NCBI RefSeq assembly: GCF_003054045.1
Contig: NZ_QBKH01000008.1
Coordinates: 62,001 to 126,000 of the forward strand
Source: Sphingobacterium faecium
GTDB taxonomy: Bacteria > Bacteroidota > Bacteroidia > Sphingobacteriales > Sphingobacteriaceae
Length of the DNA: 64,000 nt
Direction of reading: 5' to 3'
Positions 1 through 64,000 of the stretch are shown here, piece by piece (positions within the stretch are counted from its first letter, which is position 1; each line of letters opens with the position of its first letter). Below the pieces are notes generated by a model. That model was not told where the DNA came from and searched no databases. It worked only from the letters and a program-made list of their open reading frames with translations. Both the position numbers and the translations under genes were made by a program.

Positions 1-2
1 CT

Positions 3-2552
3 GATATTCAATCAATAGATGTGTTAAAAGATGCTGCATCTGCCGCTATTTACGGATCCCAAGCCGCAAATGGAGTCGTTTTGGTAACCACAAAAATGGG
101 TGCAGCTGGTAAAAGTATCCTATCCTTTGATGGATATACAGGTATTCAAAATGTAGCACGAAAGGCAAATTTGCTGAATGCTGATCAGTATAAAGTCATC
201 ATGAATGAGCAGTCTCTTAATTCTGGAGCAGGAATTATTGCTTTTGAAGCGATGGATGGCTTGGCTAATACCAATTGGTTGGATTATATGTTTAAAGATA
301 ATGCCAAAACAGATAATTATAACATTGGATTGACCGGTGGATCTGAAAAATCAACTTATGCCATGTCATTAAATTATATTGCACAAGAAGGGATCGTCGG
401 TGGTAGAGCTGTTTCGAACTATGAACGATATGGATTTCGTAGTAATTCTGAACATAAATTATTGAATAATTTTGTGAAAATTGGTCAACATCTCAATTTC
501 AATTACATCAAAAACAGAGGTGTGAGCGTCGGTGATCAATATAACAATACCTTGCGAGGATCATTTAGCACCTCGCCATTATCTCCAGTATATTCGGATA
601 ATGGATTGTATGGAAGTCCTTATAATGATACTTCCAATTCACCTTGGTACAACGGCGATAGCAATCCATATGGGAGCATGATGACCAATTCCAATAATAG
701 CAATGATGCTCAGAAATTGTTAGCCGATGTTTTTGCTGAAATGGAACCAATCAAAAGTTTGAAACTCCGTTCACTAGTAGGGTTTAATTATTTTGCCTCC
801 GAATATAGAAGCTTTACGCCAATGTATCGCTTTTCAATCTATACCTACAACGAAGATCATACGACTACTTCTCAAAACATGAGCAAAGGGCATACGTTGA
901 CATGGACAAATACAGCATCTTATGATTTTGATATCAACACTGACCATAGGTTTTCAGCGATGATAGGTATGGAGTCCCTGCGTTACCAAGGAACTTATCT
1001 ATCTGCATCCAATTGGAATCTTTTGTCGCAATTTAATGACTTTTCGCATGCTTACTTAGATAATACAACCGGTCAAGCACACCTCGATGAGAAAGGTAAT
1101 GTCGTAGAGACCCGCACAGTAGCTGGTAAACCTGAGAATATAACCCGCAGGGTATCTTATTTTGGGCGTATGGGTTACAATTATAAAGAGAAGTATCTTT
1201 TAAATGCAACATTAAGAGCTGATGCTTCATCAAAATTTTCTAAAGCCAATCGCTGGGGTTATTTTCCTTCGGTATCCGTAGGCTGGGTGGTGTCGGCTGA
1301 AGATTTTTTTAAAGAAAATTGGAGTGTGGTCAACTTTTTTAAACTTAGGGCTTCATGGGGGCAGGTCGGTAATCAAGATATTGATGACTTTCAATATGCT
1401 GCACCAATAAGTACTTCAACCGGTATTACACCTAACAATCCTGGAGCACACTACGTATTTGGAACAAGTAATACTAATATTGCTGGCGCTTATCCAAGTA
1501 GGTTATCTAATCCAAATTTATCTTGGGAAACATCAGAACAAATTAATATTGGTTTCGACGCAAAGTTTGTCAATAATCATTTAGATGTTGTCTCTGACTT
1601 TTATGTCAAAACAACAAAAGACTGGTTGGTAACTGCCCCCGTGTTAGCAACGACAGGAACACAGCCTCCTTATATCAATGGTGGGGACGTAAAAAATAGG
1701 GGAGTTGAGCTAGCTGTAAATTGGTCTGATGGAATCAATGATCTGAAATATCGATTAGGTATCAATGGTGCCTATAATAAAAATAAAGTGGGCAAAATTC
1801 CGACAGAAGATGGCATTATCCATGGACGTACAGGAATGCTATATGACAATTCAGAAGAATTTTATCGTGCTGAAAATGGTCAGCCCATTGGATATTTTTG
1901 GGGATATAAGACCGACGGTTTATTTCAAAACCAAGCTGAGATTGATGCCTGGAGAGATGCAGGAAAGGGTATTCTACAAGCTGCTGTAAAACCGGGTGAC
2001 GTCAAGTACGTGGATCAAAATGGTGATGGTGTGATCAATGCTGCCGATAAAACGAATCTAGGTGTTGGTATGGCCAATTTTACTTATGGCTTTAACCTTG
2101 GTTTAGATTACAAAGGATTTGATTTTTCCATCCAAGCATATGGATCCGTTGGAAATAAAATTGTACAATCTTATCGTAATCATGCCAATAAACAAGGAAA
2201 TTATACGACTCGTATTTTGGACAGATGGACTGGAGAGGGAACTTCTAATACCATTCCACGTGTTACCGAAACAAATGTTAACTGGCAGTTCTCGGATCTT
2301 TATTTACAAGATGGAGATTTTCTCCGAATCAGTAACATTACTTTGGGTTACGACTTATCTAAAGTTATCCATTGGAAATATGCCAATCAAATTCGTTTCT
2401 ACGTTCAGGGGCAAAATCTATTCACTTTTACGAAGTATGACGGTATGGATCCAGAGATTGGTTATGGAACGGATGGTTGGGTTTCAGGTATAGATTTAGG
2501 TTATTATCCAAGACCAAAGAGTGTGTTGTTTGGTCTAAATGTTAAATTTTAA
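3..2552 (+). CDS. SusC/RagA-type TonB-dependent outer-membrane receptor (5' partial)
   Basis: Outer-membrane import pore of a glycan utilisation locus, partner of the SusD protein that follows after 11 nt. The frame is open to the left edge, so the signal peptide, the carboxypeptidase-like domain and the start of the plug lie outside the window. The visible part opens in the plug with the SusC signature DIQSIDVLKDA followed by AAIYGSQAANGVVLVTTK. About 800 residues of aromatic-rich beta-barrel follow and end in a terminal Phe, as barrel proteins do. The first GTG, at 21, lies inside the signature and is not the start. By its neighbours (GH43, GH2) the substrate is probably a hemicellulose or pectic side-chain oligosaccharide; this is inference. 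Confidence 0.95.
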   Translation, partial: DIQSIDVLKDAASAAIYGSQAANGVVLVTTKMGAAGKSILSFDGYTGIQNVARKANLLNADQYKVIMNEQSLNSGAGIIAFEAMDGLANTNWLDYMFKDNAKTDNYNIGLTGGSEKSTYAMSLNYIAQEGIVGGRAVSNYERYGFRSNSEHKLLNNFVKIGQHLNFNYIKNRGVSVGDQYNNTLRGSFSTSPLSPVYSDNGLYGSPYNDTSNSPWYNGDSNPYGSMMTNSNNSNDAQKLLADVFAEMEPIKSLKLRSLVGFNYFASEYRSFTPMYRFSIYTYNEDHTTTSQNMSKGHTLTWTNTASYDFDINTDHRFSAMIGMESLRYQGTYLSASNWNLLSQFNDFSHAYLDNTTGQAHLDEKGNVVETRTVAGKPENITRRVSYFGRMGYNYKEKYLLNATLRADASSKFSKANRWGYFPSVSVGWVVSAEDFFKENWSVVNFFKLRASWGQVGNQDIDDFQYAAPISTSTGITPNNPGAHYVFGTSNTNIAGAYPSRLSNPNLSWETSEQINIGFDAKFVNNHLDVVSDFYVKTTKDWLVTAPVLATTGTQPPYINGGDVKNRGVELAVNWSDGINDLKYRLGINGAYNKNKVGKIPTEDGIIHGRTGMLYDNSEEFYRAENGQPIGYFWGYKTDGLFQNQAEIDAWRDAGKGILQAAVKPGDVKYVDQNGDGVINAADKTNLGVGMANFTYGFNLGLDYKGFDFSIQAYGSVGNKIVQSYRNHANKQGNYTTRILDRWTGEGTSNTIPRVTETNVNWQFSDLYLQDGDFLRISNITLGYDLSKVIHWKYANQIRFYVQGQNLFTFTKYDGMDPEIGYGTDGWVSGIDLGYYPRPKSVLFGLNVKF

Positions 2553-2563
2553 ATACTAAAATC

Positions 2564-4192
2564 ATGAATAAATCACATTATATATACAGTTCACTTTTAA
2601 TGACGGCATTATTGTTCAATTCCTGTTCATCCCGTTTTCTCGATGTAGAACCTATGACAAGTGTTTTAGAAAGTAATTTCTATAAGACAGTAGCCGATGC
2701 AGATATGGCATTAGTCGGTTGTTATGATGGCTACCAGCTGACGGTATCCAATGGTCACCAATCCTTTTATTTAACAGCAGAGGTAGCAGCAGATCATTGT
2801 TTTGGAGGAACTGGTACTACCGATGGTCGTGTATTTCAGGCAATTGATCGTTTTAATATTGCTGAATCTTCGTCTGATAATAATATTTTTGACGGTACTT
2901 GGTCAGATTACTATGTCGGTATTTTTAGAGCGAATACCTTGCTAAGTAAGTTGGATGGGACTGACTTTGCTAATCAGGTAACTGCAAGAGCACGGATAGA
3001 GGGAGAAACTAAGTTTTTGCGTGCTCTGATGTATTTTGATTTGGTTCGTTTATTTGAGAATATTCCTTTACTGACCACTCCTACAAGTGATAATATTCCT
3101 CAAGCAGATCCTAAGGAGGTATACAAATTAATTGTGGAGGATCTTAAATTTGCGGCAAGCAATATTCCTGCAGATGCCTATCCAAAATCGGCAGCAGGAA
3201 CTAACGATGGGCGAGCAACACCTCTAGCGGCAAAGGCATTATTAGCACGTGTTTATTTATTCTATACTGGATATTATGGCACAGAAGATATTGGCATCAC
3301 AAAAGCGGAAGCATTGACCGGGCTAGAAGAGGTGATTAGTAGTGGTCAATTTGCTTTAGTAGAAAACTTTAATACACTCTGGCCTGCGGCTAGCTATATT
3401 CCAAACGGAAGTAACAACTCATTGGATATATCCAAATATGCAGGAAAAGGAAATTCGGAAGTTGTATTTGCCCAGAAGTTTAATAATACTTCCAATTACA
3501 ATGGATATGTTGATGGCAATCGCTGGATTGTTTTCTTAGGACTGAGAGGTAAAAGCTGGTCACCATATGGTCAGGGTTGGGGCGCTTGTACGGTCAGTAA
3601 AAACTTCTTTAATAAATTTGATAATCATGATACCCGAAAAGTTGCTTCGATAATTGATATTGATGGAGAGGGAATCACTGGATTTGACCTGAAAGATCAA
3701 CGTGAATATACTGGATTTGTGGTAAAAAAATATGCTCCTACCGCATTTCCAGATGGTACTACCAATACAGGAGGAGATAAAGATATGCAGTTGTCTCAAG
3801 ATCAGGATTATTTCGTGATCCGTTATGCAGATGTATTGCTAATGGCTGCCGAATTAGGATCGGGAAATGCTCAAAAGTATTTTGATGATGTGCGTAAAAG
3901 AGCTTATAAAACTAATTTCACACCTGCTGCGGTATCCAAGACTGCTATTTTAAGAGAAAGAGAATTTGAGTTTGCTTTCGAAGGGATTCGTTATTGGGAT
4001 GTTTTAAGACAGGGATTAAATAATGCTGCGGTCATACTTGAAACTTCTGAGGAAGTACTTAGCGGTTCTGTTCCAGAGAAAGTTTCCGTCACAAAAGATA
4101 ACTTTTTAAAAACACGAGGTTTTATGCAGATTCCTAATAAACAGATCACCTTATCCAATGGCGTACTCAAACAAAATGACGGATGGAATTAA
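2564..4192 (+). CDS. SusD/RagB-type glycan-binding lipoprotein
   Basis: Surface lipoprotein that caps the SusC pore and binds the oligosaccharide. At 542 aa it has the usual SusD length. The N-terminus is a lipoprotein signal (LLMTALLFNSC, Cys about residue 21) followed by SRFLDVEPMTS, the common SusD opening. Helical TPR-like segments follow (ARARIEGETKFLRALMYFDL, AAKALLARVYLFY). Near the end is the typical LREREFEFAFEGIRYWDVLR segment. It is co-transcribed with the SusC gene upstream. No catalytic function is expected. Confidence 0.95.
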   Translation: MNKSHYIYSSLLMTALLFNSCSSRFLDVEPMTSVLESNFYKTVADADMALVGCYDGYQLTVSNGHQSFYLTAEVAADHCFGGTGTTDGRVFQAIDRFNIAESSSDNNIFDGTWSDYYVGIFRANTLLSKLDGTDFANQVTARARIEGETKFLRALMYFDLVRLFENIPLLTTPTSDNIPQADPKEVYKLIVEDLKFAASNIPADAYPKSAAGTNDGRATPLAAKALLARVYLFYTGYYGTEDIGITKAEALTGLEEVISSGQFALVENFNTLWPAASYIPNGSNNSLDISKYAGKGNSEVVFAQKFNNTSNYNGYVDGNRWIVFLGLRGKSWSPYGQGWGACTVSKNFFNKFDNHDTRKVASIIDIDGEGITGFDLKDQREYTGFVVKKYAPTAFPDGTTNTGGDKDMQLSQDQDYFVIRYADVLLMAAELGSGNAQKYFDDVRKRAYKTNFTPAAVSKTAILREREFEFAFEGIRYWDVLRQGLNNAAVILETSEEVLSGSVPEKVSVTKDNFLKTRGFMQIPNKQITLSNGVLKQNDGWN

Positions 4193-4297
4193 GTTCATAG
4201 TAAAGTAAGTGATGGAAGTATGAGATTTATTCAAATGATCCTTTGTGTCTAATAAATCTGACAGCTTCTTATTCTTTAGATAAAATATGATTTAACG

Positions 4298-5212
4298 ATG
4301 AAAAAAATATTACAGTATAGCATCTATTTCTTTTTTGGGATAGTTTTGTTAGGCGCATGCGCCCCTGAAAAGTATACATTAGGCGATATCGACGTAACTT
4401 CGGCTCAATTGGTAGAAGGATCTTCTTATAAAATTGAACATGATGTAAACAATCCAAATATCATTTACTTAACCAGTTTGATGGATGCAAAATATACCCC
4501 CTTATGGGATCATCCTCAAGGTCACAGTCAGGACAAAAAGGTAACCTTAAAAATGCCATTCCCTGGAGAATATAACGTGAAGTTTGGGGTTGAAACCCGT
4601 GGAGGAATAGTTTATGGAGAGCCAGTAACTTTTACGATCGATGATATGTATGCCGAATTTATAAGTGATGAAATTTGGACTATGCTGGCAGGTGGGGCAG
4701 GAGAAGAAAAAACTTGGTATCTAGATCTTGATCAACATGGAGTATCCAGAGCTTTTAAGGGACCAATGTATTTTTATGGTACAGGTGATTGGTGGGGAAA
4801 TATCAATGCTAACGGAAAACCTTTGAATAGCGATTCGTGGCTTTGGGAACCCCAATGGAAAGATAATACTTGGCTTATGCCAGCTGGTGATTATGGTGAA
4901 ATGACCTTTAATTTAAAAGGAGGTGCAAATGTCATCGTCAACCATAATATGTTGGGTAAAAAGCAAAAGGGAACATTTTTAATCGATATCGATACTAAAA
5001 CGATACGGATGGTAGATGCTTCGCCATTACATGGGCAGCCGCAAGATGGTATAGTGGTCGATTGGGGAGATGTTCGGATTATGTCCCTCACTAAAAATAC
5101 GATGCAATTGGCAGTCTTAAGAGATCCAGTTCTTTCTAACGACAGTGCAGCTATGTTGACCTTTAATTTTATTAGCAAAGATTACTATGATAGCTGGGAA
5201 GCATCAAATTAA
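4298..5212 (+). CDS. Surface glycan-binding lipoprotein (SusE/SusF position)
   Basis: 304-aa exported lipoprotein: signal peptide with lipobox LLGAC (Cys about 21). A PKD-like beta-sandwich follows (about 40-110; PGEYNVKFGVETRGG resembles the strand before a PKD core). The C-terminal beta domain is rich in Trp and Tyr (WYLDLDQHG, GDWWGN, DSWLWEPQW), as is common where sugars stack. It sits directly after SusD, the usual place for an accessory glycan-binding protein. I see no enzyme motif. The family name is uncertain; the role is inferred from export, aromatic content and position. Confidence 0.7.
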   Translation: MKKILQYSIYFFFGIVLLGACAPEKYTLGDIDVTSAQLVEGSSYKIEHDVNNPNIIYLTSLMDAKYTPLWDHPQGHSQDKKVTLKMPFPGEYNVKFGVETRGGIVYGEPVTFTIDDMYAEFISDEIWTMLAGGAGEEKTWYLDLDQHGVSRAFKGPMYFYGTGDWWGNINANGKPLNSDSWLWEPQWKDNTWLMPAGDYGEMTFNLKGGANVIVNHNMLGKKQKGTFLIDIDTKTIRMVDASPLHGQPQDGIVVDWGDVRIMSLTKNTMQLAVLRDPVLSNDSAAMLTFNFISKDYYDSWEASN

Positions 5213-5327
5213 GGAAACCCTGTATTTTCAAATTACATTAAAATAATTGCAGTTTAAAAAGGAATGTATGCTGTACTACAGTTCTAACAAACCTTTTCAG
5301 CATCGCATACAACATGATATTCACCAT

Positions 5328-6914
5328 ATGAAAAGAATTATCTTCAGTGTCTTTACCCTATTCATGGTATTTTGTATACAACTAGTATCGGGGCAGACAG
5401 GATTTAAAAACCCAATTATCAAAGGCTTTAATCCCGATCCTAGCATATGTCGGGTTGGCGATGATTTTTATTTGGTCACCTCTTCTTTCGAATATTTTCC
5501 AGGATTGCCGATTTATCATAGCAAAGATCTAATAAATTGGGAGCAGATAGGTCACTGCTTGACTCGTGAATCGCAATTAAAATTGCATAACGCACCATCT
5601 TCCAACGGATTATTTGCTCCTTCTATCCGTTATCATAATGGACTATTTTATGTGATAGGTACCAATATTTCGGATAAGGGTAATTTTTATTGCACAGCAC
5701 AAAATCCTGCAGGACCATGGAGTGATCCCATTTGGGTCGATATCAAGAGTATAGACCCTGATATCTTTTGGGATGAAGATGGTAAAAGTTATTTCGTGAC
5801 TCAAGGCAATGAAGGTATCGGTGTTACCGAGATCGAACTTAGCTCAGGAAAATTACTTTCTGATGTAAAGCTAGTTTGGGCAGGAACGGGAGGTCGTTTT
5901 CCAGAAGCACCACACCTTTACCGAAAAGACGATTATTATTATTTGTTACTTGGAGAAGGAGGAACTGAATATGCACACAGCGCAAGTATTGGACGGAGTC
6001 GTTCGATATGGGGCCCTTATGAATCCTGTCCGCTAAACCCTATTCTAAGTCATTCCAACAGAATGGGGCAGGCAAGTCCTATTCAAGGAGTAGGGCATGC
6101 AGACTTTATTCAATTAGCAGATGGTTCATGGTGGACCGTATTTTTAGGATTCAGAGTGACTCAGCCCTATACGTATTACCATATTTTAGGACGAGAAACA
6201 TTTTTAGCTCCTGTGAGCTGGCCAAAAAATGGTTGGCCTCAGATTAATGGTAATGGTATTATTCAATTGGATATGGATGTTGCTCCTTTACCCAAACAAC
6301 CTTTTTCAGATGCAGCAATTAGGGATGATTTTGATGGAGAAAAAATCAATATTCATTGGCAATACTTACGTAATCCAGAAGCTATAAATTATTCCTTGAC
6401 TGAGCGTACTGGTTATTTACGTATGCAGAGCAGCACGACTACTCTGAATGAAGCTAAACCCCTTTCTTTTATTGGTCGAAGACAAACAGAACATGATTTT
6501 CAGGCAAGTACAGCATTTGAATTCATCTCCGATAAAGAGCATGAAGAAGCTGGTATGACTTTGTTTCAGACGAGCTCTCATCATTATGATTTTTTTCTTA
6601 GACGTAAAGGGAAGGGATATGTCGTCCAGTTGAGGGCTATGGTTGGCTCATTAAATTATATTGTTGCTGAAAAGGAAATCTCAACAAATAAAGTAGAATT
6701 GAAAATCAAAGGAACAGCGCTAGAATACCAGTTTGGTTATATAGATGCTAAAAACGGAGCATATATAACCATAGGTAAAATAGATACACGATATCTGAGT
6801 ACTGAGGTTGCCGGTGGATTTACAGGCGTAATGATTGGTCTATATTCGACTTCTAATGGATATAAAACAAAAGCTCATGCTTTTTATGACTGGTTTGATT
6901 ATGCTACTAACTAA
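5328..6914 (+). CDS. GH43 glycoside hydrolase (beta-xylosidase / alpha-L-arabinofuranosidase type)
   Basis: Secreted or periplasmic five-bladed propeller glycosidase, 528 aa. I start at the ATG at 5328 because it gives a clean signal peptide (MKRIIFSVFTLFMVF, cut near SGQ-TG). An upstream TTG at 5247 would add 27 residues before it. The three GH43 acids are visible: the base Asp37 in FNPDPS, the pKa modulator Asp145 in DPDIFWDEDG and the acid Glu193 in FPEAPHLY. Residues about 340-528 form the concanavalin-like C-terminal domain found in GH43 xylosidases. Substrate (xylose or arabinose linkage) cannot be told from sequence alone. It lies between the binding lipoprotein and GH2, so it is part of the same locus. 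Confidence 0.9.
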   Translation: MKRIIFSVFTLFMVFCIQLVSGQTGFKNPIIKGFNPDPSICRVGDDFYLVTSSFEYFPGLPIYHSKDLINWEQIGHCLTRESQLKLHNAPSSNGLFAPSIRYHNGLFYVIGTNISDKGNFYCTAQNPAGPWSDPIWVDIKSIDPDIFWDEDGKSYFVTQGNEGIGVTEIELSSGKLLSDVKLVWAGTGGRFPEAPHLYRKDDYYYLLLGEGGTEYAHSASIGRSRSIWGPYESCPLNPILSHSNRMGQASPIQGVGHADFIQLADGSWWTVFLGFRVTQPYTYYHILGRETFLAPVSWPKNGWPQINGNGIIQLDMDVAPLPKQPFSDAAIRDDFDGEKINIHWQYLRNPEAINYSLTERTGYLRMQSSTTTLNEAKPLSFIGRRQTEHDFQASTAFEFISDKEHEEAGMTLFQTSSHHYDFFLRRKGKGYVVQLRAMVGSLNYIVAEKEISTNKVELKIKGTALEYQFGYIDAKNGAYITIGKIDTRYLSTEVAGGFTGVMIGLYSTSNGYKTKAHAFYDWFDYATN

Positions 6915-6946
6915 TGATCGTGAATGTTAACGCTTAATATTTTTTT

Positions 6947-9391
6947 ATGTTAAATCGCTTGTTGCACTCGAATTATTTTCGAGCATTTATGATATTTTTC
7001 TTGTTTTTGGTTACAATATTATCCTCAGTAGCACAAATAAGAAAACAATTAAATTTCAATCAAGATTGGTTTTTTAAATTGGATTCGACTCAATCTTATT
7101 TGAACGATTCTCTTTTTTCGAAGTGGCGTCGACTTGACCTACCGCACGATTGGAGCATTGAAATGAACTTTGATAACCACAGTCCTGCAAGTAGTGGTGG
7201 TGGATATTTATCTGGAGGTATAGGTTGGTATAAAAAAGAGTTTACATTGCCTGATAAGGATAAGGGGCAGCTCGTATTTGTTGAATTTGAAGGTGTTTAT
7301 GAGCAAAGTGAGGTTTGGATCAATGGCCACAGTGTTGGGAAAAGACCAAATGGATTTATCGGATTCAGTTATGATCTAACCGACTATATGCTATGGGAAG
7401 GAAAAAAAAATGTCATAACCGTAAAAGTTGATAATAGCAAACAGCCTAATACTAGATTTTATAGTGGATCGGGAATATACCGACCTGTTCAATTGGTGAT
7501 ACGCAATCCTATTAGTGTGGGGTATCATGGTACATTTGTCAAATCGTTGCATGTTGATTCACAAAAAGCTGATGTTCAATTGCAAGTAACAGTCGACAAT
7601 AAATATCGGAAGATTGAAAATATTCAAATTAGATCATCAGTATTTTCTCCACAGGGTGTTCAAGTGCTATCTTTTAAACAAGGATTAAAACTTTTAGGAA
7701 ATGAAAATTCACTATTCTCGAAAGAGATTACGCTAGATCACCCAAAGCTCTGGGATATGGATACTCCACAACAGTATAAATTTGTTGTAGAGATACTGAA
7801 AGGTGATCAAGTATTGGATCGCCATGAAACCAAATTTGGATTAAGATCTTTTATATTTGACAAGGATCAAGGTTTTATGATTAATGGCAGGCATTTAAAA
7901 ATTAGGGGTGTCTGTATGCATAGTGATCTTGGTGCTCTCGGAATGGCCTTTAATAAGTCTGCTGCACTGCGGCAGTTGAAAATAATGAAAGATATGGGGG
8001 TAAATGGTATCCGTACTTCCCACAATCCTGCCTCAGAACAGTTCTTGGATCTATGCGATAGCCTGGGATTTATTGTGATGAATGAAACTTTCGATGTCTG
8101 GAAGTTTAAAAAAAATCCTTATGATTATCATTTATATTGGGATAATTGGTTTCGTAGAGATTTTGAAGACCATATCAAAAGAGACCGCAATCATCCTTCA
8201 TTATTTATCTGGTGTTTAGGAAATGAAGCTCAAGAGCAGTGGCATTCCAAAGCAGACGGAATGAGGATTCCCAAAATATTAGCTTCTCTTGTGGATAGCT
8301 TGGATGGCACACGCCCCACTACAATTGCTAATAATGAAATGTCTAAGAACAACCCTGTACTAATGTCCGAAGCCATAGATTTGGTAGGATACAACTATAA
8401 CCACCAGAAGTGGTCAACTTTCCATGAAGATCATCCGGGTAAAAAACTCATTGTGACTGAAAGTACATCAGCACTAGCAAGTCGAGGTCAATATGATTTA
8501 TTATCGGTGGACTCCATGAGTATTTGGCCAGAGCGTTGGGATATTCCATTTAACGGAGGTAATACAGATAAAAATATATCTGCATATGATCATGTACATG
8601 CTCCTTGGGGTTCAAACCATCAAACAAGTTTGCGTGTATTTGAACAGAATGACTTTATTTCAGGTATGTTTGTGTGGACAGGTTTTGACTATTTGGGTGA
8701 ACCCACTCCATATCTTTGGCCCGCTAGAAGTTCTTATTTTGGTATAGTAGATCTTGCAGGATACCCCAAAGATGTTTACTATTTATATCAAAGTGTTTGG
8801 TCGGATAAAACAGTGTTACATATTTTACCGCATTGGAACTGGAAGCAAAATGATCATGTAGATGTTGTTGTTTATTTTAATCAAGCAGACCGTGTAGACC
8901 TTTATTTAAATAACAGAAAAATCGGAGAGCAGTTTAAAAGTGTAGATCGTTATGATGCTGTATTTAAAGGTATACCTTTTGAACCAGGAGAATTAAAAGC
9001 CATTTCTTATCTCCATGGTAAAGAAGTGAAAACGTGCACTGTCGTTACAGCGAAGCCTGCGTATAAAATAAAGTTGACCTTGGAGCAAAATAATTTGAAA
9101 TTGGATGAAAATGAATTGGCATTTGCGCAGGCAACTGTTGTTGATCAGGAAGGGAATCTCGTTCCAATGGCTACAAATGAAGTAGAATTTTCAATATTAG
9201 GTCGTGATGGAGAGATTGTAGCCACTGATAATGGTAGTACAACAGATCATACATCCTTTCAATCAACTAAAAGAAGGACTTTTAACGGAAAATCTTTAGC
9301 TATTGTAAAAGGTTCTAAAAAAGGAATTTGCCGCTTAATAGCGAAATCAAAAGGGCTTGTGTCCGATCAAGTAGAAATAAACTTTAGATAA
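6947..9391 (+). CDS. GH2 glycoside hydrolase (beta-galactosidase type)
   Basis: 814-aa exported enzyme with a hydrophobic N-terminal signal (about 12-30). Domain order: jelly-roll sugar-binding domain (about 35-190, with LPHDWSIE, GIGWYKKEF and YSGSGIYRPVQL), immunoglobulin-like domain (about 195-300), TIM barrel (about 305-600) and C-terminal beta domains (about 630-814). The acid/base is Glu427 in WCLGNEAQ and the nucleophile is probably Glu505 in LIVTES. The motif RGVCMHSDLGALG matches beta-galactosidases that carry a DUF4982-type domain. It ends the first locus, 32 nt after GH43, and is followed by a strong terminator. Beta-galactosidase is the likeliest activity; another GH2 specificity is possible. 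Confidence 0.9.
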   Translation: MLNRLLHSNYFRAFMIFFLFLVTILSSVAQIRKQLNFNQDWFFKLDSTQSYLNDSLFSKWRRLDLPHDWSIEMNFDNHSPASSGGGYLSGGIGWYKKEFTLPDKDKGQLVFVEFEGVYEQSEVWINGHSVGKRPNGFIGFSYDLTDYMLWEGKKNVITVKVDNSKQPNTRFYSGSGIYRPVQLVIRNPISVGYHGTFVKSLHVDSQKADVQLQVTVDNKYRKIENIQIRSSVFSPQGVQVLSFKQGLKLLGNENSLFSKEITLDHPKLWDMDTPQQYKFVVEILKGDQVLDRHETKFGLRSFIFDKDQGFMINGRHLKIRGVCMHSDLGALGMAFNKSAALRQLKIMKDMGVNGIRTSHNPASEQFLDLCDSLGFIVMNETFDVWKFKKNPYDYHLYWDNWFRRDFEDHIKRDRNHPSLFIWCLGNEAQEQWHSKADGMRIPKILASLVDSLDGTRPTTIANNEMSKNNPVLMSEAIDLVGYNYNHQKWSTFHEDHPGKKLIVTESTSALASRGQYDLLSVDSMSIWPERWDIPFNGGNTDKNISAYDHVHAPWGSNHQTSLRVFEQNDFISGMFVWTGFDYLGEPTPYLWPARSSYFGIVDLAGYPKDVYYLYQSVWSDKTVLHILPHWNWKQNDHVDVVVYFNQADRVDLYLNNRKIGEQFKSVDRYDAVFKGIPFEPGELKAISYLHGKEVKTCTVVTAKPAYKIKLTLEQNNLKLDENELAFAQATVVDQEGNLVPMATNEVEFSILGRDGEIVATDNGSTTDHTSFQSTKRRTFNGKSLAIVKGSKKGICRLIAKSKGLVSDQVEINFR

Positions 9392-9422
9392 ATCACTATT
9401 AAAAGATATGGAGTAGTTTTTT

Positions 9423-9461
9423 AAAGCTATTAAGTGAAAGTAGTACACTTAATAGCTTTTT
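9423..9461 (+). terminator. Rho-independent terminator after the GH2 gene
   Basis: Perfect 14-bp inverted repeat (9423-9436 with 9446-9459; arm AAAGCTATTAAGTG), 9-nt loop, then a T run. It closes the first SusC/D locus and separates it from the minus-strand gene that follows. Confidence 0.85.
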
Positions 9462-9572
9462 CACTTTATCCTATGTTAATTTATCCTCATTCGCTGACAA
9501 AATCGTTTACTAAATCTGATTCTCATTAACAGATAAAGTCAATTAGATAGCTTGTTTGAAAGTTACTTTTTC

Positions 9573-9836
9573 TTACTGAACAATTGGAATCAGCGTATTT
9601 TTTTCTAATCGCACTGCTACATACTTGACGGAGGTAAAACCATCTTCTCTTGAAATAATGTTGGAAAGGTCTAAACCTCTTTTAGAAAAAGTACTGATGA
9701 GAGCCGTGCGAAATGTGGATTTGGAGGAACCCCAGCCTTTTTCCGATACCGTATCATTGTTGAGTTGTATCAGTTCGTTGATGGTGTAATAACTGAATTT
9801 TTCCAGTAAGTGTTGATAAAGATTTGGTGTTGACAT
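9573..9836 (-). CDS. Small conserved-looking protein of unknown function (87 aa)
   Basis: I do not recognise the family. The 87-aa product has no signal peptide or membrane segment. It reads as a compact, mostly helical cytosolic protein (YQHLLEKFSYYTINELIQLN) with a basic middle (SSKSTFRTALISTFSKRG). It ends with two likely beta strands (YVAVRLEKNTLIPIVQ). It is transcribed alone, against both neighbouring SusC/D loci. Its upstream region holds a plausible promoter and two hairpins, which speaks for a real gene. A nucleic-acid-binding or regulatory role is possible but unproven. Confidence 0.6.
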   Translation of the reverse strand: MSTPNLYQHLLEKFSYYTINELIQLNNDTVSEKGWGSSKSTFRTALISTFSKRGLDLSNIISREDGFTSVKYVAVRLEKNTLIPIVQ

Positions 9837-10169
9837 ACAATTTAAAAATTTAAAGGATTAAACCATAAACTGTATCCAGATATTTTTGGTCGAAACCCAT
9901 ATTAATTTACCACCGCGGTTACTTAACTCGGTTGGTATTGCATCGTGCAATTCTGAATACTCTACAAAGTTAGTAGATTTTATTTTGAATCAAAATTTAT
10001 TTTAAAATAATTAGATGTTATTCTTTTCTAGCATAGGTCTATGCTTACCTACATAGATTTTGCTATAGCTTCATGATCAAGTTTTATATGGATATTTTTT
10101 TGATGCAGTTACGCGATTCCTTTATTGGGGTAAAATACCGAATACCCGAGTTCTCAATGGTTAACTGTC
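9837..10169. other. Gap with a structured leader for the 87-aa gene
   Basis: No coding sequence seen. Read on the minus strand, it holds two inverted repeats ahead of the 87-aa gene. One is ATTGCA-N3-TGCAAT (9937-9951). The other is an extended hairpin at about 9908-9937 (arms TACCA..CCG and CGG..TGGTA, with an inner GTT/AAC). They lie between the predicted promoter near 9965-9993 and the ATG, so they would form a structured 5' leader of roughly 120 nt. No known riboswitch was recognised. Confidence 0.45.
9965..9993 (-). promoter_or_regulatory. Candidate Bacteroidota promoter for the 87-aa gene
   Basis: Minus strand: -33 TTG (9993-9991), 18-nt spacer, -7 box TAACTTTG (9972-9965), which fits TAnnTTTG. 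The spacer is slightly shorter than the usual 19-21 nt, so the call is tentative. Confidence 0.45.
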
Positions 10170-10200
10170 TTGTTTTCTTTTAATTATTATTGTAGTTTTG
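10170..10200 (+). promoter_or_regulatory. Bacteroidota-type promoter of the sigma/anti-sigma SusC/D locus
   Basis: -33 TTG (10170-10172), exactly 20 nt, then -7 TAGTTTTG (10193-10200), a full match to TAnnTTTG. It would give a leader of about 45 nt before the sigma factor ATG at 10251. The promoter also shows that the longer reading frame starting at the TTG at 10170 is not the true coding start. Confidence 0.7.
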
Positions 10201-10250
10201 GCCCATCACATGGATTCGTTTTGTCGATATTCGACAGAACGGGGATAAAA

Positions 10251-10823
10251 ATGAAAAACAACTATAGCTCACTCGATAATTTAACTTTACAAAAGTTGAT
10301 CCGAGCTGGAGACCAAGAAGCATTTAAGATCATTTATGAAAGGTATTGGGATAAGATATTTGTAATCTGTAATAACAGGCTTCCACAGACAGATATTGCG
10401 GAAGATCTTTTACAGGATATCTTTGTTTCTCTTTGGAAAAACCCCAAACTTGACGAAATTCAAAATCTTGAAGCCTATTTGTTTCAGGCAACAAAATTCT
10501 CTATTATCAAATATTTAAACCGATCATCTCGAGTTGAATATATTGATCATACCTCCTATGGTCTGTTGGATCGGATAGAAGAACTTAATTTGGATGATAC
10601 CTTGAATTCAAAAGAACTTCAGCAACTTATTTTTCAGGAGATAGAACGACTACCGGAGAAGACCAAAATTATCTTTAATTATTCTCGAATCGACAATCTC
10701 AATAGTAAGGAAATCGCTGAAAAATTGAATATTTCACCTCGTACTGTTGAAAATCAAATAAGTAAAAGTCTAAAACATTTGAGGATTTTTATAAATAATT
10801 TGAAATCTTTATTATTTTTTTAA
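10251..10823 (+). CDS. ECF-type RNA polymerase sigma-70 factor
   Basis: 190-aa extracytoplasmic-function sigma factor. Region 2 is at about 18-88 (DQEAFKIIYERYWDKIF, then DIAEDLLQDIFVSLWKN). Region 4 is at about 120-178 (LPEKTKIIFNYSRI and the helix-turn-helix SKEIAEKLNISPRTVENQI). The start MKNNYSS at 10251 was chosen because a well-formed promoter occupies the upstream extension. The FecR-type anti-sigma gene follows after 61 nt and SusC after that. This is the standard trans-envelope arrangement in which ligand in SusC frees the sigma factor to raise expression of the locus. Confidence 0.95.
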   Translation: MKNNYSSLDNLTLQKLIRAGDQEAFKIIYERYWDKIFVICNNRLPQTDIAEDLLQDIFVSLWKNPKLDEIQNLEAYLFQATKFSIIKYLNRSSRVEYIDHTSYGLLDRIEELNLDDTLNSKELQQLIFQEIERLPEKTKIIFNYSRIDNLNSKEIAEKLNISPRTVENQISKSLKHLRIFINNLKSLLFF

Positions 10824-10884
10824 TTTCGGCGTGCGTTGATTGATACTTGTGGTACTTCTATTATAGACCACGATTGTTAATCAT

Positions 10885-11943
10885 ATGAAATCGCAACAAG
10901 AAATAAAAGAAATTATTGCCCGTATCAACCAAGGTACGGCTTCTAAGGATGAGATCCGCCAATTTCAGCTTTGGTATAATAGTTTTGACGATAGTCAGAC
11001 CGAGGTTGATAGCGATGTCCCTCTTGTTGAACTCCAACAGAAACATTGGGAAAATATAAACAATCGTATCGCTCCAGTGAAGATGAAGCAGATACAATGG
11101 TTATGGAAAGTCGCAGCAGCCATCGTGCTTTTTTCAGCAGCTGTTGCTTGGATATGGTTAAACCAACAATCTGACGTTGATAAACCGATATTTAGATCAG
11201 CAGTTCTAATAACAGATAATACAGGTCAGAGCGAAGAGATCAGTGGCGACCTAAAGGATTTTCTTGATACAGCAAATTATGTGGATCTGAGGAACTATAA
11301 ATCGTTGAGCTCATTAGCAACTGGAAAAGGTGAATTTACAAAAGCCATTCTTCCTGATGGCACCAAAGTAACTTTAAATGTGGGATCTAAAATTTCTCTA
11401 TCCCCAGATTATGCTAGTTCTTCCCAAAGGACAATCTCCTTGGAAGGCGAGGCTTATTTTGAAGTAACGACCATTCCGGGACGGAGCTTTGTGGTCACAA
11501 CTTCAGATCAGCAAATAAAAGTTCTCGGAACAAAATTCAATGTAAAAGCATATGCCGACCTTGAAAAAACAATAACCACACTGCATGAGGGTAAAATCGA
11601 ATTGACCAATGGTCGTCAAAGCTTGATTTTAAAACCAAATGACATGGTGCTCAATACAGATGGCTCCTTCATTCGTGAAAAACTAACCAGATCGGATAAG
11701 GAGGCTTGGCGCAATCTAGATTTTGAATTTGATAACGAATCTATTAAATCAGTCCTAGACCAATTGAGCGCTTGGTATGGTTTTGAGGTTGTATATCAGA
11801 CATCTATACCTAATCAACATATTTCCGGTAAAATAGCAAATGGTTCCAAAACCGCCGATGTGCTTGAGATCATGAAAAACCTAACGAATGGAAATTTCCA
11901 GCTTAAAGGAAATCTTCTGTATGTAACTTTTGCAAATAATTAA
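10885..11943 (+). CDS. FecR-type anti-sigma factor
   Basis: 352-aa inner-membrane regulator. A cytosolic N-terminal part (1-70) would hold the sigma factor. One membrane helix (about 72-92, WLWKVAAAIVLFSAAVAW) is followed by a periplasmic FecR domain (about 145-235; ILPDGTKVTLNVGSKI and SLEGEAYFEV are typical). The C-terminal DUF4974-type domain (about 280-350) probably contacts the STN domain of SusC. It starts at ATG 10885, and SusC begins 11 nt after its stop. Together with the sigma factor it couples ligand import to transcription. Confidence 0.95.
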   Translation: MKSQQEIKEIIARINQGTASKDEIRQFQLWYNSFDDSQTEVDSDVPLVELQQKHWENINNRIAPVKMKQIQWLWKVAAAIVLFSAAVAWIWLNQQSDVDKPIFRSAVLITDNTGQSEEISGDLKDFLDTANYVDLRNYKSLSSLATGKGEFTKAILPDGTKVTLNVGSKISLSPDYASSSQRTISLEGEAYFEVTTIPGRSFVVTTSDQQIKVLGTKFNVKAYADLEKTITTLHEGKIELTNGRQSLILKPNDMVLNTDGSFIREKLTRSDKEAWRNLDFEFDNESIKSVLDQLSAWYGFEVVYQTSIPNQHISGKIANGSKTADVLEIMKNLTNGNFQLKGNLLYVTFANN

Positions 11944-11954
11944 CCTTAAATACA

Positions 11955-14900
11955 ATGAATGAAAAATTCTTTAAACGAAGCCCGGCTTTTTTAAAGCCCG
12001 AGTTGCTTTCGGTTAAACTCACTACCTTGGTGGCCATTGGATTGCTGACCTGTACTTCTCAGCATAGTTTTGCACAGCAAATTCAAGTAGATGGTACCAA
12101 AAAACCTTTAAAAACTGTCTTAAAGCAGATCGAAGACCAATCTGGTTATTCTTTTGTCTATGATGCTGATATTTTGGAAAACGATCCTGCTGTACAGCTT
12201 GCGCTCAATGAAAATGGGATTAAGGAAGCGCTAGCAAAATTATCCACAGCACTAGATGTTGAATATAAGATTGTCAATAAAACGATTACACTTACCAAGC
12301 CAAAAGTAAAGCAGGGCTCTACTGTATTGTTGAAGGGGCGGGTAGTGGTTGATGATCAAGACGGAAAAACAGCTGCCAATCAAGCCGGTGTAAGTGTAGC
12401 CTTAAAAGGTACGAGCAAAGTGATCGGTACGGACAATCGTGGCGAATTCAATATCGTAGCACCTGTGGAAGGTACGTTGATCATCAGCTATATCGGATAT
12501 AAATCGCAGGAAATACCTGTCAAGGAGATCATGAAAAACTCGCGGATTGTATTGGAGAAGAGTATGGATTACCTGGATGAAGTTATTGTCACGGCTTATG
12601 GAACCAAAGAGTCGCGTGAAAATCAGACGGGATCTGCTTTTGTGATCACAAGAAAGGAATTGGAAAATAGACCTACACTTCGTCTTGATGCTTTGTTGGA
12701 AGGTATTGTACCCGGAATTGAATTCAATTCACAAGATGCGGGCACGAATAGTTCAGCCCGATCACGCTACAGTACACGCATACGTGGTGAATCGTCCACG
12801 GTAGGTGGAACAACTTCCAATGAGCCTCTATGGGTGGTGGATGGCGTACCGCTCTATACCGGTGGAACGACCAATTCGATCCCCGGGATGCAGAACTCGA
12901 TCAGTCCATTGACCTATATAAATCCCAATGATATCGAGAGCGTGACCGTCCTTAAAGACGCAAGTGCTACGACCATATATGGAGCCAATGGTTCAAATGG
13001 GGTAATCTTGATCACCACTCGTAAAGGTAAGGGAGCACCAAAACTTAATTATACATTCCGTTCAGGGATCAATAAACGTCCCACGACATACCTCAACCAG
13101 CTCAACGGTCTTCAATACCTGAATCTCGTCAAAGATATGGGAATGATGGATCAACTGGGTAAATTAGATACCAATCAAAATACAAATTGGGCAGATGTCT
13201 ACAATCGTACTGGCTTGACAACCTTGCATAATGTAAGTCTTTCGGGCTCCACAGATGCAGCACGCTATTTCCTAGCTGCCAATGTGTACGATGAAAAACA
13301 CATGATCATTGGCAACACCACCAAGCGCTATGATGTACGTTCCAATGTAAGTGGTAATGTCGGAAAACGCTTGATTCTCAATTCAACCCTATCGGCTTCC
13401 TATACCAAAGACGATATGTTCAATCCTGGAAATGCCTATTTTCAATACAGTCCACTCATCAGTCCTTATGGACCTAATGGAAGTTATATAGAACGAGATC
13501 CAAATGGTAATTTGTTGCAAAATATGCCGGGATTATCTGATCAAAATGATCAGAAACAAGAAGCCGCCCATGTGCTTGGATCATTAGGATTCAGCTATCA
13601 ATTAATGGATGGATTAAAGTTTACCAATCTGAATGGAGCTGATTTTACCAGTGTCAATGAGGATATGTATAATTCGATGTATAATTATTCTGGTGCCTCA
13701 AGTAATGGAAGTGCATATCGAGGACAGTCACAAGTGCTCAATTTAATCAGTACCAATACATTGACTTTTGATAGGAAGATATTTGGTGGAGATTTTGACC
13801 TTTTAGTGGGTACCGAAGCGAGAAAAGAGGAGCGTCGTTCTGTTTCTGCGACAGGAAGCAATTTTCCCAATGACGATATCCGAGAAGTTGGTTTTGTGGC
13901 AGTAACAAGTCGTGTAGGAACAACAAGTCGTGACAAACAGACTCTACTTTCTTATTTTGGGCGAGCTGGTTATGTATATGACAAACGCTATGCGATCAAC
14001 TACACCTATCGAAAAGATGGAAGTTCCAATTTCGGAAAGGATGTTAAATGGGGTACATTTAGTTCTGTAGGCGCTGCCTGGACTGCGAGTAATGAGTCTT
14101 TTTGGCCTAAAAATAAAGTGATCGATTTCTTGAAATTTAAAGTGTCTTACGGGAACAATGGTAACTCTAGATTTAATTCATCTTATGCCAGCGGTATTTA
14201 TAAATACGATGCCGACTATAGTTATGGCGGTAATTCTGGTACAACGATGACAAGAGGTGTCAATGACGGACTGAAATGGGAAACAACCAAAATGCTCAAC
14301 ACGGGTATAGATTTTAGATTATTTGAAAGATTTAATATTGCCGCAGAATTTTATCGAAATGTAACGCATGATATGATTGACAATGCCTATGTCTCGATGG
14401 TAACAGGATTTCGCCGTACCTATGAAAATGTAGGTAAAATGCAGAATACCGGAATCGAACTGAGTGTGAACGGAGATATCATCAAAAAAGAAAAGTTTAA
14501 TTGGAGTGCCAGTTTTATCCTATCCTCCAATCGTAATAAAGTATTGGAGTTAAATGAAGATATCGATCGGGTATCGGGAACTACGATTATGCGTCCTGGT
14601 TATAACTCAAGATCTTATTATTTAGTACGTTGGGCTGGCGTAGATCCTTCTACTGGTGATCCGATGTGGTATGACGTAAATGGCAATATTACCAAAACTT
14701 TTAATACCAATGATCGGGTCATTGCTGGTGATGCGACACACAAGTATTATGGTGGTCTGACTAACTATATCACATATGATAACTGGAACTTTTCTGTCTT
14801 TTTTAAATATGCAAAAGGAGGGCTTTATTTTGATCAAGCAGGCAGAAACAATGGTTTGGATGGTCTTAGTATTTTAAGTGGAAATCAATCCATTGATATG

Positions 14901-15281
14901 TTAAATTCTTGGCGTTTTCCAGGACAGTTGGCCACTTCACCTAGGCTTTCGAATACAAGTACATCGTCCATCATGAATTCTACTCGCTTTTTATTGGATA
15001 GGACATACCTCAAATTGGACAACATCAGCTTAGGTTATACTTTTAAAGCCGGATTAATAGAACGCTTAAAACTAAGTCATATCTCAGTGACCGCTATGGC
15101 CAGCAATTTGGCGATATGGACACCCTATTCAGCAAAAAAAGGGACAATCAAGAATTATGAAACATTAGCTAAGCAATACGGTGTAACAAGCAGTAGTGTC
15201 GTAGATAATACCTATGCCAACATGCTTTCAGAATCTAGCCGAGTGCTTAACTATTCTTTGAATATCAATATTGGTTTTTAA
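11955..15281 (+). CDS. SusC/RagA-type receptor with N-terminal STN signalling domain
   Basis: Full-length 1108-aa TonB-dependent receptor. The signal peptide is cut near FAQ-QIQ (about residue 41). Domains: STN (about 42-115; KPLKTVLKQIEDQSGYSFVYD), carboxypeptidase-regulatory-like domain (about 125-200, GTDNRGEFNI), plug (about 210-335, with DIESVTVLKDASATTIYGAN), and beta-barrel to the terminal Phe. The STN domain is the part that signals to FecR, matching the sigma/anti-sigma genes just upstream; the partial SusC at the left edge cannot be checked for it. No glycosidase accompanies this copy, so its ligand may be peptide-like. Confidence 0.95.
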   Translation: MNEKFFKRSPAFLKPELLSVKLTTLVAIGLLTCTSQHSFAQQIQVDGTKKPLKTVLKQIEDQSGYSFVYDADILENDPAVQLALNENGIKEALAKLSTALDVEYKIVNKTITLTKPKVKQGSTVLLKGRVVVDDQDGKTAANQAGVSVALKGTSKVIGTDNRGEFNIVAPVEGTLIISYIGYKSQEIPVKEIMKNSRIVLEKSMDYLDEVIVTAYGTKESRENQTGSAFVITRKELENRPTLRLDALLEGIVPGIEFNSQDAGTNSSARSRYSTRIRGESSTVGGTTSNEPLWVVDGVPLYTGGTTNSIPGMQNSISPLTYINPNDIESVTVLKDASATTIYGANGSNGVILITTRKGKGAPKLNYTFRSGINKRPTTYLNQLNGLQYLNLVKDMGMMDQLGKLDTNQNTNWADVYNRTGLTTLHNVSLSGSTDAARYFLAANVYDEKHMIIGNTTKRYDVRSNVSGNVGKRLILNSTLSASYTKDDMFNPGNAYFQYSPLISPYGPNGSYIERDPNGNLLQNMPGLSDQNDQKQEAAHVLGSLGFSYQLMDGLKFTNLNGADFTSVNEDMYNSMYNYSGASSNGSAYRGQSQVLNLISTNTLTFDRKIFGGDFDLLVGTEARKEERRSVSATGSNFPNDDIREVGFVAVTSRVGTTSRDKQTLLSYFGRAGYVYDKRYAINYTYRKDGSSNFGKDVKWGTFSSVGAAWTASNESFWPKNKVIDFLKFKVSYGNNGNSRFNSSYASGIYKYDADYSYGGNSGTTMTRGVNDGLKWETTKMLNTGIDFRLFERFNIAAEFYRNVTHDMIDNAYVSMVTGFRRTYENVGKMQNTGIELSVNGDIIKKEKFNWSASFILSSNRNKVLELNEDIDRVSGTTIMRPGYNSRSYYLVRWAGVDPSTGDPMWYDVNGNITKTFNTNDRVIAGDATHKYYGGLTNYITYDNWNFSVFFKYAKGGLYFDQAGRNNGLDGLSILSGNQSIDMLNSWRFPGQLATSPRLSNTSTSSIMNSTRFLLDRTYLKLDNISLGYTFKAGLIERLKLSHISVTAMASNLAIWTPYSAKKGTIKNYETLAKQYGVTSSSVVDNTYANMLSESSRVLNYSLNINIGF

Positions 15282-15295
15282 AATAAGAATTTGAA

Positions 15296-16750
15296 ATGAA
15301 ATTATTTAAATATACGTTTGCTGCACTCTGTTTTTCATTAGTAAGTTGTGGCAGCTCTTTTTTAGAAGTAGCGCCTATCGGGCAATTGGGCAAAGAACAG
15401 TTATTCTCAAATGTCAATGGCATGCGTGATGCCTTGATGGGTAGTTATAGTCTAACTTCTCGTTTTTTTCAGTCTCAATACGGCATCTATGGTGATTTGC
15501 GTGGCGACGATGTACAGCGTAGCACGACATCAACTCAAAATTATATGTTGACAGACTACAATTATAATGTTGATGAAGAGGATGGAACCGGTGGAACCAT
15601 GGCTATCTGGTCTTCAGGTTATGAAGCCTTAAATAACATCAATAATATCATCAACTCTGCAGAAGGTATTCGACCTACTCTGAATGGTAGCTTGGATGAT
15701 TTTAATAGACATTTAGGGCAGAGCCACATCATCCGGGGCTTACTTTTCCTTGCACTTGCTAATGTATATGCACAACACTATACCTATACAGCTGATGCAA
15801 GCCATCCAGGAATTCCTATTCCAACAGCAACGCCTCTACCATCGCAAAATTTACCGCGTGCAACGATGAAGGACACTTACGCGCAAATCATAAAAGATAT
15901 GGAGACTGGGATACAGTATCTAGATAATTTGAGTCCCGCTACACGTATCTATGCTTCTTCAGACGCCGCTCGTGCCTTATTGTCTCGTATCTATTTATAT
16001 ATGGGACGTTATGATGAAGCTATCCAATACGCTTCTGAAGTCGTGTCAAAAGGAAGCTATCCATTAGTCAAAAATGCTGATTATAAAGACATGTTTATAG
16101 CAGAGAGTCAGTTATCAGACTATAACAGCATCAAGTCTGAAGTTATCTGGCAATTGAATCTTAATACGAGATCAGCAAATTATATGTCTAGCTTTTATTC
16201 AGATCGCACATCCTTTTTGGCGTACCCAAGCAAAGCATTTTTAAATTTCTTTGAGACTACTGATGTGAGGAGAAACCTATATGAACTACAAGCCAGTTCG
16301 GGAAATTCTATTTCGCTTAAAAATGCAAAAAATATTGCTATACCAGATATCAACTGGCCGGTCAACTTTAAAGTGATCCGCTCTTCTGAACTATACCTCA
16401 ATCGTGCCGAAGCTTATTACCATACTAAACAGTATAGCTTAGCAGAGGAGGATATTAAAATGATTAGAGCTAGAGCGCTCAATAAGAATGTGGCTGACAT
16501 CATCGTACAATATAGTTCTCCAGAAGAACTGCTAGAGCAGATCAAAATGGAACGCCGTAAAGAGCTCGCGTTTGAAGGTCAACGGATCTATGATATTATG
16601 CGTTATAAAGAAAGTCTCAACCGTGGTACGGATTGCGGAGCAGCTAATTGCACTGTCAACTACCCCAATGATCTCTTTATCTTACCGATTCCGAAAACGG
16701 AACTGGACGCTAATCCATCAATTAAACCAAATCCTACTGTAAATAAATAA
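15296..16750 (+). CDS. SusD/RagB-type ligand-binding lipoprotein
   Basis: 484-aa surface lipoprotein partner of the SusC just upstream (14-nt gap). The signal peptide ends in a lipobox (SLVSC, Cys about 19), followed by SSFLEVAPIGQLGKEQLF, a typical SusD start. TPR-like helices (SDAARALLSRIYLYMGRYDEAIQYA) and the C-terminal MERRKELAFEGQRIYDIMRY match the family. It binds the imported ligand outside the cell; ligand unknown. Confidence 0.95.
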   Translation: MKLFKYTFAALCFSLVSCGSSFLEVAPIGQLGKEQLFSNVNGMRDALMGSYSLTSRFFQSQYGIYGDLRGDDVQRSTTSTQNYMLTDYNYNVDEEDGTGGTMAIWSSGYEALNNINNIINSAEGIRPTLNGSLDDFNRHLGQSHIIRGLLFLALANVYAQHYTYTADASHPGIPIPTATPLPSQNLPRATMKDTYAQIIKDMETGIQYLDNLSPATRIYASSDAARALLSRIYLYMGRYDEAIQYASEVVSKGSYPLVKNADYKDMFIAESQLSDYNSIKSEVIWQLNLNTRSANYMSSFYSDRTSFLAYPSKAFLNFFETTDVRRNLYELQASSGNSISLKNAKNIAIPDINWPVNFKVIRSSELYLNRAEAYYHTKQYSLAEEDIKMIRARALNKNVADIIVQYSSPEELLEQIKMERRKELAFEGQRIYDIMRYKESLNRGTDCGAANCTVNYPNDLFILPIPKTELDANPSIKPNPTVNK

Positions 16751-16753
16751 GAC

Positions 16754-17209
16754 ATGAAAAAGATGCTACTTTTAATGGGGTTTATGATGATGTTATCTGT
16801 TTCTTGTAACAAAGAGCTGGAGACACCTTATGACCACCCTTTTTTCTACATACACCAAAATAATGATTCAGAAATAACCGTACAGTCTAATCGAAATGAA
16901 CCCGTGGACTATAAGGTTTATTTAAGTACTAAAACTCAGTTTGAGCCTGTCACGTTAACATATGAGATCATTGTAGGTGATGGCCTTAAAGAAGGTATTG
17001 ATTACGAAATCTTGAACACAAGCTCTTCTTTACTGTTTAAACCTGGATATGTAGAGATGCCTATCACGATTCGTTGGATCAATCATCCCATCCAAGAAGA
17101 AAAGGACAATACATTAATCATCAGATTGCTTAGCAACGACAAGGATATTACGATCGGTATGCCAGGTCCCGACCATAAACAGTCGAGCTTAAAAATTACT
17201 AAAATCTAG
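16754..17209 (+). CDS. DUF4843-like lipoprotein
   Basis: 151-aa small lipoprotein. The signal peptide is Met-rich and ends in LSVSC (Cys about 18). One beta-sandwich follows, with VTLTYEIIVGDGLKEGIDYEI and PGYVEMPITIRW. The pattern of a long-strand domain that tolerates a GxDYE turn is shared by DUF4843 and Calx-beta-like modules of SusD neighbours. It starts 3 nt after SusD and touches the M16 gene, so it is surely co-transcribed. Probable surface or periplasmic ligand-binding accessory; no catalysis expected. Confidence 0.65.
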   Translation: MKKMLLLMGFMMMLSVSCNKELETPYDHPFFYIHQNNDSEITVQSNRNEPVDYKVYLSTKTQFEPVTLTYEIIVGDGLKEGIDYEILNTSSSLLFKPGYVEMPITIRWINHPIQEEKDNTLIIRLLSNDKDITIGMPGPDHKQSSLKITKI

Positions 17210-20023
17210 ATGGGTATGGCATTTGTGAAAATAATAATAGGATTATTGACCTTTATTCTTGTCTCGACGGGATTTCTGCAGGCTCAGAATCTGAAGCAGG
17301 ATCCGAAGTTGTTGCGTGGAAAATTGAAAAACGGATTTCAATATTTTATCTATCCAAATCACACCAATAATCAACAAACTGCTATCCAACTTTTTGTAAA
17401 TGCTGGCAGTTTGCAAGAAGAAGACAACCAATTGGGATTAGCCCATTTTGTTGAACACATGGCCTTTAATGGAAGTAAGCATTACCCCAAAAATGAGGTC
17501 ATTACTTATCTAGAGTCTCTGGGAGTGAAATTTGGTGCAGATCTTAATGCACACACTTCTTATGACGAGACGGTATATAAAATTACTATCAATAGTAAAA
17601 CGAATGAAAACTTGGAGAAGGCCTTGGACATCGTCAGTGATTGGGCTTTTAATTTAAGTTTTGATTCGCTCGAGATTGAAAAAGAGCGTGGTATTATCAT
17701 TGAAGAATGGCGCACAAAAGAAGGTCTTTCTGCGCGATTAAGTGACCAAACTTTACCACTTATCTTTGCTAATTCTCGTTATGGCGACCGTAAACCAATT
17801 GGTACATTAGATATACTCCGCCATTTTCAAAGATCAACATTGGTCGACTTTTACCATAAATGGTATAGACCAAATCTGATGGGGCTAGCAGTGGTCACCA
17901 ATCAGGACCCTAAAGTTGTTGAAAAGATGGTCAAAAAGCTATTTGGAGATGCTAAAAACAGAAAACCAGAAGCAAAACGAATTGCCTACCGTTTGTCAAA
18001 TCATGCAGATACGCTGATCAAGATCTACACAGACAAAGAGGCTAGTACCATCGATTTTAGCTATATCGGAATTTTACCAGCGTCTAAAGCTTTGAAAACG
18101 GAAGCTGATTTTTTTGAAAATTTAAAACGTAATGCTGTCAATACGCTGATCAAGAAGAGGTTTGATCGTATTGGACAATTGGATGATAGTTACAAAAGTG
18201 CTTCTATGTCAGTATCAGATCTCTTGCTCAACAATGGATTATCTGTTGGTGGAGCTACCTTGTATGAGGGGCAGGTACAAGAAGGCATCGCTAAATTTCT
18301 GAAAGAGCGTGAGCGACTGTTGCGTTATGGGTTTAACTCTTCCGAACTGAACGATTATAGAGAGCAATATAAGAAACAGTTACAGCGGGCGCCCCAAAAT
18401 AATGAATTGAATGCCAATATGATGTTGAGCCAGTTAAAGGATGTTTTTTTTACGGGACAGGTATTGATGGATAAGGATGAACGCAATAAGCAGGTCTTGC
18501 GTGATATCGATCGATTGGATTCTTTAAATCTTTTGGAGCATCTCCAAGGTTATTTTAAGCCAGGGAACACAGCTGTCATGCTTACTGCTCCAGAGCGTTT
18601 AGGATCTAAAATCCCCAATGAAATTGCACTCCGCCAATTATTTGCTCAGGCTAAACAGGCTGATCTGAAGAGGTGGACGGATAACATTGAAATTCCAACA
18701 CAGTTATTGAGCGATAAGCCGACAAGTGGTCAGGTCATACAAAAACAATCGATCAATGAGATCGGCGTAACTAAATGGGAACTCTCCAATGGATCAAAAG
18801 TCTACCTGAAGAAAAATGACAGTCGAAAAGACCATGTTCAATTGACGGCATTTAGAAAAGGCGGTTTTATCGCGGTAGACAGTGCAGATTATGTAAATGC
18901 CGTTTTCGCAAAAAATATCATTGGCGCTAGTGGTGCAGGTGAATTTACACGAGCGGCATTGACCAAATATTTGAATGGAAATTCGGCTTCCGCTACCTTT
19001 ATGATTGCACCCAATCGTGAAGGATTATCTGCTTCGGCAAATAGGAAAGATATCAAAACGATGTTCGAATTACTATACTTAAAATGGACACAACCACGTG
19101 TCGATAGTAAGATCTTTGGTAGTGTCAAAAAACAGAGCTTGGATGCTGCAAGAAATAAAAAGTTCCAAGTCATGGAGGCTTATAACCTGGCCATCAATAA
19201 AGCGATCGGAGCGGATGATCTAGATGAAAGCAATCTATCTGCTGACCGTATTGAAAAAGGTCTACAGCTGGATCGTATTGTGCCGGTATTTAAAGAACGT
19301 TTTCAATCGGCTAAAGATTTTGATTTTGTGCTGGTGGGAGACTTTGATGCCGATAGTATTCAACCATTGGTTGAACAGTATATAGGAGGTCTTCCTAGCG
19401 GTCCTTATACCTCCGAACAACGTATTCCGGAATATACACAGCGCGAAAATCAAGAAATTATTCAATATGCAGGTCAAGCCGACAAAGCTACAGTAAATCT
19501 GTTTTACCAGACCACTTCCATTCAGTATGATTATCCTGATATCCTCAAAAATGAATTGATGGAGAATGTGCTTAAAGTAAAATTGCGCAAAAATCTAAGG
19601 GAAGAGCAGTCTGGGGTATATGGTGTAGGCGTGAGTGTCAGTGCGACTTCCGAACCAACAGCATTGATGCGTACGCGGATTAATTTTACTTGTGAACCTA
19701 GTCGAGCAGATTTTTTAATAGAGCAGGTACAAGTTGAGCTTGCAAAGATTGCAAAAGATCCGTCTTATTTTACTGAAGAACTTGAAAATGCAAAGGTTCA
19801 AATATACCAAGCTTATGAAAAACAATGGGGTAAGGATACATTTTGGAGTGCAGAGCTTCGTAATCACATCTATTTTCAATTTGCTAATTGGTCATTTTTT
19901 ACTACGTATAAGCAGATGCTACACCAAATTAAAGCTGCTGATATTGCGGACTACACAAATAGTAAAATGAGTAAAGCCTATCAAGTGAAGGCAGTATTAC
20001 TGCCAGAGAGTTTTAAAAAATAA
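17210..20023 (+). CDS. M16-family zinc metallopeptidase (pitrilysin-like), periplasmic
   Basis: 937-aa two-lobed M16 peptidase. A signal peptide (about 1-25, ending FLQAQ) sends it to the periplasm. The active N-terminal half has the inverted zinc motif HFVEH (79-83) and the distal zinc ligand Glu159 in EKERGIIIEEW. The second half (about 500-937) is the inactive M16 lobe. The ATG abuts the upstream TAG (TAGATG), so translation is probably coupled; another Met lies two codons on. M16 enzymes enclose and cut peptides or small proteins up to a few kDa. Its place in a SusC/D operon suggests that it degrades what SusC imports. Confidence 0.93.
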   Translation: MGMAFVKIIIGLLTFILVSTGFLQAQNLKQDPKLLRGKLKNGFQYFIYPNHTNNQQTAIQLFVNAGSLQEEDNQLGLAHFVEHMAFNGSKHYPKNEVITYLESLGVKFGADLNAHTSYDETVYKITINSKTNENLEKALDIVSDWAFNLSFDSLEIEKERGIIIEEWRTKEGLSARLSDQTLPLIFANSRYGDRKPIGTLDILRHFQRSTLVDFYHKWYRPNLMGLAVVTNQDPKVVEKMVKKLFGDAKNRKPEAKRIAYRLSNHADTLIKIYTDKEASTIDFSYIGILPASKALKTEADFFENLKRNAVNTLIKKRFDRIGQLDDSYKSASMSVSDLLLNNGLSVGGATLYEGQVQEGIAKFLKERERLLRYGFNSSELNDYREQYKKQLQRAPQNNELNANMMLSQLKDVFFTGQVLMDKDERNKQVLRDIDRLDSLNLLEHLQGYFKPGNTAVMLTAPERLGSKIPNEIALRQLFAQAKQADLKRWTDNIEIPTQLLSDKPTSGQVIQKQSINEIGVTKWELSNGSKVYLKKNDSRKDHVQLTAFRKGGFIAVDSADYVNAVFAKNIIGASGAGEFTRAALTKYLNGNSASATFMIAPNREGLSASANRKDIKTMFELLYLKWTQPRVDSKIFGSVKKQSLDAARNKKFQVMEAYNLAINKAIGADDLDESNLSADRIEKGLQLDRIVPVFKERFQSAKDFDFVLVGDFDADSIQPLVEQYIGGLPSGPYTSEQRIPEYTQRENQEIIQYAGQADKATVNLFYQTTSIQYDYPDILKNELMENVLKVKLRKNLREEQSGVYGVGVSVSATSEPTALMRTRINFTCEPSRADFLIEQVQVELAKIAKDPSYFTEELENAKVQIYQAYEKQWGKDTFWSAELRNHIYFQFANWSFFTTYKQMLHQIKAADIADYTNSKMSKAYQVKAVLLPESFKK

Positions 20024-20037
20024 TTTAATTTAGATGA

Positions 20038-20087
20038 GATCATCGGAATTTTCAAACCAGCTGCGGTATGAAGTAGATCTGATGATC
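20038..20087 (+). repeat. Inverted repeat between the M16 and DUF5018 genes
   Basis: GATCATCGGA (20038-20047) and TCTGATGATC (20078-20087) form a 10-bp stem with one G-U pair around a 30-nt loop. No T run follows, so it is not a clear terminator. It may be an RNA-processing or stabilising element in the 88-nt gap. Confidence 0.35.
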
Positions 20088-20111
20088 ACATCGCTATAAA
20101 AAAATATTAGG

Positions 20112-21884
20112 ATGAAAAAAAACTATTGTTTATATCTGTTGATGGCCATCTCTAGCCTAATCCTTTTCGGATGTAAAAAAGATGCGTTACTGGCCGATAA
20201 TGTTCAGTTGCAATCCTTTTCTTTTGATCCATCGGCCAATCCTGGATTAAAAGAGGCAGTATTTGGAACTATTGAAGGTCAGCAGATTCATATTACGGTA
20301 CCAAATTCAATCGATATCACTAAAGCTATACCTTCTTTTCATGGTAGCTCAGATAAATTGATTGCCTATGTTGGTCAGAAAGTTCAAGAATCAGGCATCA
20401 GCGCTGTTGATTTTACACAAACAGTTGTCTATCGATTTGTGACACCCGATGGAATGTCGGAGTACAGTGTGACGGCTGAAAAGGCCGGTTCTATCGTGTC
20501 TTTCGGTTTCTATGCCGCAGACAATCCAGAATACTTGTTTAGAGATTACCCAGCAACCATAACGAAGCTTGATATTAAAGTTGACTTACCAGTAGATGCT
20601 GATGTGACGAAATTGGTAGCTCGGTATACAAAAAGCAATGGTACCATTTTAAAGTATAATGGTACTGATTTCGTAAGTAAAGAAACCGTATTGGACTATA
20701 CCTTACCACAAAGCTTGGAGCTACAAGATGTGCAAAGTGGCACTTCGGAAAACTTTGTCGTTACAGTGGGTCGACTTACTGCTCCTGTGTGGTCTACTGT
20801 ACAATTACCAGATTTTTTAAATATCAATAATGTCGCGGAGGCAGGACTTGAAATTAACCCTGTAAACAGACAGCCCTATGTATCAGTGCAATTTTCTGGA
20901 AGTACAGACGATCTACGTAAGGGGCTGATCACGACATGGAATGCCGATACCAAGCAATGGGAAACGCTTGGGGGAAATACAGGTTTTACACCAACTCGAG
21001 CAGATCTTATTTCTCTTGACTTTTCGAAACAAGGGGTACCTTATGTAGCATTTAGAGATTATACAGCAGGAACTAATGCGCAGTATGCATCTTTAATGAA
21101 GTATGAAAATAACGCATGGTCATTTGTTGGAAATCAACAGGGTTCTTTCAATAGAGTTAACTACTTGACATTAAAATTGGATGAAAATGATATTCCTTAT
21201 CAAGGATATGTCTTTACTCGTGCTTCATCTCCTTATCCAAATCGAGGTACCTATGTAGAATCTTTTAATGGATCTACTTGGTCCGGACAGACTTTTGCGC
21301 AATCGTCTACTGGGTGGTATGCTAAGATGTTTAAAGGAGGCGACAGTAAGCTTTATTATGTTGTAATGGATTTAACAAGTGGCACTGCTACACGTAAGCC
21401 CTCGGTTTATAGGTTGGACAATGGTGTGTGGAATCTAGTAGGAAATGTAAACGTAGGTCCTGCTGAGTCCAACTCCGGCGGTATAAATATAGATCTTGAT
21501 GTGACAGCAGATGGTCAGATCTATATGGTTTATCAATCTAATTCGCCAGCTTATAAAACATTTGTGATGCATTGGAATGGTAGTACCTGGAAACAGTTTG
21601 GCGATGGAATTAGCCAATCCACAAGTAGTTCTGCCAATCGAGACAATGTTGCCATCTCTATACATCCGGATGGTCGCGTTTTCTTAGCTTATGGAGATGC
21701 TATCAACGGTATCAAAGTGTGTACATTTAATGAAAGTATTGGGAATTGGAATGCCGCTACACAAATATCGGCAGAAAATGGGAATAAATTTGTTATGCAA
21801 ATCAGTAAAGAGGGTATCCCATATCTAATAACAGTCATAAACAATAAAGCTACACTCTTTAAATACGATATTCCAGGATTGTAA
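20112..21884 (+). CDS. Lipoprotein with DUF5018-like domains and a C-terminal propeller-like region
   Basis: 590-aa lipoprotein (lipobox LILFGC, Cys about 21). Two beta domains of DUF5018 type come first (about 30-125 and 128-235; NPGLKEAVFGTIEGQQIHITVP and then SFGFYAADNPEYL). Residues about 240-590 show a repeated strand pattern of the kind W..VG/LGG...F...D. Examples are KQWETLGGN, NAWSFVGNQQG, GVWNLVGNVNVG and STWKQFGDG. About every 50-60 residues a D..G.PY or D..G.IY turn occurs, which suggests a beta-propeller. Likely a surface binding protein of the same operon; ligand unknown. Confidence 0.65.
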   Translation: MKKNYCLYLLMAISSLILFGCKKDALLADNVQLQSFSFDPSANPGLKEAVFGTIEGQQIHITVPNSIDITKAIPSFHGSSDKLIAYVGQKVQESGISAVDFTQTVVYRFVTPDGMSEYSVTAEKAGSIVSFGFYAADNPEYLFRDYPATITKLDIKVDLPVDADVTKLVARYTKSNGTILKYNGTDFVSKETVLDYTLPQSLELQDVQSGTSENFVVTVGRLTAPVWSTVQLPDFLNINNVAEAGLEINPVNRQPYVSVQFSGSTDDLRKGLITTWNADTKQWETLGGNTGFTPTRADLISLDFSKQGVPYVAFRDYTAGTNAQYASLMKYENNAWSFVGNQQGSFNRVNYLTLKLDENDIPYQGYVFTRASSPYPNRGTYVESFNGSTWSGQTFAQSSTGWYAKMFKGGDSKLYYVVMDLTSGTATRKPSVYRLDNGVWNLVGNVNVGPAESNSGGINIDLDVTADGQIYMVYQSNSPAYKTFVMHWNGSTWKQFGDGISQSTSSSANRDNVAISIHPDGRVFLAYGDAINGIKVCTFNESIGNWNAATQISAENGNKFVMQISKEGIPYLITVINNKATLFKYDIPGL

Positions 21885-21891
21885 TAACAAT

Positions 21892-21924
21892 AGATCGGAC
21901 AGAACATATCTGTCCGATCTTTTA
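21892..21924 (+). terminator. Rho-independent terminator after the DUF5018 lipoprotein
   Basis: Perfect 12-bp stem (AGATCGGACAGA at 21892-21903, with 21909-21920), 5-nt loop and TTTT. It should end or attenuate the transcript before the phosphoesterase, whose ATG is 14 nt further on. Confidence 0.75.
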
Positions 21925-21937
21925 GATTTAATACTAT

Positions 21938-23419
21938 ATGATTAATAGAATAAGTTATTTGTTGGCTTTGGCAGTATTATTTGCTGTGGAAGCAATGGCA
22001 CAAAGCCCATCTGCAAAAAGTGTATGGGTCAAAGGTCATGTGTTTGAAGACAAAAATAATAATGGTATGCAGGATAAAGGGGAGAAGGGGCTTTCCAAGG
22101 TGTTGATATCCAATGGTGTCCATGTAATAAGTTCTGACAGTCGTGGAGCTTATGCTTTTGAAGCAGAAGTTGGACAATCTATCTTTTCTATCCATCCGTC
22201 AGCATATCAGTATGCAAATGCCAACAAAATTGGTAATGCAAATGCATATTATCTAAATCCAAATAACCATATTTCGGATACGCTGGTTTATAACATGCCC
22301 TTGCAAAAAAGGAAAAGTGTACCAAAAGATTTTAATATTGCAGCAATTGGAGATGTTCAGGTTAGTGATCAAGAAGAACTCGGATTTGCAGCTAAAAGTA
22401 TTTTTTCGGAGCTTCTTGAACGTAATGATATTGATTTCAACCTGGTCTTAGGCGATTTGGTCAATAATAATATGGATATATTGCCTGATTTCGGTAACAT
22501 TCTTGGGACTCTTCCGATGACATCATGGACTATGGTCGGCAATCATGATCGTAATGTTGACCATCCAGCTTATATGAATGACCGTTTTAATACGGTGTTT
22601 GGAGCAGATAATTATGCTTTCAATTATGGTCATGCGCATTTTATTGTATTGAATAATGTCTTTGCTACGGGCAAAAATTCTTATGAAGGAAGATTGACCG
22701 ACGATCAATTGACGTTTTTAAAGAATGATTTGGCACATGTTCCAAAAGATGTTTTAGTTGTCCTCAGTCAGCATATACCAATGGCTTTTACACGAAATAA
22801 AGCAGAGGTGCTCCAACAGTTGGAAGGATATGAGAATGTCTTATTGTTGTCCGGGCATACCCATCAGGTGGATCGATATTTTTTTAAAAGTCATGCAATA
22901 CAAGAACTGGGGGCCGGTGCTACTTGTGGTAATTGGTGGCGAGGAGAAAAGGATGCTTTTGGTGTGCCAGATGCCATGATGCAATGCGGTAGCCCGAGAG
23001 GATATTTTGTGATCCATATTAAAGATAATCAGTATACTTTTAAGTATAAGGCAATTGGACAGGATGCTAAAAAGCAAATGCATATTACTTTGAATGACGG
23101 ATTATTGCAGGCTAATATATTTGGGGCTGGAGATAGTACCAAAGTTCTGGTTCAACTAAATGATGGAGAATGGCTACAGATGCAACTTAGTAAAAGCATA
23201 GATCCGCTTGTCGCCCATATTATAGAAAAAAACAATCAAAAGATATATCCAAGTCCTGGCAGTACGGCCAATCCACTCCGAAAAAGAAAATCTAGCCATC
23301 TTTGGGAATTGCCGATGCCACAGTTGAATGCTAATAGGAATAAAATCATTCGCATTAAAGCACAAGACTCCTACGGCTTTTCTGTACAGAATGAGTTTAT
23401 GGAGTATTTTTCCAAATAA
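21938..23419 (+). CDS. Calcineurin-like metallophosphoesterase with N- and C-terminal beta domains
   Basis: 493-aa exported phosphoesterase (signal about 1-21, ending AMA-QS). An SdrD-B/carboxypeptidase-like beta domain (about 30-100; GHVFEDKNNNGMQDKGEKGL) precedes the catalytic domain (about 125-330). Metal motifs in order are AAIGDVQ, LVLGDLVNN, MVGNHDRN and LSGHTHQVD. The first motif reads D-V-Q where many phosphoesterases have D-x-H; Gln here is also seen in the Bacteroidota metallophos_N/C subgroup. A C-terminal beta domain (about 345-490) follows. It sits just past a terminator, so it may be expressed partly independently. Substrate unknown. Confidence 0.88.
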   Translation: MINRISYLLALAVLFAVEAMAQSPSAKSVWVKGHVFEDKNNNGMQDKGEKGLSKVLISNGVHVISSDSRGAYAFEAEVGQSIFSIHPSAYQYANANKIGNANAYYLNPNNHISDTLVYNMPLQKRKSVPKDFNIAAIGDVQVSDQEELGFAAKSIFSELLERNDIDFNLVLGDLVNNNMDILPDFGNILGTLPMTSWTMVGNHDRNVDHPAYMNDRFNTVFGADNYAFNYGHAHFIVLNNVFATGKNSYEGRLTDDQLTFLKNDLAHVPKDVLVVLSQHIPMAFTRNKAEVLQQLEGYENVLLLSGHTHQVDRYFFKSHAIQELGAGATCGNWWRGEKDAFGVPDAMMQCGSPRGYFVIHIKDNQYTFKYKAIGQDAKKQMHITLNDGLLQANIFGAGDSTKVLVQLNDGEWLQMQLSKSIDPLVAHIIEKNNQKIYPSPGSTANPLRKRKSSHLWELPMPQLNANRNKIIRIKAQDSYGFSVQNEFMEYFSK

Positions 23420-23860
23420 TGATATAATTGGTCTTAGATATGATGTTTAAGACTAGTTACATCATCATAAACCCAGATCTCACAAAAATACTATCAACTA
23501 TTTTTAGATAATTCGGCAATCTGCTCGCATCGGTGTTGGAATGACGCTAAAATAATTTACTGAATAAACCTTGCAGGAACTCATGAAGATTTAATCCAAA
23601 AAATACATCTTTTGACGTATTGTTTTTGACAGTGAAAAGAACGAATTTTGTTTTCTACAGACGCTCATTAAAACCTTGACTTTATATTTTTTAAACCTAT
23701 GTTAGCAAAGTGCTGAATAATCGAGCGCTTATGTATGTGGATGTTAAATCCTCGCACGCTTCTATTATGATCTTTTAGGGCAAACAGGATCATCACTTAT
23801 AAGTCTTTTATAGAATCAGACGGTCACCTTTTATAAAATTAAAACTACAAAAAACCTATA
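23420..23860. other. 441-bp gap without a recognised gene
   Basis: I see no coding frame, RNA gene or full TAnnTTTG promoter here. A short GTCTTA...TAAGAC inverted repeat just after the phosphoesterase stop lacks a T run. The sequence marks the change from the packed SusC/D operon to the AT-rich patch that follows. Confidence 0.5.
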
Positions 23861-24469
23861 ATGAAAAAAATATTTAGTACTATCTTATTTATACTAGCAG
23901 TCTACACAGGATTTGCACAAGAGAAAACAACCCTTGACGATGGCTCCTCTTTTGAGATCGGATTAGTAGATAAGAAAACAAATATCTACGGATTTAAAGC
24001 ACACTATAAGAATGGACAATTGAAATCTATAGGACATTTGATCGGGCTGGGAGGTAATCAGGTAAGTTCCGATAAAACTGGAGAATGGATGAACTATTAT
24101 GAGGATGGTACATTAAAATCAACGGGAAATTATAAAGATGGATATCAGGTAGGTGAATGGAAATTCTATCATGATAACGGATCATTAAAAGAGATTGGAA
24201 AGTATAAAGACTATTTACCGCTCATAGAAGGGAAATATCCTCCTACTAGAGGAGAAAAGACCGGAGAATGGAAAACTTATTTTGATGATGGAAAACTGGA
24301 AATCTTAGGAAACTATCAGCATGATAAAATGGTAGGCGAATGGAAAAGATATTACAACAACGGAAAATTGAGGGATGTTGTACATTATACTGAAGGAGAG
24401 CCGAGCGGATTATGGAAAAACTACAGTGAATCAGGGGAATTGCTAAGCTCGAAGAATTACGATGAATAG
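23861..24469 (+). CDS. MORN-repeat (YwqK-type) exported protein
   Basis: 202-aa protein with a signal peptide (about 1-19, ending GFAQ). At least five MORN_2-type repeats follow, of the form GEW..YY.DG.LK..GNY (GEWMNYYEDGTLKSTGNY, GEWKFYHDNGSLKEIGKY, GEWKTYFDDGKLEILGNY, GEWKRYYNNGKLRDVVHY). Proteins of this build are annotated as YwqK-family antitoxins, but the repeat is a general beta-hairpin scaffold and toxin neutralisation is not shown. It heads a run of small, AT-rich genes. Confidence 0.8.
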   Translation: MKKIFSTILFILAVYTGFAQEKTTLDDGSSFEIGLVDKKTNIYGFKAHYKNGQLKSIGHLIGLGGNQVSSDKTGEWMNYYEDGTLKSTGNYKDGYQVGEWKFYHDNGSLKEIGKYKDYLPLIEGKYPPTRGEKTGEWKTYFDDGKLEILGNYQHDKMVGEWKRYYNNGKLRDVVHYTEGEPSGLWKNYSESGELLSSKNYDE

Positions 24470-24544
24470 ACCTAAACTTACTTTTCTAAATTTATATCTT
24501 TATAGATCTTAACTTGATCTAGGCTCTAAAATAACCATTTCAAT

Positions 24545-24736
24545 ATGCATTTTATACTAAGGAGTATAATAGATAATTTATGGAAGTCTTTCCAAGATAA
24601 GGTAAGTACTTATGTTAATCAACATGGTGGTGTTGCAAATATTGTAAGTCCTAAAATTGAGCGGCCTGATTGGGTTGATATTGAAAGAGTTGTTAAAGGA
24701 ATTAAACCCATATCAACTTTGAGGAGCGATTGTTAA
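24545..24736 (+). CDS. 63-aa orphan, possibly a remnant of a larger protein
   Basis: Unrecognised 63-aa frame. An in-frame stop (24527-24529) lies just upstream, so it cannot extend left. The C-terminal half (GGVANIVSPKIERPDW, then VDIERVVKGIKPISTL) looks like ordered, selected sequence rather than a random frame. The first 20 residues are less convincing. It ends in Cys, 10 nt before the next gene. It may be the tail of a decayed secreted toxin or a real small gene; I cannot decide between them. Confidence 0.35.
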   Translation: MHFILRSIIDNLWKSFQDKVSTYVNQHGGVANIVSPKIERPDWVDIERVVKGIKPISTLRSDC

Positions 24737-24746
24737 TAATTAGAGC

Positions 24747-25211
24747 ATGAAGAGAAAGACAATATTTTTTATAAATGTGGTAATAGCCTACACTTTATTT
24801 CCAATTATTTATATTCACCGTTATTGGGGTAATATTATTAGTGGAAATTATGAAATACCTTATATTCGGACTAATTCTCTAAGTGATTTTCTAATACGTG
24901 TTTTTGATGGAGCTGGACTGGGAGGGACTATATTCTTACTCATAAACCTACTGCCATTTCAGTTTATAAAATTAAAATGGCTTTATAAATTTGATCACAA
25001 TTTTTATATAAAATCCATAGGGTTTTATATTCTATTTAATATAGCTTTTGTGTTGATAACTGGCTGGGGAAGTTTACTTCTAATGATAGAATCCCCTTGG
25101 CTTGATAAGAAGCCCTTCTTATTCGTTTTATTTTTGTTCTCCGTCATATTTCAAACCGCTCTCTATATCGCAATCGATAGGAAGATCTTAAAGAAAAATA
25201 ATGTATTATAA
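24747..25211 (+). CDS. Small four-helix membrane protein of unknown function
   Basis: 154-aa integral membrane protein with about four hydrophobic segments (about 5-22, 55-73, 90-112, 125-145) and charged ends (MKRKT, DRKILKKNN). No enzymatic motif is visible. The neighbours, a MORN-repeat protein and a short orphan, suggest an immunity or accessory membrane protein, but this is inference. Composition is visibly more AT-rich than in the loci on either side. Confidence 0.55.
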   Translation: MKRKTIFFINVVIAYTLFPIIYIHRYWGNIISGNYEIPYIRTNSLSDFLIRVFDGAGLGGTIFLLINLLPFQFIKLKWLYKFDHNFYIKSIGFYILFNIAFVLITGWGSLLLMIESPWLDKKPFLFVLFLFSVIFQTALYIAIDRKILKKNNVL

Positions 25212-25495
25212 GCACCATTTTCGAATGGTATCACTTAGTAATACCGATCTTTGAAGTATGAAAAGACTGAATACTATAATTACAATTGCGTAACTCAAAT
25301 GATAGCCCAGAAAAATATTTTGAAAAGATAGCATAATATTATTGTACATAGAATAGCGGCGATAAGTAATATAATCTTTTTACAAAGTTTGGATACGCCT
25401 TGATCGACAAGATATTGCTGCAATGAATACTATTTAAGAGAAGGAGCTAAGAGTAAGCTTAGTACAAGGTTCAAAGTCAATATTCAGCGTATATA

Positions 25496-26044
25496 ATGGA
25501 AGATATAATCTTAGTCGTGCTATCACCAAGGAATTTTAATGCATTAAAAAAGTATCAAAATTTATTTTGTTTTGCAGCATTTTTGAATTTATCAATAGGC
25601 TGTATAGCTGAGTTTTCTTTTTTTGACTCAATTAAATCGATCGTTCAGTCTATTTCATTGACCTTGTTTTTTGTATTTCTAATTTTATTTATTCTTGTTT
25701 TAGTCAGAATTAAAATATTAAAAAAGGAATATTTCTGTCGTATTAATGAAAAGTATTTGTATTTGGAAATTGATAATGAGATCAAAAAAATAGACCTTGT
25801 TGATATCGATTTGTACATTAATTTAGCTAGAATATCAGAAAAGGATTCTTATTCAGATTGGGGTCATTTTATAGAATTGAGTGATTTTAAAGGCAAAAGT
25901 CAATTGCCGATTAGATTTGAAGCTACGCTATTAAATATCTTTCCACAATCAAATGTACACTATAGGAGTAAAAGTCCAATTTTAATGAGTGAGACAAGAG
26001 GCTTATTTAAATCTCTATTAAATCTGCTATGGGCAACTTCCTGA
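25496..26044 (+). CDS. Two-helix membrane protein with a possible PH-like domain
   Basis: 182-aa protein. Two membrane helices (about 20-45 and 48-72) come first. The soluble part (about 75-160) alternates strands (EYFCRINEKYLYLEIDNEIKKIDLVDI), as in bacterial PH-like domains attached to the membrane. No known family is recognised with confidence. A 284-bp empty, AT-rich gap separates it from the membrane protein upstream. It ends 64 nt before the convergent ABC permease gene, with a shared hairpin between. Confidence 0.5.
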   Translation: MEDIILVVLSPRNFNALKKYQNLFCFAAFLNLSIGCIAEFSFFDSIKSIVQSISLTLFFVFLILFILVLVRIKILKKEYFCRINEKYLYLEIDNEIKKIDLVDIDLYINLARISEKDSYSDWGHFIELSDFKGKSQLPIRFEATLLNIFPQSNVHYRSKSPILMSETRGLFKSLLNLLWATS

Positions 26045-26054
26045 AGTGTACAAA

Positions 26055-26088
26055 AATGCACGCTATGTTTGTACCAGTAGCGTGCATT
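26055..26088. terminator. Bidirectional terminator between convergent genes
   Basis: Perfect 11-bp inverted repeat (AATGCACGCTA at 26055-26065 with 26078-26088), 12-nt loop. On the minus strand it is followed by TTTTTG, so it best serves the ABC permease operon. Confidence 0.7.
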
Positions 26089-26108
26089 GTTCATCCTATA
26101 TACGGCGT

Positions 26109-27095
26109 TTAACTCCGTATTTCTCTTCGCATAAAAATATAATAGGACCACGCAAAGCAGGTCATCGTTGCTGCTAAAAGACCACTGACTTGAGGCCAGA
26201 CCATCAAGAAACTATCCCTAAATGATAGAGGTGCAGGAATGGCGCCAATCATTTGTTCCATAGCAATAGGACCGAGGCTCCGTACAGATGGCATGAGCAG
26301 GGTTGTAGTCGCATCCAGATATAGTTGGCTCGGTGATAATCGAAGCAAGTTTAATATCAATTCATTGTAGCTCAGATATTCCTGTTCCGAAATATAGTTT
26401 GGATTCGGTAAAAATGGCCTGATGGCTAGATTGACAAGAATCGGGAAGAATACAGTAAAAAATAGCCAAATACCGATTGCGGTTAAAGCTGAGGTTGCCG
26501 GTTGGCGAAACCGTATCGATAATAGTATCGATAGGCTCAACCAAAAGGCGACATATATAACACTGATAAGGGTAAAACCTATAATCCGCAAAAGTTCCTG
26601 AGGCTCGATCCGTACCCCTGTACCTAATAAGCCACCGCCAATCATTAGAAGTACTAACGCGATAAACATCGTCCCCACGACAGTGAGCGGAGCAAAGAAT
26701 TTTGAAAACAAGAGGTTATCACGGTAGATAGGTTGCGCTATCAGACGTGTTAATGTGCCCCCATTGTATTCGGCATTGATCGCATCAAATCCGAGTGCTA
26801 TGCCAAGTAGTGGCGCTAGAAAATTCAGGAAAACATGAAATGGTGGAATCGAATTGTCCGTCGTGGTCAATAATTTGAGATATAAAAATGATTGATCAGG
26901 ATCTTTCATATTGTTGACAGCCTCTTTCAACCCGGTGGAAGATACGTATAATGAGGCTCCAAATGTCAGTACAATAAGTAGGATCAGTATGATAAAACGC
27001 CAGCTGCGAATATGATAGGCAATTTCCTTATTTACCAGTACCTGAATTGGAACCGATGAGTGGCTAATTGTGGAGGAGACTGTGGGATTTTTCAT
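26109..27095 (-). CDS. ABC-2 type transporter permease
   Basis: 328-aa membrane subunit of an ABC exporter. It starts at ATG 27095 (MKNPTVSS), overlapping the end of the ATPase gene by 32 nt. Longer starts would run deep into the ATPase and carry no hydrophobic signal. About six membrane segments are visible, the first at about 30-53. A large extracytoplasmic loop follows, then NAEYNGGTLTRLIAQPIYRDNLLFSKF, a conserved ABC-2 coupling segment (about 120-145). It forms a pair with the ATPase upstream; cargo unknown. Confidence 0.88.
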   Translation of the reverse strand: MKNPTVSSTISHSSVPIQVLVNKEIAYHIRSWRFIILILLIVLTFGASLYVSSTGLKEAVNNMKDPDQSFLYLKLLTTTDNSIPPFHVFLNFLAPLLGIALGFDAINAEYNGGTLTRLIAQPIYRDNLLFSKFFAPLTVVGTMFIALVLLMIGGGLLGTGVRIEPQELLRIIGFTLISVIYVAFWLSLSILLSIRFRQPATSALTAIGIWLFFTVFFPILVNLAIRPFLPNPNYISEQEYLSYNELILNLLRLSPSQLYLDATTTLLMPSVRSLGPIAMEQMIGAIPAPLSFRDSFLMVWPQVSGLLAATMTCFAWSYYIFMRREIRS

Positions 27096-28056
27096 GTTCA
27101 GAGTTGCTTGTTTTACTGTTCTCAAAATATGTATTATAGATATAGTCGAGTGCATAATCATGGCGTTGTACAGATAGGATGTCAGCACCGTTGTTGACAA
27201 GTAAACGTACTGCCGTGGCAGTTATATCGCCATCTGTTTTGATCTCGATCGAGTCATCGCCAACAGAAAGCTTTCTGATAGCAGGCAAGTTTTTTAATAC
27301 TTCTTCAAATAGCGCTACGTTTGCATTTGTTTTTTCAAATGAAATCCATGTTGTTATGCCCTCTTTTTGCTGTAGCTTATGTGCAAGACTATCAATAGAG
27401 CCTTCTGCTAGTAGCTTTCCACCAACAAAAATACCCACTCTGTCACAAACGCGCTGTACCTGATGGAGGTGATGCGAAGATAGGAGAACTGTCAGATTCT
27501 GTTCTCTGCTGAGTCGCTTGATCAATTCGAGGAATTCATCTACACCCTGTGGGTCTATACCTAAGGTAGGCTCATCCAAAATAGCAACTTCAGGAGTCTT
27601 GATGAGGACTTCAGCAAGGCCGAGTCGCTGCTTCATACCTCTCGAAAAGTCTCCTGTTTTCTTATGGATGTCCTGTCCCAGTCCTACTTGATTTAAGATG
27701 TCTTGCGCGCCAGACCTAGCTTTAGACTTTTGAAGTCCGTTTAATTCAGCTATGAAAGTCAGGTTTTCCAATGCGGTCATTTCAGGATAGAAACCCACAT
27801 TATCTGGAAGATAGCCCACTTTTCTTTTAACAGCTATTGGATTTCGGGTGGCATTATGACCGCAGACATAAGCTGTTCCTGTGGTCGGCTCGGTTAGTCC
27901 AAGCATCATCAGGATAGTCGTCGTCTTGCCGGCACCATTGGGACCGAGAAGACCGAATACCTCGCCTTTATATATGTTGAGATCTAAATGATCAACAGCC
28001 TTTGCCTTTCCATAGTTTTTTGTCAAACCTGTCAATTGGATGATAGGATCCTTCAT
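27064..28056 (-). CDS. ABC transporter ATP-binding protein
   Basis: 330-aa nucleotide-binding subunit of the exporter. Walker A is GPNGAGKTT (about 37-45), the signature loop is FSRGMKQRL, and Walker B is VAILDEPTLGIDPQG. The switch His lies in LLSSHHL. An extra 90-residue C-terminal domain (about 225-320) is typical of drug- and polymer-exporter ATPases of the CcmA type. It lies 32 nt after the NEW3-domain gene and overlaps the permease, so the three are one operon. Confidence 0.93.
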   Translation of the reverse strand: MKDPIIQLTGLTKNYGKAKAVDHLDLNIYKGEVFGLLGPNGAGKTTTILMMLGLTEPTTGTAYVCGHNATRNPIAVKRKVGYLPDNVGFYPEMTALENLTFIAELNGLQKSKARSGAQDILNQVGLGQDIHKKTGDFSRGMKQRLGLAEVLIKTPEVAILDEPTLGIDPQGVDEFLELIKRLSREQNLTVLLSSHHLHQVQRVCDRVGIFVGGKLLAEGSIDSLAHKLQQKEGITTWISFEKTNANVALFEEVLKNLPAIRKLSVGDDSIEIKTDGDITATAVRLLVNNGADILSVQRHDYALDYIYNTYFENSKTSNSEHEKSHSLLHN

Positions 28057-28088
28057 GATGATTATCTTTTTTATTGAATGAAATAGTG

Positions 28089-28937
28089 CTATCGTCTTCC
28101 GTATTTGCGAATAAGATAATAAATCAGCCCGATAGCCAATAGGATAATCAGCATGCCGACCCAGCCTGAAAGTAAAGAGGTCTTGACTATCATACGAAAT
28201 GAAATGTCAGCAGTACTGTTCGGTGATTTAACATCAAATTTTGCAGCATAGTCGCCAGCTATGGTTTTATCGGGTACGCGCAAGTCAACTTTTACATCTG
28301 TCGACTTGCCAGGCTCTAGCTGCTGTATCGTTGAAGGTGAAAAAGTAGCTTCCCATTTGCTGGGCAACTGAGCGCTCAGTTCTACCGCGTTTAAAGGAAG
28401 AGTTCCTGTATTTTTTACTTGAAGGAGGATTTCCTTGTTGCTGCCAGATACGACTTCATCACTAAGTCTTCCACTAGGTGTGGTGAGTTGGAGAGCATAG
28501 GAACCCTTTACAACAGCTTCTAGATCGAGATGCAGTGTATCTGTTGGGGATATAGCCTTTAACGGAATTTTATATGTGTTGGGCTTTGTAGTCAGCGGGC
28601 AGTTAATTTCGATGTTTATTTCTTGGACTTTGTTTGCTTGCATTTGAAGAGAAGTCACCTGGGATCCCTCTACTCGATAACTGATCTGCCATCCCTCTGG
28701 TAATTGGGCGTTTAGATTGTAAGTAACTGTCTGTGATGACCCATTGGTCAATGTGGTCGTGTATCGAAAAGGCTCATTGCTGGGCGCTTCAATATTGAGC
28801 AATCTTGCTTCAAAGCTTGACTTTGTTGCTCTGACCGTTTGCCCCGATAGGTAGAGACTGTTGGCCAGTATTAAAAATGAAATAAATAATGGTCTAAAAG
28901 ATAGACCTAGGCGTGTAATTAGTAGTTTGTTTAACAT
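28089..28937 (-). CDS. NEW3-domain exported protein anchored by a C-terminal helix
   Basis: 282-aa protein: signal peptide (about 12-33), two immunoglobulin-like NEW3 domains (about 40-140 and 145-245), and one C-terminal membrane helix (about 253-275) with a basic tail (RKYGRR). Repeated phrases such as LPEGWQISYR and LPSKWEATFSP mark the NEW3 fold. The same triad of NEW3 protein, ABC ATPase and ABC-2 permease recurs in Bacteroidota. It is the first gene of the operon and may present or guide the exported cargo; its function is not established. Confidence 0.8.
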   Translation of the reverse strand: MLNKLLITRLGLSFRPLFISFLILANSLYLSGQTVRATKSSFEARLLNIEAPSNEPFRYTTTLTNGSSQTVTYNLNAQLPEGWQISYRVEGSQVTSLQMQANKVQEINIEINCPLTTKPNTYKIPLKAISPTDTLHLDLEAVVKGSYALQLTTPSGRLSDEVVSGSNKEILLQVKNTGTLPLNAVELSAQLPSKWEATFSPSTIQQLEPGKSTDVKVDLRVPDKTIAGDYAAKFDVKSPNSTADISFRMIVKTSLLSGWVGMLIILLAIGLIYYLIRKYGRR

Positions 28938-29123
28938 GATCCAATAACTAAAATTTATATTTAAATAGAATATTAGCTTTAAAAAAATGTTGGTTAGGGT
29001 AGTACTTACCTTAAAAAAACGGTTCCAAATTAAATATCAATTTGAAAAAAATCAAGAAAAATCAAAAAATAATTGTAAAATAATGTTTACTTAAGTTTTT
29101 TCAATTTACTTTGTACCTAGGGG

Positions 29124-29414
29124 TTAATCAAAGTTAACTGCCCTAAAAGTCTTTTTTATAATGGCTTTAATATTTTCTCCCAGTTCATCCAGTGTGCAAT
29201 CCAATGACTTTAATTGTGTTTTTGTATTATTTTTCTCGTTCCGCATAAGCGCGATGCGTAAAAGTCTATTGCCCGATGCTTGACTGTCCCACTTTAATTC
29301 GTCAAATAGTTCCTGAACTATTTTTTCACAACTGCTCAAATCAAATCTGGCAATTTGGATGTAACTATCATGACAGTACATCTGAACTTCAATATGATAA
29401 TTTGATCGTTCCAT
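29124..29414 (-). CDS. Unknown small protein (96 aa)
   Basis: I do not recognise this 96-aa protein. It has no signal or membrane segment. The order strand (YHIEVQMYCHDSYIQIARFDL), helix (SCEKIVQELFDEL), strand (NRLLRIALMRNE), helix (LDELGENIKAIIKKTF) suggests a small alpha/beta fold. It follows Hsp20 on the same strand but a strong terminator lies between, so it is probably transcribed separately or only by read-through. Confidence 0.6.
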   Translation of the reverse strand: MERSNYHIEVQMYCHDSYIQIARFDLSSCEKIVQELFDELKWDSQASGNRLLRIALMRNEKNNTKTQLKSLDCTLDELGENIKAIIKKTFRAVNFD

Positions 29415-29435
29415 ATTTTAAAAATAATATTTTAA

Positions 29436-29471
29436 TAAAATAGGATAGCCTCCCAACGGAGGCTATCCTAT
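29436..29471 (-). terminator. Terminator of the Hsp20 gene
   Basis: Perfect 14-bp stem (ATAGGATAGCCTCC at 29440-29453 with 29458-29471), 4-nt loop CAAC. On the minus strand a TTTT run follows (29439-29436). It lies between Hsp20 and the 96-aa gene. Confidence 0.85.
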
Positions 29472-29490
29472 ATATGGACTATTTTATGAC

Positions 29491-29937
29491 TTATGATATT
29501 TCGATAAGTCGAGGCTCTTTTTGTTTTGCTTCTTCTTTCTTAGGAATGGTTAACCTTAGCAGACCATTTTCATAACGAGCTTCGATATTATCCTGATCGA
29601 CTACATCTCTGTGAAGTTCAAAGCTGCGTTGGAAGGACTGATAGCTAAACTCCCGTCGGGTGTAGTTATCCCGTTTTTCTTCATTTTTTTCTTCTTTTGC
29701 GGATGATATGGTCAATAGGTTGCCATCTAGCGTGATCTTAAAATCGTCTTTTGACATTCCTGGTGCAGCGACTTCTACTTCGAAAGTATTGCCATCTTCC
29801 TTAATATTAACGGAAGGAACGGTGGTACTCGTAGAAGAATAGTTACTATTACCCCAGTTTAAAAGTTCTCTGTTGAAATCATTAAACATGGGCGAAAAAA
29901 TTGAAAAATTGTTCAAGTTTCTTTTTGCAAGTTTCAT
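29491..29937 (-). CDS. Small heat-shock protein, Hsp20/alpha-crystallin family
   Basis: 148-aa holdase chaperone. The alpha-crystallin domain spans about 43-135 (KEDGNTFEVEVAAPGMSKDDFKI, then the conserved ENGLLRLTIPK). An N-terminal arm (1-42) and a C-terminal I-x-I motif (IEI, at the end) allow oligomer formation. It prevents aggregation of unfolded proteins in the cytosol. It starts at ATG 29937 behind an unusually perfect Shine-Dalgarno, with a palindromic operator candidate 46 nt upstream of the start. It is transcribed alone. Confidence 0.95.
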   Translation of the reverse strand: MKLAKRNLNNFSIFSPMFNDFNRELLNWGNSNYSSTSTTVPSVNIKEDGNTFEVEVAAPGMSKDDFKITLDGNLLTISSAKEEKNEEKRDNYTRREFSYQSFQRSFELHRDVVDQDNIEARYENGLLRLTIPKKEEAKQKEPRLIEIS

Positions 29938-29940
29938 AAT

Positions 29941-29950
29941 AACCTCCTTT
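29941..29950 (-). promoter_or_regulatory. Perfect Shine-Dalgarno of the Hsp20 gene
   Basis: Minus strand AAAGGAGGTT, with GGAGG ending 5 nt before the ATG. Bacteroidota genes rarely use Shine-Dalgarno sequences, and I saw no comparable site at the other genes inspected here. Confidence 0.7.
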
Positions 29951-29982
29951 TATGAAGTGAAAAATTAATTATTAAACTCATT

Positions 29983-29996
29983 CAGTCGGCCGACTG
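29983..29996. promoter_or_regulatory. GC-rich 14-bp palindrome upstream of Hsp20
   Basis: CAGTCGGCCGACTG is a perfect palindrome in an otherwise AT-rich region, 46 nt upstream of the Hsp20 ATG. It does not match CIRCE (HrcA) or the HspR site as I know them. Candidate binding site for an unidentified stress regulator. Confidence 0.45.
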
Positions 29997-30475
29997 TATT
30001 CAATATTCTACAAAAAAAATACCGATCTCGTGAAACTGAAATTTTTTCATAAAAAATGACAAATTTTACATGAAAAACTGACATGATTGCCTCTTGTAAA
30101 CAAACTAAGGGAACATTTTATACGGTTCATCAACCATGTTTATTAGAAATAAGATCATAGCCCTCCCCTTTACTACATTTCATGCTATCAAAATTGATTA
30201 AAGGAAAGAAGTATCTGGTCATCACACATGGAGAGATCATGATATATATAGTTGTAAATAGATGGATAAAATATTATTATATTACATAGATATACGAGAG
30301 TTATTATAGAGGGTTTCTATAGGGTTGCTATAGGTAAAACACTAGAAAACCTCTATAAACCCTCTATATAATTTGTATATAATCACTATAATGATTAAAT
30401 TAGAATTTAATGCTATATAAATGCGCCCATAGCAGGTTATATATCTTAATAAATTTCCAATATAAATAAACCATT
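29997..30475. other. Gap before the DUF6266 gene
   Basis: About 480 bp of AT-rich DNA between the Hsp20 control region and the DUF6266 gene. No coding frame, RNA gene or convincing TAnnTTTG box was seen. It contains the repeat cluster listed separately at 30305-30368. Confidence 0.5.
30305..30368. repeat. Nested short repeats around CTATA
   Basis: A 12-bp perfect inverted repeat (TATAGAGGGTTT at 30305-30316 with AAACCCTCTATA at 30357-30368). Inside it are direct near-repeats: GGGTTTCTATA then GGGTTGCTATA on the left, AACCTCTATA then AACCCTCTATA on the right. Too short and too close for a CRISPR array. Confidence 0.6.
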
Positions 30476-31108
30476 ATGGCAATATTAAAAGCAGGTATAA
30501 ATGGTCCTTTTTCAGGTAAAGTAGGAAGTGTGGTAGGTTATGAACTAAATGGTCAAACCGTTATTCGTTCTCTACCAGCAATAGTAAAAAAACCGCCCAG
30601 CGAATTGATGCTCATCAATCGCAAGCGTTTGAAGGTCGTATCTCAATTTTTAAAATTTATTAAGAAACCAATAGCTTTTGGTTATAAAAATATGGCACCT
30701 AAAGGTAGCCGTGTGGGTACTTTTCAATCCGCTCAATCCTATTTACTCCACAATTCGATTGATTATGATGCAGATAATAACCCCTATGTAAATCCTGAAA
30801 AAGTAATGGTTTTTAGGGGGGATATGCCACCTCCTCAACTCATCCATGTAACTATAAAGGACAATAAACTTTATATTGAATGGAATAAAGAGGCCTGTAA
30901 AGGAGAGCATCCATCTGCGGTGCTGGTATTGGCTTATGTTATTGAAGATTTTTTTGCTTTGAATGATGGTGGTGCATTATCCACAGCAGGAAAATTGGTA
31001 TGGGAGGATAATTTGTTCAGTAGAGGTGATCAAATTCATATCTATGTCGGTTTCTATGATATCGTTCATGATCGATTGTCTGACTCTGTTTATGGGGGGT
31101 GTGTATAA
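30476..31108 (+). CDS. DUF6266 family protein
   Basis: 210-aa protein that opens with MAILKAGINGPFSGKVGSVVGY, the recognisable start of DUF6266 proteins of Bacteroidota. It has no signal peptide or membrane helix. The first half is basic; the second half (about 115-210) is a beta-rich, fibronectin-like domain (LIHVTIKDNKLYIEWN, IHIYVGFYDI). Function unknown. It stands alone between the Hsp20 control region and the convergent creD operon. Confidence 0.8.
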   Translation: MAILKAGINGPFSGKVGSVVGYELNGQTVIRSLPAIVKKPPSELMLINRKRLKVVSQFLKFIKKPIAFGYKNMAPKGSRVGTFQSAQSYLLHNSIDYDADNNPYVNPEKVMVFRGDMPPPQLIHVTIKDNKLYIEWNKEACKGEHPSAVLVLAYVIEDFFALNDGGALSTAGKLVWEDNLFSRGDQIHIYVGFYDIVHDRLSDSVYGGCV

Positions 31109-31149
31109 AGAAAAACAATATACGATATCTTATCATTTTCTTTTAAGGA

Positions 31150-31182
31150 GTATCAAGATGTATGTCAAATACATCTTGATAC
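31150..31182. terminator. Hairpin between the convergent DUF6266 and creD genes
   Basis: Perfect 14-bp inverted repeat (GTATCAAGATGTAT at 31150-31163 with 31169-31182), 5-nt loop. No long T run on either side, so it is a weak but well-placed two-way terminator. Confidence 0.55.
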
Positions 31183-31197
31183 CTTCTGTAGCTAATC

Positions 31198-32640
31198 TCA
31201 TCGTTTATCGTATTGATACCAGTTGATTTTTGTGGATACGCGCATCAGTATAGCCAATATAATAAAAACACCTACTGTACCTACGATCAGCGAATAATCA
31301 CGCAATTGCATCAGGATAAAGATAAAACTATAGAAAACGGCTAAAATTCCAGAAAATATAAAAGCGGACTTGCTGTCTTTTGTAATGGATTTAATAAATG
31401 ATGCAATTAAAATAATAGTGGCAATAGCAGCTAATAAATAGGCTATATTGAAGCCCAGATGCTCACTAATGGATAATAAAAGAGAATAGAATAGTACCAT
31501 CGCAAATCCGATCAACAGATATTGGATAAGGTGGATACGTTGCTTTTTGATGATCTCTGTGAAGAATAATGCTGCAAAGGTTAAAATAATAATCAATATT
31601 CCATATTTGGCTACGCGTGTAGTTTTTTGATAATTATTGACTTCTTCCAAGAAGTTGATTTGAATCATATCTTTTTCTGTCGCGATATTACTATCAGTAG
31701 CCGCAGCGGGCTCTGTCATTTGGCTATACCCTTCATGGATAGCATTGTTAATTTCGTAATTGTTTTTAATTTCATACAGCTTCTCTGCCTCACCGGCCCA
31801 CTGTTGCGAAAATTTACGGTTGAAACTCGGGATATTCCATGTGGCTTCAAAGCTATTGGCTGTTATTTTTCGATCATCTGCTAAAATTGCTCCGTTGAAA
31901 CTTGGATTTCCCCAATTTCCTTTTGTTTTAATAGTCGTCTGTTTTGCAAGAGGGAGAAAATTAATCGATTGAGAACCTCTTACGTTGAACTTGATCTGGA
32001 AATCACCTAAGGTTGTTTTGGTGCCAGAGAGATCTATGGCTGCGATCATATTATTCTCAAAAGGATTTAATGCAGACATATTAGGTTCAAATTCAATTTG
32101 CTGTTGGTTGAAAACTAGAGTAGGAGAAGCTCCAAGTCCCTTAAGATCGCTTAAACCAATTAATATTTTCGCATTTTTCCATTCGAGATCAACTCCATTC
32201 AAATCTATTTTATTAAAATCGATCGCATCAAAAGACCCTTTTAGATCCAGTTGCGCATTGTATACGACACTTTTGTAAATACCTCTTTTTAATGATTCCG
32301 TTGAAATGGTACTGTTGATGTTTAATGCTTTTGGTAATAGGTATACGTATTGTGTGACGTAAGTATTCTTGGTAGAGACGATGTTTTTATCCGTTGTGAC
32401 AATTTCTTTTACAAGCTGGTAAGGGATGGCAATGATGGGACCTGAGATTACCTGTTGACCAGCCCATTTAAAAGCAATTTCATTACTGACTTCAGATTGC
32501 CGATTCTTTCTTTCTTCAATAAGGTCTTTGACCCAGAATAAAGGGATGAGTAGTAATAAGACGAGAATTAAAATGGTAATTAATTTGGTGAAAACTGATG
32601 TACCAATACGGTCTAAGAGGGGTGTTTTATTTGTTTCCAT
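31198..32640 (-). CDS. creD: CreD-like inner membrane protein
   Basis: 480-aa membrane protein of the CreD family. One N-terminal helix (about 17-38) is followed by a large periplasmic domain (about 45-335; RQSEVSNEIAFKWAGQQVISGPIIAIPY is the family signature). A cluster of about five helices (about 345-465) ends the protein. In enterobacteria CreD is linked to envelope integrity and colicin tolerance; its biochemical role is unknown. It is the last gene of a four-gene operon, 11 nt after the Coq4-like gene. Confidence 0.9.
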   Translation of the reverse strand: METNKTPLLDRIGTSVFTKLITILILVLLLLIPLFWVKDLIEERKNRQSEVSNEIAFKWAGQQVISGPIIAIPYQLVKEIVTTDKNIVSTKNTYVTQYVYLLPKALNINSTISTESLKRGIYKSVVYNAQLDLKGSFDAIDFNKIDLNGVDLEWKNAKILIGLSDLKGLGASPTLVFNQQQIEFEPNMSALNPFENNMIAAIDLSGTKTTLGDFQIKFNVRGSQSINFLPLAKQTTIKTKGNWGNPSFNGAILADDRKITANSFEATWNIPSFNRKFSQQWAGEAEKLYEIKNNYEINNAIHEGYSQMTEPAAATDSNIATEKDMIQINFLEEVNNYQKTTRVAKYGILIIILTFAALFFTEIIKKQRIHLIQYLLIGFAMVLFYSLLLSISEHLGFNIAYLLAAIATIILIASFIKSITKDSKSAFIFSGILAVFYSFIFILMQLRDYSLIVGTVGVFIILAILMRVSTKINWYQYDKR

Positions 32641-32651
32641 GATTTTGGATT

Positions 32652-33155
32652 TTATAATGTTGTTAAATTTTGATGATTGAGATGTTTTTTTAAGTCAAAT
32701 GCCAAGGAGCTTTTAATTTCATGTAATGGAATGTTTAATAAAGTTTCGAAATCTAAATCATGAAACTTTTGCATGGCATTACCTTTTGATAAAGCTTTTA
32801 GGTATATGTTGAAGTGTTCGGGGTAGATGAATGTACCAATTGCGATCATAGCAATTTGATAGAGGCTGACCTTTCCATTGCCCAATAATAAATATTGCAT
32901 GGCGACTTCATCCTGTATGTCGGTGCCAGATTCTGTGATGAGGTGAAATACATCATGATTTTCTAATTTAGGAACAACGTCAAAGCCTTTTTCTTGATAG
33001 AATATGCCAAGGTGATGTCCTAGCGATCCTTTCGGAAAATTTAGAAAATCTTCTTTACTGATATTCCAAGCTCGTTTATGCTGCTTGAATAGCTGAGTAT
33101 AAATTTTTTGACTCTTGTTGTACAAGACAAGCATAATGGATAATCGTATCTTCAT
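32652..33155 (-). CDS. Coq4-like protein
   Basis: 167-aa protein starting at ATG 33155 (MKIRLSIM); the longer TTG start at 33188 falls inside the operator palindrome. The Coq4 metal motif HDxxH-x11-E is intact: H67, D68, H71 and E83 (NHDVFHLITES..QDE). The preceding FPKGSLGHHLGIFYQ also fits. Coq4 is known from ubiquinone synthesis, but Bacteroidota normally use menaquinone, so a different substrate is likely. It is translated just ahead of creD in the same operon. Confidence 0.7.
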   Translation of the reverse strand: MKIRLSIMLVLYNKSQKIYTQLFKQHKRAWNISKEDFLNFPKGSLGHHLGIFYQEKGFDVVPKLENHDVFHLITESGTDIQDEVAMQYLLLGNGKVSLYQIAMIAIGTFIYPEHFNIYLKALSKGNAMQKFHDLDFETLLNIPLHEIKSSLAFDLKKHLNHQNLTTL

Positions 33156-33174
33156 TTCTTTTGTTTTTAAAAGT

Positions 33175-33191
33175 ACTTTGAAATTCAAAGT
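33175..33191. promoter_or_regulatory. Operator copy 1: ACTTTG-N5-CAAAGT
   Basis: 17-bp palindrome ACTTTG-AAATT-CAAAGT in the 51-nt gap between the regulator and the Coq4-like gene. The flanks match copy 2 as well (AAAAGT before, AAATG.ATAA after). On the minus strand its first arm lies within TTACTTTG, a one-mismatch -7 box. No -33 box is evident, so it may be an internal control site. Confidence 0.6.
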
Positions 33192-33206
33192 AAATGGATA
33201 AAAAAA

Positions 33207-33509
33207 TTATTTGTACTGTTGTTTAATCAATTTTTCAAGAGCCTTTAGATGTTCTTCGAAAGCTTTTTCACCTTCGATCGTTCTTCTATACCTGGTATTT
33301 GGTTTTCTGTCCACAAATGTTTTGAAAACTTCAATGTAATTTTCTTTTTCTAATGTCTTCAGATTAGACGCTAGATTACCATCCGTGACATCCAATATGG
33401 ATTTCAATGAATTAAAATCATATTCGTCATTAGCCATCAATACGCTCATGATCTGGAGACGGACTTTATTTTCAAATATTTTATTATACTGTGTTAAGTC
33501 AAAATTCAC
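33207..33509 (-). CDS. Winged-helix transcriptional regulator (HTH_34/MarR-like)
   Basis: 100-aa DNA-binding protein. The helix-turn-helix lies at about 28-60 (DFNSLKSILDVTDGNLASNLKTLEKE), followed by the wing (YIEVFKTFVDRKPNTRYRRT). The start is GTG at 33509, sharing its last base position with the TAG stop of the membrane gene (TAGTG), so translation is coupled. FENKVRLQIMSVLM is the usual family start, which supports this GTG. It probably binds the palindrome found twice in this operon; that is inference. Confidence 0.88.
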   Translation of the reverse strand: MNFDLTQYNKIFENKVRLQIMSVLMANDEYDFNSLKSILDVTDGNLASNLKTLEKENYIEVFKTFVDRKPNTRYRRTIEGEKAFEEHLKALEKLIKQQYK

Positions 33510-34126
33510 TATTCGTATTTTTTATGAACGATTATTCCATATATGATGTGTAAGACACCAAATCCCAAAGCCCAAAAGATAATTCCATTTCCAGGAAAAA
33601 GCAAAGCTAATAGTCCTAGCACAATTTCTAAAATTCCAAGTCCTTTTATTTCATTAAAAGTATAATTGCTGCCAGCTGTGAGTGCTAATCCATAAAAAAT
33701 CAATAGGATGGAGGCAACTGCAGTGTAGTTTTCTTTAGATATGGATATTAAAGCAAATAATCCGCCAGTACATAAGGGTACAGCCATAGCATATAATAAA
33801 GATCGACTGGTGGTATTCCAAATGCTTTGCCTATTTGATTTTGCTTTCTTGATAGCCATGTATACTCCAGTAAAAATGGAAGCAAATAAAACGAGCATTG
33901 CTGTTACGAGTAATTTTACAATAATGACAGGTTCGTTAACATAATGATCCCGATATCCCATTTGGCTATCAAATCCATAAATTTCATAGTAAGCATAGGC
34001 AGCACCTAGCAGGGCATAGGTACCGATTAGGACACTTGAAATTCCGCTAATGGAGATAAATTTGCTGGATTTTTCCATCAAATTTCGAATACTTGCTATT
34101 TCTTTTACTAAATCTTCTTGTTTCAT
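33509..34126 (-). CDS. Six-helix membrane protein of unknown function
   Basis: 205-aa integral membrane protein starting at ATG 34126 (MKQEDLVKEIASIRNLMEKS); an upstream start would read through the operator. After a cytosolic helix (1-22) there are about six membrane segments (about 25-45, 68-92, 110-130, 138-155, 160-176, 180-198). It pairs with the winged-helix regulator in translation. This membrane-protein/regulator pairing suggests a sensor or a regulated membrane component, not proven. Confidence 0.75.
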   Translation of the reverse strand: MKQEDLVKEIASIRNLMEKSSKFISISGISSVLIGTYALLGAAYAYYEIYGFDSQMGYRDHYVNEPVIIVKLLVTAMLVLFASIFTGVYMAIKKAKSNRQSIWNTTSRSLLYAMAVPLCTGGLFALISISKENYTAVASILLIFYGLALTAGSNYTFNEIKGLGILEIVLGLLALLFPGNGIIFWALGFGVLHIIYGIIVHKKYE

Positions 34127-34132
34127 AAAAGT

Positions 34133-34175
34133 ACTTTGTTTTTCAAAGTAAATGAATAAGAATGAATTATGCAAA
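34133..34175 (-). promoter_or_regulatory. Operon promoter overlapped by operator copy 2
   Basis: Palindrome ACTTTG-TTTTT-CAAAGT (34133-34149), 7 nt before the ATG of the membrane gene. On the minus strand: -33 TTTG (34175-34172), exactly 20 nt, -7 TTACTTTG (34151-34144). The -7 box lies within the operator arm, a layout expected for repression by blocking polymerase. Confidence 0.6.
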
Positions 34176-34233
34176 TTTATTTTTTGCTCAACAAAATAAA
34201 TAAAAAAATAATGAAAATTTATTGAGAAAAGAC

Positions 34234-34264
34234 TTGCATAGTATGCATATCGTTTCTATCTTTG
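34234..34264 (+). promoter_or_regulatory. Promoter of the tRNA-Leu gene
   Basis: -33 TTG (34234-34236), 20 nt, -7 TATCTTTG (34257-34264): a full match to the Bacteroidota consensus, 20 nt upstream of the tRNA. Confidence 0.75.
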
Positions 34265-34284
34265 TGCCAACAAGAAATCCTAAT

Positions 34285-34366
34285 GCGGAAGTGGCGTAAT
34301 TGGTAGCCGCACCAGACTTAGGATCTGGCGTCGCAAGACGTGGGGGTTCGAGTCCCTTCTTCCGCA
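34285..34366 (+). tRNA. tRNA-Leu (anticodon UAG)
   Basis: 82-nt class II tRNA. Acceptor stem GCGGAAG pairs with CTTCCGC with discriminator A. The anticodon arm is CCAGA-CTTAGGA-TCTGG, giving anticodon TAG. The long variable arm CGTC-GCAA-GACG is diagnostic of Leu, and the T loop is TTCGAGT. The 3' CCA is not encoded. Own promoter and terminator. Confidence 0.97.
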
Positions 34367-34374
34367 CTTGAATG

Positions 34375-34410
34375 TCCTCCCGAATTTAAATCCTCGGGAG
34401 GATTTTTTTT
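34375..34410 (+). terminator. Terminator of the tRNA-Leu gene
   Basis: Perfect 9-bp GC-rich stem (TCCTCCCGA at 34375-34383 with 34394-34402), 10-nt loop, followed by eight T. Confidence 0.9.
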
Positions 34411-34442
34411 ATCAAAATAATGCGTAACGGTTTAGAAAGAGT

Positions 34443-35768
34443 ATGAACATTTCACACGAAAAAGTTGACGCGATCAACGCAGTAATTAAAGTTGATTTAG
34501 CGCCAGAAGATTATAACCCACAAGTAGACAAAGAAATCAAGGATCAAGCTAAAAAGGCGAAATTACCTGGATTCCGTCCTGGTTTAGTGCCTGCTGCACA
34601 CATTAGACGTACTTATGGTAAATCAATTTTGTTAGATATAGTCAACAAAATTGTCAATGATAAAATTACAGCTTACATCGGCGAGAATAAATTAGAAGTT
34701 TTAGGACAACCTCTTCCGGTAGAAGAAACTGCTAACTATAACTGGGATTATAAAGATAACTTCCAATTTACTTACGAAATTGGTTTAGCTCCAGAATTTG
34801 TAAATCCTTTTACAAAAGACGCTGAATTTAAAGAGTATGATATTAAAGCTGATGAAGAAACTTTAGAGTCTCGTATCAAAAATTTACGTCGTAGCTACGG
34901 TAAAATGACCAACCCAGAAGTTTCTGAAGAAGGTGATGTACTATATGCTACATTGAAACAAGATAAAGAAGAAGGTATTGAGAAAACAACTTCAGTACGT
35001 ACTGATATCATCGAAGATGCAAAGATTAAAAAATCTTTGGTAGGTCTTAAACAAGATGATGTTGTTAAAATTGATATCAAAAAAGCATTCAAAGATGAGG
35101 ACATTGCTCGTATCTTAGGTATTACTCCAGAAGAAGTTGAAGCATTAGATGTAACTAAATTTGATTTGACGGTAAAAAACATTAACCGTTTAGAAGAGTC
35201 TGATCTAAATCAGGAATTCTTTAATAAATTGTTTGCTGAAGGAGAAGTTACTGAAGAAGCTGAATTCAGAACAAAGGTAAAAGAAGAAGTTGAAAACTTA
35301 TTCAAACAAAATTCTGATCAACGTCTACGTAATGATATGTATACGTTCGGTATGGAAAAAGTTGATGTAGCTTTCCCTGAAGAGTTTTTGAAAAGATGGT
35401 TAAAAGCAACTAACCCTAGCATCTCGGATGAAGAGTTGAATGAAGGTTTTGCTGATTTCTTGAACAACTTGAAATGGACAATCATTGAAAACCGTGTAGT
35501 TACTGAAAATAGTCTTGAAGTTAAATATGATGAAGTCATCAATTTAGCAAAAGAACGTATCTATGCACAAATCAAAATGTACAATATCAACGAAGAGCCT
35601 AGTGATGAGCAATTGTCACAATATGCGATTCAGTTATTGCAAGATAAAGAACAAGGTAACCGTTTGTTTGAAGAAGCAAAAGCACTTAAAGTGTTTGAAT
35701 TCTTAAAAGGTCAAATTAAAATCAATAAAGAAGAGATCGAGTACGCAGCATTCGAAAAATTAGCGTAA
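34443..35768 (+). CDS. tig: Trigger factor
   Basis: 441-aa ribosome-bound chaperone. The N-terminal ribosome-binding domain carries the signature loop GFRPGLVPAAHIRRTYG (about 41-57), followed by the long helix SILLDIVNKIVNDKI. Residues about 150-245 occupy the place of the FKBP-type isomerase domain but look divergent, as in other Bacteroidota. The C-terminal helical arms (about 255-441) hold the substrate cradle. It lies 32 nt after the tRNA terminator with no clear promoter of its own, and ends before a strong terminator. Confidence 0.95.
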   Translation: MNISHEKVDAINAVIKVDLAPEDYNPQVDKEIKDQAKKAKLPGFRPGLVPAAHIRRTYGKSILLDIVNKIVNDKITAYIGENKLEVLGQPLPVEETANYNWDYKDNFQFTYEIGLAPEFVNPFTKDAEFKEYDIKADEETLESRIKNLRRSYGKMTNPEVSEEGDVLYATLKQDKEEGIEKTTSVRTDIIEDAKIKKSLVGLKQDDVVKIDIKKAFKDEDIARILGITPEEVEALDVTKFDLTVKNINRLEESDLNQEFFNKLFAEGEVTEEAEFRTKVKEEVENLFKQNSDQRLRNDMYTFGMEKVDVAFPEEFLKRWLKATNPSISDEELNEGFADFLNNLKWTIIENRVVTENSLEVKYDEVINLAKERIYAQIKMYNINEEPSDEQLSQYAIQLLQDKEQGNRLFEEAKALKVFEFLKGQIKINKEEIEYAAFEKLA

Positions 35769-35791
35769 GCTAGTTAACTTCTGATTATTAT

Positions 35792-35825
35792 AAAAAAGCC
35801 TTTCCATTTTTTGGAAAGGCTTTTG
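35792..35825. terminator. Terminator after trigger factor
   Basis: 9-bp perfect stem (GCCTTTCCA at 35798-35806 with 35812-35820), 5-nt T loop, A run before and T run after, so it can act in both directions. The next gene (TamB-like) is convergent. Confidence 0.9.
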
Positions 35826-35993
35826 TTGTTTACGTTCAGTTTGATTCTGAAGGATCATGCTGATGATACACTGCTTTTATATTTATAAAGGTTTAGTTGT
35901 GATGCCGCAATATTTAAATACTGTTCTATTTTTCATGTGTGATTAAGAAGAGATCGGCATTACACAAATTGGACGTCGTGTTTTGGAGATGTA

Positions 35994-38900
35994 TTATGGT
36001 GTCTCTTTTTTCTTTTTTCTGAAAGGGAACATCCGTTTTAAGAATTCCGAAAATGAATTAAATTCTTGACGGTATACCAAACCTATTGCGCTCACATAAT
36101 CCTCACTATTGGGATTGATAAGAAAGTTTCGTGTATTTAAGCGATTGGAGCCTCTTAATAAAAGTCGACCGTCTTTACGAAGGTAAAACAAAGCTTCGGC
36201 ATCAGTAGATACACGATCTGAAAATACATTTAAGTCAGTCAATTGATTACTTCTATTGTCTGTAATACCTCCGGTCAAAATTAAACGGTCATTAAAGAGT
36301 CTGAGCGATGCTGAGGCATCATTAAGAGATTTAATATTGATATCGAAAAAATTAATATTTAAAGATTCTGCAATGATATTGTTCAATTGATTGAAAGCAA
36401 TCTCGGTACCAGCGGATAGTAGGGTATTATTGACCTCTTTTCCAAAATCGGTCTGAGAGCCTGGTGTAAAGCTTCTTCGAACAATTAAACTGAGGGCTTG
36501 TTGATTGATATTATTGACATCTGAAAGATAACCCTGAAGTTCATCTTTGACATATGGATCTTGTGGGAAATTGAGGTCGAAATTTATTTCAGGTTGACTC
36601 AATAATCCTTTTAAATTCATATCTGCTTGCGCTAGTATACGTTGCGGATTGTCCGTTTGTCCTGCAGCATTATAAAGAGGAGATAAGGAAGTTCTTTGTT
36701 GGTAGACCGCGGTTAGATTAATGTTGGCTTCAGCAGGTTTTCCCGCCCATCGAATCGTTCCCCCTTCTTTGAGATCAAAAATTTTGTTTAAATAATCTTG
36801 TGCTTTAAAATTGAATTTTCCAGAACTAATGATGTAATCTCCAAACATTCCGAAATCGCCCAAAGAAGTGATGTTCATCGTGATATTACCAGTTCCACGT
36901 CCAGATACACCGCCTAAAGAAGTAAACAAATTCATCTCCGCATTTGGGCTTAAGGAAAGATCCATATTCATCGTAATACCGTTGAAACTCTTTCGTTTTA
37001 TCTGCTTGGAACTGTTTAAACTATCCGGAGAAATGAAATAGATAAAATCATTATCCGTGATTGTCATGGCACTATTAAATGGAATGTTTATGATGGTGTT
37101 ATCATTGGATTTTGCTTTGATATCTATATTGATTGCTGATGTTAATCCTTTGAAATTGAAATCACCACTCGCATAGGCTGTACCATAATAGAGGTCATTA
37201 TCTTTGAGGGTAGTATTGAGTGCTAAGAAGTTATTTGCTTTAATTTTGATGTCGATATTGGGATCGGAAAGTTGATTTAAATCTACCATTCCATTTACGA
37301 TAGCTTCATTGTTTTTCGGATCTAGAATTTTTAGGTTCTTAAGAAAAATGCCATTGGAAACTACGATAACCTTATCGGTGAGGTGATAGGGCGTTTTTAA
37401 ATAATTAATAACAAATGTGGCATCATTAAAACTGGCATTTCCGCTTATTTTAGGTTTATTGATATCGCCTTTAATCTCGAGTTCGGCATTCGCTTTTCCA
37501 TGTAAATTTGAAACCAGTGATTTAAGAAATGGCTGAAAAAGAATGAGATCTGTATTTTGTAAAGAAGCCTTTAGATTTATTTTATCATTTTCTTCTTTGA
37601 TATTATATGTTCCAGCCAGTGTTATCTGCTTGTTACCATCTTCAATTTTACTGTCAAGATGAACAACATTAGCGTTTTGGTCATAATTAGCTTTTAAACT
37701 CAATTGACCGATTGGAAGTTGATTGTAAATAATAGGGCTTGTCTGTAGGTTGGCAATAAAATACGGTGATTTGAATAGCGAATTAATTTCAAGATTACCA
37801 TTCATCTCACCAAGCATATTAATACCAAGTGGTTTTGTGATTCCATTTAAAGAACTGAGGTTGAAATCTTTGAATAAAATATTTAACTGATCACTTTCTT
37901 CATTGGACAGTACACCATTCAGTAATACGGTTTGTTCATCATGTTTTAAGGTTAAATTTTGAAGAAACCATTTCCCTTTGGATACTTTGAGCTCGGATCC
38001 TTGTGTGAGCGCCCATTTGTTTTTATTGATAATAATGGTCGATGGATCAAAGTTAATGAACGCGGGTTTTTGATGTGCAAAACGAATTACACCATTCAGA
38101 TCTAAATTATTACTCGCATCGAGTTCTGATAATTTGACGTTGAAACGTAAGCTATCGCTGGAAAGTATATTCGCAATATTGATATTGTTTATATAAGTAC
38201 TATCGGTTAGATTGATACGGTCTGCAGAAGCAGATACAGCCATGGATTCTGTATTTGAAATTTGATCAATAATCAGGTTAGAAATCTTTATTCCATTATA
38301 GTTGAAAATAGGACTGTATAAATTGAATTGCGCATGATGTTCTTCACTTGAAAATTTGGCATGAAGGGTGGCGCCGCTATCTAGGCTGATTTCTTTTTTA
38401 AAGAAAGTAGCGATAGGCTGGAAAGATTTGATGTTGAGGTTCAGTTCAAAGTTCTGATTATTATAAGACTCTGTTTCAAAACCAATTGCTGGAGCATAAC
38501 GCATAGCAAGCATCTTAAAATAGGGTGTGATCGTATTGAGGTCAATCTGACCATTAAGAGTTGCGTCTACAACGTCTGAGGATAAAGTTAATGCCCTGTT
38601 TCGCTCATCTCCTACAGCTTTAAATATAATTTCTTTAATATCAAAGTTGCCTTTTTTGGTGCTGAATTGAACATTATTAGCATGTAAATCTCCGACTAGA
38701 TTATTGATTGAACTTCCAGTTAGATTAGTTTGGACTGCTGTGTTGTGAATAAGGATGCCTTGTTGTTGTACCAGATGTAGCGCATAGAGGTCTGTCTCCT
38801 GTATAGTTGCATCCAGATTATATTGAATAGCGGGATTGGACCAATCTATATCTGTTTGAAAATTAATTTTAGCATTAGGGTCATGTATAGCACCAGACCC

Positions 38901-40379
38901 TGTAAACTTTTCGTTGACGATTGATCCTTTAACAGGAATGGATTGATAGCGATAATTTCGGAAATCAAAATTTTCTAAGCTTCCATCTACTGCTAATGAA
39001 AGTGTTTTTGAGCTGCTGCCTCTGCCTTTTAGATCAAGATTAAAACCAGTAGTTTTTAAAAGATTATTGTTCAATAATTTTCCAAAATCAAAAGATTTGG
39101 ACTGATAAAGACCCGAAAAATCAATCTCTTTTTGAAAATTTAAGGAAGATTTTGTGCTTATGGTACCTAAATCTGTTTTTAATTCTCCATGAATTTGAAA
39201 ATGGTTGTATAATCCATCCAAATCTCCTTGGTATAAAATTGTATTTAATGATTTTACAAGTTGTGGAAGCTTGAAGTTTTTGTTATTACTCAGGTTGGGC
39301 AGAATAGACTGTAAGTCTTCGAACGTAGATTGTATTTTGAGATTCGTTAATTTAAAATGGGTTTGATCGATATCGGGAAGTCCCAAAATCCTAACATTAC
39401 CCTTTAATTGAGTAGATTTTTCAGTTTCAATATGTACATTTTTAGCGTCAATATGATTTACTTTACCTTGTGCAATCGCCTGCTTTATTTTTAGATCAAA
39501 CTTGACACGATGCATGGTAGAAGAAAAGAAAGCAATGTCTTCCGAATGTAGTACTGAATTTTTGATCCGTAAACTGACATCAACACGATTGTTAAAATCT
39601 GAAAAGTCATCGAAAGTATTAAACTCTAATTTTACATAGTCTTTTACAGTGGATTTATTCGTGATTAATAAAAGTTTCTTCAATTCAATTTTCTTGTTGC
39701 TTACCAATGCGTTTGCAACTAATCCTTTAACCTGTAATCCTTTTTTTTCACGTAGATTTAATTGCTTTATATCAACTTGGATGGAATTGTCTGCAAGCTT
39801 TATATTTTGAAAATCAGCATTTAATTGTTTAACGTCAAGATCTCCAAAATCGACCACTTTCGCATAGTGCTTCTTGGTATGATCGATATAACGAAATTGA
39901 TTATTGACCAATTTCAATTGTTTTAAATCAATATCTAGTTTTTTACTTAATTTTTGATCGTTTTTTTTAGGAGAGCTAAAGTAATTTAATAAAAATTTAA
40001 TATTGGAACTATCTTTATATACCTGATAATAGGCCGTTGTATTTTCTAAGCTCAGTTTATTGATTACAATTTTATTGTGATCCCAATATTGATTTAGATT
40101 GACGGTTGCATTTAATTTTTCAGCAATCAGAATGGTATCGCCTTTGGTATCGTATAATTCAAAACCTTCTAGGACTAATGATTGGAAAGGTTTGAAATAA
40201 ATTCTTTTTAAAGCAATTTTTGTATTTAATTCTTTTGAGAGGTAAGAAACAACTCTTTTGGAAATAAAATTTTGAACAAGCTCTAATTGTAACGATAGCA
40301 TCAATGCACCTAGCAAAACGAGTATGCTAGCCAATGTAATCAGTGCTATTTTAATTATTTTTTTGATACTTTTGTACAA
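35994..40379 (-). CDS. tamB: TamB-like translocation and assembly module protein
   Basis: 1461-aa AsmA/DUF490-type envelope protein that bridges inner and outer membrane, linked to outer-membrane protein assembly or lipid transport. One N-terminal anchor (about 8-32) is followed by a very long repetitive beta-strand body. The C-terminal TamB domain (about 1130-1450) contains FNLNFPQDPYVKDELQGYL and ALSLIVRRSF. The start is TTG at 40379: an in-frame TAA lies three codons upstream, and the first ATG (40301) would cut away most of the membrane anchor. It is divergent from tsaD with only 19 nt between. Confidence 0.9.
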   Translation of the reverse strand: MYKSIKKIIKIALITLASILVLLGALMLSLQLELVQNFISKRVVSYLSKELNTKIALKRIYFKPFQSLVLEGFELYDTKGDTILIAEKLNATVNLNQYWDHNKIVINKLSLENTTAYYQVYKDSSNIKFLLNYFSSPKKNDQKLSKKLDIDLKQLKLVNNQFRYIDHTKKHYAKVVDFGDLDVKQLNADFQNIKLADNSIQVDIKQLNLREKKGLQVKGLVANALVSNKKIELKKLLLITNKSTVKDYVKLEFNTFDDFSDFNNRVDVSLRIKNSVLHSEDIAFFSSTMHRVKFDLKIKQAIAQGKVNHIDAKNVHIETEKSTQLKGNVRILGLPDIDQTHFKLTNLKIQSTFEDLQSILPNLSNNKNFKLPQLVKSLNTILYQGDLDGLYNHFQIHGELKTDLGTISTKSSLNFQKEIDFSGLYQSKSFDFGKLLNNNLLKTTGFNLDLKGRGSSSKTLSLAVDGSLENFDFRNYRYQSIPVKGSIVNEKFTGSGAIHDPNAKINFQTDIDWSNPAIQYNLDATIQETDLYALHLVQQQGILIHNTAVQTNLTGSSINNLVGDLHANNVQFSTKKGNFDIKEIIFKAVGDERNRALTLSSDVVDATLNGQIDLNTITPYFKMLAMRYAPAIGFETESYNNQNFELNLNIKSFQPIATFFKKEISLDSGATLHAKFSSEEHHAQFNLYSPIFNYNGIKISNLIIDQISNTESMAVSASADRINLTDSTYINNINIANILSSDSLRFNVKLSELDASNNLDLNGVIRFAHQKPAFINFDPSTIIINKNKWALTQGSELKVSKGKWFLQNLTLKHDEQTVLLNGVLSNEESDQLNILFKDFNLSSLNGITKPLGINMLGEMNGNLEINSLFKSPYFIANLQTSPIIYNQLPIGQLSLKANYDQNANVVHLDSKIEDGNKQITLAGTYNIKEENDKINLKASLQNTDLILFQPFLKSLVSNLHGKANAELEIKGDINKPKISGNASFNDATFVINYLKTPYHLTDKVIVVSNGIFLKNLKILDPKNNEAIVNGMVDLNQLSDPNIDIKIKANNFLALNTTLKDNDLYYGTAYASGDFNFKGLTSAINIDIKAKSNDNTIINIPFNSAMTITDNDFIYFISPDSLNSSKQIKRKSFNGITMNMDLSLSPNAEMNLFTSLGGVSGRGTGNITMNITSLGDFGMFGDYIISSGKFNFKAQDYLNKIFDLKEGGTIRWAGKPAEANINLTAVYQQRTSLSPLYNAAGQTDNPQRILAQADMNLKGLLSQPEINFDLNFPQDPYVKDELQGYLSDVNNINQQALSLIVRRSFTPGSQTDFGKEVNNTLLSAGTEIAFNQLNNIIAESLNINFFDINIKSLNDASASLRLFNDRLILTGGITDNRSNQLTDLNVFSDRVSTDAEALFYLRKDGRLLLRGSNRLNTRNFLINPNSEDYVSAIGLVYRQEFNSFSEFLKRMFPFRKKKKETP

Positions 40380-40399
40380 TATTAATTACCCCAAAGCTA
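40367..40399. promoter_or_regulatory. Interleaved divergent promoters of tamB and tsaD
   Basis: Plus-strand -7 box TACTTTTG (40367-40374) for tsaD and minus-strand -7 box TAGCTTTG (40399-40392) for tamB both fit TAnnTTTG. Each box lies at or just inside the start of the opposite gene. No good -33 box is seen for either. The tamB leader would be only a few bases. Confidence 0.4.
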
Positions 40400-41400
40400 T
40401 GGCTGTTATTTTAGGTATTGAATCATCTTGTGATGAAACATCTGCTTCAATTTGTATCGACGGTGAAATATTTTCTAATGTTATTGCTACTCAGGCGATT
40501 CATGCTAAATATGGAGGTGTCGTTCCAGAATTAGCGTCGCGTGCACATCAACAAAATATTATACCAACAGTTGAAGAAGCCATTCGCATTGCAAAAATAC
40601 ATAAAAATCAAATAGATGCAGTAGCTTTTACACGAGGTCCTGGATTATTAGGTGCTTTACTGGTTGGAACTTCATTTGCCAAGTCTTTTGCAATGGCCAG
40701 AAATATACCTTTGATTGATGTCAATCATATGCAAGCGCATATTTTAGCTCATTTTATTGAAGATCCAAAACCAAGTTTTCCATTTTTATGCCTTACAGTA
40801 TCTGGAGGTCATACACAGATTGTATTGGTCAAAGATTATTTTGAAATGGAAATTTTAGGACAAACTTTGGATGATGCCGCCGGAGAGGCTTTTGATAAAA
40901 CGGCAAAAATCTTGAACTTGCCGTATCCAGGTGGACCACTGATCGATAAACATGCGCAGTTAGGTAATCCTGACGCTTATAAACTTCCTGAACCTCAAAT
41001 TCAGGGCCTGGACTTTAGTTTTTCAGGATTAAAGACCGCAATTCTTTACATGGTGCAAAAAGAAGAGAAATCAGATCCTTATTTTTTAAAAAATAATATG
41101 GATGATGTCTGTGCATCTGTTCAATCACGTATTGTGTCTATATTGCTCAATAAGTTAAAGAAAGCTGCAAAGGAAACCGGTATCAAAGATATTGCTATTG
41201 CTGGTGGAGTTTCTGCAAACTCTGGTTTGCGTAAGGAATTGATTGCAATGGGGGAACGTTATAGTTGGAATGTATTTATCCCTAAATTTGAATATTGTAC
41301 CGATAATGCAGCAATGATTGCTATTGCGGGATATCAAAAATATTTGGTTCAAGATTTTGTTGGACAAGATGTTGGACCATTGGCACGTATGCATATGTAA
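40399..41400 (+). CDS. tsaD: tRNA threonylcarbamoyladenosine synthase subunit TsaD
   Basis: 333-aa ASKHA-fold enzyme that transfers the threonylcarbamoyl group to A37 of ANN-decoding tRNAs, with TsaB and TsaE. It starts at ATG 40399, giving MAVILGIESSCDETSAS, the family start. Metal ligands appear in HMQAHILAH (about 110-118), with SGGHTQIVLV and the C-terminal FCTDNAAMIA-like segment (EYCTDNAAMIAIAG). Upstream extension would enter the tamB promoter region. It ends in a strong two-way terminator. Confidence 0.97.
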   Translation: MAVILGIESSCDETSASICIDGEIFSNVIATQAIHAKYGGVVPELASRAHQQNIIPTVEEAIRIAKIHKNQIDAVAFTRGPGLLGALLVGTSFAKSFAMARNIPLIDVNHMQAHILAHFIEDPKPSFPFLCLTVSGGHTQIVLVKDYFEMEILGQTLDDAAGEAFDKTAKILNLPYPGGPLIDKHAQLGNPDAYKLPEPQIQGLDFSFSGLKTAILYMVQKEEKSDPYFLKNNMDDVCASVQSRIVSILLNKLKKAAKETGIKDIAIAGGVSANSGLRKELIAMGERYSWNVFIPKFEYCTDNAAMIAIAGYQKYLVQDFVGQDVGPLARMHM

Positions 41401-41414
41401 AATAGGGACAAATG

Positions 41415-41464
41415 CTGTAAAATAGAAAAGACAAGTTGGTTAACTTGTCTTTTCTATTTTACAG
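41415..41464. terminator. 23-bp perfect hairpin between tsaD and the convergent lipoprotein gene
   Basis: Arms 41415-41437 and 41442-41464 pair over 23 bp without a mismatch, loop GGTT, with A and T runs that suit termination in both directions. The right arm contains the stop codon (41459-41461) of the minus-strand gene. Confidence 0.85.
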
Positions 41465-42319
41465 GGGAGCACTGTAACCATATGCCTCTGCAATACTTTT
41501 AAAAACTCCGTTTGTTGATTCGTAGAAATTGAGATTGTACCCTTCGGCTCCCCAAAATACCGTTGCTATTTTGATGGATTTATCCGATTGAAAAACAGAC
41601 AATACCTGCAGATTTTCGAAGTCGAATACTCCTCCATCATCTACGCGCCAAGTACTCATTTCATCATATTTCGCCGGAAAATCTAATGTGATTAACTGAT
41701 CATGATGCAGGTAAGAGAGCACTGCTAATGCGGAATCATTTTTAACCTCAAATAATGTTAAGATGATTTGTGATTGATCCTCTAATTCAGCGATGGTAGC
41801 ACTTTTTGCTATTTTTCGATTATATTTTTTTGATAATATGGATGTTGTCGGTTCATCGGTCTTTTTGTCTTTCTTGATGAAAGACATGACTTTGTTGTGA
41901 TCAATGAAGTCCTGATTGACTAATAATGCAAAATCTCCTTGTTTTACGGGCTCTTTAAATGTGAAAAATGAACCGCCATTATTTGCGAAATTACGACTTG
42001 TTTGTCTTCCATTGGATGTTTGACTTTCTAGTTTTGTATTCGAAAAAATAATGGGAATGACCTTATTTTCAATAATCGCATGCGTTGCTAGTTCTGGTTT
42101 TATTTTTTCATCTTCGACAGGCAAACTAACTAAAGAATCTTTATTTTCATTAAGAAAAGCAAAAGTTATGAAAGCTTGATTAGTATCTGTTTTGAGATTT
42201 CTTTGTTTTTCTTCTTGCTTGATTTCTTTTGGTTTTTCTTGCGTACAACTTATTGATATTAAGATAATTAAACCTGCTGAAAATGCTATATTAAAGGCTG
42301 TTCTCATTCTTGTTCTCAT
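41459..42319 (-). CDS. Lipoprotein of unknown function
   Basis: 286-aa lipoprotein: signal peptide (about 8-24) with lipobox ISISC (Cys about 25), then a charged linker (QEKPKEIKQEEKQRN). A long, mainly beta domain follows with no motif I recognise. A second ATG at 42307 would shorten the signal by four residues and is equally possible. It ends inside the shared terminator with tsaD. It is divergent from the tonB gene; whether the two are functionally linked is unclear. Confidence 0.65.
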   Translation of the reverse strand: MRTRMRTAFNIAFSAGLIILISISCTQEKPKEIKQEEKQRNLKTDTNQAFITFAFLNENKDSLVSLPVEDEKIKPELATHAIIENKVIPIIFSNTKLESQTSNGRQTSRNFANNGGSFFTFKEPVKQGDFALLVNQDFIDHNKVMSFIKKDKKTDEPTTSILSKKYNRKIAKSATIAELEDQSQIILTLFEVKNDSALAVLSYLHHDQLITLDFPAKYDEMSTWRVDDGGVFDFENLQVLSVFQSDKSIKIATVFWGAEGYNLNFYESTNGVFKSIAEAYGYSAPL

Positions 42320-42441
42320 ATTTTTCTTGTTCTCTATATTTTAAAAATACGGTAAATTTTGTGAAAATTAAATTTTCATTTTTTGTGGAATTTTAATTGT
42401 TGTGCATCATAGTTTAAAATATAAACTTAATTTTTAAAGCT

Positions 42442-43341
42442 ATGCTAAACTCCAAATTGAATATTTACAAAAGAGAATGGTTAGAGGTTGTTTTTGCAGG
42501 ACGTAACCAATCTTATGGCGCTTTTGAATTGCGTAATCTATCTACTAAAGCGACCAACTGGTCTATAGTGATTGTCCTAGCTGTGGTTACGATAGGTGTT
42601 GGTAGTAATGGGATCTATAATCGGTATTTTAAAAAGGCTGAGCTTCCTGTTGCTCAGTACATGAAGGAATATGATATGGGAGTACTAGAGGAATTAGAAA
42701 AGAAACATCAAGAGCCAGAGAAAGTTGAGGAACCAATTCCTGTTCAAGAAAAAGCGCCACAACAGGTTGCTATGGATTTACCGAAGCAGGAAGTGGTCCG
42801 CTTTGTTGAACCTAAAGTGGCTCCTAAGCATATGGTGACTGAAGATGTTGTGACGCAAGACGCGCTTAATAAAACGAATAAATTGGCTGGACGGATGAGT
42901 TTGAAAGCCAGCGCAAATGGCACTTCTGTTGCTCGAGGGGAGTTTGGCACTGTAAAACGTGATGGTGGTATTACAGGTACTAGTAAAGAGGGAGCAATAC
43001 ATGGAAATCCAGATGCGATAGTTGATTTTGAAGCGATAGAAATACAGCCTCAACCGCAAGGTGGGATTAAGGCTTTTATGAAATGGGTAGGTGAAAATTA
43101 TCAATATCCTGAATCGGCATTGCAACAGGGGGTGAATGGTGTAGTGGAAGTTTCATTTGTCGTAGAAAAGGATGGTACGTTGACGGATATCAATATCAAA
43201 CGTGATGTTTCCCATGGAACAGGGAAGGCTGCTGTGGAATTGCTCGGCAAAGCTAAGAAGTGGAAACCTGGAATTCAAAATGGTCGTCCGGTTCGAGTGG
43301 CTTATACATTGCCTATTCGTTTGAATACAATCTCACAATAA
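42442..43341 (+). CDS. tonB: TonB family energy transducer
   Basis: 299-aa TonB-type protein. A cytosolic start (KREWLEVVFAGRNQSYGAFELR, common in Bacteroidota TonB) precedes one membrane helix (about 40-58). A Pro/Glu/Lys-rich stretch (about 75-130) spans the periplasm. The C-terminal TonB domain (about 205-299) has YPESALQQGVNGVVEVSFVVEKDG and AKKWKPGIQNGRPV. It passes proton-motive energy from ExbB/ExbD (not in this window) to receptors such as the SusC proteins here. Confidence 0.93.
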   Translation: MLNSKLNIYKREWLEVVFAGRNQSYGAFELRNLSTKATNWSIVIVLAVVTIGVGSNGIYNRYFKKAELPVAQYMKEYDMGVLEELEKKHQEPEKVEEPIPVQEKAPQQVAMDLPKQEVVRFVEPKVAPKHMVTEDVVTQDALNKTNKLAGRMSLKASANGTSVARGEFGTVKRDGGITGTSKEGAIHGNPDAIVDFEAIEIQPQPQGGIKAFMKWVGENYQYPESALQQGVNGVVEVSFVVEKDGTLTDINIKRDVSHGTGKAAVELLGKAKKWKPGIQNGRPVRVAYTLPIRLNTISQ

Positions 43342-43496
43342 ATTGGATACTTCTTGATAGTTTAACTTTATTTAACAGTGGTTGATTTAAACTTTAATGC
43401 GGTTTTAGCATCTTACTTAACAAATGTCTGTAAAATCATATATTAAAAATGAAACAGACTGAAATAAATGTTTATCGTACTAAAAGGAAAAATATC

Positions 43497-44006
43497 ATGA
43501 AAAAGCTAGTGTTAAGTTTGTTGCTGTCAGGAATTATGTTTGCTGGTTTTGCACAAGAAAAATCAAATGTTAAAGAGGGGGTAAACCGAGATGGTCGTCG
43601 TTCTGCAAAAAAGGAATTTAAGTTAGATAAAAAATCGGCAGAAGAAATTGCACAATTGCGCACTGATCGTATGGATAAAAAATTAAAATTCACGGATAAA
43701 CAGCGCAAGGAAATTTATGCATTGCAATTGGATCAAGCTAAAAAAGATAAAATGCACGCCGCGGATCGCAAAGAATCCATGGAGCGTATGAAAAAAGATC
43801 GTATGGTTCAACGTGAAAAGTTGATGAAAAATTTGAGTCCTGATCAACAAAAACTATATAAAGAATCTTTTGCTGAGAATCGTAAACAACACCGTATGCG
43901 TAAATCAGATGATCGCCCAATGCGTCGTGATCGCAGCGATAAAAATCATAAAGATGGTAAAAATAATATAGAAGTGAGTAAGGAAGTGTCTTTGAAAAAT
44001 AGTTAA
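43497..44006 (+). CDS. Exported, highly charged protein (DUF4890/Spy-like)
   Basis: 169-aa periplasmic protein. It starts at ATG 43497, giving a clean signal peptide (MKKLVLSLLLSGIMFAGFAQ); an ATG at 43449 would prefix 16 charged residues. The mature part is rich in Lys, Arg and Met and helical (RTDRMDKKLKFTDKQRKEIY, LSPDQQKLYKESF), resembling DUF4890 and Spy/CpxP-type proteins with their paired helices. It may act as a periplasmic chaperone or stress protein; that is inference from the build. Confidence 0.7.
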   Translation: MKKLVLSLLLSGIMFAGFAQEKSNVKEGVNRDGRRSAKKEFKLDKKSAEEIAQLRTDRMDKKLKFTDKQRKEIYALQLDQAKKDKMHAADRKESMERMKKDRMVQREKLMKNLSPDQQKLYKESFAENRKQHRMRKSDDRPMRRDRSDKNHKDGKNNIEVSKEVSLKNS

Positions 44007-44052
44007 CGTGTTTTTTAGGTTTTAGTTTTAATTTTAGTTTTTGGTCTTTTGG

Positions 44053-44085
44053 TGGTCCGCTTGTGAGAGCGGACCATCTTTTTTT
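44053..44085 (+). terminator. Terminator after the Spy-like gene
   Basis: Perfect 9-bp stem TGGTCCGCT (44053-44061) with AGCGGACCA (44068-44076), 6-nt loop, then a C followed by a T run. Lies between convergent genes. Confidence 0.85.
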
Positions 44086-44127
44086 AATTAAATCTTCGTA
44101 TCAATGAAATCAATTGACACAGTTTTG

Positions 44128-45516
44128 TTAATCTTTATTTTTTTGTTGCTCTTTCCACTGTTTGGAAAAGGATTTATCTGCGAGTTTGGGCAATTGTCGA
44201 TTACTTCCCCAAGTCTTTTTGAAAAATTTTCCAAGAAAGAAGTTTTTGATCTTTCCTCCGAATAAATCGATCAATTTTCTTCTTTGTATGAGATAGGTAA
44301 ATCCTTTCCAAGCCTTTTTCTCTATTGATGGTGCTAAGTCTTCTGCTACAGCATCTCTTCTGTTTAACAAAAGCATACGTTGAATATCTATACCAACAGG
44401 GCACACTTCTGTACATTTACCACAGAGCGAAGAGGCGTAGCTTAAGTGCTTGAACTCTTTCATTCCACTTAAGTGTGGTGATATCAAGGAACCAATTGGG
44501 CCTTGATAAGTGGTTTCATAGGTGTGTCCTCCAATATTTTGATAAATAGGACAAACATTCAGGCAAGCTCCACATCGGATACAATAAAGTCCTTGGCGTT
44601 GCTCTTTTTGAGCCAATAGGTTGGTGCGGCCATTATCTAATAAAACGACATACATCTCTTCGGGTCCATCAGACTCGTAGGCTTGTCTTGGACCGCTGAG
44701 TAATGTATTGTAAACAGTCAGATTTTGACCTGTTCCATGAGTAGCAAGTAATGGCCAAAATAGATCAAGGTCATTGATTGATGGAAGGATTTTTTCAATT
44801 CCAACAATAGCAATATGAATTTTTGGAAAAGCTGTTGTCAAACGTGCATTTCCTTCATTTTCAGTAATGGCAATACTACCCGTGTCAGCTATTAAAAAGT
44901 TGGCTCCTGAAATGCCGATATCTGCAGTTTTATATTTTTCACGTAATAATTCACGGGCTTTCATCGTCAACTCTTCAGCAGTCGCTTCTAGGGGTGTGCC
45001 AAATCTCTCGTTGAATAACTGAGCGATATCTGCGAGGCTTAGATGCATCGCAGGTGTTACGATGTGATACGGTTTTTGATCTAGTAACTGGATAATAAAC
45101 TCGCCTAAGTCACTTTCTAATGCTTCGATTCCCTTATTTTCCAAAAAATGGTTGAGCTCTATTTCTTCTGTGGCCATAGATTTGGATTTGATAACGCTCT
45201 TGGCGTTATTTCGTTCCATGATCTTCCAAATTTCTTGACGTGCCTCAGCGGCATCATTCGCCCAAATTACTTTACCACCTCGTGCTATAAATTTGCTTTC
45301 GAATTCTAATAGATATTTATCTAAGTTTTCAATAGCTCTCCATTTTGTTAGATTGGCTTCTAAACGCGAGTTCTCCAGATCCATAAATTTACTCTTGCCT
45401 TTTTCGAAAGCAAGGGTATACTTGTCGATATTATAATTGATAATATCGCGATGTTTACTGTCGAAAGATTTTGTCGCACTTTCTTTTAAAAATTTATCTG
45501 CAGAGCTTACTGACAT
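44128..45516 (-). CDS. lutB: LutB-type iron-sulfur protein (lactate utilisation)
   Basis: 462-aa protein. An LUD domain (about 65-295) is followed by a ferredoxin-like part with two four-cysteine clusters: C312-C315-C318-C322 (YCIRCGACLNVCP) and a second set of C365-C368-C372 (LCGKCTEVCP). LutA-LutB-LutC oxidise L-lactate to pyruvate. No lutA or lutC lies beside it here, so the partners must be elsewhere or this LutB acts on its own. The C-terminal tail (about 400-462) is basic. Confidence 0.88.
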   Translation of the reverse strand: MSVSSADKFLKESATKSFDSKHRDIINYNIDKYTLAFEKGKSKFMDLENSRLEANLTKWRAIENLDKYLLEFESKFIARGGKVIWANDAAEARQEIWKIMERNNAKSVIKSKSMATEEIELNHFLENKGIEALESDLGEFIIQLLDQKPYHIVTPAMHLSLADIAQLFNERFGTPLEATAEELTMKARELLREKYKTADIGISGANFLIADTGSIAITENEGNARLTTAFPKIHIAIVGIEKILPSINDLDLFWPLLATHGTGQNLTVYNTLLSGPRQAYESDGPEEMYVVLLDNGRTNLLAQKEQRQGLYCIRCGACLNVCPIYQNIGGHTYETTYQGPIGSLISPHLSGMKEFKHLSYASSLCGKCTEVCPVGIDIQRMLLLNRRDAVAEDLAPSIEKKAWKGFTYLIQRRKLIDLFGGKIKNFFLGKFFKKTWGSNRQLPKLADKSFSKQWKEQQKNKD

Positions 45517-45534
45517 CCAATTCTTTTAATTTTA

Positions 45535-45566
45535 CAAAAAAAGTTGGTAATAAATTACCAACTTTT
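45535..45566 (-). terminator. Terminator of aspS
   Basis: 12-bp stem (AAAAGTTGGTAA at 45539-45550 with 45555-45566), 4-nt loop. On the minus strand a T run follows, so it ends the aspS transcript before the LutB gene. Confidence 0.8.
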
Positions 45567-45609
45567 AAAGATAACGCTTATAAATTATTTATCGCATGAT
45601 GCGATCAAA

Positions 45610-47364
45610 TTATTTAACTTTTAAATTCAAATTTAAGCTTAGTTCATCCAGTTGATTTTGGTGGATAGTGGAAGGAGCGTCGATCATCACATCTCTTCCT
45701 GAATTGTTTTTAGGGAAGGCGATGACATCACGAATGGAATCTATTCCTGCTAGTAACGCTACTAAACGGTCAAAACCAAATGCTAATCCGCCGTGTGGAG
45801 GAGCTCCATAGGTGAATGCTTCCATTAAAAAGCCAAATTGTTTTTGGGCTTCTTCCGGAGTGAATCCTAAGTGTTTGAACATGAGAGATTGCAATTCACG
45901 ATCATGAATACGGATCGATCCCCCGCCTACTTCAGTACCATTAAGGACAAAATCGTATGCGTTTGCTCTTACCTCACCTGGGTTTGTATCCAATAATGCG
46001 ATATCTTCAGGTTTTGGAGAAGTAAAAGGGTGGTGCATCGCATGGTAACGTTCAGATTCTTCATCCCATTCTAATAAAGGAAAGTCTAACACCCAAAGAG
46101 GGGCAAACTTGTTCTTGTCACGTAGCCCTAATTGATTGGCGACTTCAAGACGAAGTTCATTCAGCTGTTTACGTACTTTATCTGTTGGACCAGCCATGAT
46201 TAAGAATAAATCGCCGGGCTTAGCATTAAATAATTTTGCAAAGTCCAATAATTGCTCTGGCGTGTAGAATTTATCAACAGAAGATTTTACCGTACCATCT
46301 TCGTTATAGCGTGCATAGACAAGACCGGTGGCACCTACTTGAGGGCGTTTTACAAAATCGGTCAATGCATCTAATTGTTTACGGGTGTAATGCGCACAAC
46401 CTTCAACATTGATACCAACAACTAATTCAGCCGCATCAAATACAGGAAATCCTTTATCTTTAGCCACTTCATTTAATTCCACGAATTGCATACCAAAACG
46501 AATATCTGGTTTGTCAGATCCGTATAAGCGCATCGCATCAGCGTAGGTCATACGCGGAACTTCTCCCAAGTCAATATTCTTGATTTTTTTGAAGATATGC
46601 TTTGCTAGACCTTCAAATATATTTAATACATCTTCTTGTTCAACAAAAGACATTTCACAGTCAATCTGTGTAAATTCGGGTTGACGATCTGCACGTAAAT
46701 CTTCATCACGGAAACATTTTACAATTTGAAAATAACGGTCAAAACCGGATACCATCAATAGTTGTTTGAAGGTTTGGGGTGATTGGGGTAATGCGTAAAA
46801 TTCACCTGCATTCATACGTGAAGGAACAACAAAATCACGTGCACCTTCAGGTGTAGATTTGATTAATACCGGAGTTTCTACTTCGATAAAATTTTGCTCG
46901 TCTAGAAAACGACGTACTTCCTGTGCCGTTTTGTGACGTAATATTAAGTTTTCACGAACAGGTTTGCGGCGTAAATCTAAATATCTGAATTTCATTCTGA
47001 TATCTTCGCCCCCGTCCGTTTCGTCTTCAATAGTAAATGGTGGCGTGTTTGCCGAATTTAATATTTCTAAAGAAGAAACTTTGATTTCAATTTCTCCTGT
47101 TGGAATTTTTAGATTTTTACTAGAACGTTCAATTACTGTTCCGGTAACTTTAATCACATACTCACGACCTAATTCACGTGCACTAGCGCGTAAAGAATCA
47201 TCGTCATCCGAATTAAAAGTTAATTGTGTAATGCCATAGCGATCTCTTACATCTATGAAAGTCATTCCGCCTAAATCGCGAGATTTTTGAACCCAACCGC
47301 TCAGTGTAACTGTTTTACCTAAGTCAGCTATTGTTAATTCTCCGCACGTGTTTGTTCTATGCAT
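45610..47364 (-). CDS. aspS: Aspartyl-tRNA synthetase
   Basis: 584-aa class II synthetase that charges tRNA-Asp. It starts at ATG 47364 ([11 protein letters not shown]), the usual bacterial AspRS opening; a TTG at 47388 falls inside the promoter palindrome. The N-terminal OB fold (about 1-105, [15 protein letters not shown]) binds the anticodon. Class II motifs are [18 protein letters not shown] (motif 2) and [15 protein letters not shown] (motif 3), with the bacterial GAD insertion between. It is followed by its own terminator. Confidence 0.97.
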
Positions 47365-47375
47365 ACGCTCAATTT

Positions 47376-47393
47376 TAATTTTGTACAAAATTA
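47376..47393. promoter_or_regulatory. 18-bp palindrome holding the aspS -7 box
   Basis: TAATTTTGTACAAAATTA is a perfect palindrome that reads TAATTTTG (TAnnTTTG) on both strands. On the minus strand it lies about 12-29 nt upstream of the aspS ATG. No matching -33 TTG was found. Confidence 0.45.
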
Positions 47394-47881
47394 TCTGTTT
47401 TTAGGGAGAATAACGAATGGCAATTTTGTTTTATTAAAAGAAAAGTCGAGGTATTTTTCTAGGTTTCCTCTGAATAGGTTATAGATTAATTTTTAAATGC
47501 GAACTAGTTTTGGATTACACATGGTCAAGTTTTGAAATTATTGCGCAAAATATTCGCCGATTTTAGGTCTTTTTATAGATCCAATTTTGGTCAGAAATTC
47601 AGAAATTTAATCTTTATTTATACTTACTTTTTTTGATGGGTGAAAGCCCCACTTTCTCCCCTGGTTGATCATATTTTTGTAAAAAATTTGTTTTTTAGCG
47701 TATTTATCTTCCTGTTTGAAGAAAAAAAGCAACTCTAAATTAGTGATTTATTTCTTATTGAACCATTTTGAATAACGGTTCAAAAACCTAATTTAACCGC
47801 TGATATCTAGCTTTTTGTTTGCTATTATGTCAAGCTTTAGTCAATTAAATGTAGCGCTTCCACTATGTGGAAAACTTTTTT
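47394..47881. other. Gap between aspS and the mraZ control region
   Basis: About 490 bp without a recognisable gene. Visible elements: a TATTTTTG box (47672-47679) without a clear -33; a palindrome TTCCAC-TAT-GTGGAA (47858-47872); TGTGGAAAA (47866-47874), the complement of a DnaA-box-like 9-mer; and, on the minus strand, GAAAGTGGGG near 47647-47656, which resembles an MraZ repeat. The main dcw promoter could not be fixed. Confidence 0.45.
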
Positions 47882-47916
47882 GTGGGTAAAAGTGGGTAAA
47901 AGTGGGTGAAAGTGTA
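47882..47916 (+). promoter_or_regulatory. MraZ-binding repeats upstream of mraZ
   Basis: Three copies of GTGGGT at exact 10-bp spacing (47882, 47892, 47902) and a fourth degenerate one (AGTGTA at 47911). TGGG repeats with 10-bp period are the known MraZ operator upstream of dcw clusters, so autoregulation of the cluster is likely. Confidence 0.85.
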
Positions 47917-47952
47917 TACTTTTACATTGAATTTGAAACCAATGTGTACAAA

Positions 47953-48426
47953 ATGAGTTTTTTAATTGGCGAATATGAATGCAAGTTAGACACCAAAGGA
48001 AGAATGGTGTTGCCTGCTGCGCTCAAAAGGCAATTGCCTGATGTTGAGCGTGAGGGGCTTGTAATCAATCGTGGATTTGAAAAACATTTGGTGATCTATA
48101 CGCGCGAGGAATGGAATGCGATAACAGCACGGTTGGCTCAGTTGAATCAGTACGTTGAGAAAAATAGAATGTTTATTCGAAATTTCACAAGGGGAGCAAC
48201 GGAGTTGAGTTTGGATGCTGCTGGTCGTGTTTTGTTGCCAAAGGGTCTGTTGGATTATTCGGGTATCACAGGAGAAGTTGTTTTGGCTTGTCAGGTTAAT
48301 AAAATTGAAGTTTGGTCCAAAGATGGGTATGAGGATTTTATGAATGGTGATTTGGGAGAGGATTTCTCTGCTTTGGCTGAACAGGTAATGGGAGGTTTTG
48401 ATTTAGGAGGATTAGCGAATGGATAA
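47953..48426 (+). CDS. mraZ: Transcriptional regulator MraZ
   Basis: 157-aa DNA-binding protein with two SpoVT/AbrB-type beta domains (about 5-50, CKLDTKGRMVLPAALKRQL; about 80-125, LSLDAAGRVLLPKGLLDYSGI). It assembles as a ring and binds TGGG repeats. It starts at ATG 47953 (MSFLIGEYECKLD); a GTG upstream would lie inside the operator repeats. The last 8 nt overlap rsmH. First gene of the dcw cluster and its probable autoregulator. Confidence 0.96.
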   Translation: MSFLIGEYECKLDTKGRMVLPAALKRQLPDVEREGLVINRGFEKHLVIYTREEWNAITARLAQLNQYVEKNRMFIRNFTRGATELSLDAAGRVLLPKGLLDYSGITGEVVLACQVNKIEVWSKDGYEDFMNGDLGEDFSALAEQVMGGFDLGGLANG

Positions 48427-49333
48427 TGTTTACCACGTACCAGTGATGTTGAAAGAATGCATGGATGCTTTGGTGATTAAGCCAAATGGTATTTATGTGG
48501 ATGTTACTTTTGGTGGGGGAGGGCACTCGAGGGAGATTTTGAAACACTTGGGTCCTGAAGGCAAGTTGTTTGCTTTTGATCAAGATCCAGATGCATTGAA
48601 TAATGTGATTGATGATTCAAGGTTTACGTTGATTCATCAAAACTTTCGTTTTTTAAAAAATAATCTTCGTCTAAATGGTGTGAAACAGGTAGATGGTATT
48701 TTAGCTGATTTGGGAGTTTCTTCTCATCAGTTTGATGCCGCTGATCGTGGTTTCTCCATACGTTTTGATGCAGACTTGGATATGCGAATGGATCAAATTT
48801 CTGATGTTGATGCCCGCAAGGTGTTGTCAACTTATTCGGAGGAGGATCTTCATCGCATTTTTGGCATGTACGGAGAAATTGTGAATGCCAAAACTTTGGC
48901 TAAAACAATTGTAACTGCTCGCTTGACAACGCCTATCAATACGGTAGCGGAGTTGAAAGAGGTTATCAAAAAATTGGTACCAAGAGGAAAGGAGCATAAA
49001 TACCATGCGCAAGTATTTCAAGCTTTACGCATTGAGGTTAATAAGGAATTGGAAGCTCTACAGGAATTTTTGCTACAAACGGTAGATGTTTTGAAGGCGG
49101 AAGGTCGCTTGGTCGTGATGTCTTATCATTCTTTAGAGGATCGTTTGGTGAAGAATTTCTTGGCTAAAGGTAAGTTTAGGGGTGATGTAGAGAAAGATTT
49201 TTTTGGAAATGAAATCAAGCCATTTCATGTGATCAGTCGTAAGGCAATTACTGCTGACGATCAGGAATTGGTTGAAAATAATAGATCGCGCAGTGCGAAA
49301 CTGCGTATTGCTGAAAAGTTGGAAATAGCTTAA
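48419..49333 (+). CDS. rsmH: 16S rRNA (cytosine1402-N4)-methyltransferase RsmH
   Basis: 304-aa SAM-dependent methyltransferase (formerly MraW). The SAM-binding loop is DVTFGGGGHSREIL (about 27-40). DLGVSSHQFD (about 100-109) and the late YHSLEDRLVKNFL are family motifs. It modifies C1402 in the ribosomal P site. It overlaps mraZ by 8 nt, so the two are translationally coupled. Confidence 0.97.
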   Translation: MDNVYHVPVMLKECMDALVIKPNGIYVDVTFGGGGHSREILKHLGPEGKLFAFDQDPDALNNVIDDSRFTLIHQNFRFLKNNLRLNGVKQVDGILADLGVSSHQFDAADRGFSIRFDADLDMRMDQISDVDARKVLSTYSEEDLHRIFGMYGEIVNAKTLAKTIVTARLTTPINTVAELKEVIKKLVPRGKEHKYHAQVFQALRIEVNKELEALQEFLLQTVDVLKAEGRLVVMSYHSLEDRLVKNFLAKGKFRGDVEKDFFGNEIKPFHVISRKAITADDQELVENNRSRSAKLRIAEKLEIA

Positions 49334-49354
49334 TGCTTTAATCGAAGTATCGAT

Positions 49355-49765
49355 ATGGGTAAAAATACAATAAAACAGCAGGGATTAAGCGAAGAAGTTC
49401 AAGAGGAACTACAAGAAGCGGTTGAGGAAAAAGCTGAGGAAACGCAAAAGTTTCTTAGGACTTTACTTACTGCTGGTAATTTGTCTATTTACTCCATTGT
49501 GAATTACTTGCCATTTATTGGTTTTGTTACTTTATTGATGTTGCTTTACATTACAAACAGGCATTTTGCAGAACGTACGATTCGTAATATAGATAAGTTA
49601 GGTAAAGAGGTTAAAGAGTTGAGTTGGGATCATAAATCGCTCTCAGCAGAGCTCATGAAGATGTCTACTCAAACGGAGATTGCGAAGCGTGTTGATTCTT
49701 TAGGTCTGAAAGAGCGGGTGGAGCCGCCTATTAAGATTGAAATTGTAAAAGAAAAAAAGAAGTAG
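49355..49765 (+). CDS. ftsL: FtsL-like division protein
   Basis: 136-aa single-pass protein. A charged cytosolic start (about 1-50, Glu-rich) precedes one membrane helix (about 50-68, PFIGFVTLLMLLYI). A periplasmic coiled coil follows (about 70-115, IRNIDKLGKEVKELSWDHKSL). The primary sequence is poorly conserved, but size, topology and position between rsmH and ftsI identify it as the Bacteroidota FtsL counterpart. It would work with the FtsB/FtsQ partners at the septum. Confidence 0.8.
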   Translation: MGKNTIKQQGLSEEVQEELQEAVEEKAEETQKFLRTLLTAGNLSIYSIVNYLPFIGFVTLLMLLYITNRHFAERTIRNIDKLGKEVKELSWDHKSLSAELMKMSTQTEIAKRVDSLGLKERVEPPIKIEIVKEKKK

Positions 49766-49774
49766 GAGACGTTT

Positions 49775-51898
49775 ATGAATATCAGAACTACCATTCTATT
49801 TCGTGTTTATATCGCATTCGGTTTAATCGTCCTTGTGGCGTTTGCTGTGTTTGCGAAGCTTTTTCATTTACAATATGTCGATGGAGATAAATGGCGCGCA
49901 CTGTCGGATAGTTTGTCCATTCAAGAGCGTGAAGTTGAAGCTGCTCGGGGTAATATTTATTCCAATGATGGCAGTTTATTGGCAACTTCGGTTCCTGAAT
50001 ATGAATTGCGATTCGATGCAATGGCTATTCCTGAAGAAGAAAACGATTATTTCAATTTAAAGGTCGATTCTTTAGCAATTAAATTGTCTGGATTTTTTAA
50101 AGATAAATCTTCTAGGCAGTATTTGACATTATTGAAACAGGCTAGAAATAAAAAGCAACGTTATGTTTTGATTAAGCGAGCAGTCTCGCATCAAGATTTA
50201 AAGGTGCTTAAAAATTACCCTTTGTTTAAATCGGTGCGTGTGGGGAAAGAGCGTTATCCTGGAGGTTTGATTACAGAACGTCAGAATAAACGTATTCTTC
50301 CATTTGTCAATTTGGCGGCTCGTACTATTGGATATAAGAATGTCAAGGAGAATATTCATGTCGGGTTGGAAGGTGCGTATGGTGAATATATTGACGGTAA
50401 AAGCGGTAAACGTTTGATGCAGCGTATTGCGGGTGGTGTATGGATTCCAGTAAACCGTGATATTGAAGTGGCTCCTGTTGATGGCGCAGATATTATATCG
50501 ACGATTGATATTAATATGCAAGACATGGCACAAAGAGCCTTGGAAAAGCAGATGATAGCGAGTAATGCTGATGAGGGTTGTGTGGTGATGATGGAGGTAA
50601 AGACTGGAGAGGTTCGTGCAGTGGCCAATTTTACGAAAGACAAAGATGGTGTCTATCGTGAAAAGATGAATATCGCAATTGCACAAAGTGCTGAACCAGG
50701 TTCGACGTTTAAGTTGGCTTCTTATCTTGCTGCTATTGATGACGGGGTGATTGATTCAAGTACTCATGTAAACGTTGGGAATGGTAATTGGCCTATCTAT
50801 CGTCACACGATTAAAGATTCACATGCTCCAAAAAAATCTGTGATGAGTGCGCAAGAGGCTTTTGAGCAATCTTCAAACGTAGGGATTACGAAGTTGATAT
50901 ACGAGCATTACAAAGATAATCCAGCTAAATTTACGTCTAAACTACATGCTTTTGGCTTGGATCGTAAATTGGGATTGCAAATAACGGGAGAAGGAGCTCC
51001 TCTAATAAAAACTCCAAAGAGTAAAAGCTGGAGTGGGTTGTCTCTTGTACAAATGGCATATGGCTATGAGTTGAAGTTGACACCATTACAGATGCTGACT
51101 TTATATAATGCAGTGGCTAATAACGGTAAGATGATCTCCCCATTATTTGTTAAGGAGATCAGACATCTGGGTAATACGGTTGAAAAATTTGAAGCTCGAG
51201 TAATTAATGAAAAGATTGCTTCTGATAAAGCTTTAGGTCAAATTAGGGGAATGCTTGAAGGGACAATGAAAGATGGAACAGGGAAGAGCCTAAGAAATCC
51301 ATTGTATACTTCAGGTGGTAAAACCGGAACTGCACAAATGGCTGACGGAGCGATGGGATATCGTAATCGGAAATACCAATCTTCTTTTGCAGGATATTTT
51401 CCTGCTGAAGATCCAAAGTATTCGATCATTGTTGTGATTCGAAATCCAAGAAATGGATACTATGGTGCTTCAACTGCGGGACCAGTTTTTAAAGAGTTGG
51501 CTGATATGGTGTATGCAAATGATTTGAATATGCATAGTGCCTTTAATAAGAAAAAATTGAACACTTCAGCATTAAACACGAAGGCGCTTACTCTAAAAGG
51601 TTCACGCGAAGCGACGCAAAAAGTGTATGAGCAGCTGGGGTTGAAAATTGTGAATTGGAATACAATTGCACAGAATGATTCAACAAGTTCAACACTTGGG
51701 GTTCCTTTTGTGGAATATCAAATAAAAGAAGGTGTAGTGCCAAATGTTATGGGAATGGGATTGATTGACGCATTGTTTGCGCTAGAGAATTCTGGATTTA
51801 AAACAAGCGTGATTGGAAAAGGAAAGGTGATCAGGCAATCTTTGATTGCAAGTCAAAAGTTACCAATTGGTACAGCTGTAACAATAGAACTGAAATAG
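49775..51898 (+). CDS. ftsI: Division-specific transpeptidase FtsI (PBP3-type) with PASTA domain
   Basis: 707-aa class B penicillin-binding protein that cross-links septal peptidoglycan. One membrane helix (about 10-30) is followed by a dimerisation domain (about 55-215) and the transpeptidase domain (about 235-590). Active-site motifs are S310-T-F-K313 (EPGSTFK), S366-S-N368 (QSSNVG) and KTG in SGGKTGTAQ (about 516). A single PASTA domain ends the protein (about 640-707; VVPNVMGMGLIDALFALENSGF). It begins 9 nt after ftsL and ends 1 nt before murE. Confidence 0.97.
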   Translation: MNIRTTILFRVYIAFGLIVLVAFAVFAKLFHLQYVDGDKWRALSDSLSIQEREVEAARGNIYSNDGSLLATSVPEYELRFDAMAIPEEENDYFNLKVDSLAIKLSGFFKDKSSRQYLTLLKQARNKKQRYVLIKRAVSHQDLKVLKNYPLFKSVRVGKERYPGGLITERQNKRILPFVNLAARTIGYKNVKENIHVGLEGAYGEYIDGKSGKRLMQRIAGGVWIPVNRDIEVAPVDGADIISTIDINMQDMAQRALEKQMIASNADEGCVVMMEVKTGEVRAVANFTKDKDGVYREKMNIAIAQSAEPGSTFKLASYLAAIDDGVIDSSTHVNVGNGNWPIYRHTIKDSHAPKKSVMSAQEAFEQSSNVGITKLIYEHYKDNPAKFTSKLHAFGLDRKLGLQITGEGAPLIKTPKSKSWSGLSLVQMAYGYELKLTPLQMLTLYNAVANNGKMISPLFVKEIRHLGNTVEKFEARVINEKIASDKALGQIRGMLEGTMKDGTGKSLRNPLYTSGGKTGTAQMADGAMGYRNRKYQSSFAGYFPAEDPKYSIIVVIRNPRNGYYGASTAGPVFKELADMVYANDLNMHSAFNKKKLNTSALNTKALTLKGSREATQKVYEQLGLKIVNWNTIAQNDSTSSTLGVPFVEYQIKEGVVPNVMGMGLIDALFALENSGFKTSVIGKGKVIRQSLIASQKLPIGTAVTIELK

Positions 51899-51899
51899 A

Positions 51900-53357
51900 A
51901 TGAAGAATTTAAAATCAATATTACATGCTATTCCTGTACAGGAGGTAGTGGGTCAACTAGATGTTGAGGTAGTATCGCTTTGCTTCGATTCTCGTCAGGT
52001 TGTATTCGGAAGTTTGTTTATTGCTGTCAGAGGTGTCCATACAGATGGACATTTGTTTATTGATAAAGCGATTGCTTTTGGAGCTAGAGCAGTTATTGTC
52101 GAAGAGTTGCCTTTGGAGACATTGGACTCTGTTGTCTATATTGTTGTAGCGGATTCTGCTCTTGCATTGGGTATAGTGGCTGCCAACTTCTATGATAATC
52201 CATCAAAGAAAATGAAGTTGGTCGGTGTAACAGGTACGAATGGTAAAACAACTGTCGCGACCTTATTATTTCAACTATTTACACAGTTGGGATACCATGT
52301 TGGACTTTTGTCTACCGTACAGAATCAAATTGGCGATAGGATTATTCCTGCTACGCATACCACTCCAGACCCCATTCAATTGAATCACTTATTGAGTGAG
52401 ATGATTGAGGAAGGCTGTGATTATTGTTTTATGGAAGTAAGTTCGCATGCGGTTGTACAGCAGCGAATAGCAGGTTTGAAATTCACGGGTGCTATTTTTA
52501 CGAATATCACACATGATCATCTTGACTTTCACAAAACATTTAGTAGCTATATTAAGGCAAAGAAGAAGTTTTTTGATGATTTAGATACGGCTGCTTTTGC
52601 GTTGACCAATGAAGATGATCGTAATGGTCAGGTCATGTTGCAAAATACATTTGCTCATAAAAAAACTTATGGACTACATTCAGGAGCTGATTTTAGTGCG
52701 CGTATAGTCGAGAGTCATTTCGATGGTATGTTGATGAATATCGACGGACATGATGTGTGGGTGAAATTGGTGGGAGGATTTAATGCCTACAATCTATTGG
52801 CAGTGTATGGTGCAGCAATTTTGTTGGAGCAAGAGACTGTTCGTGTATTGACAGCTATGAGTGTACTGACTGGTGCTGAGGGTAGATTTGAGACTTTAAA
52901 GGCAGCAAATGGTGTTTTTGGAATTGTGGATTACGCACATACACCTGATGCTGTGGAGAATGTCTTGCAGACGATTGAAAAATTACGTAATCAAAGCCAA
53001 CATATCATTACTGTATTGGGATGTGGTGGAGATCGTGATAAAACTAAACGTCCAGAAATGTCACAAGCTGCATTGCGTTATACTGATCGTTTGATTATTA
53101 CATCTGACAATCCGAGAACGGAAGATCCGCTTACCATCATTAAAGAAATGGAAGCTGGTGTTGCCGTTGAACAAAGAAGTAAAGTTCTTTCTATTGCTGA
53201 TCGCAAAGAGGCAATTCGAGTTGCATATCAATTGGCAAAACCAGGAGATATCATTGTAGTAGCAGGAAAGGGACATGAGAAATATCAAGAGGTGAATGGT
53301 ATACGCCATCACTTTGATGATAAAGAAATTTTAGAATTAACATTTAACGAAGTATAA
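51900..53357 (+). CDS. murE: UDP-N-acetylmuramoyl-tripeptide ligase MurE
   Basis: 485-aa cytosolic Mur ligase that adds the third residue of the stem peptide. The ATP loop is [12 protein letters not shown] (about 108-119). The lysine to be carbamylated is expected in the [15 protein letters not shown] segment. DNPRTEDP near 400 is the meso-diaminopimelate-type binding motif, so the organism probably uses meso-DAP. It starts 1 nt after the ftsI stop. Confidence 0.97.
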
Positions 53358-53361
53358 GAAT

Positions 53362-54606
53362 ATGTTGTACCATTTATTCACATGGTTAAACGAATACATG
53401 CACATTCCAGGAGCTGGTTTGTTTCAGTATATTTCTTTTAGAACATCGATGGCCGTGATCTCTTCACTGGTCATCACAACTGTTTTTGGAGGAAGGCTGA
53501 TTCAGGTGCTTCAGAATAAGCAGGTAGGCGAAACCATTCGTGATTTAGGACTAGAGGGGGAGAAAAAGAAGCAAGGTACACCAACAATGGGTGGCTTGAT
53601 CATCATTGCCGGAATTTTAATTCCGACTTTGTTATTTGCTAAGTTGACCAATATTTATGTCATCATTATGATCGTTTCCACACTCTGGATGGGGGCAGTC
53701 GGATTTTTGGATGATTATATTAAGGTTTTTCGTCACAATAAAGAGGGTTTGGCTGGACGTTTTAAAGTGATTGGTCAGACTGGTCTAGGTATTTTCATTG
53801 CTTGTACCATGTATTTTCATCCGGAGATTGTAGTCCGTCAAAATGTAGCGTCACCTACTTCAACTAAACCTGTTGAAGTTGTGATCAATCAGGGAACTGG
53901 AGAGAAGACTTACGCAGAAAATGTGAAGTCTTCTAAAACAAATATCCCTTTTTATAAAAATAATGAGTTTGACTATGCTAAAGTGTTTAAGGTATTTGGG
54001 CTTAATAGCAATGTCTTAACCTTTATTGTATTCTTGGTTGTCGTGGTGTTTATTGTAACCGCAGTTTCCAATGGTGCAAATATTACGGATGGTATTGACG
54101 GATTGGCAACAGGTACATCTGCTATTATTGGGGTTACTTTGGCCATTTTAGCGTATGTGTCTGGTAACGTTATTTTCTCGGACTATTTGAATATCATGTA
54201 TATTCCTAATTCGGGTGAACTGGTGATTTTTGCGGGAGCTTTTGTTGGAGCTTGTGTTGGTTTTTTATGGTACAATACTTATCCTGCTCAAGTGTTTATG
54301 GGTGATACAGGTAGTTTGGCGATAGGAGGTATTATAGCTGCCTTTGCTATTTTGATCCGTAAAGAGTTGTTGATCCCGATTTTGTGTGGTGTCTTTCTTT
54401 TGGAATTGGTTTCTGTTATTTTACAGGTTTCTTATTTCAAATACACCAAGAAAAAATATGGGGAAGGTAGACGAATCTTTTTAATGTCTCCTTTGCACCA
54501 TCACTTTCAAAAGAAGGGATATCATGAAGCTAAAATTGTAACACGTTTTGTAATTGTCGGTATTATTTTGGCCATTTTGACCATTGTAACTTTAAAAATT
54601 AGATAA
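53362..54606 (+). CDS. mraY: Phospho-N-acetylmuramoyl-pentapeptide transferase MraY
   Basis: 414-aa membrane enzyme that makes lipid I on undecaprenyl phosphate. About ten membrane helices. Conserved motifs are [16 protein letters not shown] (aspartate pair, about 116-131), [16 protein letters not shown] (about 243-258) and the late [12 protein letters not shown] loop of about 60 residues (about 155-215, rich in Thr, Lys and Glu) is an insertion found in Bacteroidota. It follows murE by 4 nt. Confidence 0.97.
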
Positions 54607-54611
54607 TCAGC

Positions 54612-55985
54612 ATGGCTAACATTTCATCAACATATTATCCACAGTCAGGAAAATTGATCGTACTTGGTGCAGGTGAAAGTGGTGTCGGTACTGCTATCTT
54701 GGCTAAACAGAAGGGGTTTGATGTTTTTGTTTCTGATAAAGGGACAATTGCTGAACATTATAAAAGCCAGTTGGAGGAAGAGCAGATCGCTTATGAAGAA
54801 GGATTACACAGTGAAGAGCGGATCTTACAAGCGGATCTAGTGGTGAAAAGTCCTGGTATTCCTGAACATGCTCCTTTAGTTGTTGCGCTGAAGTCAAAAG
54901 ATATCCCAGTGATTGCAGAAATTGAATTTGCAGCACAATACACAGATGCGAAGTTGATCTGTATCACAGGATCGAATGGTAAATCGACCACGACCATGTT
55001 GACTTATGAAATGCTGAAACATGCTGGTAAGTATGTAGGTCTGGCAGGGAATATTGGAAAAAGCTTTGCTTTGCAAGTCGCACGCGAAAAATTTGATGTT
55101 TACGTGCTAGAGATTTCAAGTTTTATGTTGGACGATATGTACCAATTTAGAGCTGATATTGCCGTGATTTTGAATATTACAGCTGATCATTTAGATCGCT
55201 ATGATTATAAAGTGGAGAATTACGTGGATTCTAAATTTAGAATGATTCAAAATCAAACAAAAGATGATTATTTCATCTATTGTCTTGATGATCCACAAAC
55301 AACAACAGGGTTGAAGAGACATTCAACTCCAGCGATACACTTGCCTTTTACACAGGAACAAAAAGTAGAGTTTGGAGCTTATTTGACTTCAATTAAAGAT
55401 ATTATAATTAACATACCTAATAGCGATACATTTACTATGAGAACGGAAGAGTTGTCTTTGACAGGGAAACACAATGTGTACAACAATATGGCTTCTGGCC
55501 TTATTGCTAAGGTTCAAGAATTGAGAAATCAAGCTATGAAGGAAAGTATGGGCTCATATGTGAATATTGCACATCGCTTGGAGCAGGTTGCTTGTATCGG
55601 TGGGGTTAATTATATCAACGATTCTAAAGCTACTAACGTCAATTCGGTATGGTATGCGCTGGAAAGTGTATCAACTCCTATTATTTTAATGTTAGGTGGT
55701 GTAGATAAAGGTAATGATTATGAAATGTTACGTGATTTAGTTAAAACTAAAGTACGTGCCATTGTTTGTATAGGGAAAGATAATACAGCTATTCACACGG
55801 CTTTTGAAGAGGATACAGAATTGATCGTAAACAGTTCTTCAATGAAAGATGCTGTGCAATTAGCCTCTTATCTGGCTCAAAAGGGAGATACGGTATTACT
55901 GTCTCCAGCTTGTGCAAGTTTTGACTGGTTTAAAAATTACGAAGACCGCGGTGATAAATTTAAAGCTGCAGTGATGGAGTTGTAG
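54612..55985 (+). CDS. murD: UDP-N-acetylmuramoylalanine-D-glutamate ligase MurD
   Basis: 457-aa cytosolic Mur ligase. The N-terminal Rossmann-like domain has LIVLGAGESGVGTA (about 15-28), and the ATP loop is CITGSNGKSTTTML (about 117-130). ITADHLDRYD and HRLEQV follow, with INDSKATNVNS before the C-terminal domain (about 305-457). It adds D-glutamate to UDP-MurNAc-L-Ala. It starts 5 nt after mraY. Confidence 0.97.
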   Translation: MANISSTYYPQSGKLIVLGAGESGVGTAILAKQKGFDVFVSDKGTIAEHYKSQLEEEQIAYEEGLHSEERILQADLVVKSPGIPEHAPLVVALKSKDIPVIAEIEFAAQYTDAKLICITGSNGKSTTTMLTYEMLKHAGKYVGLAGNIGKSFALQVAREKFDVYVLEISSFMLDDMYQFRADIAVILNITADHLDRYDYKVENYVDSKFRMIQNQTKDDYFIYCLDDPQTTTGLKRHSTPAIHLPFTQEQKVEFGAYLTSIKDIIINIPNSDTFTMRTEELSLTGKHNVYNNMASGLIAKVQELRNQAMKESMGSYVNIAHRLEQVACIGGVNYINDSKATNVNSVWYALESVSTPIILMLGGVDKGNDYEMLRDLVKTKVRAIVCIGKDNTAIHTAFEEDTELIVNSSSMKDAVQLASYLAQKGDTVLLSPACASFDWFKNYEDRGDKFKAAVMEL

Positions 55986-56020
55986 TGGGTATAGGTTTTT
56001 TAAATCTTAAGTGATTAATT

Positions 56021-57229
56021 ATGGTAGAGCATCTACTTTCTAAATTAAAGGGCGACCGTTGGATATGGATTATTGTCATCCTACTTTCGGGCTGGTCTTT
56101 GCTAGCAGTCTACAGTTCTGTAGGTACGTTGGCATATAAAGAAGGAAAGGGGACAGAATTGTATTTGTTCAAGCACTTCTCTTTAATTGCTGTTGGTTTT
56201 GTGTTGATGTATTTATCCCATAAACTGGATTATCGTTACTATGCTGGTATTTCCAAATTGTTGATGGCGATAACAATTCCATTGTTATTATATACATTGA
56301 TTTTTGGTAGTAAGGTGAACGATGCAAGTCGGTGGGTTACCATACCTGTGATCAATCAGACTTTTCAAACTTCGGATTTGGCGAAGTTGGCGCTGATCAC
56401 TTTTTTGGCTCGTATGCTATCAAGAAAGCAAGAGGAAATTAAAGATGTTAAAAAGTCTTTTATTCCGATAATGGGAGCGGTTTGTGGTGTGTTTGTTTTA
56501 ATTGCATGGGCAAATATGTCTACGGCAATTATGCTATTTGGGGTATGTGTGCTCCTGCTACTGATTGGACGTATTAGTTTTAAGCAGATTGCTATTGTAT
56601 CTGCTGGAGTCGTATTATTAGGAATTATCGTCGTTTCAGTAGGTCCTAGACGTGCAACATATTATAGTCGTGTTAAATCTTTTATCGGGGTTGAAAAAGA
56701 AAAACAGGAGGGTATGCCTGTTTCGTTTCAAGATGATAAAAACTATCAAGCGAATAATGCAAAGATAGCGATTGCAACAGGTGGTGTATTTGGTAAAGGA
56801 CCAGGAAATAGTATTCAAAGGAATGTCTTGCCCCATCCTTATTCCGATTTTATATTCGCCATCATCATTGAGGAGTATGGAACAATTGGGGGAGTGGTTT
56901 TGATTTTTCTTTATTTGGCATTGATGTATCGCTGTATTCGTATTGTAACATTAAGTCCAAAAGCATTTGGTGCTTTTTTGGCGGCTGGTCTAGGATTTAG
57001 CCTGACGATCCAGGCGTTTGCCAATATGGCTGTAGCAGTTGGTTTAGGTCCGGTGACCGGTGTTCCACTTCCCTTAGTGAGTATGGGAGGAACATCAATT
57101 CTATTTACCAGTATTGCATTAGGAATTATCTTAAGTGTAAGTAGAAATATTGAAGAGTTAAAAGGTAAACAGGAATTGGATGAACGACCGAAAGAGAAAA
57201 GAGTGGTCGTGGGTACAATTTCCGCATAA
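56021..57229 (+). CDS. ftsW: SEDS-family glycan polymerase FtsW
   Basis: 402-aa integral membrane protein, about ten helices, the septal peptidoglycan glycosyltransferase that works with FtsI. The family segment GPGNSIQRNVLPHPYSDFIF (about 265-284) leads into IIEEYG. Near the end is GVPLPLVSMGGTS (about 352-364). It follows murD by 35 nt, one of the larger gaps in the cluster, and is followed by murG after 14 nt. Confidence 0.96.
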   Translation: MVEHLLSKLKGDRWIWIIVILLSGWSLLAVYSSVGTLAYKEGKGTELYLFKHFSLIAVGFVLMYLSHKLDYRYYAGISKLLMAITIPLLLYTLIFGSKVNDASRWVTIPVINQTFQTSDLAKLALITFLARMLSRKQEEIKDVKKSFIPIMGAVCGVFVLIAWANMSTAIMLFGVCVLLLLIGRISFKQIAIVSAGVVLLGIIVVSVGPRRATYYSRVKSFIGVEKEKQEGMPVSFQDDKNYQANNAKIAIATGGVFGKGPGNSIQRNVLPHPYSDFIFAIIIEEYGTIGGVVLIFLYLALMYRCIRIVTLSPKAFGAFLAAGLGFSLTIQAFANMAVAVGLGPVTGVPLPLVSMGGTSILFTSIALGIILSVSRNIEELKGKQELDERPKEKRVVVGTISA

Positions 57230-57243
57230 AAAATAAATAAGAA

Positions 57244-58347
57244 ATGGCTATACGTGTGATCATAAGTGGAGGTGGTACTGGTGGACATATTTTTCCAGCA
57301 GTGGCAATTGCTAATGCACTAAAAGCATTGGATCCTCAAAACGAAATTCTTTTCGTTGGCGCTAATGGTCGTATGGAGATGGAAAAAGTACCGGCAGCGG
57401 GATATCAAATTGTAGGGTTAGATATTCAAGGGATCAATAGAAAAGAGTTTTGGAAAAATATTTTTCTACCATTCAAGCTTTTTAAAAGCATGAATAAAGC
57501 TCGTAAAATTGTCCGAGAGTTTAAACCTGATGTGGCTGTTGGTGTTGGCGGATTTGCTTCTGGACCCTTATTGATGGTGGCCAACCGCTTGGGTATACCG
57601 ACGCTTGTGCAAGAGCAAAATTCTTATGCAGGTGTCACCAATAAGCGATTGGGTAACAAAGCGGCTAAGATTTGTGTTGCTTATGAAGGGATGGAACAAT
57701 TTTTTCCAGCGGACAAAGTATTGTTAACGGGTAATCCTATTCGCCGTGCTTCTGTTGAGATTGATGGTAAGCGTGAAGAAGCGTTGGCTTTTTTCGGTTT
57801 GGATGCCGATAAAAAGACAATTTTAGTGACCGGTGGTAGCTTAGGTGCCCGTACTTTAAATGAAAGTGTCATGGCATCTTTAGAGAAACTGGATCAAGCT
57901 AATATTCAGGTTATATGGCAATGTGGAAGTTATTATTTTGATCAGCTGAGTCAAGAGCTGAAAGATAAGCTTTCTGGTCGGATTCATATGCTTGCTTTCT
58001 TGCAGCGTATGGATTATGCTTATGCTGCTGCTGATATCATAATTGCTAGAGCAGGCGCTGGTACCATTTCAGAATTGTGTGTGGTGGGCAAACCAGTGGT
58101 GTTGGTTCCTTCGCCAAATGTCGCGGAAGATCACCAAACAAAAAATGCAATGGCATTGGTACATAAACAAGCGGCGGTATTAGTAAAGGATAATGAGGCG
58201 AAAGCAACTCTGTTTGATACAGCAATCGCTTTATTAAATCAGGAGTCTGAGTCGCTTATTTTGGCTCAAAATATAAAGAAATTAGCACTTCTGGACGCCG
58301 ATGTTGTCATCGCGAAAGAAGTAATAAAATTGGTAAATAAAAGGTAG
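57244..58347 (+). CDS. murG: Lipid II synthase MurG
   Basis: 367-aa GT28 glycosyltransferase acting at the inner face of the membrane. The N-terminal lobe has IISGGGTGGHIFPAVAIA (about 6-23) and VGVGGFASGPLL. The C-terminal lobe has VTGGSLGARTLNE (about 194-206), ARAGAGTISEL and the UDP-GlcNAc-binding PSPNVAEDHQTKNA. It transfers GlcNAc to lipid I to give lipid II. Confidence 0.97.
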   Translation: MAIRVIISGGGTGGHIFPAVAIANALKALDPQNEILFVGANGRMEMEKVPAAGYQIVGLDIQGINRKEFWKNIFLPFKLFKSMNKARKIVREFKPDVAVGVGGFASGPLLMVANRLGIPTLVQEQNSYAGVTNKRLGNKAAKICVAYEGMEQFFPADKVLLTGNPIRRASVEIDGKREEALAFFGLDADKKTILVTGGSLGARTLNESVMASLEKLDQANIQVIWQCGSYYFDQLSQELKDKLSGRIHMLAFLQRMDYAYAAADIIIARAGAGTISELCVVGKPVVLVPSPNVAEDHQTKNAMALVHKQAAVLVKDNEAKATLFDTAIALLNQESESLILAQNIKKLALLDADVVIAKEVIKLVNKR

Positions 58348-58351
58348 AATA

Positions 58352-59707
58352 ATGAAAATTGACGCAATTAAACAGGTATATCTTATTGGGATCGGTGGAA
58401 TTGGAATGAGTGGTCTTGCTCGTTATTTTGCTCATTTAGGATGTGTGGTAAAGGGCTATGATCGTACGGAGACAGAATTGACTAAGACATTAGTGTCTGA
58501 AGGAATTGCTATTTCATATGTTGATGAAGTCGATACTATAGATCCAATTTTTAATGCTCCCAATGAGGAATCATTAATCATTTTTACGCCTGCTATACCG
58601 AAAGATTCGAAGATTAAACATTATTTAGAGCAAGTAGGTCATACGTTGCATAAAAGGTCTGAAGTTTTAGGTATCATTAGTGAAAGTCGGTTTACAATTG
58701 GTGTGGCTGGTACACATGGTAAAACTACGACTTCAACCATGGTTGCTCATATTTTAAAAGATAGTGGCTTTGACTGTTCTGCTTTTTTAGGTGGAATCAG
58801 TTCTAATTACGATACCAATGTGTTATATGGTAATAATGATGTTGTAGTAGTCGAAGCTGATGAATATGATCGTTCTTTTTTGACATTACATCCCAATATT
58901 GCCATTGTGACTTCAGCAGATGCCGATCATTTGGATATTTATGGTGATGCGGGTCAACTGTTGGCGACTTTCCAAATGTATTTAGATCGAGTTGTTGAGG
59001 GCGGCACGCGTATTGTAAAGAAGGGATTACCTTTAGAAAGTCAAATAGCATATTCAGGACATGATGTGGCAGATGTATATGCTGCTCATGTACATGTTCG
59101 AGATGGGGAGTTTTACTTTGATTATATTTCATCAGATTCAAAGATTGAAGATATCCATTTGGGTATACCCGGCACACATAATGTTGAAAATGCTGTAGCG
59201 GCGATCACTGCTGCGCGTATTTTGGGTATTGCTGATGATAAAATAAAATTAGCCCTTGCTAATTTTAGAGGTGTTAAAAGACGTTTCGAATATATTGTAA
59301 GGACTCCGTCTGCTATTTATGTAGATGATTATGCACACCATCCGGAGGAGTTGCGTGCATTTTTGAGTTCTATGCGTAAATTATATCCGAATAAAAAGTT
59401 AACAGTTGTATTTCAGCCACATCTCTTTACGAGAACACGTGATTTTATAGATGGATTTGCAGAAGTGCTATCTATGGCCGATCGTTTGCTGTTAATGGAG
59501 ATCTATCCTGCACGTGAATTGCCTATTGAAGGTGTAAATTCGTCTTGGTTGTTGAGTAAGATTACAGCAAAAGAAAAAGCTGTTGTTACGCCAGAACAGG
59601 TATTGGAAATCGCTCAAAACGAAAAATTGGAATTATTGGTCACAGTTGGTGCAGGTGATATTGATAAATTAGTAAAACCGTTGAAGGAAATTTTAGTAAA
59701 TGCTTAA
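58352..59707 (+). CDS. murC: UDP-N-acetylmuramate-L-alanine ligase MurC
   Basis: 451-aa cytosolic Mur ligase, first amino-acid addition. GIGGIGMSGLARYF (about 13-26) is the nucleotide-binding start and VAGTHGKTTTSTMV (about 116-129) the ATP loop. VVEADEYDRSFL and YVDDYAHHPEELRAF are MurC-specific. It starts 4 nt after murG and overlaps ftsQ by 8 nt. Confidence 0.97.
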   Translation: MKIDAIKQVYLIGIGGIGMSGLARYFAHLGCVVKGYDRTETELTKTLVSEGIAISYVDEVDTIDPIFNAPNEESLIIFTPAIPKDSKIKHYLEQVGHTLHKRSEVLGIISESRFTIGVAGTHGKTTTSTMVAHILKDSGFDCSAFLGGISSNYDTNVLYGNNDVVVVEADEYDRSFLTLHPNIAIVTSADADHLDIYGDAGQLLATFQMYLDRVVEGGTRIVKKGLPLESQIAYSGHDVADVYAAHVHVRDGEFYFDYISSDSKIEDIHLGIPGTHNVENAVAAITAARILGIADDKIKLALANFRGVKRRFEYIVRTPSAIYVDDYAHHPEELRAFLSSMRKLYPNKKLTVVFQPHLFTRTRDFIDGFAEVLSMADRLLLMEIYPARELPIEGVNSSWLLSKITAKEKAVVTPEQVLEIAQNEKLELLVTVGAGDIDKLVKPLKEILVNA

Positions 59708-60542
59708 ATATTTACACAACATACGATGGAATCGCGTATTATATTTATCTCTCTTTTTTCTTGGAGTGATAGCCGTAATCATTGTGATGTCACTGGTCAA
59801 CCGTAAGGATGAGCAACAGGTCTGTCGTGAAGTGAATATTTTTATAGAAGGAAAGGAAGCTTTTATAGATCAGGGTGATATTTCAGCGCTTATCAGTAAA
59901 AGTTATGGTCATATAGTTGGTAAACGATTGCTTGATATTCCTTTAGAAAAAATTGAAAAAACGTTGAAAAAATTGCCTTATGTATCTAAGGCAAGTGTTC
60001 ACTTGGATATGGATGGTATCATGGCCATTAATATTGCACAGCGAGAAGTTGTGATGCGTGTGATTAATAAAAATGGACGAGAGTATTACATCGATCTAAA
60101 TGGGTTAAAGGTACCTACTACTTTAAAGTATGTTCCACATGTAATGATTGCGACAGGTAATATAGAAGAGGGGTATAAAAACCCTTTAGATTCGGTTAAC
60201 ACTTCTTTAGTAAAAGATTTGTTTCGCGTGACACAGTTTATTGAAAAAGATGAATTATGGAACAATCAGGTTGTTCAGGTATTTGTCAATAATGATAGAG
60301 ATATTGAATTGGTACCACGAGTCGGCAATCAGCAGCTTATTATTGGCACTGCAGATTCGTTGGAACAAAAATTTAGTTTGTTAAGGACATTTTATAAAGA
60401 AATCATCCCTAAAGTTGGGGTGGACGCTTACAATAAAGTAAATGTAAAATATGCAGGTCAAATCATTTGTGAAAAGCGCGGTGTTTGGACATTTGATGAT
60501 TTGCATCATCCGGAGAAGAAAATAAAGAATAACACATTATAG
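59700..60542 (+). CDS. ftsQ: Cell division protein FtsQ
   Basis: 280-aa single-pass septal protein. A short cytosolic tail is followed by a helix (about 13-32, LYLSLFFLGVIAVIIVMSLV). A POTRA-like domain (about 45-110; KTLKKLPYVSKASVHLDMDG) precedes the beta domain (about 112-260; INIAQREVVMRVINKNGREYYID). Sequence is weakly conserved but size, topology and the murC-ftsQ-ftsA order are decisive. The ATG overlaps the end of murC. Confidence 0.92.
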   Translation: MLKYLHNIRWNRVLYLSLFFLGVIAVIIVMSLVNRKDEQQVCREVNIFIEGKEAFIDQGDISALISKSYGHIVGKRLLDIPLEKIEKTLKKLPYVSKASVHLDMDGIMAINIAQREVVMRVINKNGREYYIDLNGLKVPTTLKYVPHVMIATGNIEEGYKNPLDSVNTSLVKDLFRVTQFIEKDELWNNQVVQVFVNNDRDIELVPRVGNQQLIIGTADSLEQKFSLLRTFYKEIIPKVGVDAYNKVNVKYAGQIICEKRGVWTFDDLHHPEKKIKNNTL

Positions 60543-60566
60543 TATACAGCATCAATACAGAATATT

Positions 60567-61931
60567 ATGAACCCAAAATCAGCAGAAATCGAAAGAGAGA
60601 ACCCAATTATTGTGGGACTCGATATTGGTACAACCAAGATTTGCGTTACCGTGGGAAGACGGAGCGGCGGAAATAAAATAGAACTTTTAGGAGTTGGTAA
60701 AGCAGACTCGGCAGGAGTAAGCCGAGGTGTAGTTGCTAACATTCAAAAAACAGTGAGCAGCATTCTTGAAGCGGTTGAAATAGCCGAAAATCAATCGAAT
60801 GTGGATATCAAAGTGGTGAATGTTGGTATTGCTGGTCAACATATTAAAAGTATTCAACATCGTGGTATTTTTACCAAGACTGATAGCGATGACGAAGTAA
60901 CAAGAAGAGATATTGAACGTCTTATTTCAGATATGTATAAATTGGTGTTGCCTCCTGGAGAAGAAATTATCCACGTGTTGCCACAAGAATTTACCATTGA
61001 TAATGAGCCGGGTATTCGGGAGCCTATTGGTATGGCTGGACGTCGTATCGAAGCGAATTTTCATATTATTTCGGGGCGTGTTACGGATATCCGAAATATC
61101 AAAAGATGTATTGATAATTCAAATTTAGAAGTTTCAGAATTAATTCTTGAACCTTTGGCATCATCTGAAGCTGTATTGGATGATGACGAAAAAAATGCTG
61201 GTGTTGTTTTAGTTGATATTGGTGGAGGTACTACAGATGTAGCTATTTTCCATGAGGGAATCATTCGTCATACTGCTGTAATTCCGTTGGGGGGAAATAT
61301 AGTGACGGAAGATATTCGTCAAGGTTGTTCTGTATTGAGAAGTCAAGCTGAATTATTAAAAACACGATTTGGATCGGCATTAGCTGATGAAAATAAGGAA
61401 AATGAAGTGATTTGTGTTCCCGGCTTAAAAGGTCGTGAACCTAAAGAGATTTCAGTAAAAAATCTTGCATACATTATTCAAGCACGTATGGAAGAGATCA
61501 TTGAACATGTGTATTATGAAATCAAATCTTCAGGATATGAAAATAAACTGATTGGTGGAATCGTTATTACTGGTGGAGGTGCACAATTAAAACATTTAGT
61601 GCAGCTTGTCGAATACATTACGGGTATCGATTGCCGTATTGGTTTTCCAAATGAATACCTAGCAAAAAATGAAGTCCTGCCTAAAGCTTTATATGAAGAA
61701 TTGAAAAGCCCATTGTATGCAACAAGTATTGGTTTGTTGATGAAGGGTATTCAGGCGCATGAGGATGAAGTAGAAACAAGAAGAGCACCTAAGGTTGTGA
61801 AGAAAGATGTCGAGTCTGTTAAAGAGGTCGGTGAGCAGCAACAGAAGGAGCATGGTTTATTAACGTGGTTTAAAAAATTAATGAAGGATGGCAATGAAAT
61901 TGATGATGCCACTTTCTTGGATAAAAAATAG
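60567..61931 (+). CDS. ftsA: Cell division protein FtsA
   Basis: 454-aa actin-like protein that ties FtsZ to the membrane. ATPase motifs are VGLDIGTTKICV (about 17-28), VVLVDIGGGTTDVAIFH (about 212-228) and GIVITGGGAQLKHL (about 330-343). The 1C subdomain lies at about 90-165. After a charged linker (about 395-430) the C-terminal HGLLTWFKKLMKDG is the amphipathic membrane-targeting helix. It is followed by a 140-nt gap with a large inverted repeat, then ftsZ. Confidence 0.97.
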   Translation: MNPKSAEIERENPIIVGLDIGTTKICVTVGRRSGGNKIELLGVGKADSAGVSRGVVANIQKTVSSILEAVEIAENQSNVDIKVVNVGIAGQHIKSIQHRGIFTKTDSDDEVTRRDIERLISDMYKLVLPPGEEIIHVLPQEFTIDNEPGIREPIGMAGRRIEANFHIISGRVTDIRNIKRCIDNSNLEVSELILEPLASSEAVLDDDEKNAGVVLVDIGGGTTDVAIFHEGIIRHTAVIPLGGNIVTEDIRQGCSVLRSQAELLKTRFGSALADENKENEVICVPGLKGREPKEISVKNLAYIIQARMEEIIEHVYYEIKSSGYENKLIGGIVITGGGAQLKHLVQLVEYITGIDCRIGFPNEYLAKNEVLPKALYEELKSPLYATSIGLLMKGIQAHEDEVETRRAPKVVKKDVESVKEVGEQQQKEHGLLTWFKKLMKDGNEIDDATFLDKK

Positions 61932-61992
61932 TTTTCAACACTTTAGGTTTTTTTCCACATTTTAAACATTTGTGGAAAAAAATTGTTGAAAA
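61932..61992. repeat. Nested inverted repeat between ftsA and ftsZ
   Basis: Outer arms TTTTCAACA (61932-61940) and TGTTGAAAA (61984-61992). Inner perfect 12-bp arms TTTTTTTCCACA (61948-61959) and 61971-61982 surround an 11-nt loop. The inner arms hold TTTTCCACA and its complement, one base away from the DnaA box TTATCCACA. No T run follows, so a plain terminator is less likely than a regulatory or RNA-processing element. Confidence 0.6.
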
Positions 61993-62071
61993 TATGTTAT
62001 TATTACATTACGAATATTGAGTTTAGGTGAAGTTTGTACTGAAGTCATTATGAGTTAAATAGGGATAAGAT

Positions 62072-63763
62072 ATGTCAATACAGTTTGAAATGTTAAAAGA
62101 ACAATCATCAATAATTAAGGTTATTGGGGTTGGTGGTGGTGGCGGTAATGCTGTTAACCACATGTATAAGCAAGGAATTAGTGGAGTAGATTTCATCGTG
62201 TGTAACACCGATGCTCAAGCTTTGGAATTAAGTCCAATACCTAATAAAGTACAATTGGGTATGAGTTTGACAGAGGGTATGGGCGCTGGTGCAGATCCTG
62301 ATGTGGGTGAAAATTCAGCTATCGAAAGTATTGACGATATCAAACGCATGTTAGGTACCAACACGAAGATGCTTTTTATTACTGCAGGTATGGGTGGTGG
62401 TACAGGTACTGGAGCAAGTCCTGTATTGGCAAAAGCTGCTAAGGAATTAGGTATTTTGACTGTTGCGATTATTACTACTCCTTTTACTTTCGAAGGTAAA
62501 CGACGTCGATCTCAGGCAGAAGAAGGTTTGTCGGAGTTACGCAAATATGTAGATTCATATTTGGTTATTTCTAATGACCGTCTGAGAGAAATCTTTGGTA
62601 ATTTAACGATGACTGCAGCTTTCGCAAAAGCTGATGATATATTAACAACTGCTGCAAAAGGTATCGCAGAGATTATTACCATCCCTGGTTATGTGAACGT
62701 CGATTTTAAAGATGTGCGTACCGTGATGAATGATAGTGGTGTCGCGATCATGGGTAATGCTGTAGCTGAAGGTGAAGACCGTGCTATTAAAGCTGTAGAA
62801 GGTGCTCTAGCTTCTCCATTATTGAAAGATAATGAGATTGAAGGTGCTCGTTATATTTTATTGAATATTACTTCTGGTTTGAAAGAAGTAACCATGGATG
62901 AAGTAGCAATTATCACGGATTATATCCAAGAAAAAGCGGGTCTTTCAGCTGATTTGATCTGGGGTAACTGTATTGATGAGAACTTTGGTGAGGAATTATC
63001 GGTAACGATTATAGCTACAGGTTTTCAAACTTCTGAAGAAAGAGATCTGGAGCGTGAAAATACAAAAGTAACGATGCCTTTAACTGCTGCAGAGCAAGTG
63101 GCATCATTTGTTAAGCCGGTCAATCAGTTTGTTCAAAAAGAGGTAAGCAGTACACCTCTTGTCAATCCTATACAAACTAATACAGAAAATTTTTCTGCAC
63201 CAACAACTACTAACGATTTATTTTCAACACCGAAGAATGTTGTTCAGCAACAAGCTCAAGCTAAGGTCGAAGAAAATGCGATTATTCGCCATGAATTGAA
63301 TTTTGAAGAGGTGGTAGAAGAGGAATCGGTATCGATGCAAAAAGGGAATGATTTTCAGTTAAAAACATCTCCTTCAGTGTTTCAATTTCAGATGCCAACA
63401 GTATTTGATGAGTATGCGACAGGTTCTGTTTCTGCTCAAGAGGAACAGGTTAATAATTTTTCTGCATCTGTCAATAATAAAGCTGAAATTGAGCAAGTAG
63501 AAGAAGAGCAAGTTTCTTTTGAAGATCAATTAGTACGTACTAAAGAGCGCATATTGAGATTAAAAGAATTGAGTATGAAGTTGAAATCTTCAAATGGACT
63601 TCAAGAACTAGAGAATGAACCTGCTTATAAAAGAAAGCAGATGTCATTAGATGATACGCCTCATTCTTCTCAATCTCAGGTTTCTAGATTTACCCTGTCA
63701 TTTGAAGATGGAAATACAGAAATTAGACCAAATAATTCTTTTTTACATGATAATGTAGATTAG
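62072..63763 (+). CDS. ftsZ: Cell division GTPase FtsZ
   Basis: 563-aa tubulin-like GTPase that forms the division ring. GVGGGGGNAVNHM (about 19-31) and the GTP signature GGGTGTG (108-114) mark the GTPase domain (about 10-205). The T7 loop and C-terminal domain (about 206-325; GNCIDENFGEELSVTIIAT) follow. A very long, Glu- and Gln-rich linker (about 330-540) is typical of Bacteroidota and explains the length above the 380-400 aa norm. It is last in the dcw cluster, with a terminator after it. Confidence 0.98.
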   Translation: MSIQFEMLKEQSSIIKVIGVGGGGGNAVNHMYKQGISGVDFIVCNTDAQALELSPIPNKVQLGMSLTEGMGAGADPDVGENSAIESIDDIKRMLGTNTKMLFITAGMGGGTGTGASPVLAKAAKELGILTVAIITTPFTFEGKRRRSQAEEGLSELRKYVDSYLVISNDRLREIFGNLTMTAAFAKADDILTTAAKGIAEIITIPGYVNVDFKDVRTVMNDSGVAIMGNAVAEGEDRAIKAVEGALASPLLKDNEIEGARYILLNITSGLKEVTMDEVAIITDYIQEKAGLSADLIWGNCIDENFGEELSVTIIATGFQTSEERDLERENTKVTMPLTAAEQVASFVKPVNQFVQKEVSSTPLVNPIQTNTENFSAPTTTNDLFSTPKNVVQQQAQAKVEENAIIRHELNFEEVVEEESVSMQKGNDFQLKTSPSVFQFQMPTVFDEYATGSVSAQEEQVNNFSASVNNKAEIEQVEEEQVSFEDQLVRTKERILRLKELSMKLKSSNGLQELENEPAYKRKQMSLDDTPHSSQSQVSRFTLSFEDGNTEIRPNNSFLHDNVD

Positions 63764-63789
63764 TTTATTTTTGAATAAATTATAATAAG

Positions 63790-63817
63790 AGCTATCTCGT
63801 ATGAGATAGCTTTTTTT
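63790..63817 (+). terminator. Terminator of the dcw cluster after ftsZ
   Basis: Perfect 9-bp stem AGCTATCTC (63790-63798) with GAGATAGCT (63803-63811), 4-nt loop GTAT, then seven T. Confidence 0.92.
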
Positions 63818-63945
63818 GTATCTTTAATTTTTAACCATTTATATTGAATGTCATCATATTTGTGAATATACACGCTGTATAAGCTGTAAAAAATGAGCTC
63901 ACGTACATGTTTATTCTATAGGACAGAAAATTAAGTAGTATACAT

Positions 63946-64000
63946 ATGAATCATAAAATGAATAATCCAATATGGGTAATGAGTTCTGCTTTTGATAAGC
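63946..64000 (+). CDS. Start of a gene cut by the right edge
   Basis: Open frame from ATG 63946 to the edge: MNHKMNNPIWVMSSAFDK. A second ATG at 63958 is an equally good start. NPIWVMSSAFDK resembles, from memory, the N-terminus of Bacteroidota sugar phosphate isomerase/epimerase (TIM-barrel) proteins. Eighteen residues are too few to be sure. It lies 128 nt after the ftsZ terminator. Confidence 0.35.
   Translation, partial: MNHKMNNPIWVMSSAFDK

Follow-up and report, generated by a model that had tools for sequence, protein, structure and literature searches.

A conserved SusC/SusD gene cassette with a constant M16 peptidase in Sphingobacterium and its possible role in polypeptide uptake

A run of seven genes in Sphingobacterium faecium, found in a window of 64,000 nt, encodes a SusC/SusD importer together with its own regulators, two further lipoproteins and an M16 metallopeptidase, and these seven genes occur in the same order and on the same strand in 34 of 35 complete loci, the window included. 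In our estimation the chances are about even that this cassette is a dedicated polypeptide-uptake system, by which a peptide or small protein would be imported and digested in the periplasm, a reading that is supported because the peptidase is the only enzyme present in every locus. SusCD gates are mostly regarded as sugar importers, and the combination of such a gate with a peptidase, own lipoproteins and an own regulator offers a concrete example in which feeding on peptides or proteins by Bacteroidota can be tested. No description of the cassette was found among the best-matching papers of the open-access literature searched.

Gene content and possible regulation

The open reading frames of the window, together with Pfam and NCBIfam profiles, confirmed with small corrections the gene run that an earlier sequence-only reading had described. 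All eight genes lie on the plus strand, in one directional run with a trailing metallophosphoesterase gene. The run begins with an ECF sigma factor of 190 aa (10251..10823; TIGR02985, 133.3 bits with a cut-off of 126.4) and a FecR-type anti-sigma factor (10885..11943; PF04773, PF16344), and continues with a SusC-type TonB-dependent outer-membrane transporter that has an STN-like N-terminal domain (11955..15281; TIGR04056 with 633.8 bits, TIGR04057 above cut-off), the SusD-type lipoprotein lid (15296..16750; PF07980, PF14322), a 151-aa lipoprotein (16754..17209), the M16 metallopeptidase of 937 aa (17210..20023; PF00675, PF05193) and a propeller lipoprotein (20112..21884), after which the secreted-type calcineurin-like phosphoesterase follows (21938..23419; PF00149, PF16370). 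Six of the eight genes were identified by profile, and the other two, both lipoproteins, gave no hit above a curated cut-off. The intergenic distances from sigma factor to M16 are 61, 11, 14, 3 and 0 nt, in agreement with the range of 0-61 nt reported before, and are followed by 88 nt between M16 and propeller genes and 53 nt ahead of the phosphoesterase gene.

The sigma gene had been thought to start with TTG at 10170, but its start is most likely the ATG at 10251, 81 nt downstream, as judged from the sequence and as in several relatives. Between these two codons lies a TAnnTTTG box (10193..10200, plus strand), 58 nt ahead of the sigma start, and a box at this same distance is present in L120, L121 and L123. 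TAnnTTTG is the promoter consensus of Bacteroidota, and this -7-like element is the probable main promoter of the run. In 18 of 23 upstream regions one or more such boxes lie within 320 nt, with a spacing that does not always fit, and no other shared upstream motif was recognized by eye in these 23 loci, ten of which were aligned. A search of the window for a Fur-like palindrome with one pattern gave no match where 0.70 would be expected by chance, and is uninformative.

The first three genes code for a sigma factor, for FecR and for a receptor whose N-terminal domain is STN-like, in the order known from FecI/FecR/FecA surface signalling, with the difference that the receptor of the cassette is a SusC protein. 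The SusC part of the former annotation “STN-type SusC” stands, but STN itself scores only 26.1 bits, below the Pfam cut-off of 28.4, while sigma factor and FecR exceed theirs. Self-regulation through sigma factor, FecR and STN is plausible.

Conservation of the cassette

The single exception to the conserved arrangement, L011, has an inverted sigma gene; it was kept in the count, and its one long gap is explained by a SusD gene that is broken into two open reading frames. The 35 loci do not include L129 and L206, which reach contig ends, L190/L009 with a split M16 reading frame, L132, in which SusCD and the lipoprotein differ and the propeller is missing, the duplicates L193 and L197, and L010, which is the same locus as L131. 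The 151-aa lipoprotein can serve as a marker of the cassette: it was detected in 37 genomes, each time followed by the M16 and propeller genes (two of these loci being cut by contig ends and one having a split M16 frame), and its distribution is patchy, with 34 of 400 genomes of the order. Within the genus, the 18 genomes (of 93) that have the lipoprotein are precisely those that have a near-complete propeller protein, for which Fisher's test, ignoring kinship between the genomes, gives 1.4e-19. The pairwise divergences of the seven proteins also correlate (r 0.87-0.98, 34 loci), and none of 500 permutations reached such values for any protein pair. A chance neighbourhood is ruled out by the constant order and the co-occurrence, and the same order argues for one functional unit, as had been proposed. 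The phosphoesterase gene is frequent but not constant, being present in 24 of the 35 loci, again with the window included.

The M16 peptidase and its relation to Fus systems

The HxxEH motif at positions 79-83 (H79, E82, H83), the distal E159 and the residues R797 and Y804 are invariant in 15 aligned rows, which are the residues of active M16 enzymes, where the C-terminal Arg/Tyr pair is known to have a role. As these catalytic residues are invariant and a signal peptide is visible by eye, the enzyme is expected to be active in the periplasm.

The sequence-only reading had considered the operon a counterpart of the Fus system. Both the cassette and the Fus systems (FusA-FusC, YddB-PqqL) have a TonB-dependent transporter gene beside an M16 peptidase gene, a periplasmic single-chain M16 of about 930 aa and a patchy distribution. 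In Fus systems, FusB and FusD are TonB-like and ABC components, whereas the cassette contains neither a TonB-like nor an ABC gene, and it adds putative surface lipoproteins as well as regulators of the sigma/FecR type. Its receptor belongs to SusC (TIGR04056) and has a SusD lid; it is not a FusA. In a phmmer comparison of SusC with solved chains (E<=0.001), eight of ten matching sequences were named SusC or RagA, one was a TonB-linked outer membrane protein and one a TonB-dependent receptor fragment; none of the ten was named FusA or YddB, although solved chains presumably exist under these names. Among solved chains, the M16 peptidase is closest to 9ldy, followed by PqqL and FusC, but a stand-alone M16 protein of the genus scores the same, and stand-alone M16 proteins of the genus resemble E. 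coli PqqL as closely as the cassette M16 does. After this control, kinship with FusC and PqqL was dropped as evidence for a Fus system, and the likeness, being shared with stand-alone M16 proteins, counts against the polypeptide-uptake reading. A counterpart by descent is not supported, and the best reading is that the cassette works like Fus without being a member of it, with putative protein import and cutting. FusC degrades ferredoxin (PMC12731061), and the text consulted of the survey PMC6793856 describes relatives of FusA from Proteobacteria, with a single mention of SusC for distant comparison. If polypeptide uptake is true, protease-coupled import, described for Proteobacteria, arose also on a different receptor, and SusCD loci without sugar enzymes would become easier to annotate.

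In two trees, the cassette M16 proteins and that of L132 make up a lineage specific to its gene context, which disagrees with the possibility, raised before, that the gene occurs in many unrelated contexts and is here by chance; the conserved set of SusC, SusD and M16 genes that was to be searched for exists across dozens of relatives. Beyond the cassette, and among the matches listed, at least 18 further long M16 proteins of the genus are encoded with SusC/SusD genes and at least 23 others are stand-alone proteins that fall into a single clade, in a tree of long M16 proteins with hand-corrected context labels. The 18 linked cases comprise 16 with SusC and SusD upstream, L153 with both downstream, and L154, with only SusD in the fetched stretch. 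The automatic labels of the first tree were partly wrong, as L153, L154 and L156 do adjoin SusC/SusD genes; in the second tree L145, cut by a contig end, is unlabelled, and L138, with its M16 in pieces, and L009, with its split frame, were left out. In L153, the M16 gene lies between the sigma and FecR genes, ahead of SusC and SusD.

SusCD loci linked to proteases look like a recurrent theme, and at least four designs can be distinguished: the cassette; SusCD with ABC genes, often a MutS-like gene, and M16; SusCD with a thioredoxin-like gene and M16; and SusCD with DUF4843/PKD, thioredoxin-like and M16 genes. Tentatively, and with considerable doubt, one may think of a whole SusCD-based class of protein- or peptide-utilisation loci in Bacteroidota, in which M16 took the place of glycosidases as the constant enzyme in these four or more arrangements. 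The cassette would then be the first of the class whose core, of seven genes, is defined, and it would import intact small proteins or glycoproteins through the pedal-bin gate.

Putative surface lipoproteins and the SusCD gate

The 151-aa lipoprotein had been called DUF4843-like, which Pfam does not bear out: the window copy gives no Pfam match above cut-off and none at all in NCBIfam, and PF16132 did not match it or 17 relatives at E<=0.1. A genuine DUF4843 lipoprotein is encoded in L148, a different locus of the genus with SusCD and M16. The predicted fold is Calx-beta (Ig-like), as the model superposes on Calx CBD1 with Z 12.6 and rmsd 2.4 over 104 aligned residues; by sequence, Pfam Calx-beta gives 18.3 bits for the window copy with a cut-off of 27, and 8 of 18 members match at E<=0.1.

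In the propeller protein, a C-terminal beta-propeller (223-589 in the model) is preceded by two Ig-like domains according to structure prediction and a profile match; as a correction to the former call, the window copy has no Pfam hit. Profile positions 2-259 match Bt1761 of the levan utilisome (E 5e-7), a surface protein with two Ig-like domains and a ligand-binding domain (PMC7618045, in excerpt). By sequence and model, the protein is laid out like a glycan-binding surface protein of a utilisome, with putative binding. Like the levan utilisome (Bt1760-1763) and other polysaccharide utilisation loci, the cassette combines SusCD with a putative surface lipoprotein in which two Ig-like domains are followed, at the C-terminus, by a presumed ligand domain, but this domain is a propeller instead of a levan-binding domain, and a periplasmic peptidase is encoded with SusCD instead of glycosidases or other carbohydrate-active enzymes. 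The best structural matches of the propeller include sugar lectins (PLL/PHL/CV39L) and polysaccharide lyases, and also protein binders, and its predicted fold fits sugar binding too. The lectin- and lyase-like propeller and the N-terminal half resembling a glycan-binding protein both count against polypeptide uptake.

The starts of both lipoproteins resemble the export signal described in PMC5080379. A C-x-K-(D/E) start is found in 32 of 35 copies of the 151-aa lipoprotein and in 22 of 35 of the propeller protein, whereas the full C-x-K-(D/E)2 that begins with the lipidated Cys, which is the Capnocytophaga optimum and may not be the genus's own, is found in 12 and 5 of 35 copies, respectively, and in neither window copy, which again speaks against the polypeptide reading. 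Together with the utilisome-like layout, these starts make the proposed role of the lipoproteins as capture modules likely.

As in nutrient importers, the SusC-family transporter adjoins a SusD lipoprotein. RagAB and Bt2261-64 are SusCD pairs as well, and we know of no dedicated M16 peptidase for either. A similar case mentioned in PMC7618045 is presumably Bt2261-64. Neither SusC nor SusD of the cassette shows particular similarity to RagAB, which imports peptides; their best matches are other SusC/SusD proteins, and this likewise weakens the case for polypeptides. According to parts of PMC7782687, RagAB and Bt2261-64 hold oligopeptides, and SusCD ligands are enclosed in a size-limited cavity, which makes a peptide or an unfolded chain no less likely a cargo than a folded small protein.

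Proposed mechanism and alternatives

Gene order, conservation, co-occurrence, protein families, catalytic residues and predicted folds are the observations from which the following model is built. The propeller and Calx-beta lipoproteins would surround the SusCD gate at the cell surface, where they might capture a peptide or a small, perhaps glycosylated, protein. SusD would then shut over the cargo, TonB energy would draw it through SusC, and the periplasmic M16 peptidase could cut it. Cargo bound to SusC may in addition signal via STN to FecR, which would free the sigma factor and increase expression of the run, and the phosphoesterase could be an optional helper. It counts against this model that the cassette encodes no inner-membrane peptide transporter and no second peptidase.

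What alternatives exist for polypeptide uptake? SusCD could import a glycan or another non-peptide ligand that is caught by the lectin-like propeller, with M16 acting in periplasmic clean-up or quality control and with sugar-cutting enzymes encoded elsewhere. This would agree with the above-described matches of the propeller and of the N-terminal half, and with the fact that SusCD pairs typically take up glycans (PMC7618045, in the portion at hand). In the window, GH43 and GH2 genes do lie upstream on the plus strand (5247-9391), and the claim that no glycoside hydrolase is present holds for the run only; in L120, one protein upstream of the cassette resembles the window GH43 (26%, E 1e-8). 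However, in none of the 35 loci are the gaps within the run long enough for a glycosidase gene, and there is no glycosidase among the 25 commonest of 155 Pfam families in the flanks, 130 being rarer (the scan covered 121 of the 149 flanking proteins with 150 aa or more, phosphoesterases and some others being left out). The refuting case named before, related operons that consistently contain carbohydrate-active enzymes, was thus not borne out. The peptidase is present without exception, and its lineage is specific to this context; the view that it stands in place of the usual glycosidases is supported. We consider glycan import unlikely, although it deserves attention. The cargo could also be a glycopeptide or glycoprotein fragment, of which the propeller reads the sugar and M16 cuts the peptide part; lectin-type folds alongside an invariant peptidase would suit this idea, but a glycan-removing enzyme is absent from the set, and it appears rather improbable.

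If, on the other hand, M16 served regulation or maturation and trimmed FecR, SusC or a lipoprotein rather than cargo, its constant association with sigma factor and FecR would be understandable, as would the gene position in L153, but in other SusCD-M16 loci the M16 gene is preceded by ABC, MutS-like or thioredoxin-like genes, and to our knowledge most known sigma/FecR/SusCD operons lack M16, which makes such a role very improbable. The least probable explanation is a peptide sink, in which antimicrobial peptides of competitors are taken in and destroyed. M16 enzymes degrade small peptides, and the patchy distribution would be in line with defence, but immunity, export or biosynthesis genes are not prominent among the 25 commonest flank families, and a nutrient-type SusCD with surface capture proteins suits feeding better.

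Genomic surroundings

The cassette was also considered as part of the locus upstream of it, with a SusD gene at 2564 and the GH43 and GH2 genes, which was rejected: a sister locus in G054, 97.6% identical, matches the window in two stretches only, one of them 9574-23428 and the other beginning at 25491, and in the about 2.6 kb seen beyond 9574 the GH43 and GH2 genes are not beside the cassette. The 2-kb stretch that follows the cassette in the window is likewise not shared by this sister locus.

A conserved SusC/SusD-M16 gene set

In the 5.3-Mb genome of S. faecium, eight genes run in a single direction on the plus strand from 10251 to 23419, with intergenic gaps of 0-88 nt, and encode a sigma factor, FecR, SusC, SusD, a lipoprotein (151 aa), an M16 peptidase (937 aa), a propeller lipoprotein (590 aa) and a phosphoesterase (493 aa). 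The start codon of the M16 gene directly follows the stop codon of the lipoprotein gene, as the sequence-only reading had stated. The sigma start assigned there (TTG at 10170) is probably 81 nt too early: the ATG at 10251 fits and is the probable start, giving 190 aa, which is the length in several relatives, and a promoter-like box is located at 10193. Just ahead of the cassette, the minus strand carries an 87-aa ORF (9573-9836) without Pfam or NCBIfam match, whose first 45 residues are identical in G054, the genome of the sister locus. The stretch 23429-25490, which encodes a MORN-repeat protein and a protein of 154 aa that no Pfam family matches, is missing from G054 at the corresponding place, between the cassette and the genes that both genomes share next.

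The sequence-only reading had proposed to check the conservation of the SusC-SusD and M16 genes as a set, and the first seven genes indeed have identical order on a single strand in 34 of the 35 complete loci. The run is the same in close relatives, in four more distant loci (L133-L136), in two Pedobacter species and in one Filimonas MAG, where the run is kept but the sigma gene is inverted. With the M16 peptidase as query on 93 genomes of the genus, 14 (own genome included) had a close relative, with identity of at least 50%, among the matches listed, the remaining matches being mostly near 30% identity. The 151-aa lipoprotein served as marker and was present in 18/93 genus, 10/201 family, 34/400 order and 2/395 phylum genomes (the last three samples overlap, and the own genome is included); all matches listed had E values below 1e-49, with none intermediate. 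This amounts to 37 genomes, namely 18 from the genus, 18 more from the rest of the family and one from another family (G581), and in all 37 the lipoprotein gene is followed by the M16 and propeller genes (contig ends truncate two of the loci, and in one the M16 frame is split). The 18 genus genomes that have the lipoprotein are also precisely those with a near-complete propeller protein (E below 1e-160; Fisher 1.4e-19 over 93 genomes, kinship ignored); propeller matches occur in 29 of the 93 overall, 11 of them partial and weaker.

The pairwise divergences of the seven proteins in 34 loci are correlated at r 0.87-0.98, a value reached by 0 of 500 permutations for every protein pair; part of this correlation comes from the common descent of the loci. 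Median pairwise identities of 48.7% for M16 and 46.2% for the small lipoprotein mark these two as the members under the strongest constraint, ahead of SusC (42.5%), SusD (38.9%), propeller (31.3%), FecR (27.5%) and sigma (25.4%). The phosphoesterase is a looser member, as it is near the run in only 23 of the 34 other loci (20 downstream co-directional, 2 downstream inverted, 1 upstream divergent), and 8 of the 20 reach no more than about 30% identity with any reference used. In L196 (genome G331), a second, solitary 151-aa lipoprotein gene (6730-7212) immediately precedes the sigma gene of the cassette.

Lipoproteins and peptidase

The 151-aa lipoprotein is predicted to be a Calx-beta domain (pLDDT 82, Z 12.6). 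The model of the 590-aa protein (pLDDT 80) shows a propeller and two Ig-like domains, of which L133-L136 lack the first. Both lipoproteins are likely surface-exposed, judging from mature starts of the type C-x-K-(D/E) in 32/35 lipoprotein and 22/35 propeller copies; the full export signal C-X-K-(D/E)2-X, as defined in Capnocytophaga (PMC5080379), is found in a minority (12/35 and 5/35, neither window copy).

In the M16 peptidase, HxxEH at 79-83, E159, R797 and Y804 are the same in all 15 rows of the alignment, and by eye the N-terminus resembles a type I signal peptide. Among solved chains, the highest scores across most of its length go to 9ldy, named only as an M16 peptidase (374 bits), PqqL (280) and FusC (190), with pitrilysin (52) and insulin-degrading enzyme (51) far behind. 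The likeness to FusC and PqqL is no special mark of the cassette M16: the one stand-alone M16 of the genus used as control (L217) scores the same with PqqL (290 bits) and FusC (190 bits), and higher with 9ldy (492 bits), so this likeness belongs to the whole family here. Long alignments of E. coli PqqL (L210) likewise give 21-28% identity whether the M16 is from a cassette, otherwise SusCD-linked or stand-alone, and some shorter pieces reach 32-39%.

Possible cargo of the set

What could such a set transport? In the reading that we prefer, and for which we see an even balance, the set would take in a polypeptide from outside, and the M16 peptidase, if periplasmic, would then cut it; complex formation among the members and signalling through sigma and FecR would be part of this. 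In Proteobacteria, Fus and its relatives join FusA-type receptors to M16 enzymes (PMC6793856, PMC6071955, PMC12731061), and the cassette may follow their logic. The proposed Bacteroidota counterpart of Fus holds for a possibly similar working logic, but not for membership, as the receptor of the cassette is a SusC and not of the FusA type. Peptide-holding SusCDs are known from RagAB and Bt2261-64 (PMC7782687). Among the matches listed from the open-access literature searched, no SusCD set with an M16 peptidase is described; one table of plant-biomass-degrading proteins has a Sphingobacterium 'Peptidase M16' entry, given there without genetic context (PMC4666044).

Import of a glycan is unlikely, and that of a glycopeptide more doubtful still. 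On the side of a glycan, positions 2-259 of the 590-aa protein's profile align with Bt1761 of the levan utilisome (E 5e-7), a protein with Ig-like N-terminal and central domains and a levan-binding C-terminal domain (PMC7618045). For the propeller half (223-589), Z scores of 23-28 are obtained with an alkylating enzyme as well as with lectins, lyases and other propellers. Judged by its neighbourhood, the cassette is not a glycan locus. The run was said to contain no glycoside hydrolase, and the other 34 loci agree, as their intra-run gaps of at most 381 nt leave no room for one (the 907-nt exception in L011 is taken up by the other part of its broken SusD). Upstream of the run, the window does have GH43 and GH2 genes; the sister locus L119 in G054 (DNA 97.6% identical) is collinear only from 9574, so that they are not beside the cassette there. 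No glycosidase was among the 25 commonest of 155 flank families in a scan of 121 of 149 flanking proteins. In L120, one flanking protein is similar to the GH43 protein of the window (26% over 266 aa, E 1e-8), which counts against the non-glycan reading. A regulatory role of the M16 is very improbable, and a function of the set as peptide sink marginally more so.

Genomic contexts of M16 genes in the genus

Besides the cassettes, 43 M16 loci of the genus were compared, 23 picked for score, copy number or own-genome interest and 20 taken systematically (every fifth of 100 listed, not previously retrieved). Of the latter, 14 are stand-alone, adjoining an ORF of about 300 aa that by eye is recombinase-like, and 6 follow SusC and SusD genes. 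All 43 comprise 23 stand-alone and 18 SusC/SusD-linked loci (both genes are upstream in 16 and downstream in L153, and SusD alone is in view in L154), L145, which is cut by a contig end, and the broken L138. In L138 (genome G018), the M16 gene is in three ORF pieces, and the retrieved stretch has no SusC/SusD match.

In a tree of 78 M16s with hand-corrected context labels, the 23 stand-alone M16s form a single clade (SH-aLRT 100), outside which the 36 cassette and 18 other SusCD-linked M16s fall, and one change divides the two groups; deeper joins are unsure, as several long branches meet. A chance neighbourhood, with M16 genes in many unrelated contexts, had been considered in the sequence-only reading; the contexts and the tree argue against it, because outside the stand-alone clade long M16s sat with SusC/SusD wherever the context was readable. 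The cassette rows need two changes, since L132 groups with L133-L136. L132 (5006-16930, minus strand, genome G041) joins cassette-like sigma (59% alike), FecR (40%), M16 (34%) and phosphoesterase (49%) genes to another SusC (30%) and SusD (26%) and a different lipoprotein, without propeller, a mixture that suggests module swapping.

Other SusCD-M16 designs include an ABC ATPase and permease (often with MutS-like genes), thioredoxin-like proteins, or DUF4843/PKD lipoproteins. SusCD, ABC ATPase, ABC-2 permease and MutS-like gene(s) precede M16 in L151, L154, L156, L158, L216, L226 and L227; L137, L149 and L152 have SusCD, ABC ATPase, ABC-2 permease and M16 without MutS-like genes. These operons, often with one or two MutS-like genes, are an odd yet recurrent combination; by Pfam, the L156 protein has MutS_III and MutS_V and the L149 pair belongs to ABC families, the other loci being assigned by likeness. 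Sigma, FecR, SusC, SusD, a thioredoxin-like protein and M16 are combined in L228, L229 and L140 (C12, in the window's own genome; its thioredoxin-like protein carries DUF4369 by Pfam). In L153, the M16 gene lies between the sigma and FecR genes, ahead of SusC and SusD.
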